From: Antedon mediterranea
Taxonomy: Eukaryota; Echinodermata; Crinoidea; Comatulida; Antedonidae
Assembly (NCBI RefSeq): GCF_964355755.1
Contig: NC_092673.1
Location: forward strand, 19,289,001-19,353,000
Length of the DNA stretch: 64,000 bases
Direction: 5' to 3'
Made by a program: the position numbers and the translations under genes. Below the pieces are notes generated by a model. That model was not told where the DNA came from. It ran no database searches and worked only from the letters and a program-made list of their open reading frames with translations. Each line of letters starts with the position of its first letter. The first letter of the stretch is position 1. Positions 1-64,000 of the stretch are shown one piece after another.

Positions 1-244
1 ATGACCAAGCTGCATTAACACCCCGCAGTCAGTTGAGAAGGATCTCTGATAGAGATCGAAACGTTCGAGTAAGTACTCCGTTAACTTGTGCTTTTACAAA
101 AACGAAATTTGTCATCTATACAAAATCGAAGCTAAATGAAATTCTTTCAAGATTTAATAGTATTAGTTAGAAATTCTATATTCAAAATTAACTAAAAACA
201 TAATTAGCGTTTTCATTAAAAATGTATCGTAGTGCGTCCCATGC

Positions 245-395
245 AAAATAGCGCGACCGATTTCAAACGCGACCGATTTCAAACGCGACCGATATCATTA
301 AACGTATAGCTCTAGCGGCGCGCCATACAAAATACCGGAAGTTGATTTTATCGCGACCGATTTCAAACGCGACCGATTTCAGACGCGACCGATTT
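245..395. repeat. short 16-bp tandem repeat, split array
   Basis: The motif gcgaccgatttcaaac occurs in two clusters of about three copies each, separated by roughly 60 bp that contain a GC-rich ggcgcgcc patch. No coding potential is visible. Confidence 0.7.
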
Positions 396-417
396 CATCT
401 GACACCCAAGAAACATG

Positions 418-585
418 TCTAAATTCATCAATTTAAAGGATTTATTTGTTACTTTTTCTGTGATTCTCCATCGTAAAACTAAAAGTACTTATGAGGTCTA
501 ATTCTAAGGTGTGGTATTCAGGATAAAGTTCCTTAAAATTAACACATTTGGAGTCGAAATAAAAGACAGGTGCGAAACGGAACTA
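418..585. mobile_element. fragment of the foldback element seen at 11.3 and 13.8 kb
   Basis: This stretch runs parallel to the right arm of the foldback elements further along: the same order of blocks (atttaaaggatttattt, aaaagtacttat, gtggtattcaggataaag, tttggagtc, caggtgcg) recurs with substitutions. Neither outer terminus (gggtgtcacg) is present, so it is a decayed or partial third copy. Confidence 0.6.
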
Positions 586-590
586 GCGCC

Positions 591-1450
591 CCTAGGCCTA
601 GTAGTGTAGTAGTACTGTACGTAGGCCCTAGACCTACATTAGACTAGGCTTAGGCCTAGCATAGTTTGTTAGCTAGCTAGGCTAGGTAGGGCCTATAGCC
701 TAGGATACGAAAATAAGATCCAAAAAAAAAGACCTGCTATTAAAACAATACAGGGATCAACCTGAGTTTTCGGCATGTATTGAATATAGGACTATTCCAT
801 TATTATTTATAGGGGTGTTAGTCAATATGTTGGGTTGGGTGTGCCAGGCTTGTTGAGGCTTCTATTGTTCGTGTCATTGTGCCAATTGTTTTGTATTTCA
901 CTGTGTTTGATAAAAACAAACAAAAAACTGCTGCTGTAGTTAGCCTATGTGTCTGTAAATTATATCGTATTTTACACTATATTTATATAGCCTATAGGCC
1001 CTAACATGTTTTTTTACCGTCAACAGTTAAATCATATCATGTTTTATTTTACATTTCATGTAATATTATTATATGTTTTTTTTCTCAACAGCCGAATCAA
1101 GTTGTATAGCCTCTTACAAATAACAAGAAAAAATACATTCAAACGTTATTCACAATAAGGAGAAAACATATACAACTTATTTAATTTATGTTTTAATTTA
1201 TATAAATCCAAAGGAAAATTAATGAAACAACAACAATGATGTGGGTATCAGTGGCTGGATCTCAATAGAGATACAAAAAAAAAGCGAAAAGCTAAATCAA
1301 AACGATAAAGTAAAACAGCCAGAAAAACAATTTATATAAATACATCCATGTTTGTTTTTTCCTCAACAGTTTATGACTTTAACAAATTCAGTACACTTAA
1401 AGGCATAAGATTAAGCAAAACATACATTGTGTAACATATTTAATTTAAGG
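591..1450. other. no gene seen; TAGGCCTA-rich then AT-rich DNA
   Basis: The first 130 bp are dense in the palindrome TAGGCCTA and variants of it. The remainder is AT-rich without a convincing ORF or RNA gene. Confidence 0.5.
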
Positions 1451-1544
1451 TAAGCTTGTTTTCCTGTCGACGTAACGCCAGGCCTTGTCTTTTGAAAATT
1501 GTAGGTGTGCTACAAATTGCACTCCTGAATACATTTTTCAGGGG

Positions 1545-1765
1545 TGCTGCGTGTGTGATCGGTCCGCCTAAAAACCGGAAAAACCAAAAAACACCGGAAA
1601 AAACCAAAAAATACCGGAAAAAACAAAAAAATACCAAAAGAAACCGGAAAATACCAAAAAAAATGACTATTTACCGGAAAAAACAACAGATAAACAAATA
1701 AATTAAATGTGATTTTTGTGTCAAAGTCGATCGTCAAACGCCACAAGTAAACATCTTTGTATAGA
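1545..1765 (+). repeat. CCGGAAAAAACC-rich dispersed repeat, copy 1
   Basis: Imperfect reiterations of ccggaaaaaaccaaaaa follow a short gtgtgatcggtccgcctaaa lead. The block ends near tatagagggcgc. A related copy lies in inverse orientation at 10940-11175. The ORFs through it are lysine-rich low complexity and not credible genes. Confidence 0.65.
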
Positions 1766-2159
1766 GGGCGCAGTCAGATTATGGTTAAAATAATAATAAA
1801 ATATAGGCGGCCATTCTTGCTGTAGTTAATCGAGGTCTAAAAAAATAAATATTTACAATACTGTAATATTATTATTAATTTTAATCAATATATTTTTTTT
1901 GTAGGCACGTACGCACCAAGTCACCCCTTTTGGCCAATTTATCCCATTACACTATTTTCATAAATTATACATATATAAAAAAAAACACCGCATTATCTGT
2001 TTCAGAACTTTTAAATTGTCCATTTATTTGGCACAGATCATTCCAATCCAAAATACTCGTTCATGCTTATTTTTCATGATAACATTAATATTATATACTG
2101 TACTGTACAAATAAATATAAATAAATTGATATAATTATATCTATATAAACACAACAGAC

Positions 2160-2400
2160 AAAGAACATTTATTTTAAACCGCCCGGTGATATACTTAAAT
2201 TTAATTAATTAATTAATTTGACACGATAAGATGAGGACATCTGTGATAATGAAAAAAAAAATATTCGAACCCGGAACCTTCTGCTTCATATGCAGATGTC
2301 CTGAACATTCGAGCACTGGGGCTTTCATGTTCAAACTGGATAACGACTTTTTAACACTCTGGGCCTGGTACGGCGGAACAGCACTCCCTCAATTTATATA
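2160..2400 (-). mobile_element. tRNA-derived SINE, minus orientation
   Basis: Read on the minus strand it contains an anticodon-arm-like tctgc/gcaga hairpin followed by a B-box (ggttccgggttcgaat), then a tail with a aaattaattaatt run and a tatatcaccggg end. The same order of blocks, including gagtgttaaa and catgaaagcccc upstream, occurs on the plus strand at 8765-9230. Confidence 0.65.
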
Positions 2401-2588
2401 TAATTAATTATAGGCTAATTATAATTATTAACGTTTAGACCGTAAGTATAAGGTACTTTCTTTGTTACCACTTCTTATTTATTGCGTAAGATATGCGTTT
2501 AAAATGTATGCAAACATTTAATAATTTAGAGTATAAGTAAACAAGGTAGATAAAAGAGAAAAATATTTTGTAGGAAAAAGTAAGTCAC

Positions 2589-2702
2589 CTTTCGTTTCTG
2601 CATTTTTTTGTTCTCTCTCCCTTTTCCGGTTTTCCTGCTTTGAATCCGTGTGCAGCGGTGCTTCGTCTGATTCCGATGAAATTATGATCGGGGACAACGA
2701 CC
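2589..2702 (-). CDS. phase-1 small exon, SSESDEAP motif
   Basis: Borders are ATTCAG|GG and AAAG|GTGACT. If the donor is not used, the frame continues to a stop at 2518 with an AATAAA-type signal (tttatt on the plus strand near 2477) further on. I could not choose between an internal and a terminal exon. Confidence 0.5.
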
Positions 2703-4703
2703 CTGAATTACATAGAAAAAATAAGACCATACTTTTAATATAGTTGTAAATGGGCCGCTGTTTCACGATTTTTTTTGTGTGGTTTTGACCTTATACGAAA
2801 TGTTTTTATGTCATCAAACGCTTTCAAAATTCAACGCAACTCAACGCAACTCGCCGTAACGTTACGTCGACAGGAAAACAAGCTTAACGCTTGTTAACAG
2901 TATGCGGTTTCTTACCTTTTGGTTGTTGATTTTGCTTGTAATTTGTTTTCTTGTCTTTCTCTTTTTCCAGCTTAGGCCTATTTGCACGAGGCAATGATTC
3001 GTAAGCTTCTGTTGGAATCGTTTTGCGGAATTTTGAACCTAAGAGAAACCCAAACAATCTAAATCAATTAATTCTGAATTTTTACTTGTACATTATTTTG
3101 AAAATTTGTTCAAGTTTATATTTCAAATATTAATTTTTTTTACCCTTTCTTTGTTTTTGTTTTCTTTTTGTTTTGTTTTCTTTCGTCACATTTTTCGCTT
3201 TGAACGTCATGTCATCGGATTCTATTTCTGGCATGGAGGACAACGATTCTAAACAGACGAAAATAGCAAAAAAAATATAAAAGCACTGGTAATTATGACA
3301 GTAATTATCTGTGTTCAGGGGCAACTGTTTTTGAATTAAACAAGTTAGGCCTAAATGGGTTTTGTGGAGTTAAATTGTTTACAGTATTATTTATGAAATT
3401 ATGACATCAATACCTCATTGGCTTAATTATTCTTACCATCTAGCTTTTCGTGCCCTTTGCGTTGTCTTGACTTGTCAATGCTTTCGTCTGATTCGGATGA
3501 GCTTATCGTAATTATGGGAGATGTTTTTAAACCTGATTTGAAATACAAAGAGCAAACCATTAGATGCCAGAAACTTAAAATAAAAAATTAACTTAATGAA
3601 TAAAGTTGTTAAATTTAATATAATAGACCTAAAGTTATACCTTCAGATTTGTCTTGGCATTTCTTTAAATTTATTTTAAGACCACTTCTGATCTTGCCTT
3701 TGTATTTTCTGTTTGCTGTCAAATGCGGAACATCCATTAGCGGCACAAAGTGATTGGGTGTCCAAATGTGTTTCTCTTCTTTCGGATCCAAGATTTGTGT
3801 GCTCGTCCACATGATAAAAATTGGCTGACTACCTGCCTTTTGTTTACACGGGTAAAAACTTCTATTCAGAATTCGATACACCTTGTCCATCATGCCATTC
3901 AATGGTGGGTATATTGAAACTATTTCGTGACCTATGACAGTGGCTAACGCTTGAATTTGCCATGAAGACGAATATCCACTTTCACGACTACAATCCATAC
4001 AAGCCGTGTCATAATCAGGGCTCACAAGGCCTATTTTTGAGTACTGGTGCATCTCTATATAGAAATCTTTCTTCGAAACCATTTCAATAAATGTTCGGAC
4101 GCGCAATTCAATAGATAGTGTGTCATCCCCGGTCAGCGCCATGGACACGGCATTGAAAAGGCAGCTTCCGTCACCAGAGACTGATATGGGTTTCAATTCT
4201 CTGACATTACCACATCTTCTCAGTAGTGCCATTGACACTTCATCAATTTGAAAATTCCCAGTCAACTGAGATGTTAGAACATTAAAATGTGTATCTCTTA
4301 GCAAAAAATCTTCCATCTTGGCCACTTCCTTTATATCTACATCATTTCCAATTGCTGATGACATTCTGAATAGTGACTGAAAGTAGTCAAACGTTCCGTC
4401 GTATAAGCAACAACATTGTTTACAACTGTAAGCCAAACTAGTATTTGCGAGGTACTTAAGGCTTGCTTTGGTTACATTTTCACATTTTATATGAAACCAT
4501 CGTTGACATAAATCGCAATAAATTGAATCGCCTGCACAACTGATGTTGCAAACGCCACACAGCCATTTCCTCCCGGCATGGCTGCAACTCTGACAAGACT
4601 TTCTGGATTTCTTTCTCCTTTTACTTTCCAGCACCTTATCTGCAGTAAAAGGAACTAAAAGAAATGTTTCTTGAACGGACTCAGTTTCAGGAAAGTCACT
4701 CAA
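2589..4703 (-). CDS. PHD finger plus vertnin/OTU-like protein, gene model (ends incomplete)
   Basis: The model joins 3641-4703, 3437-3532, 3144-3248, 2916-3038 and 2589-2702. Every junction has AG/GT borders and all introns are phase 1. The large exon carries a PHD-type zinc finger (C-x2-C, C-x2-C, H-x2-C, C-x2-C spacing) and then a region strongly like vertnin and the OTU cysteine-protease fold: SGDGSCLFNAVS around a candidate catalytic Cys, GYSSSWQIQA, VSIYPPLNG, and WTPNHFVPL with a candidate His. The four small exons add charged tails. Three carry acidic Glu/Asp-Ser motifs (SSSESDES, EIESDD, SSESDEAP) followed by Lys/Arg-rich sequence; the fourth (2916-3038) is only Lys-rich. No in-frame ATG precedes the PHD finger: the open frame starts at a TTG, with a stop just upstream and an acceptor-like tract near 4727, so an upstream exon is needed. 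The 3' end is also open: the last exon either splices at 2589 or reads through to a stop at 2518. Vertnin-like genes are often multicopy and near transposons, so domestication or a mobile origin is possible. Confidence 0.65.
2916..3038 (-). CDS. phase-1 small exon, Lys-rich
   Basis: Borders are TCTTAG|GT and AAAG|GTAAG. It encodes a Lys-rich segment without the SESDE motif. A TAGGCCTA palindrome lies inside it at 2973-2980. Confidence 0.55.
3144..3248 (-). CDS. phase-1 small exon, acidic motif then Lys-rich tail
   Basis: Borders are GTTTAG|AA and AAGG|GTAAAA. It encodes SLSSMPEIESDD followed by a strongly basic Lys/Arg run. It shares the layout of its neighbours: acidic cluster then basic tail. 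Confidence 0.55.
3437..3532 (-). CDS. phase-1 small exon with SESDES acidic motif
   Basis: Borders are AAATCAG|GT and GATG|GTAAG. It encodes SPIITISSSESDES followed by a basic stretch. The motif parallels the exon at 2589-2702 (SPIIISSESDEAP), suggesting exon duplication. Confidence 0.6.
3641..4703 (-). CDS. main exon: PHD finger and vertnin/OTU-like domain
   Basis: This is the largest exon of the model. It ends at a donor reading GAAG|GTATAAC. The PHD finger covers about residues 35-97 of the open frame and the vertnin/OTU-like region about 170-330. The exon's 5' border is uncertain because the frame has no ATG before the zinc finger. Confidence 0.75.
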
Positions 4704-4739
4704 TCCAATGCTTTATGTCGGATCACCTAAAAAAAAAGT

Positions 4740-7700
4740 TTGCCTGTAAGCGAAAAGTCTTCAATTAACTATGGAATTGATAAAGTTCACGTTAGATTAT
4801 TTGAATTTAAATTTCTAAATATAATTTTTATTATATTGTTGAATAACCATAACGGATCATTCGTCGTAATAACAAAAGTTAACATTTTGATATTGTTATT
4901 GTTATTTAGGCATATTATTAACAGAAAATTGAAACATGTCATAAAAAATTAATTGAATCAAATGCCCAGTATTTGGTGCGGCATTAAAATATCATACTCA
5001 TTGTTTAAAATAGGCCTAATTTATTTTTAGTTGGACAATTAGACCGTACCTTTACTATAACTTACTAAGTCTACCTAATATCTGAAGACATTAAAAACAG
5101 CTTATTTATTCAATACTTCCAAACGACAATTACCAACTACAACTTTATTCTACTGAATAAATAGGACAGGGGTAGTGACCTACTTTTTAAAAATATCCCA
5201 CGTACAAATAATCTTACTCTTCACACATACCATAATAATTTTAATCGACGTTTGTCCTATAATTGAAATTGATTCAATTTCAATTTATTTCTATAATATA
5301 ACATACATAATAATATAAAATAACATAATGTTAATTATTAATAAATAAAATTGCATATACATACAATGAAAAGTAGTTCAGTCATGTGGGGTGAGAGTCA
5401 TATAAATCATAAATACTTGATATTAAATAGACAATTATAAAATCATATAACTCTTTAATTTTGAAAATAATCAGACTTGACGACCTAGGAAGGACGAAGT
5501 TGGACTATTCTTATCTTCGTGTGTCAAACACGTGTAAACAAATTACTTCCTTGATCGACGTCAGGCTTGTTAACTTGATTTATCGCGAGTTAACCTTTCA
5601 GGTTTACCGATTGTTACATTGCACGCGACGGATACACTCATGGGCTGTGTTTGACCTAAACATAATTCCATGTGATGAATAATCATTATGATACACACAG
5701 TACCCGCGAATGGAATTCCATTTTTTAAACTACAAATATTGCTGATGTATTGTATTGGCTAAACTTAATTTTTGGTAGTATTTATATCGTCATTGTTACT
5801 GTCAAATCAAATACTGTTAAAATAGAAAAACACGCTCTTAGAAAAGAATGTTATAAATGCGCAAATGTAATGTTTATTATTCATCACACATGGAAATATG
5901 TTTATATCAATTTAGATTTGATAGATTGTATTTTAAGCAATTAAAAACTTTAAAAAATTGTAATGTGACGAATCCGCGATCTGTAAATAATATTAAGTAT
6001 CAACGCTTAAAGCAAAAAAATCAAAACCAGACAACAATGTAATTACAAAACTAGCAAAATAGATACCAAACCTCACACAATTGCTAAGTATAAAAACCCA
6101 TTGAAAAAAAATAAATTGTCTGATTCTGATGCATATCCAGTATTGCTTTTATTTTGTAGCATACATTCAAAGTAAAGAAATCCTTTGTGTATAACAAAAT
6201 CAATGGCCGTAAATGGTTCCGAATTTTATTATTGGTAAAACATGAAAAACGAAGATTAATTAAATCTTTGAATATGTTATTTTGTAGTTTTAATAAAGTT
6301 AATCACTTCCATTTTTTGCTTTAAATTACATTTTTTCAGGTAAATACATTTTTTTCGATCCAATTTTTGGTCCAAATTGATAACTATTACGTTACACTAA
6401 AATGGAATATTCAACAAAAAAATGTTTAAGATTTATTTTTTCAGGGCGACAATACATCTTTAATAGTTTGTCAGGTAATAGTGCTAGTAATAGGGAAGAG
6501 TGCACTTTTATTACACTTAGCCATCCCATTGCAAAATATCAAACCATCAAAATAACAAAATGTGAATGAATAAATATGAACACACATCAAACAAAGCGAT
6601 TCCAAATGGTTTGATTGTCGAACATGAAATCATGGAGGTGTATAGGCCTATACCTCCGTGATGAAACCAACTTAACCATTTGTGTTTCCGCAGCAATGTG
6701 TCGATTTAGCTATGTATCAAATAATTAGTATACCTGGAAAACACCGGAAATACTGGCCTATATAGTTTGATATTTTATACTTTCGTTTCGCCCATCATCT
6801 AATTCACACAGCACGATTTTTCTTTAGCGTCTTTATTTTCGTTAAATTCAGAACAGTCAAAAGAAAAGGTATAAAGTTCTATATCCAGTAATGCTTTCAT
6901 TTTTTATCCTACATATTTCAAAGTGAATTGCTAATATAATAAAATCAATGGCCATAAATAGTTTATCAAATGCTGTTATAAATAATAAACTACACGCTCT
7001 CAGGGGAAAATCTTGCAATGCGCAAATGTAGTACGTTATATTTTTATTGTGTGGAATTAATAATTATTATTCATCATAGGGAATTATGTTTATATCAATT
7101 TAGATAAGATAAAGTATATTTAAAGCAATTACACGTTTTACATAAAAAAACGAAAAATCCTGTAAATGCGTACCTATAAATATATTGTTATTAAGTGAAA
7201 TTAATTTTATTCGTCACATAACTATGTCTCAATTTAGACACGATTACGTAGAAAAAAAAAACAATCCCAAAACAACTGGAGATCTTCGATCAATTTAAAA
7301 TGAATGTTTTTCTTCGTTTGTGTTTGCGTAATTAGGCCTAATTCAATTGCATTCAATCTAGCAAAAAAGGCATGGACCTCTTGCACAAGAAAAAAGGCAT
7401 TATCCTTCCGATGCGATCCGAGTCCCTTAACAAAATTAAAAGTCAGTACGACACAAAAATGAAATATAAGCAATGTGGGTTTCATTGATCCTCTTAGTGG
7501 AAGATAATCGCAAACAAAATATAAGTATACACATCGTAATTCAGGTAATTTTAGTTGAAAGCCAAAATTGTATTATTCAATTATTTCAATTCAGTTTATA
7601 TAACTTAACTATATAAGGAAAAATAAATTGGCCTACAGCACTACTTACTTAGATGTATTCTTTAATTGCTGGAATTTCAAACTGGTAGCAAACAAAGTTC

Positions 7701-8764
7701 TCAATTATTTTATTTAGTTTATATCGACTTTTTCATCAATGCATGGTGTATGAAGACAATTTCTTTTACACATTTTTAATAACTTAATCTGTATTTATAG
7801 ACATTTAGCAAAAAGAAATTACGGTTGCTAACCAATCAAAATGTAGGAAAGAGATTCTGATGTACGTACCAATCAATCAAACAAACAAAAAACAGTGTTG
7901 ATTATTTTCATTAACCTGTAACTTTTTGTAGGCCATTATCCGTTCTTTAGCCTATATTTACATTCCTCGTGGTTTATGCAATGTCCTTTGTTGCCCCGAC
8001 TTCCTTTCCCTTGAAATCCACATCCTCTAATCCATCATATTTTAACATTCCTAAAGAATGACACTCGAGGCCTCCTTCCCTCAAATCATAGACATGTTAT
8101 ATAGTGAACTATGTCGCTTGCTCAAATCAAAATGTATGAGATGAGAAGTTGATAATTTCTCGATGAAATTATTTCGTAATTCATTGTATTAATAAATGAC
8201 TCAAATAATTAATTAATTTACAGCTTAATCACAACCTACATTCAGTAATTTTAACAGAATCGGACTCGCATCTTTATATTGTTGTTGTAGGCTCATGCGA
8301 AAACCTTTGTCTGTATGTGTATTGATTGCATTTTGCTCTGTAATAATACATTTTATTAATTGTTGATTTAGGTTACAAAAAGAATTGAAGTGAATGAAAT
8401 TAAATTTACCATAAAGATAGAAAGGATGAAGGAGGCAAGGTGTTCAGGCGATCGCATCCGTATTTGAAACAAAAGGATATTCAACCAGTTTGAATCACTG
8501 ATTGACTATATTAATTACTATTTTTATTTAAACGTAAACTGGCGTCGTATAAATGAAATTGAAACACTTTTCTTTATACTAAGTATCCCACCAAGTACGA
8601 CTTGTTTAAGTATTATTTTGGCCTATTGTATATTGTGTGGGTTATGATCCTAATTAAATACAGAAATGTAATTTTGTAACAAAAATACAATAATGTAACA
8701 CATGCCAGATAAACCTACTTTAATTACATTGTGGTATCTGGTGCGCGTGTAATCGATGGACTTG
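4740..8764. other. no convincing gene
   Basis: AT-rich DNA with only short ORFs. It must hold the missing 5' exon of the PHD/vertnin-like gene if that gene is intact, but I could not identify it. A near-palindrome centred on TAGGCCTA lies at 6634-6657. Confidence 0.4.
7234..7485 (-). CDS. weak candidate small secreted-peptide ORF
   Basis: This 83-residue ORF begins with an ATG and a hydrophobic N-terminus (MKPTLLIFHFCVVLTFNF) that resembles a signal peptide. No family was recognised, there is no neighbouring exon support, and the C-terminal half looks like AT-rich noise. It is listed only because of the signal-like start. Confidence 0.15.
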   Translation of the reverse strand: MKPTLLIFHFCVVLTFNFVKGLGSHRKDNAFFLVQEVHAFFARLNAIELGLITQTQTKKNIHFKLIEDLQLFWDCFFFLRNRV

Positions 8765-9230
8765 TACTGTTCCATCGTACCACTCCGAGAGTGTTAAAGA
8801 GTCGCTATCAAATCGGATCTTAACAATACCATGAAAGCCCCGGGTAATGGTTACGACATCTGCATATCAAGCAGAAGGTTCCGGGTTCGAATCTCATTCT
8901 CACAGATTCCTCTCTTATCGTTTCAAATTAATTAATACATTTTCAGTATACACCAGGCTGTTTAGAGTTTATGTTCTATGCATGATGTGTGTCTATCCAT
9001 TAGACCACAGGTGCTTTTCACATGGTATTAGTGGTACGGCGGAAGAACACTAGTGTCCCTCAATTGTCCCAAATTGATTCGCCCTCATTTTTAAGTATTT
9101 TATTCACGAACCGGGATCTCCGAAGAGAATTGTATATAAGTCGCCCGTGATATACTGAAATTTAATTAATCAATTTGAAACGGTATAAACATGAGGAAAT
9201 CTGTGAGAATAAAAAAAGACGTCCCAACCA
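8765..9230 (+). mobile_element. tRNA-derived SINE copy or pair of copies, plus orientation
   Basis: It contains gagtgttaaagagtcgctatc, catgaaagcccc, a tctgc/gcaga hairpin and the B-box-like ggttccgggttcgaatctc, collinear with the reverse complement of 2160-2400. A second tail (cgcccgtgatatactgaaat, aaattaattaat) lies in the opposite sense at 9145-9230, so two fragments may adjoin. It is not a functional tRNA because the acceptor arms do not pair. Confidence 0.6.
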
Positions 9231-10939
9231 AGATTTGCTTGCAGCAGTTTCCGTTTCGTGATTGCTGATTTATTAGTAATATAATATTTACATTCTTGCA
9301 TAGTTTTTTAACTGTCACTATGGACACTGATCGTCATAAATAAATGCACCTCTTTTCTATTTATCCTTTTATGGTGCCGAAACCTTGGATTGAATCAACA
9401 GTTCGGACGTAAACTCAATAAATAATGATTGACATGTAAAACTGTTGCCGATTTGATAACCCATGCATGGTTCCTGTGGCATTCACCTTGTTCGTGGCTA
9501 TCAAGGTTGTTCCCAGTTTTTGTAAATTTACGTCATAATATCTACTGTGCATAATAATAATCTAGTCCCAAACTTTTAACATCAATGCAAAGCGTGTGTC
9601 CTATAAATTGATTTATGTTTTATACTGCGTAGGGCATACTTGTACCATTGAGGAAAACACGCTAATACCCAGTCATAGTAGGTCTACAACACTCCATCAC
9701 TTTTTTCAAGGTTTCATTCGGACTGCTTGAAACATTAAACATGGTTCTCCATTATTCATAACCAAGACATTTAGATCACATAAACAAAAGCACCAAACTC
9801 TTCATGTTCATAATTCATATTTTTTATTAAGGTCGAACTCATAATAAACAAGTTTTGTATTATCTATTTTATTCGGGAACACATAACAACTTAAAACGAC
9901 TTGGTTACCCCAATGTGATTTTAGGCAATACAATTCTTTTATAAATATCGTTAAATTAATTTTAAAAATGTTGATAGAGAGACGCCCAGTTTCACTTCAA
10001 CTGTACTGTACGATGAAAGCGAGGAGGTACGACGGTGATTAAATGGGAATCCCATCTCCTCATTAGCCGCCGTAAAAAGCAACTCGTTCGTTTAACGAAC
10101 TGACACGTCTCTAAAGCAGCTTTCCGCAAACTTCGCAGCCCAAAACTTTTGACTGGGCTCTCAGTGCTTTTCTTTATTCCACCCGTAGTTATGTATATTT
10201 TAATTAATTATCATATTTTGCCCATAGTGTCTGTTATCTATTCATAATTGTTTACTAGGATATTATAATCCTTGTATAATCATATCAAAATTCTCATCGG
10301 AGTTATTACCATTACATAATAAATAATACTCATTTTGATCACTGATTCATTCGATTATATCCCCTACATATTATGTATTGTGTTTATAAAAATATTAAAT
10401 TTTCTCTTCTTTTAAATTAGTTTTCTATTTTGTACATATTAACCCTGTTATTTATGTTGTGTGTAGCCTAAAAGTTATTTATGTTTATTTTGTTGTCCAG
10501 AGTTGGAGGCGATAGTTGCCATTGCTCGCTTGTCCTCGGTGCTCCCTTTTTTCACCACTGAAAGGAATAATACATAATTAAATGTCATCATAAATAACAG
10601 CCAATTACATTTTGAAATACGACCTACAACTTCGTATCAAATCAAAGATTTTAGGATAGGATTAAGGATAGCCGGCCCACATTCCGTAGACTACCGGTGG
10701 AGGTCCTTCTCATCTCATTCAAACATCTAAGACTTCAATAATATAGCCTATTATGCAACAAATAAAAGAAAGTTATCAACAACTACTTTCATTGGATTTG
10801 TGAAATGATATTCCTTAACATTTCATTTAGAGATGCGAAGCATAAAATAATATTTATACTGAAGTTTTATGTGAATACATGGACATTTTATTATTTCTAA
10901 TTGTACAGTTACAAATACACATTCAAAATCAATTAAATA
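9231..10939. other. no gene seen
   Basis: AT-rich DNA with short ORFs only. A somewhat more GC-rich patch at 10010-10160 (gaggaggtacgacggtg and neighbours) has no recognisable coding or RNA structure. Confidence 0.4.
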
Positions 10940-11175
10940 AATGTATAGAGGGCAGCAATCAGAAAAATCGATATTATTTATAAATGCGCCCTCTATTCGT
11001 GAAATATCACAATTCTACAATTTTTTCCGGTAATTTCCTGTCTTTTTTCTGGTAAATAGTCATTTTTTTGGTATTTTCCGGTTTCTTCCGGTATTTTTTT
11101 GGTTTTTTCCGGTATTTTTCGGTATTTTCCGTTTTTTTGTGGTTTTTTCCGGTTTTTAGGCGGCCCCTGTGTGAT
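10940..11175 (-). repeat. CCGGAAAAAACC-rich dispersed repeat, copy 2 (inverted)
   Basis: Its reverse complement matches 1545-1765 in order: gccgcctaaaaaccgga, repeated ccggaaaaaacc blocks, aatgactatttacc, and an end at tagagggcgc. The two copies are diverged, so this is a dispersed family rather than a recent duplication. Confidence 0.65.
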
Positions 11176-11278
11176 GTTTGTATTTTGGTGTGTACTGTGT
11201 GTAGGCCTAGAAGTTTACCAAATTTATTATTTAACTTTTCTGTGTTGTAAATCATCGCCTCCCGGCAGTTTAGCCTAG

Positions 11279-12319
11279 GGGTGTCACGAAAGCTCAGACC
11301 ACGAAAGCTCAGACCCCCTTAGACCTAAGATCACGAAAGCTAAGAGTAAGACCCAACACCTAAGATTACAAATATTTATCTTTCGCACCTGCCTTGTATT
11401 TTAACTCCCAACATTTATTCTGAATACCACACCTTAGAATTGGCACTTTCATGAAAAAGAATCACATAAAAAGTAACAAATACATTTTTAAATTGATGAT
11501 TTTACAGACGTTTTTCTCGCACACAAAATGACTAGCCTACAGTACAGTAGGCCTACCCCATGGGCCATGTTCAATGTTTTTGTTTCTATGGAACGTCAAA
11601 AGAGCAAAAATTATATAGAGGGCTGAAAACTCTGTGGAGTCCATCTACAGTGTGGATGGAACAATGTAAAATTAAAATTGTAATGATAATAGTATAATCA
11701 TGCAAGTACGAAGAAATAAATACTGGCAAATAAATTTTAATTTAAAAATCATTATAAGTTTTTTTGTTTCGTTTTCTTTCTGTTTTTATACTTGTACTAT
11801 TATTGTTGCTCTTTTGGCGCTCCATAGAAACAAAAACAATAATAATAAATAATCATAAATTTAAAGGATTTATTTATTTGTTATTATGTGTTTCTCCTTC
11901 TGAAAGTACTTATAAGTCCTAATTTTAAAGTGTGGTATTCAGGATAAAGTTAGTCAACAAATTTGGAGTCAAAATACAAGAAAGGCAGGTGCGTAAGAAA
12001 AACATCCTCTGAAGCAACACAATGGAGTAAATATATACCAACAAACAACCCGTCAAGTTTGTTTGTTGTAAAGAAAAAATATACATTTACTCAACGGGCG
12101 AAAATAATGTGAGTTTATCTATGTTTTGCGGTAGTATTAAATTATATTTATGGTAATAAATGAAACCTACTGTGTTTAAAATTATGTATGGATAAACAAG
12201 TATTGTTTTTAAGCTGTAGTATATCTTAGAATTTGTAATCTTAGGTCTTGGGTCTTAGCTTTCGTGATCTTAGGTCTTAGGGGGTCTTAGCTTTCGTGGT
12301 CTTAGGTTTCGTGACACCC
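11279..12319. mobile_element. foldback (long-TIR, Mutator-like) element, copy 1
   Basis: The element starts gggtgtcacgaaag and ends cttaggtttcgtgacaccc, so its ends are inverted copies. Complementarity continues inward for a few hundred bases (for example caccttagaattggcac near the left end against aattttaaagtgtgg near the right). It encodes no transposase. Its right flank is the 100-bp array (acctgcattg) but its left flank is unrelated, so its original left junction was lost or moved. Confidence 0.75.
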
Positions 12320-13820
12320 ACCTGCATTGTGGTATTATGCATACACTGAGGTATGACACGCTAACGTTACATTGACAAATAAATAGCTGCTCATAAAAGA
12401 TAGACTATAGTGTACTACCTGCATTGAGGTATTATAATGCATACACTGAGGTATGACACGCTAACATTACATTGACAAATAAATGACTGCTCATACAAGA
12501 TAGACTATAGCATACTACCTGCATTGTGGTATTACAATACATACACTGAGGTATGACACCCTAACACTACATTGACAAATAAATGGCTGCTCATACAAGA
12601 TAGACTATAGCATACTACCTGCATTGTGATATTACAATACATACACTGAGGTATGACACCCTAACACTACATTGACAAATAAATGGCTGCTCATACAAGA
12701 TAGACTATAGCATACTACCTGCATTGTGGTATTACAATACATACAATGAGCTACGACACCCTAACACTACATTGACAAATAAATGGCTGCTCATACAAGA
12801 TAGACTATAGCATACTACCTGCATTGTGGTATTACAATACATACACTGAGGTATGACACCCTAACACTACATTGACAAATAAATGGCTGCTCATACAAGA
12901 TAGACTATAGCATACTACCTGCATTGTGGTATTACAATACATACACTGAGGTATGACACCCTAACACTACATTGACAAATAAATGGCTGTATCATACAAG
13001 ATAGACTATAGCATACTACCTGCATTGTGGTATTATGCATACACTGAGGTATGACACGCTAACGTTACATTGACAAATAAATGGCTGTATCATACAAGAT
13101 AGACTATAGCATACTACCTGCATTGTGGTATTATGCATACACTGAGGTATGACACGCTAACGTTACATTGACAAATAAATGGCTGTATCATACAAGATAG
13201 ACTATAGCATACTACCTGCATTGTGGTATTATGCATACACTGAGCTATGACACCCTAACACTACATTGACAAATAAATGGCTGCTCATACAAGATAGACT
13301 ATAGCATACTACCTGCATTGTGATATTACAATACATACAATGAGCTACGACACCCTAACACTACATTGACAAATAAATGGCTGCTCATACAAGATAGACT
13401 ATAGCATACTACCTGCATTGTGATATTACAATACATACAATGAGCTACGACACCCTAACACTACATTGACAAATAAATGGCTGCTCATACAAGATAGACT
13501 ATAGCATACTACCTGCATTGTGATATTACAATACATACACTGAGGTATGACACCCTAACACTACATTGACAAATAAATGGCTGCTCATACAAGATAGACT
13601 ATAGCATACTACCTGCATTGTGATATTACAATACATACACTGAGCTACGACACCCTAACACTACATTGACAAATAAATGGCTGCTCATACAAGATAAACT
13701 ATAGCATACTACCTGCATTGTGATATTACAATACATACACTGAGGTATGACACCCTAACACTACATTGACAAATAAATGGCTGCTCATACAAGATAGACT
13801 ATAGCATACTACCTGCATTG
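12320..13820. repeat. 100-bp minisatellite, block 1 (about 15 units)
   Basis: Units of almost exactly 100 bp (acctgcattgtggtattaca and onward to gactatagcatact) repeat head to tail. Variants include gaggtatg versus gagctacg, and cgctaacgtt versus ccctaacact, and a few units are slightly shorter or longer. Confidence 0.9.
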
Positions 13821-14915
13821 GGGTGTCACGAAACCTAAGACCACGAAAGCTAAGATCCCCTAAGACCTAAGATCACGAAAGCTAAGACCCAAGACCTAAG
13901 ATTACAAATATTTATCTTTCGCACCTGCCTTGTATTTTAACTCCCAACATTTATTCTGAATACCACACCTTAGAATTGGCACTTTCATGAAAAAGAATCA
14001 CATAAAAAGTAACAAATACATTTTTAAATTGATGATTTTACAGACGTTTTTCTCGCACACAAAATGACCAGCCTACAGTACACTAGTAGCAGTATACTGT
14101 AATGTAACTCCTCGAGCTCCCCATGCTCAATGTTTTTGTTTCTATGGAACGTCAAAAGAGCAAAAATTATATAGAGGGCTGAAAACTCTGTTGGAGTCCA
14201 TCTACAGTGTGGATGGAACAATGTAAAATTAAAATTGTAATGATAATAGTATAATCATGCAAGTACGAAGAAATAAATACTGGCAAATAAATTTTAACTT
14301 AAAAATCATGATAAGTTTTTTTGTTTCGTTTTCTTTCTGTTTTTATACTTGTACTATTATTGTTGCTCTTTTGGCGCTCCATAGAAACAAAAACATTGAG
14401 CATGGGGAGCGGAGTTACATTACAGTATACAAAGAAACGTCTGTAAAATCATAAATTTAAAGGATTTATTTATTTGTTATTATGTGTTTCTCCTTCTGAA
14501 AGTACTTATAAGTCCTAATTTTAAAGTGTGGTATTCAGGATAAAGTTAGTCAACAAATTTGGAGTCAAAATACAAGAAAGGCAGGTGCGTAAGAAAAACA
14601 TCCTCTGAACCAACACATTGGAGTAAATATATACCAACAAACAACCCGTCAAGTTTGTTTGTTGTAAAGAAAAAATATACATTTACTCAACGGGCGAAAA
14701 TAATGTGAGTTTATCTATGTTTTGCGGTAGTATTAAATTATATTTATGGTAATAAATGAAACCTACTGTGTTTAAAATTATGTATGGATAAACAAGTATT
14801 GTTTTTAAGCTGTAGTATATCTTAGAATTTGTAATCTTAGGTCTTGGGTCTTAGCTTTCGTGATCTTAGGTCTTAGGGGGTCTTAGCTTTCGTGGTCTTA
14901 GGTTTCGTGACACCC
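13821..14915. mobile_element. foldback (long-TIR, Mutator-like) element, copy 2 with 10-bp TSD
   Basis: It has the same termini as copy 1 (gggtgtcacgaaacctaag and its inverse). It interrupts the 100-bp array cleanly: acctgcattg stands immediately left (13811-13820) and again immediately right (14916-14925). A 9-11 bp duplication with long inverted arms is characteristic of Mutator-like elements, so that class is the best guess. No transposase is encoded. Internally, ctccccatgctcaatgtttttgt and its complement flank the loop. Confidence 0.8.
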
Positions 14916-16320
14916 ACCTGCATTGTGGTATTATGCATACACTGAGGTATGACACGCTAACGTTACATTGACAAATAAATAGCTGCTCATAAAAGATAGA
15001 CTATAGTGTACTACCTGCATTGAGGTATTATAATGCATACACTGAGGTATGACACGCTAACATTACATTGACAAATAAATGACTGCTCATACAAGATAGA
15101 CTATAGCATACTACCTGCATTGTGGTATTACAATACATACACTGAGGTATGACACCCTAACACTACATTGACAAATAAATGGCTGCTCATACAAGATAGA
15201 CTATAGCATACTACCTGCATTGTGATATTACAATACATACACTGAGGTATGACACCCTAACACTACATTGACAAATAAATGGCTGCTCATACAAGATAGA
15301 CTATAGCATACTACCTGCATTGTGGTATTACAATACATACAATGAGCTACGACACCCTAACACTACATTGACAAATAAATGGCTGCTCATACAAGATAGA
15401 CTATAGCATACTACCTGCATTGTGGTATTACAATACATACACTGAGGTATGACACCCTAACACTACATTGACAAATAAATGGCTGCTCATACAAGATAGA
15501 CTATAGCATACTACCTGCATTGTGGTATTATAATGCATACACTGAGGTATGACACCCTAACACTACATTGACAAATAAATGGCTGCTCATACAAGATAAA
15601 CTATAGCATACTACCTGCATTGTGGTATTATGCATACACTGAGGTATGACACGCTAACGTTACATTGACAAATAAATGGCTGTATCATACAAGATAGACT
15701 ATAGCATACTACCTGCATTGTGGTATTATGCATACACTGAGGTATGACACGCTAACGTTACATTGACAAATAAATGGCTGTATCATACAAGATAGACTAT
15801 AGCATACTACCTGCATTGTGGTATTATGCATACACTGAGCTATGACACCCTAACACTACATTGACAAATAAATGGCTGCTCATACAAGATAAACTATAGC
15901 ATACTACCTGCATTGTGATATTACAATACATACACTGAGGTATGACACCCTAACACTACATTGACAAATAAATGGCTGCTCATACAAGATAGACTATAGC
16001 ATACTACCTGCATTGTGGTATTATACATACACTGAGGTATGACTCGCTAACGTTACATTGACAAATAAATAGCTGCTCATAAAAGATAGACTATAGTGTA
16101 CTACCTGCATTGAGGTATTATAATGCATACACTGAGGTATGACACGCTAACATTACATTGACAAATAAACGGTTGCTCATTGCTCAGACTATAGTGTACT
16201 ACTTGCATTGTGATATTACAATACATACAATGAGGTACGATGCATATACATTATATTGCTAAAGAAACGGCTGGTCATTCAAGATAGACGATAGCATACA
16301 AACTTAAATTGTGGTATTAC
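14916..16320. repeat. 100-bp minisatellite, block 2 (about 13-14 units, degenerate at the end)
   Basis: The first units repeat the same order of variants as block 1, showing that element plus array were duplicated together. The last two or three units (from about 16180) are decayed. Confidence 0.9.
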
Positions 16321-17232
16321 ATAATAATAATATTACAATTGCAACAGCCCCTACTGTTGGGCGGAGGTTTTCACTTGAACTATCAAATAAACTATCTTTA
16401 GACAACTTGTAACGCATCAAACACTTTATTCAATCTCAATGGCGATGGCCATGGCAACTTGCCGATGTGATGAAGATCACGATAATGACGCTGATGATGA
16501 TCAGCTATTGAATAAAGACTGACTTTACTGATAATGGTGATGATGGTTTCAACTAGAAACAAAAGATAATAACATGTTTGTTATTATAACAAGTATTTAC
16601 GTTTAAATAACTCTACGGAGCTCCAAACATAACAACAACAAACACTTTCGTGTAAATAGCTCTTGAATAGAGCCGTGCTCAATCAAGCGGAACGAGCACC
16701 GTCTGCATCACACTGGATTTCATCCCATGACAACCGCGGGAGAATTGCGAACGTTACAACATTATACAACAAGCATGAACATGCTTTCAATCTTGGCCAC
16801 AGATAGGCCTACACTCCACGCACCATTTAGACGGCGTTCGGAGTCAAAATTAACTATAATATAACTTCAATCAACTACTGCATAAATCATAATTTCTTAT
16901 TATTATCACAATATTATTCATTAGATGATTAAAACTTATGTTTGTGTCTCTTCTAGATAGACCTACGCATAGAACACATTATCTTTGTGAGCGGACATAT
17001 TAGACAACTTTTAATTATAAAGGGCGCTAAACTAACAGATGAGCCGTAACAACAATTGTGTTGTTAAAGAAATGACAGCTCAATTTGAAAAGTTTCTAGT
17101 GATTAATATTTCCAAATATGAAAACAGTAAAAATGAATGGCTTTAAATCTCATGGGCTGCAATAGGCAATGTGAACTATATTTGTTATTATTTCTGTTTG
17201 TTATTATTTCTGTTTGTTATTGCAATCCATTG
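16321..17232. other. no gene seen; downstream of the large minus-strand gene
   Basis: Mixed AT-rich DNA with no ORF, RNA gene or tandem repeat that I can support. Confidence 0.4.
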
Positions 17233-17238
17233 TTTATT
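17233..17238 (-). promoter_or_regulatory. polyadenylation signal AATAAA for the Roco-type gene
   Basis: The plus strand reads tttatt, which is AATAAA on the minus strand, about 40 bp after the stop codon at 17279-17281. Confidence 0.6.
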
Positions 17239-17278
17239 GCACTAATGGTGAACTAAACCACCACAACGTCATTTCTTT

Positions 17279-17778
17279 TCATCTTTGCAACAACTTATTA
17301 ACCTCATCTATTTTGTCTTCACTCAGCAACCCTCGAGGAACAAAATCAAATATCAGACTCCAGCTGTCTGCATACTTCTTAAGGACAGGGAAGTTGTGTC
17401 TTGCATCAAGTCTTCTGATAGCGGAATCCTTAAGATTTTTTCCAAGATTAACAATCTTCATTGTGTGTGCAGGAAATGATACTACCTCACGTTTCTTGAC
17501 GTCTTTGAAAGCAGGAAGCTTTTCTGTGACTGTTGACTCGAAGCCAAATTGTTCAGTTACTTTTATTGCATCAAACAGTACAGACAGATTTGTTTGACTC
17601 AATCGCCCATTCGCAGATAAAAGAGTTAACAAGTCAATTGTACTGGTAACTTTTTTCAACTCTTCAATGTTGCTTACTATTCCTATGAATAGGACTTGTA
17701 GCCTGTTAAGGAGTCCACGTTCATCAAACCATTGTGCAAAGTCTGTAATCAAGTGTTTAAAATCATCCTCTGAGAAAT
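17279..17778 (-). CDS. last exon: death-effector-like domain(s)
   Basis: Acceptor CATATAG|AT, stop TGA at 17279-17281. The first 80 residues follow the DED pattern: LQVLFIGIVSN where DEDs have LKFLxxD, then STIDLLTLLSANGRLSQTNL where DEDs have s-hDLFxxLExxGxLsxxNL. The last 45 residues repeat the final DED helices in diverged form (SWSLIFDFVPRGLLSEDKI), so a second, partial DED is possible. DED assignment is by pattern, not search. Confidence 0.8.
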
Positions 17779-20700
17779 CTATATGGTTGAAGAAAAGCAA
17801 GTTTTCAATATTATGAAATATATATATTTAGCATAATTATCATAATTGTTTACAATCATAATCAATGTTTGAATATGATTATGAATATGAATTATTAAAA
17901 CACCATAATAATTTTCTAGTAATAAAATAAATTGATAACAAAAATGATGATGCTACATAAGAAAATATGTAATGTCCAAAAGATGTACAGACAAGGTAGT
18001 TTAATTTGAAAATGTGATCATAAACATTGTTGACCATAGGTGATTACATGAGACCTATGGTAGAAAATTATTGTGATCAAATTTTCAAATAAACTGTGGA
18101 AAATCAACTATCTTCTGTACTTTTTTAAAATAATGTAGAAAAATTAGCTTTAGAAAAAAGTACTACAGTAAATAAATACTCACTCCCATTATTTTATGTG
18201 TAATAATTAGTATTATTCTTTTTATTATATAATAATATAATCCCAGAAATTCATCATTTAAACATCACTATAATATATGATTATATTGTTTAAAGGTTTG
18301 CATAGAGTGCAAATAAACACTAGTAAAGTCAGGTTAGGGGTATATACCATGTGTTTCTATAAAGGAAGTAAAGTTGTAAGGTTTGCATAGAGTGCAAATA
18401 AACACTAGTAAAGTCAGGGTAGGGGTATATACCATGTGTTTCTATAAAGGAAGTAAAGTTGTAAGGTTTGCATAGAGTGCAAATAAACACTAGTAAAGTC
18501 AGGGTAGGGGTATATACCATGTGTTTCTATAAAGGAAGTAAAGTTGTAAGGTTTTCATAGAGTGCAAATAAACACTAGTAAAGTCAGGGTAGGGGTATAT
18601 ATCATGTGTTTCTATAAAGGAAGTAAAGTTGTAAGGTTTTCATAGAGTGCAAATAAACACTATTAAAGTCAGGGTAGGGGTATATACCATGTGTTTCTAT
18701 TAAGGAAGTAAAGTTGTAAGGTTTGCATAGAGTGCAAATAAACACTAGTAAAGTCAGGGTAGGGGTATATACCATGTGTTTCTATAAAGGAAGTAAAGTT
18801 GTAAGGTTTGCATAGAGTGCAAATAAACACTAGTAAAGTCAGGGTAGGGGTATATACCATGTGTTTCTATAAAAGAAGGAAAGTTGTAAGGTTTGCATAG
18901 AGTGCAAATAAACACTAGTAAAGTCAGGGTAGGGGTATATACCATGTGTTTCTATAAAGGAAGTAAAGTTGTAAGGTTTTCATAGAGTGCAAATAAACAC
19001 TAGTAAAGTCAGGTTAGGAGTATATACCATGTGTTTCTATAAAGGAAGTAAAGTTGTAAGGTTTTCATAGAGTGCAAATAAACACTAGTAAAGTCAGGGT
19101 AGGGGTATATACCATGTGTTTCTATTAAGGAAGTAAAGTTGTAAGGTTTGCATAGAGTGCAAATAAACACTAGTAAAGTCAGGATAGGGGTATATACCAT
19201 GTGTTTCTATAAAGGAAGTAAAGTTGTAAGGTTTGCATAGAGTGCAAATAAACACTAGTAAAGTCAGGTTAGGAGTATATACCATGTGTTTCTATTAAGG
19301 AAGTAAAGTTGTAAGGTTTGCATAGAGTGCAAATAAACACTAGTAAAGTCAGAGTAGGGGTATATACCATGTGTTTCTATAAAGGAAGTAAAGTTGTAAG
19401 GTTTGCATAGAGTGCAAATAAACACTAGTAAAGTCAGGTTAGGGGTATATACCATGTGTTTCTATTAAGGAAGTAAAGTTGTAAGGTTTGCATAGAGTGC
19501 AAATAAACACTAGTAAAGTCAGGGTAGGGGTATATACCATGTGTTTCTATAAAGGAAGTAAAGTTGTAAGGTTTTCATAGAGTGCAAATAAACACTAGTA
19601 AAGTCAGGTTAGGAGTATATACCATGTGTTTCTATAAAGGAAGTAAAGTTGTAAGGTTTTCATAGAGTGCAAAAAAACACTAGTAAAGTCAGGGTAGGGG
19701 TATATACCATGTGTTTCTATTAAGGAAGTAAAGTTGTAAGGTTTGCATAGAGTGCAAATAAACACTAGTAAAGTCAGGATAGGGGTATATACCATGTGTT
19801 TCTATAAAGGAAGTAAAGTTGTAAGGTTTGCATAGAGTGCAAATAAACACTAGTAAAGTCAGGTTAGGAGTATATACCATGTGTTTCTATTAAGGAAGTA
19901 AAGTTGTAAGGTTTGCATAGAGTGCAAATAAACACTAGTAAAGTCAGAGTAGGGGTATATACCATGTGTTTCTATAAAGGAAGTAAAGTTGTAAGGTTTG
20001 CATAGAGTGCAAATAAACACTAGTAAAGTCAGGTTAGGGGTATATACCATGTGTTTCTATTAAGGAAGTAAAGTTGTAAGGTTTGCATAGAGTGCAAATA
20101 AACACTAGTAAAGTCAGGGTAGGGGTATATACCATGTGTTTCTATAAAGGAAGTAAAGTTGTAAGGTTTACATAGAGTGCAAATAAACACTAGTAAAGTC
20201 AGGGTAGGGGTATATACCATGTGTTTCTATTAAGGAAGTAAAGTTGTAAGGTTTGCATAGAGTGCAAATAAACACTAGTAAAGTCAGGGTAGGGGTATAT
20301 ACCATGTGTTTCTATTAAGGAAGTAAAGTTGTAAGGTTTTCATAGAGTGCAAATAAACACTAGTAAAGTCAGGGTAGGGGTATATACCATGTGTTTCTAT
20401 AAAGGAAGTAAAGTTGTAAGGTTTGCATAGAGTGCAAATAAACACTAGTAAAGTCAGGTTAGGGGTATATACCATGTGTTTCTATTAAGGAAGTAAAGTT
20501 GTAAGGTTTGCATAGAGTGCAAATAAACACTAGTAAAGTCAGGGTAGGGGTATATACCATGTGTTTCTATTAAGGAAGTAAAGTTGTAAGGTTTGCATAG
20601 AGTGCAAATAAACACTAGTAAAGTCAGGGTAGGGGTATATACCATGTGTTTCTATAAAGGAAGTAAAGTTGTAAGGTTTACATAGAGTGCAAATAAACAC

Positions 20701-23700
20701 TAGTAAAGTCAGGGTAGGGGTATATACCATGTGTTTCTATTAAGGAAGTAAAGTTGTAAGGTTTGCATAGAGTGCAAATAAACACTAGTAAAGTCAGGAT
20801 AGGGGTATATACCATGTGTTTCTATTAAGGAAGTAAAGTTGTAAGGTTTGCATAGAGTGCAAATAAACACTAGTAAAGTCAGGGTAGGGGTATATACCAT
20901 GTGTTTCTATAAAGGAAGTAAAGTTGTAAGGTTTGCATAGAGTGCAAATAAACACTAGTAAAGTCAGGGTAGGGGTATATACCATGTGTTTCTATAAAGG
21001 AAGTAAAGTTGTAAGGTTTGCATAGAGTGCAAATAAACACTAGTAAAGTCAGGGTAGGGGTATATATCATGTGTTTCTATAAAGGAAATAAAGTTGTAAG
21101 GTTTGCATAGAGTGCAAATAAACACTAGTAAAGTCAGGGTAGGGGTATATACCATGTGTTTCTATAAAGGAAGTAAAGTTGTAAGGTTTGCATAGAGTGC
21201 AAATAAACACTAGTAAAGTCAGGGTAGGGGTATATACCATGTGTTTCTATAAAGGAAGTAAAGTTGTAAGGTTTGCATAGAGTGCAAATAAACACTAGTA
21301 AAGTCAGGGTAGGGGTATATACCATGTGTTTCCATAAAGGAAGTAAAGTTGTAAGGTTTGCATAGAGTGCAAATAAACACTAGTAAAGTCAGGGTAGGGG
21401 TATATACCATGTGTTTCTATAAAGGAAGTAAAGTTGTAAGGTTTGCATAGAGTGCAAATAAACACTAGTAAAGTCAGGGTAGGGGTATATACCATGTGTT
21501 TCTATAAAGGAAGTAAAGTTGTAAGGTTTGCATAGAGTGCAAATAAACACTAGTAAAGTCAGGGTAGGGGTATATACCATGTGTTTCCATAAAGGAAGTA
21601 AAGTTGTAAGGTTTGCATAGAGTGCAAATAAACACTAGTAAATTCAGGGTAGGGGTATATACCATGTGTTTCTATAAAGGAAGTAAAGTTGTAAGGTTTT
21701 CATAGAGTGCAAATAAACACTAGTAAAGTCAGGGTAGGGGTATATACCATGTGTTTCTATAAAGGAAGTAAAGTTGTAAGGTTTGCATAGAGTGCAAATC
21801 AACACTAGTAAAGTCAGGGTAGGGGTATATACCATGTGTTTCTATTAAGGAAGTAAAGTTGTAAGGTTTGCATAGAGTGCAAATAAACACTAGTAAAGTC
21901 AGGGTAGGGGTATATACCATGTGTTTCTATAAAGGAAGTAAAGTTGTAAGGTTTTCATAGAGTGCAAATAAACACTAGTAAAGTCAGGGTAGGGGTATAT
22001 ACCATGTGTTTCTATAAAAGAAGTAAAGTTGTAAGGTTTGCATAGAGTGCAAATAAACACTAGTAAAGTCAGGGTAGGGGTATATACCATGTGTTTCTAT
22101 AAAGGAAGTAAAGTTGTAAGGTTTGCATAGAGTGCAAATAAACACTAGTAAAGTCAGGGTAGGGGTATATACCATGTGTTTCTATTAAGGAAGTAAAGTT
22201 GTAAGGTTTGCATAGAGTGCAAATAAACACTAGTAAAGTCAGGGTAGGGGTATATACCATGTGTTTCTATAAAGGAAGTAAAGTTGTAAGGTTTACATAG
22301 AGTGCAAATAAACACTAGTAAAGTCAGGGTAGGGGTATATACCATGTGTTTCTATAAAGGAAGTAAAGTTGTAAGGTTTGCATAGAGTGCAAATAAACAC
22401 TAGTAAAGTCAGGTTAGGAGTATATACCATGTGTTTCTATAAAGGAAGTAAAGTTGTAAGGTTTGCATAGAGTGCAAATAAACACTAGTAAAGTCAGGTT
22501 AGGAGTATATACCATGTGTTTCTATAAAGGAAGTAAAGTTGTAAGGTTTGCATAGAGTGCAAATAAACACTAGTAAAGTCAGGGTAGGGGTATATACCAT
22601 GTGTTTCTATTAAGGAAGTAAAGTTGTAAGGTTTTCATAGAGTGCAAATAAACACTAGTAAAGTCAGGGTAGGGGTATATACCATGTGTTTCTATAAAGG
22701 AAGTAAAGTTGTAAGGTTTGCATAGAGTGCAAATAAACACTAGTAAAGTCAGGGTAGGGGTATATACCATGTGTTTCTATAAAGGAAGTAAAGTTGTAAG
22801 GTTTGCATAGAGTGCAAATAAACACTAGTAAAGTCAGGGTAGGGGTATATACCATGTGTTTCTATAAAGGAAGTAAAGTTGTAAGGTTTGCATAGAGTGC
22901 AAATAAACACTAGTAAAGTCAGGGTAGGGGTATATACCATGTGTTTCTATATAGGAAGTAAAGTTGTAAGGTGTGCAGAGTGCAAATAAACACTAGTAAA
23001 GTCAGGTTACCAGTACACCATGTGTTTCTAAAAAGGAAGTAAAGTTGTAAGGTTTTCATAGAGTGCAAATAAACACTAGTAAAGTCAGGTTACCAGTACA
23101 CCATGTGTTTCTATAAACGTCGTGAGGTGGTTTCCCGATTAATAGTACGATCAAAACGGTACTGGGTATGATCAACTAGCGTTCGTGTTCCCAACTAATC
23201 ATCCATTCATAGAAGTACTGATGAAGATATCAATCTGTGGCGACAATAGAATGGACCCGAGACCTGTCGTAAGGTAGTTTCCCGATTAATCGTACGATCA
23301 AACGGTACTGTCGTGAGGTGGTTTCCCGATTAATCGTACGATCAAAACGGTACTGGGTATGATCAACTAGCGTTTGTGTTCCCACCTAATCATCCATTCA
23401 TAGAAGTACTGATGAAGATATCAATCTGTGGCGACAATAGAATGGACCCGAGACCTGGCTATCTTCGACTTTTAAATAATAGAAAGTTTAGAAAAATGTT
23501 TTTGTTAAACTAGAAATGTACGTTGTATGTATATAGAAAAATGGTTTTAGTTTTCAAAATTACATTGTATAAGTTGCGATGTGAAAAACTGTTATTTGAT
23601 CGTTAGTTGTCGTGTACATAAAGCAAAAATATAAATATAATAAAATAAAATAAAAATCGTTAGTAAAACTTTTAAAAAGAGTAAAGATATAAGGAAGAAA

Positions 23701-26700
23701 AGCAAAGAGATCATGGAGCGGCTGTACCAGAATATACAACACTAAGTATTGTAAAGTTAAAAATTTAGGCGATTCTTGTCAAAGGTCAAGCGCCTTCAGC
23801 CTGCCACGTTTCGATATTCAATATTGAACTTGACCTGACGTGGTTCCACAATATCTTTATATGAAAATGGTAGAATTGATAGGAAATAATAATTAATTCA
23901 AAATTTACCTAAAAATGGTTTTGAACTGAATCGATGGATGTCTTGTCGTTGTATGGTTTTGGTTTGGTTTAAAAGTATGTTCGATAAAGTGCGTGAGCGT
24001 ATTAGAATGAAATGCTAGCGTATACAATGTGCGCGATGTCAAGTTGTGTACTGTGTGATACATGTAAGATTATAAGTGTATCGTACATTGTAGTAGAGCG
24101 AAAATAACATAGGTATAAAGGTAGGATATAAATAAGTAGTATAGGATGTATAGAAAAAGGAATGGGTTGTTAGTTACAGGAAAGATTTTGAATGTCGTGA
24201 GGTGGTTTCCCGATTAATCGTACGATCAAAACGGTACTGGGTATGATCAGGGTAGGGGTATATACCATGTGTTTTCATAAAGGAAGTAAAGTTGTAAGGT
24301 TGAGAGACTTTCTCATATCATAATCTTTATCTACTAGTAACTTACCTTCTCTTGGTTGAGATTGGTGACTGGATGATGTGCTTTCATTTTGGTCCTTATC
24401 ACTACTGCCTAAAAATGATTAAAATGAGATGTACATTTACTAATTAGAAAAATGTTTATAGTACACAATGCCATTGTACAGTCTGTGGTGGAATATTGAC
24501 AGTTACACTGCATACATTGTTTAACTATAGTCTCACATGGAATATTGACAGTTCCACTGCATACATTGTTTAACTATAGTCTCACATGGATGCAATACAA
24601 AGATATAGGTTGCAATACACAGCTAATATGAGATCTATCCAATCCGTCACTTGTCATTGGTCAAATTACTTATGTTGTGTCTACGTTCTTGCATTGTAGT
24701 GATAATCCAAACCTTATCCACATATTATAGTCTTTTCATAGAAAAAACTATTGTAATACTGTACTTAAAACTATTAATACACAAACAAGTTTGTGACAGA
24801 TAAAATTATGTATTACTTATTCAAATATAATAATATGTTTTATAAATATCTGGCCTATTTAAACATTGAACCTCCAACATTAACATTTTTTTTAAACTTT
24901 AACTATCTTGACATTATTAAATAAATTATAGATTGCTAGTACAACTGGTAGGAGGGATGAAGATATCACAGCTAATAGCATCATGTTGTAACAATGTATA
25001 GATTATCAATAATGATTCTGATAGTACTACTACTGGTAAGAGGAATGAAGATATCACAGCTAATAACAGCATGTTGTAACAATGTATAGATTATCCATAA
25101 TGATTCTGATAGTACTACTACTGGTAAGAGGAATGAAGATATCACAGCTAATAGCAGCATGTTGTAACAATGTATAGATTATCAATAATGATTCCGATAG
25201 TACTACTACTGGTAAGAGGAATGAAGATATCACAGCTAATAGCAGCATGTTGTAACAATGTATAGATTATCAATAATGATTCTGATAGTACTACTACTGG
25301 TAAGAGGAATGAAGATATCACAGCTAATAGCATCATGTTGTAACAATGTATAGATTATCAATAATGATTCTGATAGTACTACTACTGGTAAGAGGAATGA
25401 AGATATCACAGCTAATAGCAGCATGTTGTAACAATGTATAGATTATCAATAATGATTCTGAGAGTACTACTACTGGTAAGAGAATGAAGATATCACAGCT
25501 AATAGCAGCATGTTGTAACAATGTATAGATTATCAATAATGATTATGTTGTACTACTACTGATAAGAGGAATGAAGATATCACAGCTAATAGTAGCATGT
25601 TGTAACAATGTATAGATTATCAATAATGATTCTGATAGTACTACTACTGGTAAGAGGAATGAAGATATCACAGCTAATAGCAGCATGTTGTAACAATGTA
25701 TAGATTATCAATAATGATTCTGATAGTACTATTACTGGTAAAGAGGAATGAAGATATCACAGCTAATAGCAGCATGTTGTAACAATGTATAGATTATCAA
25801 TAATGATTCTGATAGTACTACTACTGGTAAGAGGAATGAAGATACCACAGCTAATAGCAGCATGTTGTAACAATGTATAGATTATCAATAATGATTCTGT
25901 TAGTACTACTACTGGTAAGAGAACTGAAGGTATCACAGCTAATAGAAGCAGCATGTTGTAACAATGTATAGATTATGAATAATGATTCTGATAGTACTAC
26001 TACTGGTAAGAGGAATGAAGATATCACAGCTAATAGCTGCATGTTGTAACAATGTATAGATTATCAATAATGATTCTGATAGTACTACTACTGGTAAGAG
26101 GAATGAAGATATCACAGCTAATAGCAGCATGTTGTAACAATGTATAGATTATCAATAATGATTCTGATAGTACTACTACTGGTAAGAGGAATGAAGATAT
26201 CACAGCTAATAGCTGCATGTTGTAACAATGTATAGATTATCAATAATGATTCATTCTGATAGTACTACTACTGGTAAGAGGAATGAAGATATCACAGCTA
26301 ATAGCAGCATGTTGTAACAATGTATAGATTATCAATAATGATTCTGATAGTACTACTTCTGGTAAGAGGAATGAAGATATAACAGCTAATAGCAGCATGT
26401 TGTAACAATGTATAGATTATCAATAATCATTCTGATAGTACTACTACTGGTAAGAGGAATGAAGATATCACAGCTAATAGCAGCATGTTGTAACAATGTA
26501 TAGATTATCAATAATCATTCTGATAGTACTACTACTGGTAAGAGGAATGAAGATATAACAGCTAATAGCAGCATGTTGTAACAATGTATAGATTATCAGT
26601 AATGATTCTGCTAGTAATTACATTACATAATAATCATTTGTTTTTGGGTCAAATAAATAAATGAAAATAAACTTGTATATATATTACTCTTACCTCCAAA

Positions 26701-29700
26701 TAAACACTTGTAACGTAAAACATCCATCGTAACAGACTTGCCAGTTTTGGTGCATGTCAACTTCTCGTCATGGAAATTTTCAAGATTTTGAATGTGCTTC
26801 TTTTCTGATGTATCACTACATACACCACACAGTATGCATCTCTCAAAATGAATCCCTCTTCTACCACCATCTTTAGTAGGTTCAAATGACTTTTGAATTG
26901 TTAACAAAACCTAAAGGTACAAATTGAATGGCAAACTGCAATTAACACTATATGACAATAAAAACAAACAATATAGCAAACGTTGTGTTCACTAAACATT
27001 TACAATACAATAAAACCAATAACACAATAACCAAAAAATAGAAGGGGGAGGGGAAGGGGGATTTGGGGTTGTTCCCAGAAGAAAAGGGTATAGTACTTCT
27101 GAGACTGAGTATTTGAACCATAGGCCCCTACCCCCCACTTCCACTTAATGGTCGGAGATGTGGCAAGGGAATTTTGTTTAAGGACACCCCTAGATGGGCG
27201 GAAAAATTCATGATATGGCAACTTTAGTTTGCCAGAAATGACACTCCACTGAGCGCACTAGCAAACAGCAAAACCCATCTCATTCTTCCCACACGGGGCG
27301 GTAGACACATGCAACTAACAATATATAAAATTGTTTGCGTTCAATAAGAACGTCAGGGCAAGTCCCCGCTAAAGGCACTTCCGATACGATCATTATAAAC
27401 GCTAATAAGGTCCCCAAAAAATTGTTTGTTTGTTTGTTTTCCCTGGAAAATTGTTAGAGGGGTGGGTAGAAAAAATGTGTTTTTGTTTGTTTTTGTTACA
27501 TATCTTTCGCTATCTTATAATAGTTTCACATGCAAGTTATTCTCTCGTATACACATGCGTAACAGAGCGTAAGCAACGTAATTGAATTTAAGAGATCGTC
27601 TCAATTATTAGACATATTCCCCACAATGTGGTACCCTCCCCCCCCCACCCCACCCCTACGATATATGAAATGATAACAAACCTCTTTACATGCGTCAGAA
27701 GAGGGTTCATCATTACTTGTTCTATTACAAGCAGGAGTTCTTTTAATAGTCACCTAAAAAAGAAGAAAAGTGATGTTTTGATATTTGAATTGAGTTTATG
27801 CTTAGAATAAATTATGACTTATTTCACAACAAATTATATGATACAGCACCTTTAACAAGAACTTTCTTTCATCCTCCGTAGTCACAAATTTGACAAGAGA
27901 TAAGGTCACATGATGATCTTGGTCAAAGTAAAGTTCAGCATGGTTATACAAGAGTATTGGGTCAACTCCTTTCTTTTGAAATTTGTTGAGGAAATCAATA
28001 ATCATATATGGAAACAATACATCTGGCAGATATCCCTTAAAGTCGTAATAGACACTGATAGATTGTGAATCATCAGGCACTGGTTTCACTTCACTTGATG
28101 TCTTAAAAGCAAGGCGTAGTGGCACAAAGAATGATCGCTTTCCAACAGATTCCTGAAATTGTTGATTTGTAAAATGGCATTCAGATTTCTTTTAGAAAAT
28201 TAAATATCATATCCTGTACATGTTAAAAACATCTTTCAGTAGATAGTTTAATCAAAATATGTCCGAACCCTACAATAATTTTAAAATTTAAAGTAAAATT
28301 TCACCAATTATGTATCATACCAAATTTTTTTTCTATTTCATAATCTTGCATACAAAACATGTTAGAAAAGATAACTGAACAAAACCTACTGTAGATGTAC
28401 TTGCCACATCTTGGCTGCTGGTTGTCTTCCTCTCACAAATAAAACCTAATTGAATCATCAGTTCTACAAGAAACTCAAAATTCTTTCCGTCGTCAACTTT
28501 ACGCTTTTTCCATAATCTTCGCAACAACTTTTCTTCCAGTATGCCCTTGTCAAGCTTATCAAACGCATCGATATACGTGGCCGGCTAAAAAACACCACCA
28601 ATTAGCCATACTTAGTATTTTGTGTTTATTTAAAGTTATCAAACAATTAGAGTCTAAAGGGATGCACATGTATAAAGACTTGTAGATGCAATTACATCTA
28701 ATATACAATATACCCCTCAATGTTAAATTAAGGAAACTGTCAGACATTGCTTTTGATACTACAGCACCTATAGGAATTCAAATGTACCTCAATTATTTCC
28801 TAAAAAAACACTGCATTAACATTTTCATGAGACTACTTACTGGAAATTCTGGTGGAATGACAGTTACAAAAGCAGTAACAATTTCAACCAGCTGCATCGG
28901 ATCTAACACCGCTTTATCTTTCAATAATTTGTTGTCAGGCCTGTAAACAATTTCACCAAGATCGTACAAAAAGTTTAGAAGAAAGGATTGTTTTTTTTCA
29001 TCTGCAATACCATTCTTACTTGCCAGCATTTTGAGCTAAAGAAAAAATTGTTTACTATTCAGATACAACTAAAATATCAAAAATATGAAACCAAAGGTAG
29101 GTATACATTTACAACATTAGTTTTGTCCTTTACAGCCTGAAATGTTTTGAAATTTACTTGATAACATGTACTGCATAACTTTGGATCTGAAGGAAAACGT
29201 CTCTCTCAGGATGGGGGAAACGTAACTGCAATTTTTCTCACAGAATGTAATTGTCAGTGTTGCAATGCAAATATTCCATAAAAAATACTAGGCCGATGTA
29301 ATTGCTCTGATTTTTTTCAGATAGGAAACCATAACAGCATGGATAGGATTATATATTTTTATATTATATTACATTAACATTATTTTACCATTCAGATTTA
29401 GAGCAGTGAAGATGAAAATATGACAAAAATATTATCAATATTATTATATAGTACTGTAGTTATATATAATAGTGGGTAGAGTCTTTTGTTTATACTTTTT
29501 TAAATACTACTATTTCCAACATATTTCTATTCTGAAAACAAAACACTGAGGAATGATGCCAATTAAATTTACCTCTTCAACTGGACACAAAGAAAAATGT
29601 TTTTTTCTCCTTAGATCATGTAGATCACATCGAAAACGCATCCACTTTAAAGGAACTTCTTTCTCTAAAGCAGTCATAAGGTCATCAATAACTTTTTTAA

Positions 29701-32700
29701 GATCACTAAAGCTCTTATCTGTTGTTTCTTGGCTGTTTTCAACGGCAAAATATACGTTGTACACATGTTTTATAAACTCTTTCTGTTTAAGTGCATCTCG
29801 AATCATTTTAAAGGCCTTCTTTGTCTGGTTGTAAACAATTTAAATAAATGAAAACATGGGGTTAAACTGTAATTTCTTTTAAATAATATCTAAATACTTC
29901 AAGTCCTATTAGAGTACTGTAAAGAATACATTCATATAACAACTTTTGATATGAATGTATTCGATACAGTACTCTAGTAGCTAGTTTCTTTACATTAGCT
30001 TTTAGAACAGAAATGTATACTTGATTGATTGCTAATTTTAATAATGCAAGTATTAACCTCATCATTTTGTTGTTTTTCAGTCTCACCAAGCTTACCCTTA
30101 TGTGTACCTACAATAAGGATAGTTGGTTGGTGAACTTCATTCTCCTCATCTTCTTTCACAATACGACTATGAGAATAAACTGACAGGATGTAAGATAATA
30201 TGAACTGGAGATTGGTCCAATGATGTTTACACTTTTGCTGTAAAAAAGAAAGACTAGTTTAAAAAACATTTTATCTTTGTTCTAGTAAAATGAAATTAAG
30301 AAGTAAATGATTTCTAACCACAATTAAAATGGTTAGGTTTCAAATATGTAAATGTATGCAGCTCATTTGGAAGGTATGAAATAAAACTCTTTGTAATGCA
30401 TAAAATATATAGCAAAATACTTACTCCATTGGAATCAATATAAACAGCAGGATCATTGAGGTCTACACTTAGGTCGAACACTACAATATAAAGTGCTTGT
30501 AATGTCATGAACATCTGCAAAAACACAATTTGTTTTTATTCAAATATTTGATTAATATGCTTTAAGCAAAGATTGTATAGCACCGCTACGCGGCGCAAGA
30601 TAGGTGACTGCACGACTATCATTTTATTCTGTAGGTTGTCTTTTGATAAACTGTGTTTATACATTTACTATTGATACTCTTTTTAATGAAGCATTTTTCT
30701 AGTACAAATTCATATAAAACTGTTAAAATCAGTTATGATTGAAAACAGTTACTGAAAATACTTTTTTTATTGATGTAGGCAAAATTAGTAATAACACTTT
30801 ATATAAAGCAGTACCATGGAAAGATGTTTGCGATTACTGAATGAACAAAATAAACCTTGGTCATACCATTATGTTAGTATATACAGAGACATTTCATTTT
30901 AACTGTGTATAGTATTTAAACAATGTCAATATAATATTAACTTCAAGGGAAATACATATATTATAACTTACCCGATGTATACCATGGTATATTAATTGAC
31001 CTCCATTATCCCAGATGTTAAATGTTTCTTCCAAGGGGTCCTCCTTTTTTTCCTCAACTTTCTTGATTACATCTTTATCTAACTGCTGCTCTGTATCAAA
31101 TGTAACAGCTTTAGTAGCTGTATAAGAACCTGTAGTGGAAACAAGTGTTTTGGTCACTCTCACCACATGTAAACAAACATCACTTCTAAATTATTGTAAA
31201 AGTCATTAACATATTGTTATAGTTGTTCTGATTATCATCACTGTTTTAATTGTCATTATCATTATTGCAGTCTTCATTATCATTATCATTGTTACACTGA
31301 GTCACCATCATTGTTATCATCATTATAGTTTTAGTTGACACTGTCAGAGTAGAGGTAGAAAAGTATGACTGTCACCATAATTGTTACACAGGTTAAAGGT
31401 TGCCTTACCTCCACCTCTGATCACATACATTTAATAATTTTATAGGAAAATTAAAAGTTACTTTAAATTGGAAAATCTAATTAATAATCTAATTAATTCA
31501 AATAACTACAGCACAAACTTAATATCACAGAAATTGCAAATTAGCTACAAAATGTAATGTATATGTATTATGTAATATGTAATAATAATAATTAGAATTT
31601 AATGGAAAGTTACATACTATCATTTTTGTAATCATTGTTGTCGTTATTTTTGTAATCATCATTGTTGTCATCCTTATTGTAGTCAACAACAATACCATCA
31701 TCATCCTCGACATCATCTGTAGGTGGTTTCATGTCAATCTGATAAATAACACAAAAAATGGATATAAAAAAGAAATAAATGTTTATTCAAAGTTAAATAC
31801 AGTTTTGTTTACAATTTAATATAAGAGAAAACTAATATTATTTACTCTCAAAAACAAAACCAATTTGTTAGAGTAAATTTTTAAAGGATTGGAGCAAAAA
31901 AAAAAATGAAATAGCTGCTCATAATGCATCATGATTCATTTAGAAAGAAAGCCTAAGTGACTGGTTTGCAATAGTCCTGTAGGTGCTACTTTATTCATTT
32001 TATGTTTTCATTACACAATTATTTACATACGTTTATAGTTTTCTTTTCTCTCAGTTTGTCAGTGACGAATTTTGTATACTGTTTTAAAGGATTACCTGTA
32101 GAGAAAAAAGACATTTGCACATATTATTACAGCAGATACATTGATAGGTGACAATACTTTAACTGATTGATTAATTAATGTAAAATTACAGTACATCAAC
32201 AAACAATAGGTTGCGTGTTAAAGGATCATGGAGTAACAATTGGTGTATGTATGTGAAAATATGACTGTTGACATCATACTACAGTTGTATGCATTTATTG
32301 AATTCCATTCTACATCTCAGTTTCATTGTGGGCCTGTTTGTGTCTATGATAATGAGATCAAAGATAAATATTGTTACATTGACTATGATGATGGGAAGAG
32401 TAATATGCTAATTTGTATTCATGTTTACCACTATCAGCTTTAGCCTCTTTCCATGTTGTGCTTACAGTCCTTATCACTGCTATGCCATCTGTAACTTTAT
32501 GTTCTTCCTCAAATCTGAGATACATATAATAATAATATAATAATTTGAAACCAACAATGAATGTCATTCATTTTTAGTGCTGTAAAATTCAATTTTCTCT
32601 TTTTAATTATAGATACCAGTAGTTACTATTTCAATAGTCTTTATTTATAAAATACACATTTTAAATCAGTTATTTAGTCAACAATTAAAATGATCTTTCA

Positions 32701-35700
32701 TTTAAAATTACAAAACAATGTTAAAATTTAATTCTATTATCTATTATTGTTATAATTAGGCAGTACCTACATGTATTTTGTAATTTCAATTTTACTGTCC
32801 AACTACTTACATCTTTCCAAGACAGGCATTTATGAGGCATGTTTTACCCACTCCTTCCTGTCCAATCACCTTAAGCATTCCAAGATTGACTGCGACAGAT
32901 CCTCCTTTCAAAGCTTCCTTGTAAGCTTCCTGATACTCTAATTCACGAGCAGCAATATCAGATGGAATATCTGAAAATTGAATCAAGATTTTAATAGATT
33001 TTTAAAACATCTGGAGTAAATAAAGTTAAAAAAAAAAAAATCATCAATCAAGCATGCCACATAAATCTGCAAACTAGCTCCATTCCATTATTACAGTATT
33101 TTGGATGAAAACAATCAACTGTTTTATTTATGATAAATAAAATCTCTCCATTTGTTATTAGTTGCACACTTTTTCGCCTTTTTACAGTACCGCACAGAAA
33201 TAATGCTTTTTTTAAATAACATTAGCGTCTAATTCTCTCCTTACTGAAATCCCATTTTAATCACAATTGTGTTAAATTATATATAGATACAATCATACAA
33301 CATACAGCAGCTCTTGTGATTCTTATTAAACTCACCACTCTCTGGCTTACGAAGTTTTGTTATCTGTTTGTCACTTGTCGGTTTCTGAAATTGTGTTTGA
33401 AATTGCTCATCAACAGTACTTGGTAAATCTAAAAAAATACCAAAACAAAAATATTACATATTACATATTTTCATAAAAAACACTATATTAAAAGTCACAG
33501 CTTGGCAAAACTCTTGAATTGTCATATGGTATCTTTAAACTTTTTCAATGGTATAAGGTTATATAAAAGCTTGTGGGTGACTGTGTACAAGCAATCGACT
33601 ATACATGAAAATGGTAAACCTCATTCATTCTGGATATACTATAATAATAATGTATTTTTTTTAACTAAAATGTATACAGTTAACAACTACAGTTATTAAT
33701 TATGTCCTAAAAAATGTGTGGAACTCAAACTCATCCAAACATATAGGCGTTATGCAACATTTTTTGACAGAGATCCTGAATCTAAATCATTTCTAGCACC
33801 ATACGGTTGATTAGGATTTCAATGTGTAAAGTGAAAATAAAGTAATCCTGAAATGAATAACTGGTATGATTCAGAATTTGCCAGTAGGAATTATTGACCA
33901 CCTATCGTAAGTTTTTAATATGCCTTGAACTTTTTAAATGTTTTTATTTATATTCTGTTTTATGACCAGTAACCAATTTTGTTTTTATACCTGTGTGAAA
34001 ACACAATAAAGATAACTTGAACTTGAGCCCACCATGGTTTGGGCTGAATTTTGCCAATATAGACCTGGAATTGCATTTTTAAAGGCCTACAATAAAGGCA
34101 CTGTTCTTTATACACTTGGTAGAGCTTGGTTATGCTTTGTGGGACTTGGTGTTTAGAATAACACATGTATGATGCTTAATTTTAGATACAGAAAAATAGT
34201 ATTCTTAAGCTGGCTTAAAAATGTGTGAAGAAAATTCATTCATTGTGGAAACAAAAAATGGGATTAACAAGAAAATGTTTTATTTTTATATTCAATATTT
34301 ATCTCCTCCTATCGTAAATTGTTTTCCTCGAAGGCGAATGTGGGAAGGAGGAGTTTGAATTTGTCTATTGGTTTTACCCATAGTAAAAAAATTAGTAGAA
34401 TTTAAGTAGACTTATTAGTAGAAATAGCTCTATTTTCAGTAGTTTTTTAGTAGACCTTTTTATCTCGACTACTAAGGATTTTAACTGAATGAGTCAACGA
34501 TGGAACGACTACTTCCCAGCTATAAAATAGATAGTTGATTAATATTTAACTGGCTATTATCAGTTTCTTTATAGTCTATTGATAGGTCATTGGTAGTCTT
34601 GTATAGCTATAATAAGTAGACAGTAGATAGATAGATATGATACTCATAGATTTCTAATAGCTATCTGGTAGTCCATATCTATCTATTGTATAAAATAGAT
34701 AGTTTATTAACAGTTACTGGCTATTATCAGTTTGTTTATGTCTATTAATAGGTTGCTGGTAGCCTATTGTATAGCTATTGTAAGTAGACAATAGATAGAT
34801 GCATACAACTGTGTTACTCACAGATTAAAAATAGTGAAAAATCTATCTAACACTATTAGTGGGGGTTTTGAATTATGCTAATGAGGTAAAACCTATTAGG
34901 AACTATCTAAATTCTACCTAAAATCTACTTATTAGTAGGTGCTTAATAGGTAATAGAGCTATATCTATTAAGGGGATAACTTTTAAGGCGAATAGATATA
35001 GAGATATATCTACTAAGAACTTTTAATTAAGCGCCATCATTTACGGTAGTAACCTGGTACGCACGGCGCGCTGAAAATCCGGTGATTCAGCTCCTCGAAG
35101 AAGACGAATTATTATTTAAAATGTGTGAAGGAAATTCATCCATTGTGGAAACAAAAACTGGGATTTAACAAGAAAATTAGATTTTTATATTCAATATTTA
35201 TCTCCTCCTATTGTAAATTGTTTGCCTTGAATGTGAATATCAATTGTACATAGCATTATATATAAAATAGATTAGATTTAAAAAAAAAAAATCTACATTT
35301 TACATTTATGTGCAATTAATAAAGTTCAAATATTCCTTAACAATGCATGTCCCCCGTCCGATTATTGTAACTAGTTTAAAGTGAAGCCTCCTATCAAAAG
35401 CCCCTTGAGGTTTATTGAAGGTCCCTTTCATCTTAAAATCATCATCATCATCATCATCATTAAAATCTCTTTATTTTTGTTATGTGTACTGTTTTGATGT
35501 ATTGAATAAAGAGATTGATTTGATTTGAAAAATGATTTATTTAATATTTTTATTTACAAGGAATTTTAAAGTTTGCGTTTTTGTGTTATTTTTATCGTAT
35601 TTATAGCAAAATAATTTACATCTTGCAACATATCACAACTTCCATGTATACTACTATCCCACTGAATTATTTAATCTATAATAAACCTGTGAATGATATA

Positions 35701-38700
35701 TCATAAATGTTAATTTTCTTTATCTGGACATTCTTCTTCACTTGATGAGAAATCAAATCTTTATCGTTTGTAATGAAAACTAGTTGATCCTAAAATTTCA
35801 ATAATTAAAACTTCACTTACCTTCTAAGAAGTTTAAAATTTCAGTTTTACTTTGCTCCTCTATCCACCTGTTACTTTCTAAAACTGAGACAAGTGTATTT
35901 CCATCCTATTAAAAAAATGGGTTTAGTTAATAGTAGTTTTGAGAAATTATTGATATACAATATAACACACTTTAATTACGCATCACATACATACAGTATT
36001 ATGTCATGGCTCAAACATTTACCATCTAGAGATTGGATGAAAGAGCATCATGTGATAACACATAGATTTACTATTTTTTAACATTGGTTGTAAATTAGGA
36101 CGTGAATAGAAATTACTATTTGCTAATAAATGACATCAACTTGTACAGTGCGCCTATAACACCGCCTTCAACATTGAAAGATGGAGGAGAGAGATAAATT
36201 TAATAAAAGTTTACTTTGGAAATGTAGGTAGATGTGTTAAAATGTTTGAGCCATAATAGAAAACAACAAATAGTTTTACTATAAACTTTCAAAGCAAATA
36301 ATATTTGGATACTATCCAGAAACAAATGAAATATCCCTGTATAATCCCAGTACACTACCTTCTTTGCAATGTTGCTGGTGTATAATACTGACAACAAACA
36401 TTATGTGAAATTGGGTTTTTTTTGTCAACCCAAACCACAGCAAAAATTACTGCTAAATAATGTGGTAAATAATCATAAATGTCGACTATTGATAAATGAA
36501 AACAAAATATAATATCTTACCATGGATCAAATGTAGTATAGTGTCATTAAAATCTACTTACTGTACAATATCAATCACAAAATTTGAACATTAATAATTT
36601 AATACATATTTTATAAAATTGTACAAACAAATGTTTAGATGTTAAACATAATGTATGAGGCCAATAAGCAGTTAAATGAATTTAAATATAAATTTAGGTA
36701 ATGGGAAATTTCAGTAAATTAAGTGCAACTTCTAGAATTTTTACTCAATGGTAGAGAAAGTTGGTACATCCTTTCAGTACTGATTTTTAACACCCAATGA
36801 AACCAATATCATACTTAAGATAAGTTAGATATTAACGATAACAAATTTAGTTTAAACCATTTGCCTCAATGAAAATCATATCATATCATGAAGCCTGATA
36901 CCATCCCATCATCCAATGTACCAAAACAGGAATTTGGTGAACAATACCGTGTAATAAACAAAATTAAGGTAATTCTCAGGATGACAATTATATTTGACTA
37001 CATAAATCCCATCATATCTGTATTTATTTGCTTTGTGTACAGTGTGACTTGGACAATTTTTAGTTATTTCCCAAAGTTTATTTATTCGAGAACCATTTGT
37101 GGGCACTTAATACTAGTATATTCAATTTTAACTAGCAACTTTATAGAATCATTTTTCCAAAAAAGGTACGGGACTGTTTGAAAAGAATAATTTCATATTA
37201 TGAAAAAAAAGATCCTAGGTTGGAAAAGGATCTCTTTAAGGCCATGTTCATAATTAGGTGGGTAGATGGACAGAAGCATTTTTTTTATAAGGTAAGGGAG
37301 GGAGCAGGTTATTCATTAATAATTATTTTTTATTAAAATTAGATTCTATTAATTTTTTTAACATACATTTTTTTATTTGTTGTTTTATTATTAGTCAATG
37401 TAGTTGTCCCATTTTATTTCATATTTACAATTAATTAGACCATTGTCAATCGTTGCTATCTTTACAGCTACATAGGAGCAATTTATATTTGTTTTACGGT
37501 CAAAAATATGTAAACAAAATTATACTGATTCACCTGAACATATAAAAAAAGTAGATTTTTTTGTTCATTAAGAAAATTAAAGATGTATGTTATGTGATAG
37601 GAACAATGCCATGCAATAAACAAAATTAAGTTAATTCTCAGGATGACAATTATATTTGACTACATAAATTCCATCATATCTGTATTGCTTTGTGTACAGT
37701 GCAATTTTCAGTTATTTACCAAAGTTCTTGTATTCAAGAAGCATCTGTGAGCACTTACTAGTATATTATATTTTAGCGAGAAATCATTTTTCCAAAAAAG
37801 TCATAAGATAAGAGACGGAACTTTTCTTAAAAGCATTCAGTTTGAAAAGAATAATTTCATATTACCTTTCTTTTTTAAATTGCATTACTCAAACAATTTA
37901 GATTTTGAAAACTAACAAAACATTGTTTACATTTCTCTTCCTTTTGTGGCCAAATGTTTGCACAAAAAGATCCTAGGTTGGAAAAGGATTTCTTTAAGGC
38001 CATTTTCATAATTAGCTGCATTTTTTTTGTAAGATAAGGGAAGGAGCACATTATTAATTAATAATCGTTTTTTCTTAAAATCAGATTCTATTAATTTTTT
38101 TAACATAAACATTTTTAGTTGTTTAGTAGTTGTCGCATTTTATTTCATATTTACAATTAATTAGACCGTTGTCAATAATTGTTAATTAATAACTGAATAT
38201 ATTAAAAAATAGATTTTTTTGTTGATTAAGAAAATTAAAGATTTATGTTATATGATAGGTAACTGTACACTTTAAATCAGATCATAAATCATATATAACT
38301 ATTTAGTTATTTTTTTATTTGGTTTGTTTTAATCAAATTTGATTTTTGTTAATGTGCTTACTTTTTTCTCTCATTAAATGGTTTACTTTACAGATCTATA
38401 TAATGTTAGCTTATTACACTAGCAAATCCCTGTACATTTACCTCATTTTGCAATGCTACTGGTGCCCCATGCTGAATGAGACAAGTCACTATTTCTAAGG
38501 TAGCTGTACATACACGCCTCAGATATGAATGTAATGGAGTGTCACCATCCAGGAAAGGAATCATAATGAAGTTTATAAATACTGACAACAGACATTATGT
38601 GAAATTGTTTGTTTTTTGTCAATACAAACAACAACAATTGCTGCTAAATATTATGGTAAATAATCATAATTATCATTATTAATAAATGAGTAGAACAAAA

Positions 38701-41700
38701 TAGAATGGTTTACCACAGCATATCTATAGAATGTTAGCTTCTTACACTAGCAAATCCCTGTACATTTACCTTATTTTGAAATGCTACTGGTGCCCCATGC
38801 TGAATGAGACACGTCACTATTTCTGAGGTAGGGTCTCTATGCCTCAGATAGTAATGTAATAGAGTGTCACCATCCTGGAAAGGAATCATAATGAAGTTTA
38901 TAAATACTGACAACAGACATTATGTGAAATTGTTTGTTTTTTTGTCAATACAAACAACAACAATTGCTGCTAAATATTGTGGTAAATAATCATAATTATC
39001 ATTATTAATAAATGAGTAGAACAAAATAGAATGGTTTACCACAGCATATCTATAGAATGTTAGCCTATTACACTAGCAAATCCCTGTACATTACCTTCTT
39101 TTGCAATGTTGTTGGTGTATAATACTGACAACAGACATTATGTGAAATTGGGGGTTTTTTTGTCAACCCAAACCATAGCAAGAATTACTGCTAAATAATG
39201 TGGTCAATAATCCTAATTGACATGATTGATAAATGAGAACAAAATAGAATATCTTACCATGGATCAGATCTAAAGATTGTTAGCCTATTACTATTACAGA
39301 AGCATTTTTTTGTAAGGTAAGGGAGGGAGCAGGTTATTAATTAATAATTATTTTTTTATTAAAATCAGATTCTATTAATTTTTTTGACATAAGCATTTTT
39401 ATTTGTTATTTTATTATTAATCAATGTAGTTGTCCCATTTTATTTCATCTTTACAATTAATTAGACCATTGTCAATCATTGTTATCTTTACAGCTACATA
39501 TGACCAATTTATATTTGTTTTACGGTCAAAAATAAGTAAACAAAATTATACTGATTCACCTGAATATAAAAAAATGTCCAATTGCATTGCTCGAACAATT
39601 TTAGATTTTGGAAACCACTATAAACTAAACATTATTTAGTTTTACATTTCTCTTCCATTTGTGGCAAAATGTTTGCAAAAAAAAAAAATGCTGGAAAAAG
39701 ATCTCTTTAAAAGGCCATATTCAATCTGTAATTAGCTGGATATACTGACAGAAGTATTTTTTTGGAAGGTAAGGGAGGGAGCAAGTTATTAACAATTAAT
39801 AATTCTTTTTTATTAAAATCAGATTCTATTAATTTTGTTAACAATAACACAAACATTTTTGTTTGCTATTTTATTATTTGTCAACAAACTGTAGTTGTCC
39901 AATTTTATTTCATATTTATAATTAATTAGACCATTTTCAATTGTTGTTATCTTTACAGCTACATATGACCAGGGAGTTGTCATTTTACAACTCCCTGATA
40001 TGACCAATATATATTTATTTTATGGTAAAAATATTTAAACAAAATTATAGTGATTCACCTGAATATAAAAAATTACAAGTAGATTGTTTTTGTTCATTAA
40101 GAAAAAAGATATATGTTATTTGATGAATAACTGTATACTTTAAATCAGTTATCATAAATCATATATAACTGTTTAGTTATTATTTTAATTTGATTTCTTT
40201 TAATAAAATTTGATTTTTGTTAATGTGCTTACTTTTTTCTCTCATTGAATGGTTTACTTCAGCATATCTATATAATGTTAGCTTATTACACTAGCAAATC
40301 CCTGTACATTTACCTTATTTTGCAATGCTACTGGTGCCCCATGCTGAATGAGACAAGTCACTATTTCCAAGGTAGCTGTAAATCCCATCACCAGATATGA
40401 ATGTAATAGAGTGTCACCATTCTGGAAAGGAATCATAATGAAGTTTATAAATACTGACAACAGACATTATGTGAAATTGTTTGTTTTTTTTTGTCAATAC
40501 AAACAACAACAATTGCTGCTAAATATTGTGATAAATAATCATAATTATCATTATTAATAAATGAGTAGAAAAAAATAGAATGGTTTACCACAGGATATCT
40601 ATATAATGTTAGCCTATTACACTAGCAAATCCCTGTACATTACCTTATTTTGCAATGCCACTGGTGCCCCATGCTGAATGAGACACGTCACTATTTCTAA
40701 GGTAGGGTATCCTCTCCCCAGATATGAATGTAATGGAGTGTAACCATCCTGGAAAGGAATCATAATGAAGTTTATAAATACTGACAACAGACATTATGTG
40801 AAATTGTTTGTTTTTTTTGTCAATACAAACAACAACAATTGCTGCTAAATATTGTGATAAATAATCATAATTATCATTATTAATAAATGAGTAGAACAAA
40901 ATAGAATGGTTTACCACAGCATATCTATATAATGTTAGCTTATTACACTAGCAAATCCCTGTACATTACCTTATTTTGCAATGCCACTGGTGCCCCATGC
41001 TGAATGAGACACGTCACTATTTCTAAGGTAGGTGTATATCCACCCCACAGATATGAATGTAATGGAGTGTTACCATTCTGGAAAGGAATCATAATGGAAT
41101 TTATAAATACTGACAACAGACATTATGTGAAATTGTTTGTTTTTTTTTGTCAATACAAACAACAACAATTGCTGCTAAATATTGTAGTAAATAATCATAA
41201 TTATCATTATTAATAAATGAGTAGAACAAAATAGAATGGTTTACCACAGCATATCTATAGAATGTTAGCTTATTACACTAGCAAATCCCTGTACATTTAC
41301 CTTATTTTGCAATGCTACTGGTGCCCCATGCTGAATGAGACACGTCACTATTTCTAAGGTAGGTGTATATCCACCCCACAGATATGAATGTAATGGAGTG
41401 CTACCATTCTGGAAAGGAATCATAATGGAATTTATAAATACTGACAACAGACATTATGTGAAATTGTTTGTTTTTTTTTGTTAATACAAACAACAACAAT
41501 TGCTGCTAAATATGGTGGTAAATAATCATAATTATCATTATTAATAAATGAGTAGAACAAAATAGAATGGTTTACCACAGTATATCTATAGAATGTTAGC
41601 CTATTACACTAGCAAATCCCTGTACATTTACCTTATTTTGCAATGCTACTGGTGCCCCATGCTGAATGAGACAAGTCACTATTTCTAAGGTAGGTGCAGA

Positions 41701-44700
41701 ATATCCAATCACCAGATAGTCATGTAATGGAGTGTCACCAGACTGGAAAGGAATCACAATAAAGTTTATAAATACTGACAACAGACATTATGTGAAATTG
41801 TTTGTTTTTTTTGTCAATACAAACAACAACAATTGCTGCTAAATATTGTGGTAAATAATCATAATTATCATTATTAATAAATGAGTAGAACAAAATAGAA
41901 TGGTTTACCACAGCATATCTATAGAATGTTAGCCTATTACACCAGCAAATCCCTGTACATTACCTTATTTTGCAATGTTACTGGTGTATAATACTGACAG
42001 ACGTTATGTGAAATTGGGGGGTTTTTTTGTCAACCCAAACCATAGCAAGAATTACTGCTAAATAATGTGGTCAATAATCCTAATTGACATGATTGATAAA
42101 TGAGAACAAAATAGAATATCTTACCATGGATCAGATCTAAAGATTGTTAGCCTATTACTATTACAGAAGCATTTTTTTGTAAGGTAGGGAGGGAGCAGGT
42201 TATTAATTAATAATTATTTTTTTAATTAAAATCAGATTCTATTAATTTTTTTGACGTAAGCATTTTTATTTGTTATTTTATTATTAATCAATGTAGTTGT
42301 CCCATTTTATTTCATCTTTACAATTAATTAGACCATTGTCAATCATTGTTATCTTTACAGCTACATATGACCAATTTATATTTGTTTTACGGTCAAAAAT
42401 ATGTAAACAAAATTATACTGATTCACCTGAATATAAAAAAATGTCCAATTGCATTGCTCGAACAATTTTAGATTTTGGAAACTACTATAAACTAAACATT
42501 ATTTACATTTCTCTTCCATTTGTGGCAAAATGCTTGCAAAAAAAAAAATGCTGGAAAAAGATTATTCTTTTTATTATTCTTTATTAAAAACAAACCAATT
42601 GGCAGCAAATCTGCTGAATTGCATGGTAAGGAACAATATACATTCAAAAGACAAGAAAAGTATAGTCATTATAAAACAAAATAATCGCAATTACAAAATA
42701 TATTTAAATGTAAACATAAAGTTTAAAAAAATAGTCAAATTGCAAGGATATAGTATATACATTATAACTTAATTACAGTATAAAAATATAATCTTAAATT
42801 TAAGTTGCAGTATTTACATTGGTTTCTTAATTAAAGTCGACTTCAGACAATTAAATAATTACAATTAAACATTTACAAAAACATCAAATACAAAATTAAA
42901 TGAGAATTAAGAATAAATTGAGTCAAATTCAAGAAATTTCTACTAGGCCAATATGTCAAATTAATTAATATCTGGTTACATTATACATTTATTTTCTTTT
43001 ATTATTTAATCAATACTGTTGAGGCAGCGAGTGAGAAACGGGATTGCACTGTTTCCATATCTATTTGTCTTATTTTTGGGGACCTGGTATGTATTACTTT
43101 TCCGTAAGGCCATATTATGCGTACTCATATTTCTCGGAAACCACTCAGCATATCTATACGCATTAGCACATTTCTTTGCAAATTCAATGCAAAGTTGGTA
43201 ACGTCTCTCAGTCATGGTATGGAGTCCCAACTGCTTCAGTGATTCCGTGTATGATACGTAATCCGCACCCACGATAATGCGGCATGCTCTCTTTTGGATT
43301 CGCTCCAATTGGTAGGTCTGTTCCTTGGTTATACTGCTATGCCAAACCGGGACAGCGTACTCACTTATTGGGCGAACATAACACGTATACACGGAGGTCA
43401 AATCTTCAGTCGGGACACCAAACCGTTTGAGACGTGATAGCATGTATAGTCGTCGACTACTTTTACTAATAATATCATTAAGGTGGGACTGCCAGCCAAG
43501 ATTGGACTGGATAGTCAAGCCCAGAAGCCTGGTCTCAGACACCACCTCGAGCTCCACCCCAGCGATTTGAAGGTGAGGAGGGTTAGGCGGTTCCTTCATA
43601 AAACAAACCTGCATAGCCTTGCACTTACTGGGGTTGAGCTCGAGACGGTTGTCCGTTGCCCAAGCATCCAGATCCTGAACATCCACTCCAATCTGGCTGG
43701 GTTGATTTGCGGGACGAACTTCTACAAGGCTGAGGTCATCAACATACTTAAAACTTTCAGCCAGAGACTCCTCAGAGGCATTATTGATAACTACCATGAA
43801 GATTATGGGGCCTAGCTTGGTGCCTTGTGGGACGCCACAGGAAAGCGTCTCCCACCGTGACAAGGCAGAGTGGTATTGCACTCGTTGGCGACGAGATGTA
43901 AGGAAGTTTGTTATCCATGGCAGTAACTCGCTTCTGACACCAAGCTCGAAGAGTCTCTGAATAGCTAAAGTATGATCGATACAGTCAAACGCCTTGGAGA
44001 AGTCCGTCACAATAAGGGTGCCAACATTCTTACCCTTGTCTGTACCTTTAAAAAACAAATCAAGTATTTCAATAAGACAATGGGCAGTGGATGATCCTTT
44101 TATGCCACCATATTGGTTACGATCAATTTCTTTACCTATATCTTCCATAACCCAGTTGGAAACAAATCCCTCGCATACCTTCGCAAGAATCGATGTCAAA
44201 GATATTGGTCTTAATTTAGAGATTGAGGCAGGGGTAGTCTTTGGGATAGGGGAAATTGTGGCATCCTTCCACATTTTAGGAACAATTCCCTCTTTTAGAG
44301 ATGAGTTAAATAAGTCACAAACGGGAACGCTGAACTCGCACGCGAACTCTTTAAGAAGTCTCCCAGGGAGGTCGTCGGGTCCAGCCGCTTTCTTACTTTT
44401 CAAATTTTTCAAGTTATTGTACATTTCCCACACTTCAATCCTAGGTGGAGCATTTGCAGGTAGAAAGGTAGGTAATTGTTTTAAGTTGATTGGGGGTCTA
44501 CCTTGGGTGACAGAAGCAAATTCATTACTTATAGCTTCTGATCTGTGTACGTAAACTATGCAATCTAAAAAATCGAACCATGCTAAAATTCCCTGGCCAC
44601 TCAAATCAAGATCTTGCAAATGATATCAATAACCACTTTGCATCTGTGTGCCGACAGCTTCCCCCAGTTGATGTAAATGCTCTTCCTGCATATTTGCCTT

Positions 44701-47700
44701 CACCTGAACCCCCGCCAAAAATTTTTCCTGGACAAGTCAGACGATTGATTAATAAACTAAAGTCAAAGAAGTCTAGTCACCCTGATGACTTGCCAATTAA
44801 ACTTATAAAAGAATTCGCCTTTGAAATTGCTACTCCACTTGCCCATATTTTTAATTGTTGTCTTAATGAAGGTGTATTTCCCGAGTTATGGAAGTTAGCA
44901 ACAGCCATTCCTGTTCCAAAAGTTCCTAATGTGACATCATTTCAAGACCTCAGGCCAATTTCACTTACCCCCATCTTTGCCAAGTTGTTTGAGTCATTCC
45001 TTACTGATTGGGTGACTAGTGACATTCATCAACATTTAGATATTAAACAATTTGGTTGCCGTAAAGGCTCATCTACTAGCCATTATCTTGTGGACATGAT
45101 TAAGTCTGTAATTAGTGATATTGAAAAAGGTGATTCTTTTGTGGATATTTGTGCCGTTGATTTTACGAAGGCCTTCGACCGAATTGACCATACGGTCATT
45201 GTTAGAAAGCTTGTCGACATCGGAGTGAGAACATCTATTATTCCCACCATCTGTAGCTTTCTGACGGATCGTAAAATAAATACTAAACTTAGTTCATCCT
45301 TTTCCCCTTATGCCAACATCACATGTGGGATTCCACAGGGTACAAAGCTTGGGCCAATTTTGTTTCTTATATTAGTCAATGATATCTCTATGGAAGGCTG
45401 CAGATGGTGGAAGTATGTTGATGATCTCACTCTTGGTGACACTGTTAAACATGGTAATGCTCCTAAACTTCAATCTTGTCTTGATGACCTTACTGAGTGG
45501 TGTGATACAAATCACATGGTCCCTAAACCCTCTAAGTGTCATATCATGAGAGTTAATTTTTTGAAAAGAAATATTCCCCCTCCTAATTATTACCTTAGCG
45601 GTACAACACTTAATGTTGTTTCGTATATGAAGCTCCTTGGACTTATAATCCAGGATGACTTGAAATGGGATAATAATGTCAGTGACATGGTAAAAAGAGC
45701 ATCCAAAAGGTTGTATACGTTATATATCCTTAGAAGGGCCAATGTACCAGTTCATGATATGATATCCGTTTATGTTTGTTATATTCGCCCAATCTTAGAA
45801 TACGCCTGCCCTGTGTGGCATGGAAGCATCAATAAGGCCCAAATATCGACCATTGAAAGAGTGCAAAAGAGAGTTTTACGTATTATTCTGGGTCCCGCTT
45901 TCCTTACGTATGATTCTTGAGCTTACTGATATGACCACTCTCGCATCCAGACGAGAGACGTTGATTCAAAAATTTGGAGAAAGGCTCTTGAAATCGGAAT
46001 TGTACAGAACTATTTTGCCCGACTACCGCATTATTAATAGAGAGCTTAGATCAACCACGGTAGATAAACCCCTAATTAATATACCTGTTTGCAGAACTAA
46101 CCGTCTTAAGACTTCGCCTGCCCTTACCATAAGTAGAATCCTTAATTCAAACAGTACCTGATCACGCTGAAGATGGCTATGTTATAAATATTTACATATA
46201 TTGGCCTATGCATTTGTATATAAATTTTGGAATCTTTTTAACATAACATAATTTTATTTTTTTAACTGATTTTTTCAAATTTTTTAATGTTTTGTATAAA
46301 TTTTTGTATTTTTTTAAATGTTTCTGTTTCCATATATTTATATATATATTTTTGTAAATCAACAATTTCAGCCTTCGGGCTGCATGTTTTTTATTGTATA
46401 AACCTGAATAAATAAATAAATAAAAAAATAAAAAAAAATCTCTTTAAAAGGCCATATTCAAACTGTAATTAGCTGGATATACTGACAGAAGTATTTTTTT
46501 GGAAGGTAAGGGAGGGAGCAAGTTATTAACAATTAATAATTCTTTTTTTATTAAAATCAGATTCTATTAATTTTGTTAACAATAACACAAACATTTTTGT
46601 TTGCTATTTTATTATTTGTCAACATACTGTAGTTGTCCAATTTTATTTCATATTTATAATTAATTAGACCATTTTCAATTGTTGTTATCTTTACAGCTAC
46701 ATATGACCAGGGAGTTGTCATTTTACAACTCCCTGATATGACCAATATATATTTATTTTATGGTAAAAATATTTAAACAAAATTATAGTGATTCACCTGA
46801 ATATAAAAAATTACAAGTAGATTGTTTTTGTTCATTAAGAAAAAAGATATATGTTATTTGATGAATAACTGTATACTTTAAATCAGTTATCATAAATCAT
46901 ATATAACTGTTTAGTTATTATTTTAATTTGATTTCTTTTAATAAAATTTGATTTTTGTTAATGTGCTTACTTTTTTCTCTCATTGAATGGTTTACTTCAG
47001 CATATCTATATAATGTTAGCTTATTACACTAGCAAATCCCTGTACATTACCTTATTTTGCAATGCTACTGGTGCCCCATGCTGAATGAGACACGTCACTA
47101 TTTCTGAGGTAGGGTATAGACTCCTCAGATGTACATGTAATGGAGTGTCACCATCCTGGAAAGGAATCAAAATCATGAAGTTTATAAATACTGACAACAG
47201 ACCTTATGTGAAATTGGGGTTTTTTCACAATACAAACAACAACAATTAATGCTAAATAAAGTGGTAAATAATCATAATTATCATTATTAATAAATGAGTA
47301 GAACAAAATAGAATGGTTTACCACATCATATCTATAGAATGTTAGCCTACTACACTAGCAAATCCCTGTACATTACCTTCTTTTGCAATGCTACTGGTGC
47401 CCCATGCTGAATGAGACAAGTCACTATTTCTAAGGTAGGTGCAGTATATCGACCCCGCAGATATGAATGTAATAGAGTTTCACCATACTGGAAAGGAATC
47501 ATAATGAAGTTTATAAATACTGACAACAGACATTATGTGAAATTGTTTGTTTTTTGTCAATACAAACAACAACAATTGCTGCTAAATATTGTGGTAAATA
47601 ATCATAATTATCATTATTAATAAATGAGTAGAACAAAATAGAATGGTTTACCACAGCATATCTATAGAATGTTAGCCTATTACACTAGCAAATCCCTGTA

Positions 47701-50700
47701 CATTACCTTATTTTGCAATGTTACTGGTGTATAATACTGACAGACGTTATGTGAAATTGGGTTTTTTTGTCAACCCAAACCATAGCAAGAATTACTGCTA
47801 AATAATGTAGTCAATAATCCTAATTGACATGATTGATAAATGAGATAAAAATAGAATATCTTACCATGGATCAGATCTAGAGATTGTTAGCCTATTACTA
47901 TTACAGAAGCATTTTTTTGAAAGGTAAGGGAGGGAGCAGGTAATTAATTAATAATTATTTTTTATTAAAATCAGATTCTATTAATTTTTTTGACATAACC
48001 ATTTTTTATTTGTTATTTTATTATTAATCAATGTAGTTGTCCCATTTTATTTCATCTTTACAATTAATTAGACCATTGTCAATCATTGTTATCTTTACAG
48101 CTACATATGACCAATTTATATTTGTTTTACAGTCAAAAATATGTAAACAAAATTATACTGATTCACCTGAATATAAAAAAATTACAAGTAGATTTTTTTG
48201 TTTGTTAAGAAAATTAAAGATATATGTTATTTGATAGGCAACTGTAAACTTTAAATCAGTTATCATAAATCATATAAACTATTTAGTTATTATTTTTATT
48301 TGGTTTGTTATAATCAAGTTTGATTTTTGTTAGTATGTTTATTTTTTTCTCTCATTTAATGGTTTACCGCAGCATATCTACAGAATGTTAGCCTATTACA
48401 CTAGCAAATCCCTGTACATTACCTTATTTTGCAATGCTACTGGTGCCCCATGCTGTACGAGACACGTCACTATATCTTACCATGGATCAGATCTAGTGAT
48501 TGTTAGCCTATTTACTTAATGTAAGTTATTAGTCATTAAATCTACTTACTGTACAATATCAAACACAAAATTTGAACATTAATAAAATACATATTTCATA
48601 AAATTGTACAAACAAATGTTCAGCATTCAAAATATGAGGCCAATAAGAAGTTTAATGAATTTATATATAAATTTAGGTAATAGGAAATTTCAGTAAATAA
48701 AGTGCAACTTCTAGAATTTTTACTCAATGGTAGAAAAATTGGTACATACTTTCAGTACTGATTTTTAACACCCAATGAAACCATTATCATAATTAAGCTA
48801 TTAAGATATTAGATATTAACGATTAAAAAAAATTTAGGTTAAACCATTTTCCTCAATGAAAATAATATCATATCATGAAGCCTGATACCATCCCATCATC
48901 AAATGTACCAAGACAGGAATTTGGTGAACAATACCATGCACTAAACAAAATTAAGGTAATTCTCAGGATGACAATTATATTTGACTACATAAATTCCATC
49001 ATATCTGTATTTATTTGCCTTGTGTACAGTGCGACTTAGACAATATTCAGTTATTTACCGAAGTTTATGTATTCGAGAATCATCTGTGGGCACTTAATTA
49101 CCAGTATATCAAATTTTAACTGGCAACTTTAATAGAATCATTTTTTCCAAAAAGTCATAAGATAAGATATGGCACTGTTTGAAAAGAATAATTTCATATT
49201 AAATTTCTTTTTGAAATTGCATTGCTCAAACATTTTTACTAAACTAAACATTATTTACATTTCTCTTCCTTTTGTGCAAAATGTTTGTTTGGAAAAGGAT
49301 CTCTTTAAGGCCATATTCATACTGTATGTGATAAGACTGTCAGAAGTATTTTATTGTAAAGTAAGTAAAGGGCAGGAGCAGGTTATTAACAATTAATAAT
49401 CCTTTTTTATTGAAATCAGATTCTATTTTTAACATAAACATTTTTTAATTTGTTATTTTATTAATAGTCAATGTAGCATGTCCCATTTTATTTCGTATTT
49501 ACAATTAATTAGACCATTGTCAATCGTTATCTTAAAGTACATACAGTAATAATGAGCAATTTATATTTGTTTTACGGTCATAAAAATGTTAACAACATTG
49601 TAGGTTTCTAATATGAAGATTTTTTTGTTCATTAGAAATAAAAGATTTATGTTATTTGATATGTAACTACACATAATCAGTTCATAAATCAAATGAACTA
49701 TTTAGTTTTTTATTTGGTTTGTTGTAATCAAGTCTTCACTTTTTCTCTAATTGTAACATTTTTCACAAAATCATGTCTGGTATGCTTCATTTAGATTCTG
49801 CTAAGCTTTGATTTATTTATATTATTATTTTTAGCCTAATGTTGTTAATCAGTGCATGCAGGTTATACCTCCATCATCAGCGTGTATTTATATTATTATT
49901 TTTAGCCTAATGTGGTTAATCAGTACATGCAGGTTATACCTCCATCATCAGTGTGTATTTATATTATTATTTTTAGCCTAATGTGGTTAATCAGTACATG
50001 CAGGTTATACCCCCATCATGAGTGTGTATTTATATTATTATTTTTAGCCTAATGTGGTTAATCAGTACATGCAGGTTATACCCCCATCATCAGTGTGTAT
50101 TTATATTATTATTTTTAGCCTAATGTTGTTAATCAGTACATGCAGGTTATACCTCCATCATCAGTGTGTATTTATATTATTATTTTTAGCCTAATGTTGT
50201 TAATCAGTACATGCAGGTTATACCTCCATCATCAGTGTGTATTTTATTATTATTTTTAGCCTAATGTGGTTAATCAGTACATGCATGTTATACCTCCATC
50301 ATCAGTGTGTATTTATATTATTATTTTTAGCCTAATGTGGTTAATCAGTGCATGCAGGTTATACCCCAATCATCAGTGTGTATTTATATTATTATTTTTA
50401 GCCTAATGTGGTTAATCAGTACATGCAGGTTATACCTCCATCATCAGAGTGTAAATATATTATATTATTTTTAGCCTAATGTGGTTAACACGTTCACTGC
50501 CACGGCGTATTTATACGTCAAAAATTGCGTGTCGCTACTTGCCAAGACGTAATACTACGTCAAAATCGTAGCACTTTTGTATTGTATGTAGAATCGCTGG
50601 CAGTGGTGATTGGAACAGGAATTATCGCATGGCAGTTTATGAATGATGTACGTAAACGATAATCTAAAAATAAATGTCATATGTTTGTTTGTGTTTATTC

Positions 50701-53251
50701 CCTCATGCATTGAATATGGTTGATACGATGGCGCCCTCACACTCAATATAATCATCTCAAACATGTCATAAATTGCGCTAATAGTAAATAAAAATAATAA
50801 AGGATGAAATGATTCAGTGTGGTTTACTGTTTTTATCTCTCGATGATAGGTTTGACCGATTTTAGCGCGGAAAATCCCCGACGTATATTTACGTTCCTGG
50901 CAAAGTCAATAAAATTGTTGGACCATTGCCAGTGACGTATTTATACGTCTCAACGGTTTTTCCCGCCATCGTATTTTGAATGACATCATGATAGTCTGTG
51001 ACCAGATGTTACACTTTCAAACTGTAATTTAATATGTAAACGGGACTTGGCACTGGGACAGAAATTACGGAAAATGCCTTGGCAGTCAATGTGTTAATCA
51101 GTGCATGCAGGTTATACCCCCATCATCAGTGTGTATTTATATTATTATTTTTAGCCTAATGTGGTTAATCAGTACATGCAGGTTATACCTCCATCATCAG
51201 TGTGTATTTATATTATTATTTTTAGCCTAATGTGGTTAATCAGTGCATGCAGGTTATACCTCCATCATCAGTGTGTATTTATATTATTATTTTTAGCCTA
51301 ATGTGGTTAATCAGTACATGCAGGTTATAACTCCATCATCAGTGTGTATTTATATTATTATTTTTAGCCTAATGTGGTTAATCAGTGCATGCAGGTTATA
51401 CCTCCATCATCAGTGTGTATTTATATTATTATTTTTAGCCTAATGTTGTTAATCAGTACATGCAGGTTATACCTCCATCATCAGTGTGTATTTATATTAT
51501 TATTTTTAGCCTAATGTGGTTAATCAGTACATGCAGGTTATACCTCCATCATCAGTGTGTATTTATATTATTATTTTTAGCCTAATGTGGTTAATCAGTG
51601 CATGCAGGTTATACCTCCATCATCAGTGTGTATTTATATTATTATTTTTAGCCTAATGTTGTTAATCAGTACATGCAGGTTATACCCCCATCATCAGTGT
51701 GTATTTATATTATTATTTAGTCTAATGTGGTTAATCAGTGCATGCAGGTTATACCTCCATCATCAGTGTGTATTTATATTATTATTTTTAGCCTAATGTC
51801 GTTAATCAGTACATGCAGTTTACCCCATCATCAGTGTGTATTTATATCAGTATTTTTAGCTTAATGTGGTTAATCAGTACATGCAGTTTATACCTCTATC
51901 ATCAGTGTGTATTTATATTATTATTTTTAGCCTAATGTTGTTAATCAGTACATGCAGGTTATACCCCTATCATCAGTGTGTATTTATATTATTATTTTTA
52001 GCCTAATGTGGTTTAATCAGTACATGCAGGTTATACCTCCATCATTAGTGTGTATTTATATTATTATTTTTAGCCTAATATGGTTAATCAGTACATGCAG
52101 GTTATACCCCCATCATCAGTGTGTGTTTATATTATTATTTTTTAGCCTAATGTGGTTAATCAGTGCATGCAGGTTATACCCCCATCATCAGTGTGTATTT
52201 ATATTATTATTTTTAGCCTAATGTGGTTAATCAGTACATGCAGGTTATATCCCCATCATCAGTGTGTATTTATATTATTATTTTTAGCCTAATGTGGTTA
52301 ATCAGTGCATGCAGGTTATACCCCCATCATCAGTGTGTATTTATATTATTATTTTTAGCCTAATGTGGTTAATCAGTGCATGCAGGTTATACCCCCATCA
52401 TCAGTGTGTATTTATATTATTATTTTTAGCCTAATGTGGTTAATCAGTACATGCAGGTTATCCCCATCATCAGTGTGTATTTATATTATTATTTTTAGCC
52501 TAATGTTGTTAATCAGTACATGCAGGTTATCCCCATCATCAGTGTGTATTTATATTATTATTTTTAGCCTAATGTTGTTAATCAGTACATGCAGGTTATA
52601 CCCCCATCATCAGTGTGTATTTATATTATTATTTTTAGCCTAATGTTGTTAATCAGTACATGCAGGTTATCCCCATCATCAGTGTGTATTTATATTATTA
52701 TTTTTAGCCTAATGTTGTTAATCAGTGCATGCAGGTCATACCAACATCATTAGTGTGATATTGCAAAATAATTGTAATTCATTATATAAAAAAATGTTAT
52801 AATAACTAATAAAGAAAATTACAATCTCTATAATTTTAAACTTTAATTAAATTTCTTCTTTGATAATATTATAAAAATAATGTACATCTTGTTTTAAATA
52901 CCTTATTGATAGATTTCACAAGATCTGGTTGCGTCTTACAGATTTGTTTAATTGTTTGCAAATCACTCCCGTACCACAAAGCTTCTTCTAATTTGTTCCT
53001 GTTAAAATGTAAGAAATAATGAATTATTACACTATTTTATGAAAATGATGATTGATGGAAATAATCAATATCATCATTATATTTGATGAGAATGAGCCCT
53101 TTAATTGTAATATTTATGATTTCATAATCTTTTAAGAAAGTTTTAAAGTATTGCTAACTATTCAAACATTTTAATTTGTTTTTAACAGTTTACATATTGA
53201 AGCTGGTTATTTTTGTTGGATTTGAAATAAAAAACAAACGTACCTTTCCAT
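17279..53251 (-). CDS. ankyrin - Roc GTPase - COR - death-effector-like protein, full gene model
   Basis: I assembled 28 coding exons from ATG at 53251 to TGA at 17279. All splice sites are GT-AG (except a damaged acceptor at 38550) and all phases agree, giving about 1,302 residues if every ankyrin exon is used. Order: N-terminal ankyrin cap (residues 1-35), nine ankyrin exons (about 36-358), a degenerate ankyrin/linker exon, Roc GTPase (P-loop GQEGVGKT near 450; switch region TDGIAVIRTV; DNGGQ; VGTHKGK at the usual THxD place), COR (FLYDLGEIVY, LDPMQLVEIV), a Cys-containing segment (CILCGVC), and a last exon of about 166 residues with a death-effector-like fold (TIDLLTLLSANGRLSQTNL). Roco proteins use Roc-COR as a dimerising nucleotide switch; ankyrin repeats usually bind protein and DED domains recruit apoptotic or immune partners. 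The combination suggests a cytosolic sensor or signalling scaffold. Function is inferred; no kinase domain is present. Confidence 0.75.
18295..23118. repeat. 85-bp minisatellite (about 57 units) in the last intron
   Basis: Units of 85 bp beginning ggtttgcatagagtgcaaat repeat head to tail with few substitutions, mainly taaagg/ttaagg, gcatag/tcatag and gggtag/ggttag. Because 85 is not a multiple of three, the repeated 63-residue minus-strand ORFs are by-products of the array. Confidence 0.95.
23118..24247. mobile_element. unclassified insertion inside the 85-bp array
   Basis: The 85-bp array stops at tctataaa and resumes at 24248 (cagggtaggggtatatacc). The insert is bordered by repeats of gtcgtgaggtggtttcccga: two near-copies of about 140 bp at 23118-23255 and 23309-23455, a short piece at 23266-23308, and a terminal copy at 24192-24247. 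The centre (23460-24190) is unique and non-coding. Direct terminal repeats suggest an LTR-like or satellite-bearing element. Confidence 0.55.
24248..24301. repeat. orphan partial 85-bp unit
   Basis: A partial unit of the 85-bp family (gggtaggggtatataccatg through gttgtaagg) beyond the insertion, confirming that the insertion landed in the array. Confidence 0.85.
24346..24408 (-). CDS. small Ser/Gln-rich linker exon
   Basis: Borders are TTTTTAG|GC and AGAAG|GTAAGT. It encodes SSDKDQNESTSSSHQSQ. Phase 1-1, separated from the last exon by a 6.6-kb intron filled with an 85-bp minisatellite. Confidence 0.7.
24490..24587. repeat. 49-bp tandem duplication
   Basis: Two adjacent copies of ggaatattgacagttacact and onward to agtctcacat, differing at one base. 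Intronic. Confidence 0.85.
24930..26620. repeat. 88-bp minisatellite (about 19 units), intronic
   Basis: Units of 88 bp (tgattctgatagtactacta and onward to gattatcaataa) repeat head to tail between the exons at 24346 and 26694. Some units carry small indels (for example near 25490 and 26250). ORFs on the minus strand are products of the repeat. Confidence 0.95.
26694..26910 (-). CDS. exon with CxxCxxC-type cysteines
   Basis: Borders are CCTTTAG|GTT and GGAG|GTAAGA. It contains FERCILCGVC, then single Cys residues about 30 and 50 positions later. This could be a small zinc-binding segment after COR; no family is claimed. Leaves phase 1. Confidence 0.75.
27682..27753 (-). CDS. small exon, polar linker
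   Basis: Borders are TTTTTAG|GTG and AAAGAG|GTTTGT. 24 residues, Ser/Thr/Asn-rich, no domain recognised. Confidence 0.65.
27850..28152 (-). CDS. COR C-terminal exon
   Basis: Borders are TTTCAG|GAA and TTAAAG|GTGCTG. FFVPLRLAF and YLPDVLFPYMIIDFL resemble the COR-B half (FVPCLL...PxGLFxRLI). Phase 0-0. Confidence 0.8.
28390..28584 (-). CDS. COR domain exon, winged-helix-like part
   Basis: Borders are TTTTAG|CCG and TCTACA|GTAGGT. KGILEEKLLRRLWKKR and FLVELMIQLGFICE follow the COR pattern G-x-L...LW...LM..F. Phase 0-0. Confidence 0.85.
28841..29035 (-). CDS. COR domain exon
   Basis: Borders are TCTTTAG|CTC and TTTCCA|GTAAGT. FLLNFLYDLGEIVY and LDPMQLVEIVTAF match the conserved COR core (FLHDLG, LDPQWL). 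Phase 0-0. Confidence 0.9.
29573..29824 (-). CDS. exon at Roc-COR junction
   Basis: Borders are CAACCAG|ACA and GAAGAG|GTAAAT. It encodes mainly helical sequence ending WMRFRCDLHDLRRKK, the W-x2-F/L start of COR domains. Phase 0-0. Confidence 0.8.
30058..30237 (-). CDS. Roc exon with variant G4 (GTHKGK)
   Basis: Borders are TTTTACAG|CAA and GATGAG|GTTAAT (a weak donor). It contains ILIVGTHKGKLG where Roco proteins usually have THxD, so the guanine-specificity Asp is absent. Confidence 0.8.
30425..30514 (-). CDS. Roc exon, LYIVVFDLS strand
   Basis: Borders are TTTGCAG|ATG and AATGGA|GTAAGT. It encodes MFMTLQALYIVVFDLSVDLN, the core strand and helix after switch II. Phase 0-0. Confidence 0.85.
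30972..31129 (-). CDS. Roc exon with switch II (DNGGQ)
   Basis: Borders are CTACAG|GT and CATCGG|GTAAGT. It ends FNIWDNGGQLIYHGIHR, the DxGGQ motif preceded by a Trp as in many Roco proteins. An acidic/basic insert precedes it. Confidence 0.9.
31618..31738 (-). CDS. Roc insert exon, Asp/Asn-rich
   Basis: Borders are TTATCAG|ATTG and GATA|GTATGT. It encodes VEDDDGIVVDY then repeated DDNND and YKN blocks derived from an expanded trinucleotide-like tract. The adjoining intron (31.2-31.4 kb) has similar cattat repeats. Coding status rests on splice sites and phase. Confidence 0.6.
32031..32095 (-). CDS. Roc insert exon, basic
   Basis: Borders are CTACAG|GT and AAAC|GTATGT. It is a short Lys-rich exon between switch I and switch II. 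Confidence 0.7.
32429..32514 (-). CDS. Roc exon, switch I region
   Basis: Borders are CTCAG|ATTT and AGTG|GTAAAC. It encodes EHKVTDGIAVIRTVSTTW, matching the T-D-G-I switch I pattern of ankyrin/LRR Roco proteins. Confidence 0.85.
32811..32970 (-). CDS. Roc exon with P-loop (G1)
   Basis: Borders are TTTTCAG|AT and AAGAT|GTAAGT. It contains LKVIGQEGVGKTCLINACL, a Walker A/G1 motif after a hydrophobic strand, typical of Ras-like GTPases. Confidence 0.9.
33336..33428 (-). CDS. linker exon before Roc
   Basis: Borders are TTTTTAG|AT and GAGTG|GTGAGT. It encodes a polar linker with no recognised domain. Phase 1-1. Confidence 0.75.
34213..35240. repeat. 130-bp direct repeats flanking a 0.77-kb insert
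   Basis: About 130 bp starting aaaatgtgtgaag and including ttcaatatttatctcctcct occurs at 34213-34345 and again at 35114-35240. Between them lies DNA dense in tagtaga/tctacta and ctatctat motifs, including an internal duplication (about 34520-34640 and 34688-34805). It lies in the intron between the exons at 33336 and 35821. Confidence 0.7.
35821..35905 (-). CDS. exon after the ankyrin array (degenerate repeat/cap)
   Basis: Borders are AATAG|GATGG and AGAAG|GTAAGT. It starts DGNTLVSVLE, echoing DGxTPLH, so it is probably the C-terminal ankyrin cap. Enters phase 0 and leaves phase 1. Confidence 0.75.
36352..36402 (-). pseudogene. deletion-fused ankyrin exon remnant
   Basis: Most diverged member of the fused class, at the downstream border of the array. 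Confidence 0.5.
38442..38549 (-). CDS. ankyrin exon 9 of 9 (36 residues; loop RRVCTA), acceptor damaged
   Basis: 108 bp and an open frame starting DGDTPLHSYL with loop RRVCTA. The acceptor reads CCTTTCCTG where all eight sister copies read CCTTTCCAG, so the exon may be skipped. Skipping keeps the frame because it is phase 0-0. Confidence 0.6.
38770..38874 (-). CDS. ankyrin exon 8 of 9 (35 residues; loop RHRDP)
   Basis: 105 bp, phase 0-0. It starts DGDTLLHYYL with loop RHRDP and TSEIV. It ends in AFQNK rather than ALQNK. Confidence 0.75.
39085..39130 (-). pseudogene. deletion-fused ankyrin exon remnant
   Basis: Same junction (caatgttgttggtgtataatactgac region), with small differences. Confidence 0.55.
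40314..40421 (-). CDS. ankyrin exon 7 of 9 (36 residues; loop VMGFTA)
   Basis: 108 bp, phase 0-0. It starts NGDTLLHSYL with loop VMGFTA. Splice borders are intact. Confidence 0.75.
40644..40748 (-). CDS. ankyrin exon 6 of 9 (35 residues; loop GRGYP)
   Basis: 105 bp, phase 0-0. It starts DGYTPLHSYL with loop GRGYP. Splice borders are intact. Confidence 0.75.
40970..41077 (-). CDS. ankyrin exon 5 of 9 (36 residues; loop WGGYTP)
   Basis: 108 bp, phase 0-0. It starts NGNTPLHSYL. It differs from exon 4 mainly at the third residue (N versus S), a beta-turn position. Confidence 0.75.
41301..41408 (-). CDS. ankyrin exon 4 of 9 (36 residues; loop WGGYTP)
   Basis: 108 bp, phase 0-0. It starts NGSTPLHSYL with loop WGGYTP, the same loop as the next exon, so these two are the youngest duplicates. 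Confidence 0.75.
41632..41742 (-). CDS. ankyrin exon 3 of 9 (37 residues; loop VIGYSAP)
   Basis: 111 bp, phase 0-0. It starts SGDTPLHDYL with loop VIGYSAP. The LINE pair at 42563-46437 lies in the intron upstream of it. Confidence 0.75.
41955..42000 (-). pseudogene. deletion-fused ankyrin exon remnant
   Basis: Same deletion product as at 47690-47745. The shared junction shows that it arose once and was then copied with larger blocks. Confidence 0.6.
42563..44575 (-). mobile_element. 5'-truncated non-LTR retrotransposon, minus orientation
   Basis: The 3' end lies at the left, with an AT-rich tail next to host sequence at 42563. The body encodes reverse transcriptase only. The host junction is clear because paralogous copies at 39.68 kb lack the insert. 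Based on the C-terminal pattern (ERIQKRACRIIVG) a CR1/Rex-like clade is my best guess. Confidence 0.8.
43006..44575 (-). CDS. reverse transcriptase domain of truncated LINE
   Basis: An uninterrupted frame of about 520 residues contains the RT motifs LRPISLTSILAK, VTDFSKAFDCIDH (A), CGVPQGTKLGPIIF (B), KYVDDLS (C, YVDD instead of the more usual FADD) and RLLGLTIQSNLGW (thumb side). The N-terminal endonuclease and the start of ORF2 are missing. The ~15 residues upstream of about 44575 come from the junction with the neighbouring element. The open frame suggests a recent insertion or a dead copy not yet decayed. Confidence 0.85.
44576..46437 (+). mobile_element. 5'-truncated non-LTR retrotransposon, plus orientation, with (AAATA)n tail
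   Basis: It runs from the head-to-head junction to an aataaataaataaa tail ending at 46437, where host sequence (atctctttaaaagg) resumes. Its RT is related to, but clearly different from, the minus-strand neighbour. Confidence 0.8.
44580..46161 (+). pseudogene. reverse transcriptase, frameshifted near 45915
   Basis: RT motifs are LRPISLTPIFAK, AVDFTKAFDRIDH (A), CGIPQGTKLGPILF (B), KYVDDLT (C) and KLLGLIIQDDLKW. The frame stops at 45918-45920 after GPAFLTYDS. The expected continuation (LELTDMTTLASRRETL onward) is in another frame up to 46161, so a small indel near 45915 breaks the gene. Endonuclease is missing. Confidence 0.85.
47051..47155 (-). CDS. ankyrin exon 2 of 9 (35 residues; loop RSLYP)
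   Basis: 105 bp, phase 0-0. It starts DGDTPLHVHL with loop RSLYP, then TSEIV in place of TLEIV. Flanking introns are near-identical to those of the other copies. Confidence 0.75.
47377..47487 (-). CDS. ankyrin exon 1 of 9 (37 residues; loop RGRYTAP)
   Basis: This is a phase 0-0 exon of 111 bp. It starts YGETLLHSYL, has loop RGRYTAP, then the shared TLEIVTCLIQHGAPVAL, ending QKK where others have QNK. Acceptor CAG and donor GGTAA type are intact. Confidence 0.75.
47690..47745 (-). pseudogene. deletion-fused ankyrin exon remnant
   Basis: The donor and last few codons (TTGCAAAATAAG) are joined directly to the sequence that normally lies upstream of the acceptor (tataatactgacag on the plus strand), so almost the whole exon is deleted. 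The same fusion is seen at about 41960, 39090 and 36355. Confidence 0.6.
48423..48473 (-). pseudogene. truncated ankyrin exon remnant
   Basis: Only the 3' half of an ankyrin exon remains (IVTCLVQHGAPVALQNK and the donor). The 5' half is replaced by intron-type sequence (atcttaccatggatcag on the plus strand), so no acceptor exists. Confidence 0.7.
49811..52756. repeat. 71-bp minisatellite (about 33 units), intronic, interrupted
   Basis: Units of 71 bp (tgcaggttatacctccatca and onward to ggttaatcagtaca) fill the intron between the ankyrin array and exon 2, with a transposon inserted at 50489-51093. Short ORFs over it are products of the repeat. Confidence 0.95.
50489..51093. mobile_element. 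non-autonomous piggyBac-type element with TTAA duplication
   Basis: The 71-bp unit normally reads gtggttaatcag. Here it reads gtggTTAA, then 605 bp, then TTAAtcag, so the TTAA is duplicated exactly (50485-50488 and 51094-51097). The insert has imperfect inverted ends (cacgttcactgcca versus the complement cacattgactgcca). TTAA targeting and such ends define piggyBac-like elements. No transposase ORF is present. Internal acgtat/atacgt motifs recur near both ends. Confidence 0.9.
52902..52998 (-). CDS. exon 2: ankyrin N-terminal cap
   Basis: Borders are TTTTAACAG|GAAC and AATAAG|GTATTT. It encodes NKLEEALWYGSDLQTIKQIC and continues to end in NK, the usual lead-in to a DGxTPLH ankyrin start. It ends in phase 0, compatible with every downstream ankyrin exon. 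Confidence 0.8.
53244..53251 (-). CDS. exon 1: initiator codon and 8 coding bases
   Basis: The minus strand reads ATGGAAAG|GTACG. Joined to the next exon it gives MERNKLEEALWYGS, and the phase-2 intron matches exactly. The 5' UTR extent is unknown. An ATG in an exon with so little coding sequence is common in such genes, but it rests on the phase and donor only. Confidence 0.6.
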
Positions 53252-53407
53252 TTCAAAAATACAGTGTGTTCATTTAACAATTATTAATACGGATAGCTTC
53301 TAGTGTAAAAGTAAGCCTACACATTCTGTTCTGAAAATATGAAAGGTAAAACATAATTTCATCAGACAGAAACCTTTGCATTAAAGGCTACGACAATTCA
53401 ATTGCAC

Positions 53408-53905
53408 CGGTATGCTGGCATTACTGAATGAAGATGACCTGTATGCTGGCATTACTGAATGAAGATGATCTGTATGCTGGCATTACTGAATGAAGATGAT
53501 CTGTATGCTGGCATTACTGAATGAAGATGATCTGTATGCTGGCATTACTGAATGAAGATGACCTGTATGCTGGCATTACTGAATGAAGATGACCTATATG
53601 CTGGCATTACTGAATGAAGATGACCTGTATGCTGGTGTTACTGAATGAAGATGACCTGTATACTGGTGTTACTGCATGAAGATGACCTGTATGTTGGCGT
53701 TACTGAATGAAGATGACCTGTATGCTGGTGTTACTGAATGAAGATGATCTGTATGCTGGTGTTACTGCATGTAGATGACCTGTATGCTGGTGTTAGTGAA
53801 TGAAGATGATCTGTATGCTGGTGTTACTGCATGTAGATGACCTGTATGCTGGTGTTACTGAATGAAGATGACCTGTATGCTGGTGTTACTGAATAAGATG
53901 ACTCC
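53408..53905. repeat. 31-bp minisatellite (about 16 units)
   Basis: Units of 31 bp (ctgtatgctggcattactga plus atgaagatgac) lie just upstream of exon 1, with later units shifting to ggtgttactg. The array sits 160 bp from the initiator codon, in or near the promoter or 5' UTR. Confidence 0.95.
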
Positions 53906-55494
53906 TGTGCTAGCATTACAACATATTATACTTTAGATTTTTAAACTGTTATACTTGTTATTAAACAAATAAAGCATATTGTGTACATTGTGCGATTGTA
54001 AAATCTAAGTTTATCACCAAGTTGATATTAAACTGGCCATGGTCTCATCTTTAAATATTTAAAAAATTATTTTGTTCATAATAATTGATTGACAGATCAA
54101 CAACTGGAAACATTGTTTTGTGGATTCATTTTCCCAAACGGCAATTATGACTTTTCTTTAATTAATACACAACAAATGGCTGCCATTCAGTTTGGCCCAC
54201 TTTACTTTAAACCCCAAAAAAAAACAGCAAAAACATCCCTCTAGGCAATTGTGAGTATCAGAAAAACATATCAGTTATTTGGTCAAAAATGTTGTTAATC
54301 TCTCTCTAGGCTGGGTGCCAGGGGCCGCCAGGGGGTCTAGAGGGCAAAGCCCCCGGAAGTAACGCGTTCTAGCGTCTTTTGAGGCCATTTTAATCAGATT
54401 TAGGGTAGCCACTTTTTCCATTTTTTATAATGCATAAATAAAATACTGCGTGCAAAAAAACCGATGCGCAATGATGACTGTGGCAATCCATTTCAATTTT
54501 AAAAATGAAGTGACCTTTAAAGTTCAAAATATGCCTATATTTATTGAGTATATTGTAGCATAGAAAATATACACAAATGTAAAACGTACCCACAGGCAGG
54601 AACTGAGCTAAGACATTTTTGAAAATTAGAGCTGATTATAGGTCCTGGAAAATGCACTTATTGTGCTTCGAAATATGAAATGAAATTTATAAGTACCTAA
54701 GAAAATTTTGAAAACTAGACCTGCAGGTCTTCAAAAATTGCATCTTATAATTTGAAAACATCGGGCCTAGAGGCTTAAAAAAGTGGTTAATTGGGGTGGG
54801 TGGGTGGTGTGTGTCCGCAAGCGTAGACCATTTTCAGTCGTGAAAATCAGTATACCTCGCAAGTGTATGTATGCTTACCATCTGGACTTTGAGTATGGTG
54901 AGACGTTCATGACATACAGGACATTGAAAACTTAATAACTAAACTATAATAAGATGTTGTTGGCTAAGCGAAAATAGCATGTTTTTTGTTTAGTAATGTA
55001 TGAAATATTTATTTTAGGTGCCCCACGGTACAGAGGGTTAATTGTAAATTAAAAAATTGGTGAACATACGAATAATTAACATAACTTGTTTTTGCTGTAG
55101 CGTACGTCGATACACAGTACACAAAGTAACGGGAACGATTCGTACAAAGGCCAGACAAGTGCATTCTTTTGTTTAGTAGTTAGATCGCTGGCAAAATGAA
55201 TGCATAGTGCATAATAATAGCCCTCTGACGTACTCACGGTCAATTGAACGTCGTGGTTTTCTAGGTGCTGAAGCTACGAAGTGAACGTGAACAATGTGTA
55301 TATTATTCCCCGACAAAACTTTGGTGGGAAAGCTAGTCTCCCGTAGCTCGTACTAGGACTTTTTGAAGTCGAAGTTCGAACTACGACTAAAGTCTGGTTT
55401 AAAGAATACGGGCGTATCACTGTACTATCAGACTAATATACCTTTTTTTATTTTCACGTCAGACATGTTTTGTTCAAAGATATTCAGCAGCCTA
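53906..55494. other. no gene; contains a GC-rich dispersed-repeat signature
   Basis: At 54300-54365 the sequence gggggtctagagggcaaagc ccccgg forms a hairpin-prone block of the kind common in dispersed repeats. The rest has no recognisable coding or RNA feature. Confidence 0.4.
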
Positions 55495-58400
55495 ACTTCT
55501 GTGATAGTCCATGGGCCAGGTCCAGTTTTTTGCGAAAGCAGTATCAAATTGGTGGCAAATGCTACCATACATTTTTGGAAAGCTTAATATGTCTACTTTT
55601 CAGAAATCCATGATAGCAATGCCAATTGTACAGCTTAATAGTCATTTTTGAGGATTATATAACACCGCCTACGGAAAATATGCACCACAAAATTTTGGGG
55701 TAGGGGGTAACACTTTTGCTAATAACTTGGGATTTAATGAACAGATTTGCATTTTCTTGGTATCAATATGTAGTGTATAGACTGCTTAAGTGTAATATAT
55801 TTTTCTAAGTAAATCCAACAATTATTGACGCCATTAGAGATCAGAAGGTCATTGAACTTTAGTAAAAAATGATTTTTTGTCTAATATTAACTTATAACTT
55901 TCAGTTTTTAACAAAAAAAATACAATAGATGTTATGCAAACTGATGTTTTCATGAACATATAGACCCAATAAACAAGAAAATTGAAGTTAAAGATTAACA
56001 AAATATGAATATGCTGTGTATTATGAAGAAATTTGTTGTTTTTAGTAATTTGTAATCGTTTACAATTATGGGGTAGGGGGTAACATTTTTGCGAATAACT
56101 TACAATTTAGTTAACAGATTTTCATTTTCTTGCTATCAGTATGTAGTGTATAGATTGCCTAATTGTAATATACTTTTTAAAAATGAATCCCGCATTTATT
56201 GACATCTTTAGAGGTCAAAAGGTCACTGACCTTTAATAAAAAATGCAATTTCTTCTAAATTAGCTTATAAATTTCAATTTTAAACACAAAAATACAGGAA
56301 ATCTTATGCAAACTAATGTTTTCTTAAACCTATAGACACAATAAATAAGAAAATTGAATTTAACATTTTTTATAAATTGAATATGCTGTGCATTATAAAG
56401 AAACTTGTTCGTCATTAGTTATCTTTGACAATAATGGGGTAGGGGGTAACGTTTTTGCAAATAACTTAAGATTTAGTGAACAGATTTACATTTTCTTGTT
56501 ATCAGTATGTAGTGTATGGATTTCTTTATTGTAATATGCTTTTAAAAAATGAATCGAACATCTATTGATGTCTTTTAGAGGTCAAAGGTCAATAACCTTT
56601 AATCAAAAATGCAATTTCTTCTAAATTAGCTTATAAATTTCAATTTTAAACACAAAAAATACAAGATATCTTATGCAAACTAATGTTTTCTTAAACCTAT
56701 AGACACAATAAATAAGAAAATTGAATTTAACAAACAAATATTCTGTGAATTTATGAGGACATTCTGTCTGTTAATTATTATTAACAATTATAGGGTAAGG
56801 GGTTACATTTTTCCTAATAACTTTGTATTTAGTGATCACATTTGCATATTTTTGGTATTAATATGTACTGCGTAGTTTACCTAATTGTTATATTCATTGT
56901 GAAAAAATAAAACGTAACATATATTGACATCATTGTAGGTCAAATGGTCATTGAACATTTAAAGAAATGCAATTTCGTCCAAATTTAACATTAATAAAGT
57001 TTCAATATTTAACGCAAAAATACACCAAATCTAACTTTTTTTTTAAACCTATAAAGACAATGGACAAGAAATTGAAGTTAAAGATTAAAAACAAATAAAC
57101 ATGTGTAATAATATTAGGAATTGTGACCGTAATAGTAATTTGTAATTATTAAAAATTATGGGGTAAGGGGTAACATTTTTGGTAATAACTTTGAATTTAG
57201 TCAACATATTTTGCATTTCTAGGAACAAATAAGTAGTATATAAACTGTTTAATTGCTATATATTAAAAAATTATCAAAATGTTATTACCAATAGATTTAT
57301 GTGGTTTTTAACTTATTAAACCTATAGAAAAAAATTCACCGTTTAGTATTGTTATGGGGTACGAAATAACAAAATGCATGACTTTTTGGAAGCTATACAT
57401 TATTTGATTTATTATTAATTAAAATAAATGAAATTTAAATACGAGGATAATAAATAAACATATCCAGCTTCTGTGTTGTAAATTGTTTTTTATAATTTAC
57501 ATTCTAAACATTCAATTGTCTATAGTAATCATAGAAATTGTTTAGATTACCAATTATATCTTTTATTTGTAACTGATAAGATATTCTAAGGTTATAATTG
57601 TTCATCTGGTTTGCAAATGCAAATGAGATAGTTTTCTAAACAAAACTGTTATGGTATTGTAATATTACAGGACAATTACATTTTACTTCATCTTGATTTA
57701 AAGAAAACAGTTAGTTTATTCAAACTCATTAATATGTCAATTTTTTAGATTTTCATATTAGCTGCAGTTCCACATCTTCCACATATGTTTGAAAGAACTG
57801 GGTATCTCTAAGTTTTCATATCGCAGTTTAAAGTATGTTCCATGTATCTTGGCATGGTCGAAGGTGGTTGTAAGTTTTCCCCATTTTGATCAAGGTTACC
57901 ATTAATATCTATTAACCAATGTTTTAACCAAGATCACTGGTGCAGCATGTTACGGTCTTCAGTCTCTTTGTATTTTCTGGACTCCTGGAAAGGACCCAAA
58001 ATATTGTGTCGAGAGAGACATTGACATGGAAATTAACAATTATATTGGAGGATAACTCTGACACAACCACCTAAAGTTAGGTGAGAAGGTCCAGTCAATA
58101 CAATTTACACAGGAAGGAAAAATCTTATCTGGTACATCTTCAGAAGAGAGTCATGCATACTTTACATTTTCCTCATTGCTCACAGACGCCACTGAGCCAA
58201 ATAGTGTTTCTATCCATTGTTGGATGCCCTTCACATCTCTAGAGAATACAGACTGAAGACTATAACGTGCTGTACCAGTGTACTTGGTTCTAGTATTTTC
58301 GTCAGCTTTTTCATAACATTTTTAAAGATATTAACGGTAACGTTGATCAAAATCGGGAAACTTGCAAAGTATCACATTCCAAAATGTCAAGGAACATTGC

Positions 58401-61025
58401 ACAAGATCATACTTCAGTTTGCGATAACAAAATCATGTCTTTTAAAGATTTCTATATATACCCAGTTGTTTTAAATGATGTAGGCTTTACTGGAATTTGA
58501 CGATGTAATAATAGAATTCATTTTTGAGAAAGTGTGAATTGCTAAACTGCAGCTGATATGCAGATCTGAAACATTTACATATTGTTACGGAGTTCATTTT
58601 TGTAAACCAAGATACAGGAAAATGTCAGATGAACATTTATAGAAAAAGAATATCTTTTAAATACAAATTTAATTGGTAGGCCCTAGTGTCATTTTTAAAA
58701 TTACTATATAAGTCGATTAATTGATTTAAAGTACAATCTGTAAAATAATAACAATTTATACAGTATACAGTAGCCTAAAAACAGTAGCCGTAGGATGTAT
58801 TTAAAAAATAACCAAATACCCTATCTAAAGTAGTGGAGCTGTAGCTTGGTGGTTAACATGCTTGCCTTCCAATCCCAAGTTCCCGGGTTCAATCCTGACC
58901 TAGTGCCAGGCTTGTAACTCACGACTCTTTCAACTCCACTCCTTAAGCCTTAAGTGAGACTTAGTTTATAATCACGATAAATTATAAAATAGTTTATCCA
59001 CACTGTAATTTCACGATGAAATATATGTTTTTATAAAGCTCCTATCCTCATATTAAAACAAAATCATTAATTTTTTTTTCAATAATTTATACCCTCCAAC
59101 AAGTCATGCATAATGTGTGCATTGTGTACCCCACAACAACACTAAATACTAAAATTTTGTCTACAGGCTTTAAATAAAACTACACAACCACTATTATTTG
59201 AGATCAAAATGTTGCATAATTTTTGGATATAACAATTTTTGATTAAACAGTTTATACAGTACCCTACTTATTGTTACCAAGAAATGCAAAATATGTTCAA
59301 TAAATTCAAAGTTATTAGCGAAAATGTTACCCCTTACCCCATAATTTTTAAGGATTACAAATTACTAATACGGTCAAAATTCTTCATATTGTTAGGGCCT
59401 ATACATGTTTATTTGTGTTTAATCTTTAACTTTAATTTGTACTTGTACATTGTCTTTATAGGTTTAAAAAAAAACACCAGTTTGTAATAGATTTGTTGTA
59501 TTTTTGTGTTTAAAATTGAAACTTTATTAATGTTAAATTTGGACGAAATTGTATTTTTTGTTAATGTTCAATGATCCTTTGACCTACAATGATGTCAATA
59601 TGTTACGTTTTATTTTTTCAACATGAATAACAATTAGGCAACCTACACAGTACATTATTAATACAAAAAAATGCAAATTTGATCACTAAATACAAAGTTA
59701 TTAGAAAAAATGTTGCCCCTTACCCTATAATTGTTAATAACAAATTATTAGTAACGGACAAAATTTCTTCATAAATTCATAGAATATTTGTTTGTTTAAT
59801 TTCAATTTTCTTATTCATTGTGTCTATATGTTTAGGAAAACATCAACATAAGATCTTTTGTAAGTTTGTGTTTAAAATTGAAATATATAAGTTAATTTAG
59901 AAGAAATTGCATTTTTGATTGAAGGTCATTGACCTTTTGACCTCTAAAGACGTCAATAGATGCTGGATTCATTTTAAAAAAGTATATTACAATAATGAAA
60001 TCCATACACTACATAATGATAACATAAAAATGTAAATCTGTTCACTAAATCTTAAGTTATTTGCAAAAACGTTACCCCCTACCCCATAATTGTCACAAAT
60101 TACTAATGACTAACAAGTTTCTTTATAATGCACAGCATATTCAATTTAGAAAAAATGTTAAATTCAATTTTCTTATTTATTGTGTCTATAGGTTTAAGAA
60201 AACATTAGTTTGCATAAGATTTCCTGTTTTTTGTGTTTAAAATTGAAATTTTTAAAACTAATTTAGAAGAAATTGCATTTTTTATTAAAGGTCAGTGACC
60301 TTTTGACCTCTAAAGATGTCAACAAATGCGGGATTCATTTTTAAAAAGTATATTACAATTAGGCAATCTATACACTACATATTGATAGCAAGAAAATGCA
60401 AATCTGTTAACTAAATTGTAAGTTATTTGCAAAAATGTTACCCCCTACCCCATAATTGTAAACGATTACAAATTACAAAAACAAAAAAATGTCTTCATAA
60501 TACACAGCATATTCATATTTTGTTAATCTTTAACTTCAATTTTCTTGTTTATTGGGTCTATATGTTCATGAAAACATCAGTTTGCATAACATCTATTGTA
60601 TTTTTTTTGTTAAAAACTGAAAGTTATACGTTAATATTAGACAAAAAATCATTTTTTATTAAAGTTCAATGACCTTCTGACCTCTAATGGCGTCAATAAT
60701 TGTTGGATTTACTTAGAAAAATATATTACACTTAAGCTGTCTATACACTACATATTGATACCAAGAAAATGCAAATCTGTTCATTAAATCCCGAGTTATT
60801 AGCAAACGTGTTACCCCCTACCCCAAAATTTTGTGGTGCATATTTTCCGTAGGCGGTGTTATATAATCCTCAAAAATGACTATTAAGCTGTACAATTGGC
60901 ATTGCTATCATGGATTTCTAAAAAGTAGACATATTAAGCTTTCCAAAAATGTATGGTAGCATTTGCCACCAATTTGATACCGAAAAAATGTCTGGCCCAT
61001 GGACTATGACCTTTGTAACAGACAT
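55495..61025. repeat. large inverted repeat, arms about 1.75 kb built of about 365-bp units
   Basis: The left arm (about 55495-57250) returns as its reverse complement at about 59270-61025 with high identity (outer block: ccatgggccag, aaattggtggcaaatgc, gtctactttt, ataacaccgcctacgg). Each arm is itself a row of units of about 365 bp, each starting ggggtagggggtaac or similar (55697, 56070, 56436, about 56791, 57160 on the left). The spacer (57.3-59.25 kb) is unique and holds a tRNA-like SINE. No transposase was found. Confidence 0.85.
58835..58925 (+). mobile_element. tRNA-derived SINE head
   Basis: It has an A-box-like tagcttggtgg and a B-box-like gggttcaatcc at tRNA spacing. The acceptor ends do not pair, so it is a SINE head or tRNA relic rather than a working tRNA. 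Confidence 0.55.
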
Positions 61026-61290
61026 TAGTAGGTTTGAAATTACCTTTTAACTCAAGTTTATTGAACAATTCATGTGCTATTAAACGAGAGGCCTGAAAGG
61101 TAAGTGATAACATAGGCAGAATTTGAGCAAAAGATAGTATCACCCTTGTAGTGTGTGCACCAAGATTAGCTTTTAAGCCTCTGAATTTTGAATTAAAATC
61201 TGTAATTTTATTGTATTGCAATTTTTGCTGTACAGTAAAATTAAAATAGTCAGAAAACACTTGTTTCAATGGATGCAACTGGGTTGCCAT
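60934..61290 (-). CDS. unrecognised 118-residue ORF running into the inverted repeat
   Basis: It starts with ATG and has mixed composition (MATQLHPLKQVFSDYF), more protein-like than other ORFs nearby. Its last residues (KLVANATIHFWKA) lie in the outer end of the inverted-repeat arm and recur in a plus-strand ORF at 55363-55587 at the other end. No family is recognised; it could be an exon or a relic of an element-encoded protein. Confidence 0.25.
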   Translation of the reverse strand: MATQLHPLKQVFSDYFNFTVQQKLQYNKITDFNSKFRGLKANLGAHTTRVILSFAQILPMLSLTFQASRLIAHELFNKLELKGNFKPTNVCYKGHSPWARHFFGIKLVANATIHFWKA

Positions 61291-61299
61291 GAACCAACA

Positions 61300-62412
61300 T
61301 TTCCAAACAAAGTATTGCTATTCCTGTAATTGTCATAAAACAAAGCACAATTATGTAAGTCAAATTAAATATTCTGTAAAAATAATATAAAAACTCACAT
61401 TACAACTGAATCTGAACAACACAATTGTTGGTACCCTACCCTGGAAACAATCCTCCATCCACTGGTAAATCAGTTCGACTGAAAAGCTCTACATAAACAC
61501 GCTACTTGACTATAAGGTGTTTATAATTGTCACTGCTTCTGTGCGTCACATGACTTCCCAATCAGTCTTGCATGCTAGCCTATAATAGAAAATATAAGTC
61601 TTGTTTACCTATCTATCGTTTGCAAACTTAATATAAACAAAGATATCGTTAGGAAGATATCATAATTCATATTCAACCAATGTAAACAAACGAATTATGG
61701 GCGGAGCCAGAGCCATATATAAAGAGTTACAACATTGGGTTAAACTTCAAAGTCATGTGATATACAGAGCAAACTTTTTCAAAATTATCTCCATTAATGC
61801 ATGTAAAGTATAGATTAGGAGCAACAAATACTTTAAACATTTTCTTATATTTTTAAAAATGTAATTGCATATTTGATGGTGAATTATTGATGTGCAAAGT
61901 GTACAGAAGTACTTGCTTGCGCTAGTACATTATAAGATTTATTGATTTTGGAACAAAACATCACATAACTATGTATATTTTTAATTCATAATAGATGCTT
62001 TGCTGATTAAATAAAATTAATAAAGTGTCGTGGATATACTGTATTTGTTAATAATATTTTGTGCTTTAGGATAATAATGTGTATTTTGATTACCAGGAAT
62101 TGTTTAGGTATAAAAAACAATTTATATTAAAGTGCTAGTGCCACACTTTCGACAAATACGACATTTACTATTATCAGTATCAAGAATAATATATGTAGAT
62201 ACTGTGTTAAATTGAGTTTCAATAATAAATTGTTATATATATGAAAAAAAAAGCAATATGTGTGTCGTTATTTGGTCACGAAATGTTACCTTTCGACATT
62301 TGTATGTGACGTCACAGCCAGAACACCGACGATCGCGAGGAGGAACTAACCTGCATCTTGCGCCTTATAACACACCCCGCGGCGATCACAACAAGCTTAC
62401 TGAATATTTGTT
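61300..62412. other. intergenic, upstream of the P2X7-ballast gene
   Basis: No ORF of note. A GC-rich patch at 62300-62395 (cacgaaatg, gacgtcac, ccgcggcg) is probably the promoter or 5' UTR of the gene starting at 62413. gtgacgtcac (62306-62315) is a CRE-like palindrome. Confidence 0.4.
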
Positions 62413-63460
62413 ATGGATTCCGAAAGCGATTTAGAAAGTGTTTCATCAGATAGACCTAGTAGTAGTAGTTCATCATCAAGTGATGAGGAAAATGGTACTG
62501 GCCTTATAATACCATATAATTTCGAACCACGTTTTGAGGAACATGAATTACAAGACATTGATGAAGAAGCCCAAGGTGAAGATGTTGACATGATGGCTGC
62601 ACGCCTGGATAATTTAGAATGGTAGGTGTTCCCCTTGTGGTTGTTGTAGTGAAGCGTCTGCTTGATTGGGCTAGGCCTAATTAATCAATCGAAGCTAGAG
62701 CTACCTCAGTGTTTCTAAATTCTAAATATACAATCGGTTTTTTTTTTTCAAATTTTGTGAGATGCCATACGTTAATATAAAGTCCCCATCGTAATTTGTT
62801 TGATGATTATTAGATGGGTCGGATTTGGGACGGTGGTTTAATAATAGGCTACTCCTTGGGCTTGGGTTTGGTTATAATAATAGATGGACTAGGCCTAAAG
62901 TATTAATATTAATATTCTGGTCATAGTTCAAATGGGCATTTGAATTTCACTTGCTTGAGTGACTGCTGATATGATCAACTAATTATAATCATAATAATTA
63001 GTTTTATAATGACTAAATACATGTTTTCATCTTGTTCAGGTGTTCCTGTGAACATTGCCAAATCATGGGCTCAGGGGAAGAGTGCATCTGCTGCAAGGAG
63101 TGCGAAAACACAAGTGCTAAACTTGAAGACAATGTCAATCTGTTCAACAATGATGCTCCATTCTCCTGCATCACAAATCATCCAGGTTTCAAGTCTGTTG
63201 CTCTTGACCCTTGGGTGCTGGAAGTAGCATGGCTTTCGTATAAGCAACACTATGATAAGAAAGTTATCTATAACGGACCAAAAAACAAAAAGTACCGTCA
63301 CATATCGTACAGACAGTATGCCCGATGGATACATGGATATGTCGGAAAAAATATCCGTATAGTGCTTCCGTCTTGTGTTGTCTCTTGCATAAGAGCACAT
63401 TTCCCACCACCTGGAGATGACCCGGTGTTTACAGGATTTAAATTACCTGACCTAAATTAA
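62413..63460 (+). CDS. P2X7 intracellular (ballast) domain protein, two exons
   Basis: Exons 62413-62621 and 63040-63460 (donor GAATG|GTAGGT, acceptor TTGTTCAG|GTG, phase 2) encode 209 residues. The N-terminus is acidic and Ser-rich (SSDRPSSSSSSSSDEEN). Exon 2 matches the cytosolic ballast domain of P2X7: CSCEHCQIMGSGEECICCKE, CITNHPGF, YRQYARWIHG and LPSCVVSCIRAHFPPPGD. In P2X7 these Cys/His positions bind zinc and the domain binds guanine nucleotides. Here there are no channel helices, so this is a soluble stand-alone version, a form found in many invertebrates. The ATG is the first in the frame and precedes the acidic tract. Function of stand-alone copies is not established. Confidence 0.85.
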
Positions 63461-63527
63461 AACAGCCATAGCAGCATTTTAATTTTCTTATACTATTTAG
63501 TATTAGTTTAGTAATTTTTGGAAATTA

Positions 63528-63533
63528 AATAAA
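63528..63533 (+). promoter_or_regulatory. polyadenylation signal AATAAA for the P2X7-ballast gene
   Basis: AATAAA about 68 bp after the stop codon. Confidence 0.7.
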
Positions 63534-63666
63534 GTAATAATTTATACAATTTGTAACTCATTTTGATTTTATTGCTTCTCTCATTCATATACATCTCCAA
63601 TACATTGTTATTGGGGAAAAAATGAAATAGTCTGAAAATACAGTACATTGTGAATATTTCAACAAT

Positions 63667-63672
63667 TTTATT
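63667..63672 (-). promoter_or_regulatory. polyadenylation signal AATAAA for the right-edge gene
   Basis: tttatt on the plus strand, about 65 bp after the minus-strand stop at 63736. The two genes converge with about 130 bp between their signals. Confidence 0.55.
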
Positions 63673-63735
63673 ATGTCTACAATAATATGCTGTGTTCAAT
63701 TCATTTATATGATTAATAAACATGGTGTCAAGTTA

Positions 63736-64000
63736 TTACTGGTTTTTAAACCGGCTTGTATGTTGGGCAACTGCAGCACTTTTTTCAGGTCTTTCAAATG
63801 CTGCGCACAATGATGGTGGTATGGTCTCTGTAAATGCATCTAGATTTGGTTCCATAACAATCTCAAGAAGACTCTTGAATAACTCATCAACATAATTATA
63901 TGTACATTCTGTTAAAAGTTTTTTAACAATGTAACCCCCTTTCTTGTACTTAGGAAATGATATTACGTATTGCTTTTCTCCAGCCTTATTTACCATTTGT
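63736..64000 (-). CDS. C-terminal part of an unrecognised gene, cut by the window edge
   Basis: The frame is open to the right edge (the codon before the first Met is CAA), so this is the last exon, or its end, of a longer protein. It encodes GGYIVKKLLTECTYNYVDEL and a conserved-looking tail (LCAAFERPEKSAAVAQH). The tail has the feel of uncharacterised invertebrate proteins often linked to transposons, but I cannot name a family. Confidence 0.5.
   Translation of the reverse strand, partial: QMVNKAGEKQYVISFPKYKKGGYIVKKLLTECTYNYVDELFKSLLEIVMEPNLDAFTETIPPSLCAAFERPEKSAAVAQHTSRFKNQ

What the first reader, a model, noticed from the sequence alone, without database searches (positions are those of the whole stretch)
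38442..47487. Hypervariable ankyrin exon array feeding a signalling protein
Nine ankyrin exons are near-identical in helix 2 (EIVTCLIQHGAPVAL) and in most of their ~220-bp introns, yet differ at residues 1, 3 and 8 and in the inter-helix loop (RGRYTAP, RSLYP, VIGYSAP, WGGYTP twice, GRGYP, VMGFTA, RHRDP, RRVCTA). Seen directly: coding differences concentrated where introns are nearly unchanged. Known: beta-turn and helix-1 positions form the ankyrin binding face and are those varied in designed ankyrin proteins. Inferred: diversifying selection on a recognition surface, possibly for immune sensing, with variation generated by tandem duplication, gene conversion and/or alternative exon use.
Basis: partly seen in the sequence, partly recalled or inferred. 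Interest (0 to 1): 0.9.

Follow-up and report, generated by a model that had tools for sequence, protein, structure and literature searches.

The report
Feather-star gene with hypervariable ankyrin exons
A feather-star gene for an ankyrin-Roc-COR signalling protein carries a row of near-identical ankyrin exons that differ almost only at likely binding positions, a layout so far known to me from candidate immune receptors of brown algae and fungi.

Summary
Nine in-frame ankyrin exons lie on the minus strand at 38442-47487. Diversity is 0.034 in the 215-bp upstream introns, 0.037 in the last 20 codons and 0.21 in the first 51 exon columns; the densest 51-column stretch begins at the exon start and 0 of 20,000 column shuffles match it.

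By hand I extended this to an intact 28-exon, 1302-aa gene model, 17279-53251: ankyrin repeats, Roc-COR GTPase, weakly death-effector-like end. Closest relatives are Antedon mediterranea (crinoid) proteins. Two more A. mediterranea proteins, from other contigs, have arrays of this repeat with variable loops, one varying at the same positions.

Replacement excess is clear in the first ten codons, weaker in the loop, whose synonymous rate is also raised. E9 has lost its splice acceptor.

Diversifying selection plus unit shuffling fits best. Immune sensing is inferred: no transcript, population or ligand data. The closest published design is the brown-algal LRR-ROCO family (PMC11378527); here the repeat is ankyrin and the host an animal. 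New variant of a known kind.

The parts
53244..53251 (-). Exon 1, start codon (ME + first two bases of R)
   Evidence: ATG and GT donor; gives the MERNKLEEAL start seen in A. mediterranea P0001; chosen by hand
52902..52998 (-). Exon 2, N-terminal cap (NKLEEALWYGSDLQTIKQICKTQPDLVKSINK)
   Evidence: AG/GT sites, phase 2 to 0; like the P0001 N-terminus by eye
47377..47487 (-). Ankyrin exon E1, loop RGRYTAP
47051..47155 (-). Ankyrin exon E2, loop RSLYP
41632..41742 (-). Ankyrin exon E3, loop VIGYSAP
41301..41408 (-). Ankyrin exon E4, loop WGGYTP
40970..41077 (-). Ankyrin exon E5, loop WGGYTP
40644..40748 (-). Ankyrin exon E6, loop GRGYP
40314..40421 (-). Ankyrin exon E7, loop VMGFTA
38770..38874 (-). 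Ankyrin exon E8, loop RHRDP
38442..38549 (-). Ankyrin exon E9, loop RRVCTA; acceptor CTG instead of CAG, probably skipped
35821..35905 (-). C-terminal cap exon (DGNTLVSVLESNRWIEEQSKTEILNFLE), phase 0 to 1
   Evidence: like DGNTSVNVLES of P0001 by eye
33336..33428 (-). Linker exon (LPSTVDEQFQTQFQKPTSDKQITKLRKPES)
   Evidence: nearly the same stretch in P0003 by eye
26694..32970 (-). Thirteen exons coding the Roc GTPase and COR-A domains and the following region
   Evidence: all AG/GT, one open frame; Pfam Roc 1.3e-13 and COR-A 1.3e-12 on the spliced model
24346..24408 (-). Linker exon (GSSDKDQNESTSSSHQSQPRE)
17279..17778 (-). Last exon, weakly DED-like, with stop codon
   Evidence: Pfam DED E 0.002 when scanned alone, 18.7 bits against a cut-off of 35.9; not listed at E 0.01 when the whole model was scanned
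42563..46430 (.). Retroelement insertion (two reverse-transcriptase ORFs) in the intron between E2 and E3, inside a recent block duplication; edges approximate
   Evidence: RVT_1 in both ORFs; uninterrupted duplicate at 39152-40243 is identical at 1074 of 1085 ungapped positions to the flanks joined
39083..39130 (-). Exon remnant (exon 3' end fused to intron), edges approximate; like remnants near 36380, 41970, 47720 and 48450
   Evidence: by eye

Best explanation
This is one gene of a crinoid family of ankyrin-Roc-COR proteins whose ankyrin domain works as an evolving recognition surface. Shown from sequence: each ankyrin repeat is one phase-0 exon, so units can be gained, lost or skipped without breaking the frame; units have been duplicated and some have died; amino-acid change is concentrated at hairpin-flank (codons 1, 3), helix-1 (codon 8, loop residues 1-2) and inter-helix-turn positions, while helix 2 and the upstream introns stay nearly constant. 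Inferred: the variable face binds a changing ligand, most likely a microbial, viral or self/non-self molecule; binding is passed through the Roc-COR GTPase to a death-fold-like tail that recruits partners in a defence or cell-death pathway. Variation arises in the germ line by unequal exchange and conversion among units and by point mutation, sifted by diversifying selection; alternative use of exons is possible but not shown.
For: Diversity 0.034 intron / 0.21 first 51 exon columns / 0.037 last 60 bases, the densest 51-column stretch starting 2 bases before the exon, 0 of 20,000 shuffles. pN 0.169 vs pS 0.040 in the first ten codons, pS there close to the intron value 0.034; ML omega there 5.9 (intron tree, p 0.03), 8.8 (star, p 0.009), unbounded (exon tree, p 0.004); 1 of 200 neutral simulations as extreme. 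Last 20 codons omega 0.25-0.36 (p 0.02, 0.02, 0.16). 28-exon model with chained phases and no internal stop; Roc and COR-A above Pfam cut-offs. A. mediterranea P0016 (8 repeats; codons 1, 3, 5, 8 and loop 1-4 vary) and P0207 (13 repeats, loops of 6-23 residues) from contigs of other lengths. 44 of 105 informative site pairs fail the four-gamete test. Model of relative P0022 puts codon 8 and loop 1-2 in helix 1 and the rest of the loop in the turn. Same logic in print: brown-algal LRR-ROCO (PMC11378527: abstract, passages, one results section) and fungal NLR ankyrins (PMC4986451, passages).
Against: Only nine units and 17 codons. In the loop alone the replacement excess is not significant on the intron or star tree (p 0.74, 0.23; 20 of 200 neutral simulations as extreme), and its synonymous rate is 9-12 times the intron rate on those trees, so deeper ancestry or exchange with other arrays contributes. 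Shuffling breaks the tree assumption of the codon models. In P0016 some helix-2 positions vary too. Pfam lists no ankyrin in the 14 best hits, though P0001 shows two such repeats by pattern, so the array is not general in the closest paralogues as annotated. Splice sites were chosen by hand. No ligand, expression, splicing or population evidence; the organism is inferred from protein similarity only.
Confidence: 0.6

Rival explanations
1. Concerted evolution with retained older diversity: conversion homogenises introns and helix 2, while the 5' half of the exon keeps older differences for no adaptive reason.
For: Loop synonymous rate is 9-12 times the intron rate on the star and intron trees; four-gamete failures suggest exchange; exon and intron trees differ.
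Against: The first ten codons have synonymous divergence near the intron value but about 4 times more replacement divergence; the diverse stretch starts at the splice site and ends where helix 2 begins, which conversion-tract edges would not be expected to do by chance; P0016 varies at the same positions.
Confidence: 0.17
2. Relaxed constraint: helix 1 and the loop of these repeats are simply not needed, so they drift while helix 2 stays constrained.
For: The array holds remnants and an exon, E9, with a lost acceptor, so some units are dispensable.
Against: Relaxation can raise replacement change only to the neutral (intron) level; it is 5-7 times the intron rate in the first ten codons and about 15 times in the loop on the intron and star trees. 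Codons 2, 4, 6, 7 and 10 in the same half do not vary.
Confidence: 0.07
3. The array provides adjustable non-immune specificity (for example matching to fast-evolving self partners in fertilisation or allorecognition) through a Roc-COR switch.
For: Nothing in the sequence names the ligand; ROCO proteins act in many pathways (PMC6337361, passages).
Against: Four of seven family proteins scanned show a C-terminal DED-like match, none above cut-off (window exon, P0002, P0003, P0016; not P0007, whose DED is N-terminal, P0018 or P0207); DEDs are tied to cell-death and immune signalling (recalled). Repeat-diversified receptors elsewhere are candidate immune or non-self receptors (PMC4986451, PMC11378527). 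Allorecognition would still be a non-self function.
Confidence: 0.1
4. A locally targeted hypermutation process acts on the exon 5' half.
For: Sharp local peak; loop synonymous sites are also raised.
Against: Third codon positions change least: minimum changes 16, 11, 6 at positions 1, 2, 3 in the 17 codons (p 0.04), and synonymous sites of the first ten codons stay near intron level.
Confidence: 0.04

Closest known systems
Brown-algal LRR-ROCO genes with shuffled LRR exons (Teng et al. 2024, PMC11378527; Zambounis et al. 2012, cited there, not held)
   Same: ROCO protein; one structural repeat per exon, all exons in one phase; tandem arrays; four sites on the concave face reported under positive selection; proposed immune receptor.
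   Different: LRR repeats in 72-bp phase-2 exons of a brown alga, versus 105-111-bp phase-0 ankyrin exons in an echinoderm; here the inter-helix loop also varies in length and there is a weakly DED-like tail; alternative splicing shown there, untested here.
Fungal NLRs with highly conserved ANK/TPR/WD repeats (Dyrka et al. 2014, PMC4986451)
   Same: Internally conserved ankyrin repeats with hypervariable residues on the concave face and hairpin/loop, repeat-number change, proposed concerted evolution.
   Different: NACHT or NB-ARC switch rather than Roc-COR; repeats here average 79% identity, below that paper's 85% cut; here each repeat is a separate exon (the fungal exon structure was not in the passages seen).
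DAPK1 and LRRK1/LRRK2 (animal ROCO proteins)
   Same: Roc-COR core; ankyrin repeats in LRRK1 and LRRK2, a death domain in DAPK1 (PMC6337361, passages).
   Different: No kinase domain among the Pfam hits here; their repeats are not hypervariable arrays (recalled).
Antedon mediterranea P0016, P0207, P0022, P0001
   Same: Same repeat style, xGxTPLHxYL + variable loop + helix 2 beginning [LS][DE]I[VL].
   Different: Different repeat numbers (8, 13, 3, 2) and loops; P0207 has no Roc hit and loops up to 23 residues.

Membership tests
ROCO (Roc-COR) proteins | Roc GTPase domain followed by COR | tested here: met
   Spliced model: PF08477 Roc 51.7 bits (cut-off 27) and PF16095 COR-A 48.2 bits (cut-off 35.3), in that order; best PDB matches are 4wnr (leucine-rich-repeat protein), 3dpu, 6hlu, 8r4b (Rab family proteins) and LRRK2 chains, over about residues 171-217 of the query, the Roc part
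DAPK1-type ROCO | Kinase domain before Roc-COR and a death domain at the end | tested here: not met
   No kinase and no death domain among the 8 Pfam families at E 0.01 on the model; only a weak DED match for the last exon alone
Brown-algal exon-shuffled LRR-ROCO | LRR repeats | tested here: not met
   Repeats are ankyrin; no LRR among the Pfam hits
Brown-algal exon-shuffled LRR-ROCO | One repeat per exon, constant phase | tested here: met
   9 of 9 exons phase 0 to 0
Brown-algal exon-shuffled LRR-ROCO | Diversifying selection at exposed repeat positions | tested here: inconclusive
   Significant for the first ten codons on three of three trees; loop alone significant on one of three
Brown-algal exon-shuffled LRR-ROCO | Alternative splicing of repeat exons | not testable with these tools
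   No transcript data
Fungal NLR with highly conserved repeats | NACHT or NB-ARC domain | tested here: not met
   No such Pfam hit on the model at E 0.01
Fungal NLR with highly conserved repeats | Repeats over 85% identical across 100 aa or more | tested here: not met
   Mean amino-acid identity 0.794, range 0.71-0.97, over 36 pairs; measured pairwise, not with that paper's program
DED proteins | Death effector domain above Pfam cut-off | tested here: not met
   Last exon 18.7 bits vs cut-off 35.9, not listed for the whole model at E 0.01; paralogue P0007 passes with 45.5 bits, in an N-terminal stretch

The most novel reading that the evidence does not exclude
Crinoids run an animal counterpart of the brown-algal system: a family of ankyrin-ROCO receptors with death-fold-like tails whose one-repeat-per-exon arrays are a germ-line (perhaps also splice-level) diversity engine, differing between individuals, that recognises non-self and triggers a defence or cell-death response.
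Probability: 0.3. Interest if true: 0.9.

Novelty: new variant of a known kind. Interest (0 to 1): 0.72.

Why it matters
Diversified intracellular receptors built from near-identical repeats are described in fungi (NLR) and brown algae (ROCO). Finding the same exon logic in an echinoderm, with ankyrin on a Roc-COR core, would mean that distant lineages reached a similar way of making a variable cytosolic receptor, and it gives a concrete animal locus in which to test whether repeat arrays supply recognition diversity between individuals. It would also suggest a role for animal ROCO genes whose function is unknown.

Tried and rejected
Other ankyrin exons in the gene: none found by Pfam in read-through minus-strand frames at 33.0-38.4 kb and 48.4-64 kb. 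The same method on the array (38.4-48.3 kb) found 7 Ank stretches where nine exons lie, so it can miss some; 17.3-33 kb was not scanned this way. A sponge or placozoan origin, my first guess, was dropped. The free-scale codon fits did not work (optimiser mostly stuck at its start) and are replaced; only its trees and its fixed-rate fits stand. The shuffle test included a badly aligned downstream tail and is replaced. The motif scan failed on a bad pattern and is replaced, whose entropy rows for the window model and P0207 are invalid (1 and 0 repeats passed a length filter); only its P0016 entropy row (8 repeats) and its repeat lists are used. Protein searches listed the best 120 of 1658 and 3027 hits, mostly long ankyrin proteins of other organisms. 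NCBIfam gave only hits far below cut-off. The own-genome search could not be run. Papers: no report of hypervariable ankyrin exons in an animal was seen in the listings (titles and starts of abstracts; capped lists); most subscription journals are not in that library.
Full report
What was checked. The finding names nine ankyrin exons at 38442-47487 with near-identical introns and a variable inter-helix loop. All nine were recovered on the minus strand, 9 of 9 multiples of 3 with the loops as described and phase 0 on both sides. Pfam Ank matches nine stretches of the joined exons.

How strong is the contrast. Average pairwise difference is 0.034 over the 215 bases of intron just upstream, 0.133 in the first ten codons, 0.364 in the loop, 0.037 in the last twenty codons and 0.064 over the 70 bases just downstream. 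Along the upstream-intron-plus-exon unit the densest 51-column stretch runs from 2 bases before the exon to column 48, and 0 of 20,000 column shuffles gave one as dense. In one search, which also took in 90 downstream bases, bins from about 150 columns on are diverse as well; I read these as alignment tail and loss of homology at the ends of the array, but did not test that.

What kind of change. pN and pS are 0.169 and 0.040 in the first ten codons, 0.404 and 0.218 in the loop, 0.023 and 0.082 in the last twenty. With maximum likelihood the first ten codons give omega 5.9 (intron tree, p 0.028), 8.8 (star tree, p 0.009) and unbounded (exon tree, p 0.004). The loop gives 1.2 (p 0.74), 1.8 (p 0.23) and 4.0 (p 0.03); both together give 2.25 (p 0.065), 2.9 (p 0.007) and 6.7 (p 0.0004). 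Neutral simulation on the star tree reached the observed statistic in 1 of 200 (first ten), 1 of 200 (both) and 20 of 200 (loop). So replacement-driven change is well supported in the first ten codons; in the loop the total divergence is extreme but synonymous divergence is raised too, which points to deeper ancestry or exchange of loop segments as well as selection.

Codon by codon. With the synonymous rate held at the intron value, codons 1, 3, 8 and loop 1-4 exceed it with p below 0.005 on the intron and star trees; on the exon tree codon 3 (0.055) and loop 4 (0.067) miss 0.05. Codon 2 of the last-twenty part, an L/S change at the start of helix 2, also reaches p 0.02 on the intron and star trees, and codon 5 p 0.009 on the star tree (no correction for the 17 variable codons tested). 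44 of 105 informative site pairs fail the four-gamete test, so units have been shuffled or hit repeatedly, and all tree-based numbers are approximate. Dropping any one unit leaves pN at least twice pS in the first 17 codons, and dropping E9 changes little.

The gene. The exons fit into a gene model of 28 exons running from 53251 to 17279: a short start exon, an N-terminal cap, the nine ankyrin exons, a cap exon, a linker, thirteen exons of the Roc-COR region, a linker and a last exon with stop; phases chain and the 1302-residue product has no internal stop. I chose the boundaries by hand, guided by open frames, AG/GT sites and A. mediterranea proteins, so single edges may be off. Every internal splice site of the model is AG/GT except the acceptor of E9, which reads CTG; E9 is in frame, so skipping it leaves an eight-repeat protein. 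Pfam finds Roc and COR-A above cut-off. The last exon alone resembles a death effector domain weakly (E 0.002, 18.7 bits against 35.9), and no DED is listed at E 0.01 when the whole model is scanned. Transcription was not tested.

Whose gene. The best relatives are Antedon mediterranea proteins; the top 12 of the list are 65-84% identical over 49-70% of the query and all come from a contig of one length, 36,192,472. The precomputed Pfam column shows no ankyrin for the top 14; P0001 shows two such repeats by pattern, while others begin at or just before Roc. None is identical to the model, so the window may be an unannotated gene of that species or come from a close relative; the tools did not settle this.

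Other arrays. A. mediterranea P0016, from a contig of another length, has eight repeats of the same style; codons 1, 3, 5, 8 and loop positions 1-4 vary among them, and some helix-2 positions as well. P0207, from a third contig length, has 13 repeats with loops of 6 to 23 residues; P0022 has three and P0001 two. The one Anneissia japonica relative read, P0018, shows canonical ankyrin loops by eye. The expanded variable loop is therefore recurrent in this family, seen so far in Antedon.

Where the variable residues sit. In the model of P0022 (mean pLDDT 56.6 overall, 83-91 in the blocks for residues 11-140) the repeat that starts at residue 82 has helix 1 at 86-93, turn at 94-98 and helix 2 at 99-107. 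By position in the repeat this places codon 8 and loop residues 1-2 in helix 1, loop 3 onward in the turn, and codons 1 and 3 at the hairpin flank. Four of these positions are ones varied in designed ankyrin libraries (recalled, not from a call). In Podospora NLRs the positively selected and polymorphic ankyrin positions map, with one exception, to the concave face: inner helices and hairpin/loop (PMC4986451, passages).

History of the array. A block at 39152-40243 is identical at 1074 of 1085 ungapped positions (1121-column alignment) to 42019-42562 joined to 46430-46999, so the array grew by a recent block duplication into one copy of which a retroelement with two reverse-transcriptase ORFs inserted. 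E4 and E5 share one loop and are 97% identical in protein. Five partial remnants, seen by eye, suggest that units also die.

Mechanism. Most likely the ankyrin face is a recognition surface kept changing by selection; binding would be relayed by the Roc-COR switch to a death-fold-like tail. The recognition surface is the better supported part; the non-self ligand and the output are inferred. Alternative exon use is structurally free (all phase 0) but untested.

Known versus new. ROCO genes of brown algae have one LRR per exon, tandem arrays, positively selected sites on the concave face and alternative splicing, and are proposed immune receptors (PMC11378527: abstract, passages and the exon-shuffling section). 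Fungal NLRs show the same repeat logic with ankyrin (PMC4986451, passages). Here the switch is ROCO, the repeat is ankyrin, and the host is an echinoderm. It works like those systems; it is a member of the ROCO family by its domains, but not of the LRR-ROCO or NLR groups. No report of such an array in an animal was seen in the listings of the ten literature searches named under Tried and rejected.

Verdict.

Noticed in passing
18293-23117, 24940-26616, 49814-52762, 12320-16321: Large tandem-repeat arrays (85 bp x 57, 88 bp x 19, 71 bp, 100 bp x 40); the first three lie in introns of the gene model, the fourth downstream of it.
   Followed up: partly
43009-44625 (-) and 44535-45917 (+): Two reverse-transcriptase ORFs on opposite strands within one insertion, perhaps a nested or inverted pair of non-LTR elements.
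   Followed up: partly
38550-38552: Acceptor of ankyrin exon E9 is CTG rather than CAG; could be a fixed loss, a polymorphism or a sequencing error.
   Followed up: partly
3618-4712 (-): 365-residue open stretch with a PHD finger and a sub-threshold OTU protease match.
   Followed up: no
63017-63457 (+): Open stretch matching the P2X7 receptor intracellular domain family.
   Followed up: no
P0207 (A. mediterranea, 1042 aa): Ankyrin protein with inter-helix loops from 6 to 23 residues, two repeat types mixed, and a C-terminus that resembles the family's tail by eye, though Pfam lists no DED.
   Followed up: partly
P0001 (A. mediterranea, 1681 aa): Appears by eye to hold two Roc-COR units in one annotated protein, possibly a fusion of tandem genes by annotation.
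   Followed up: no
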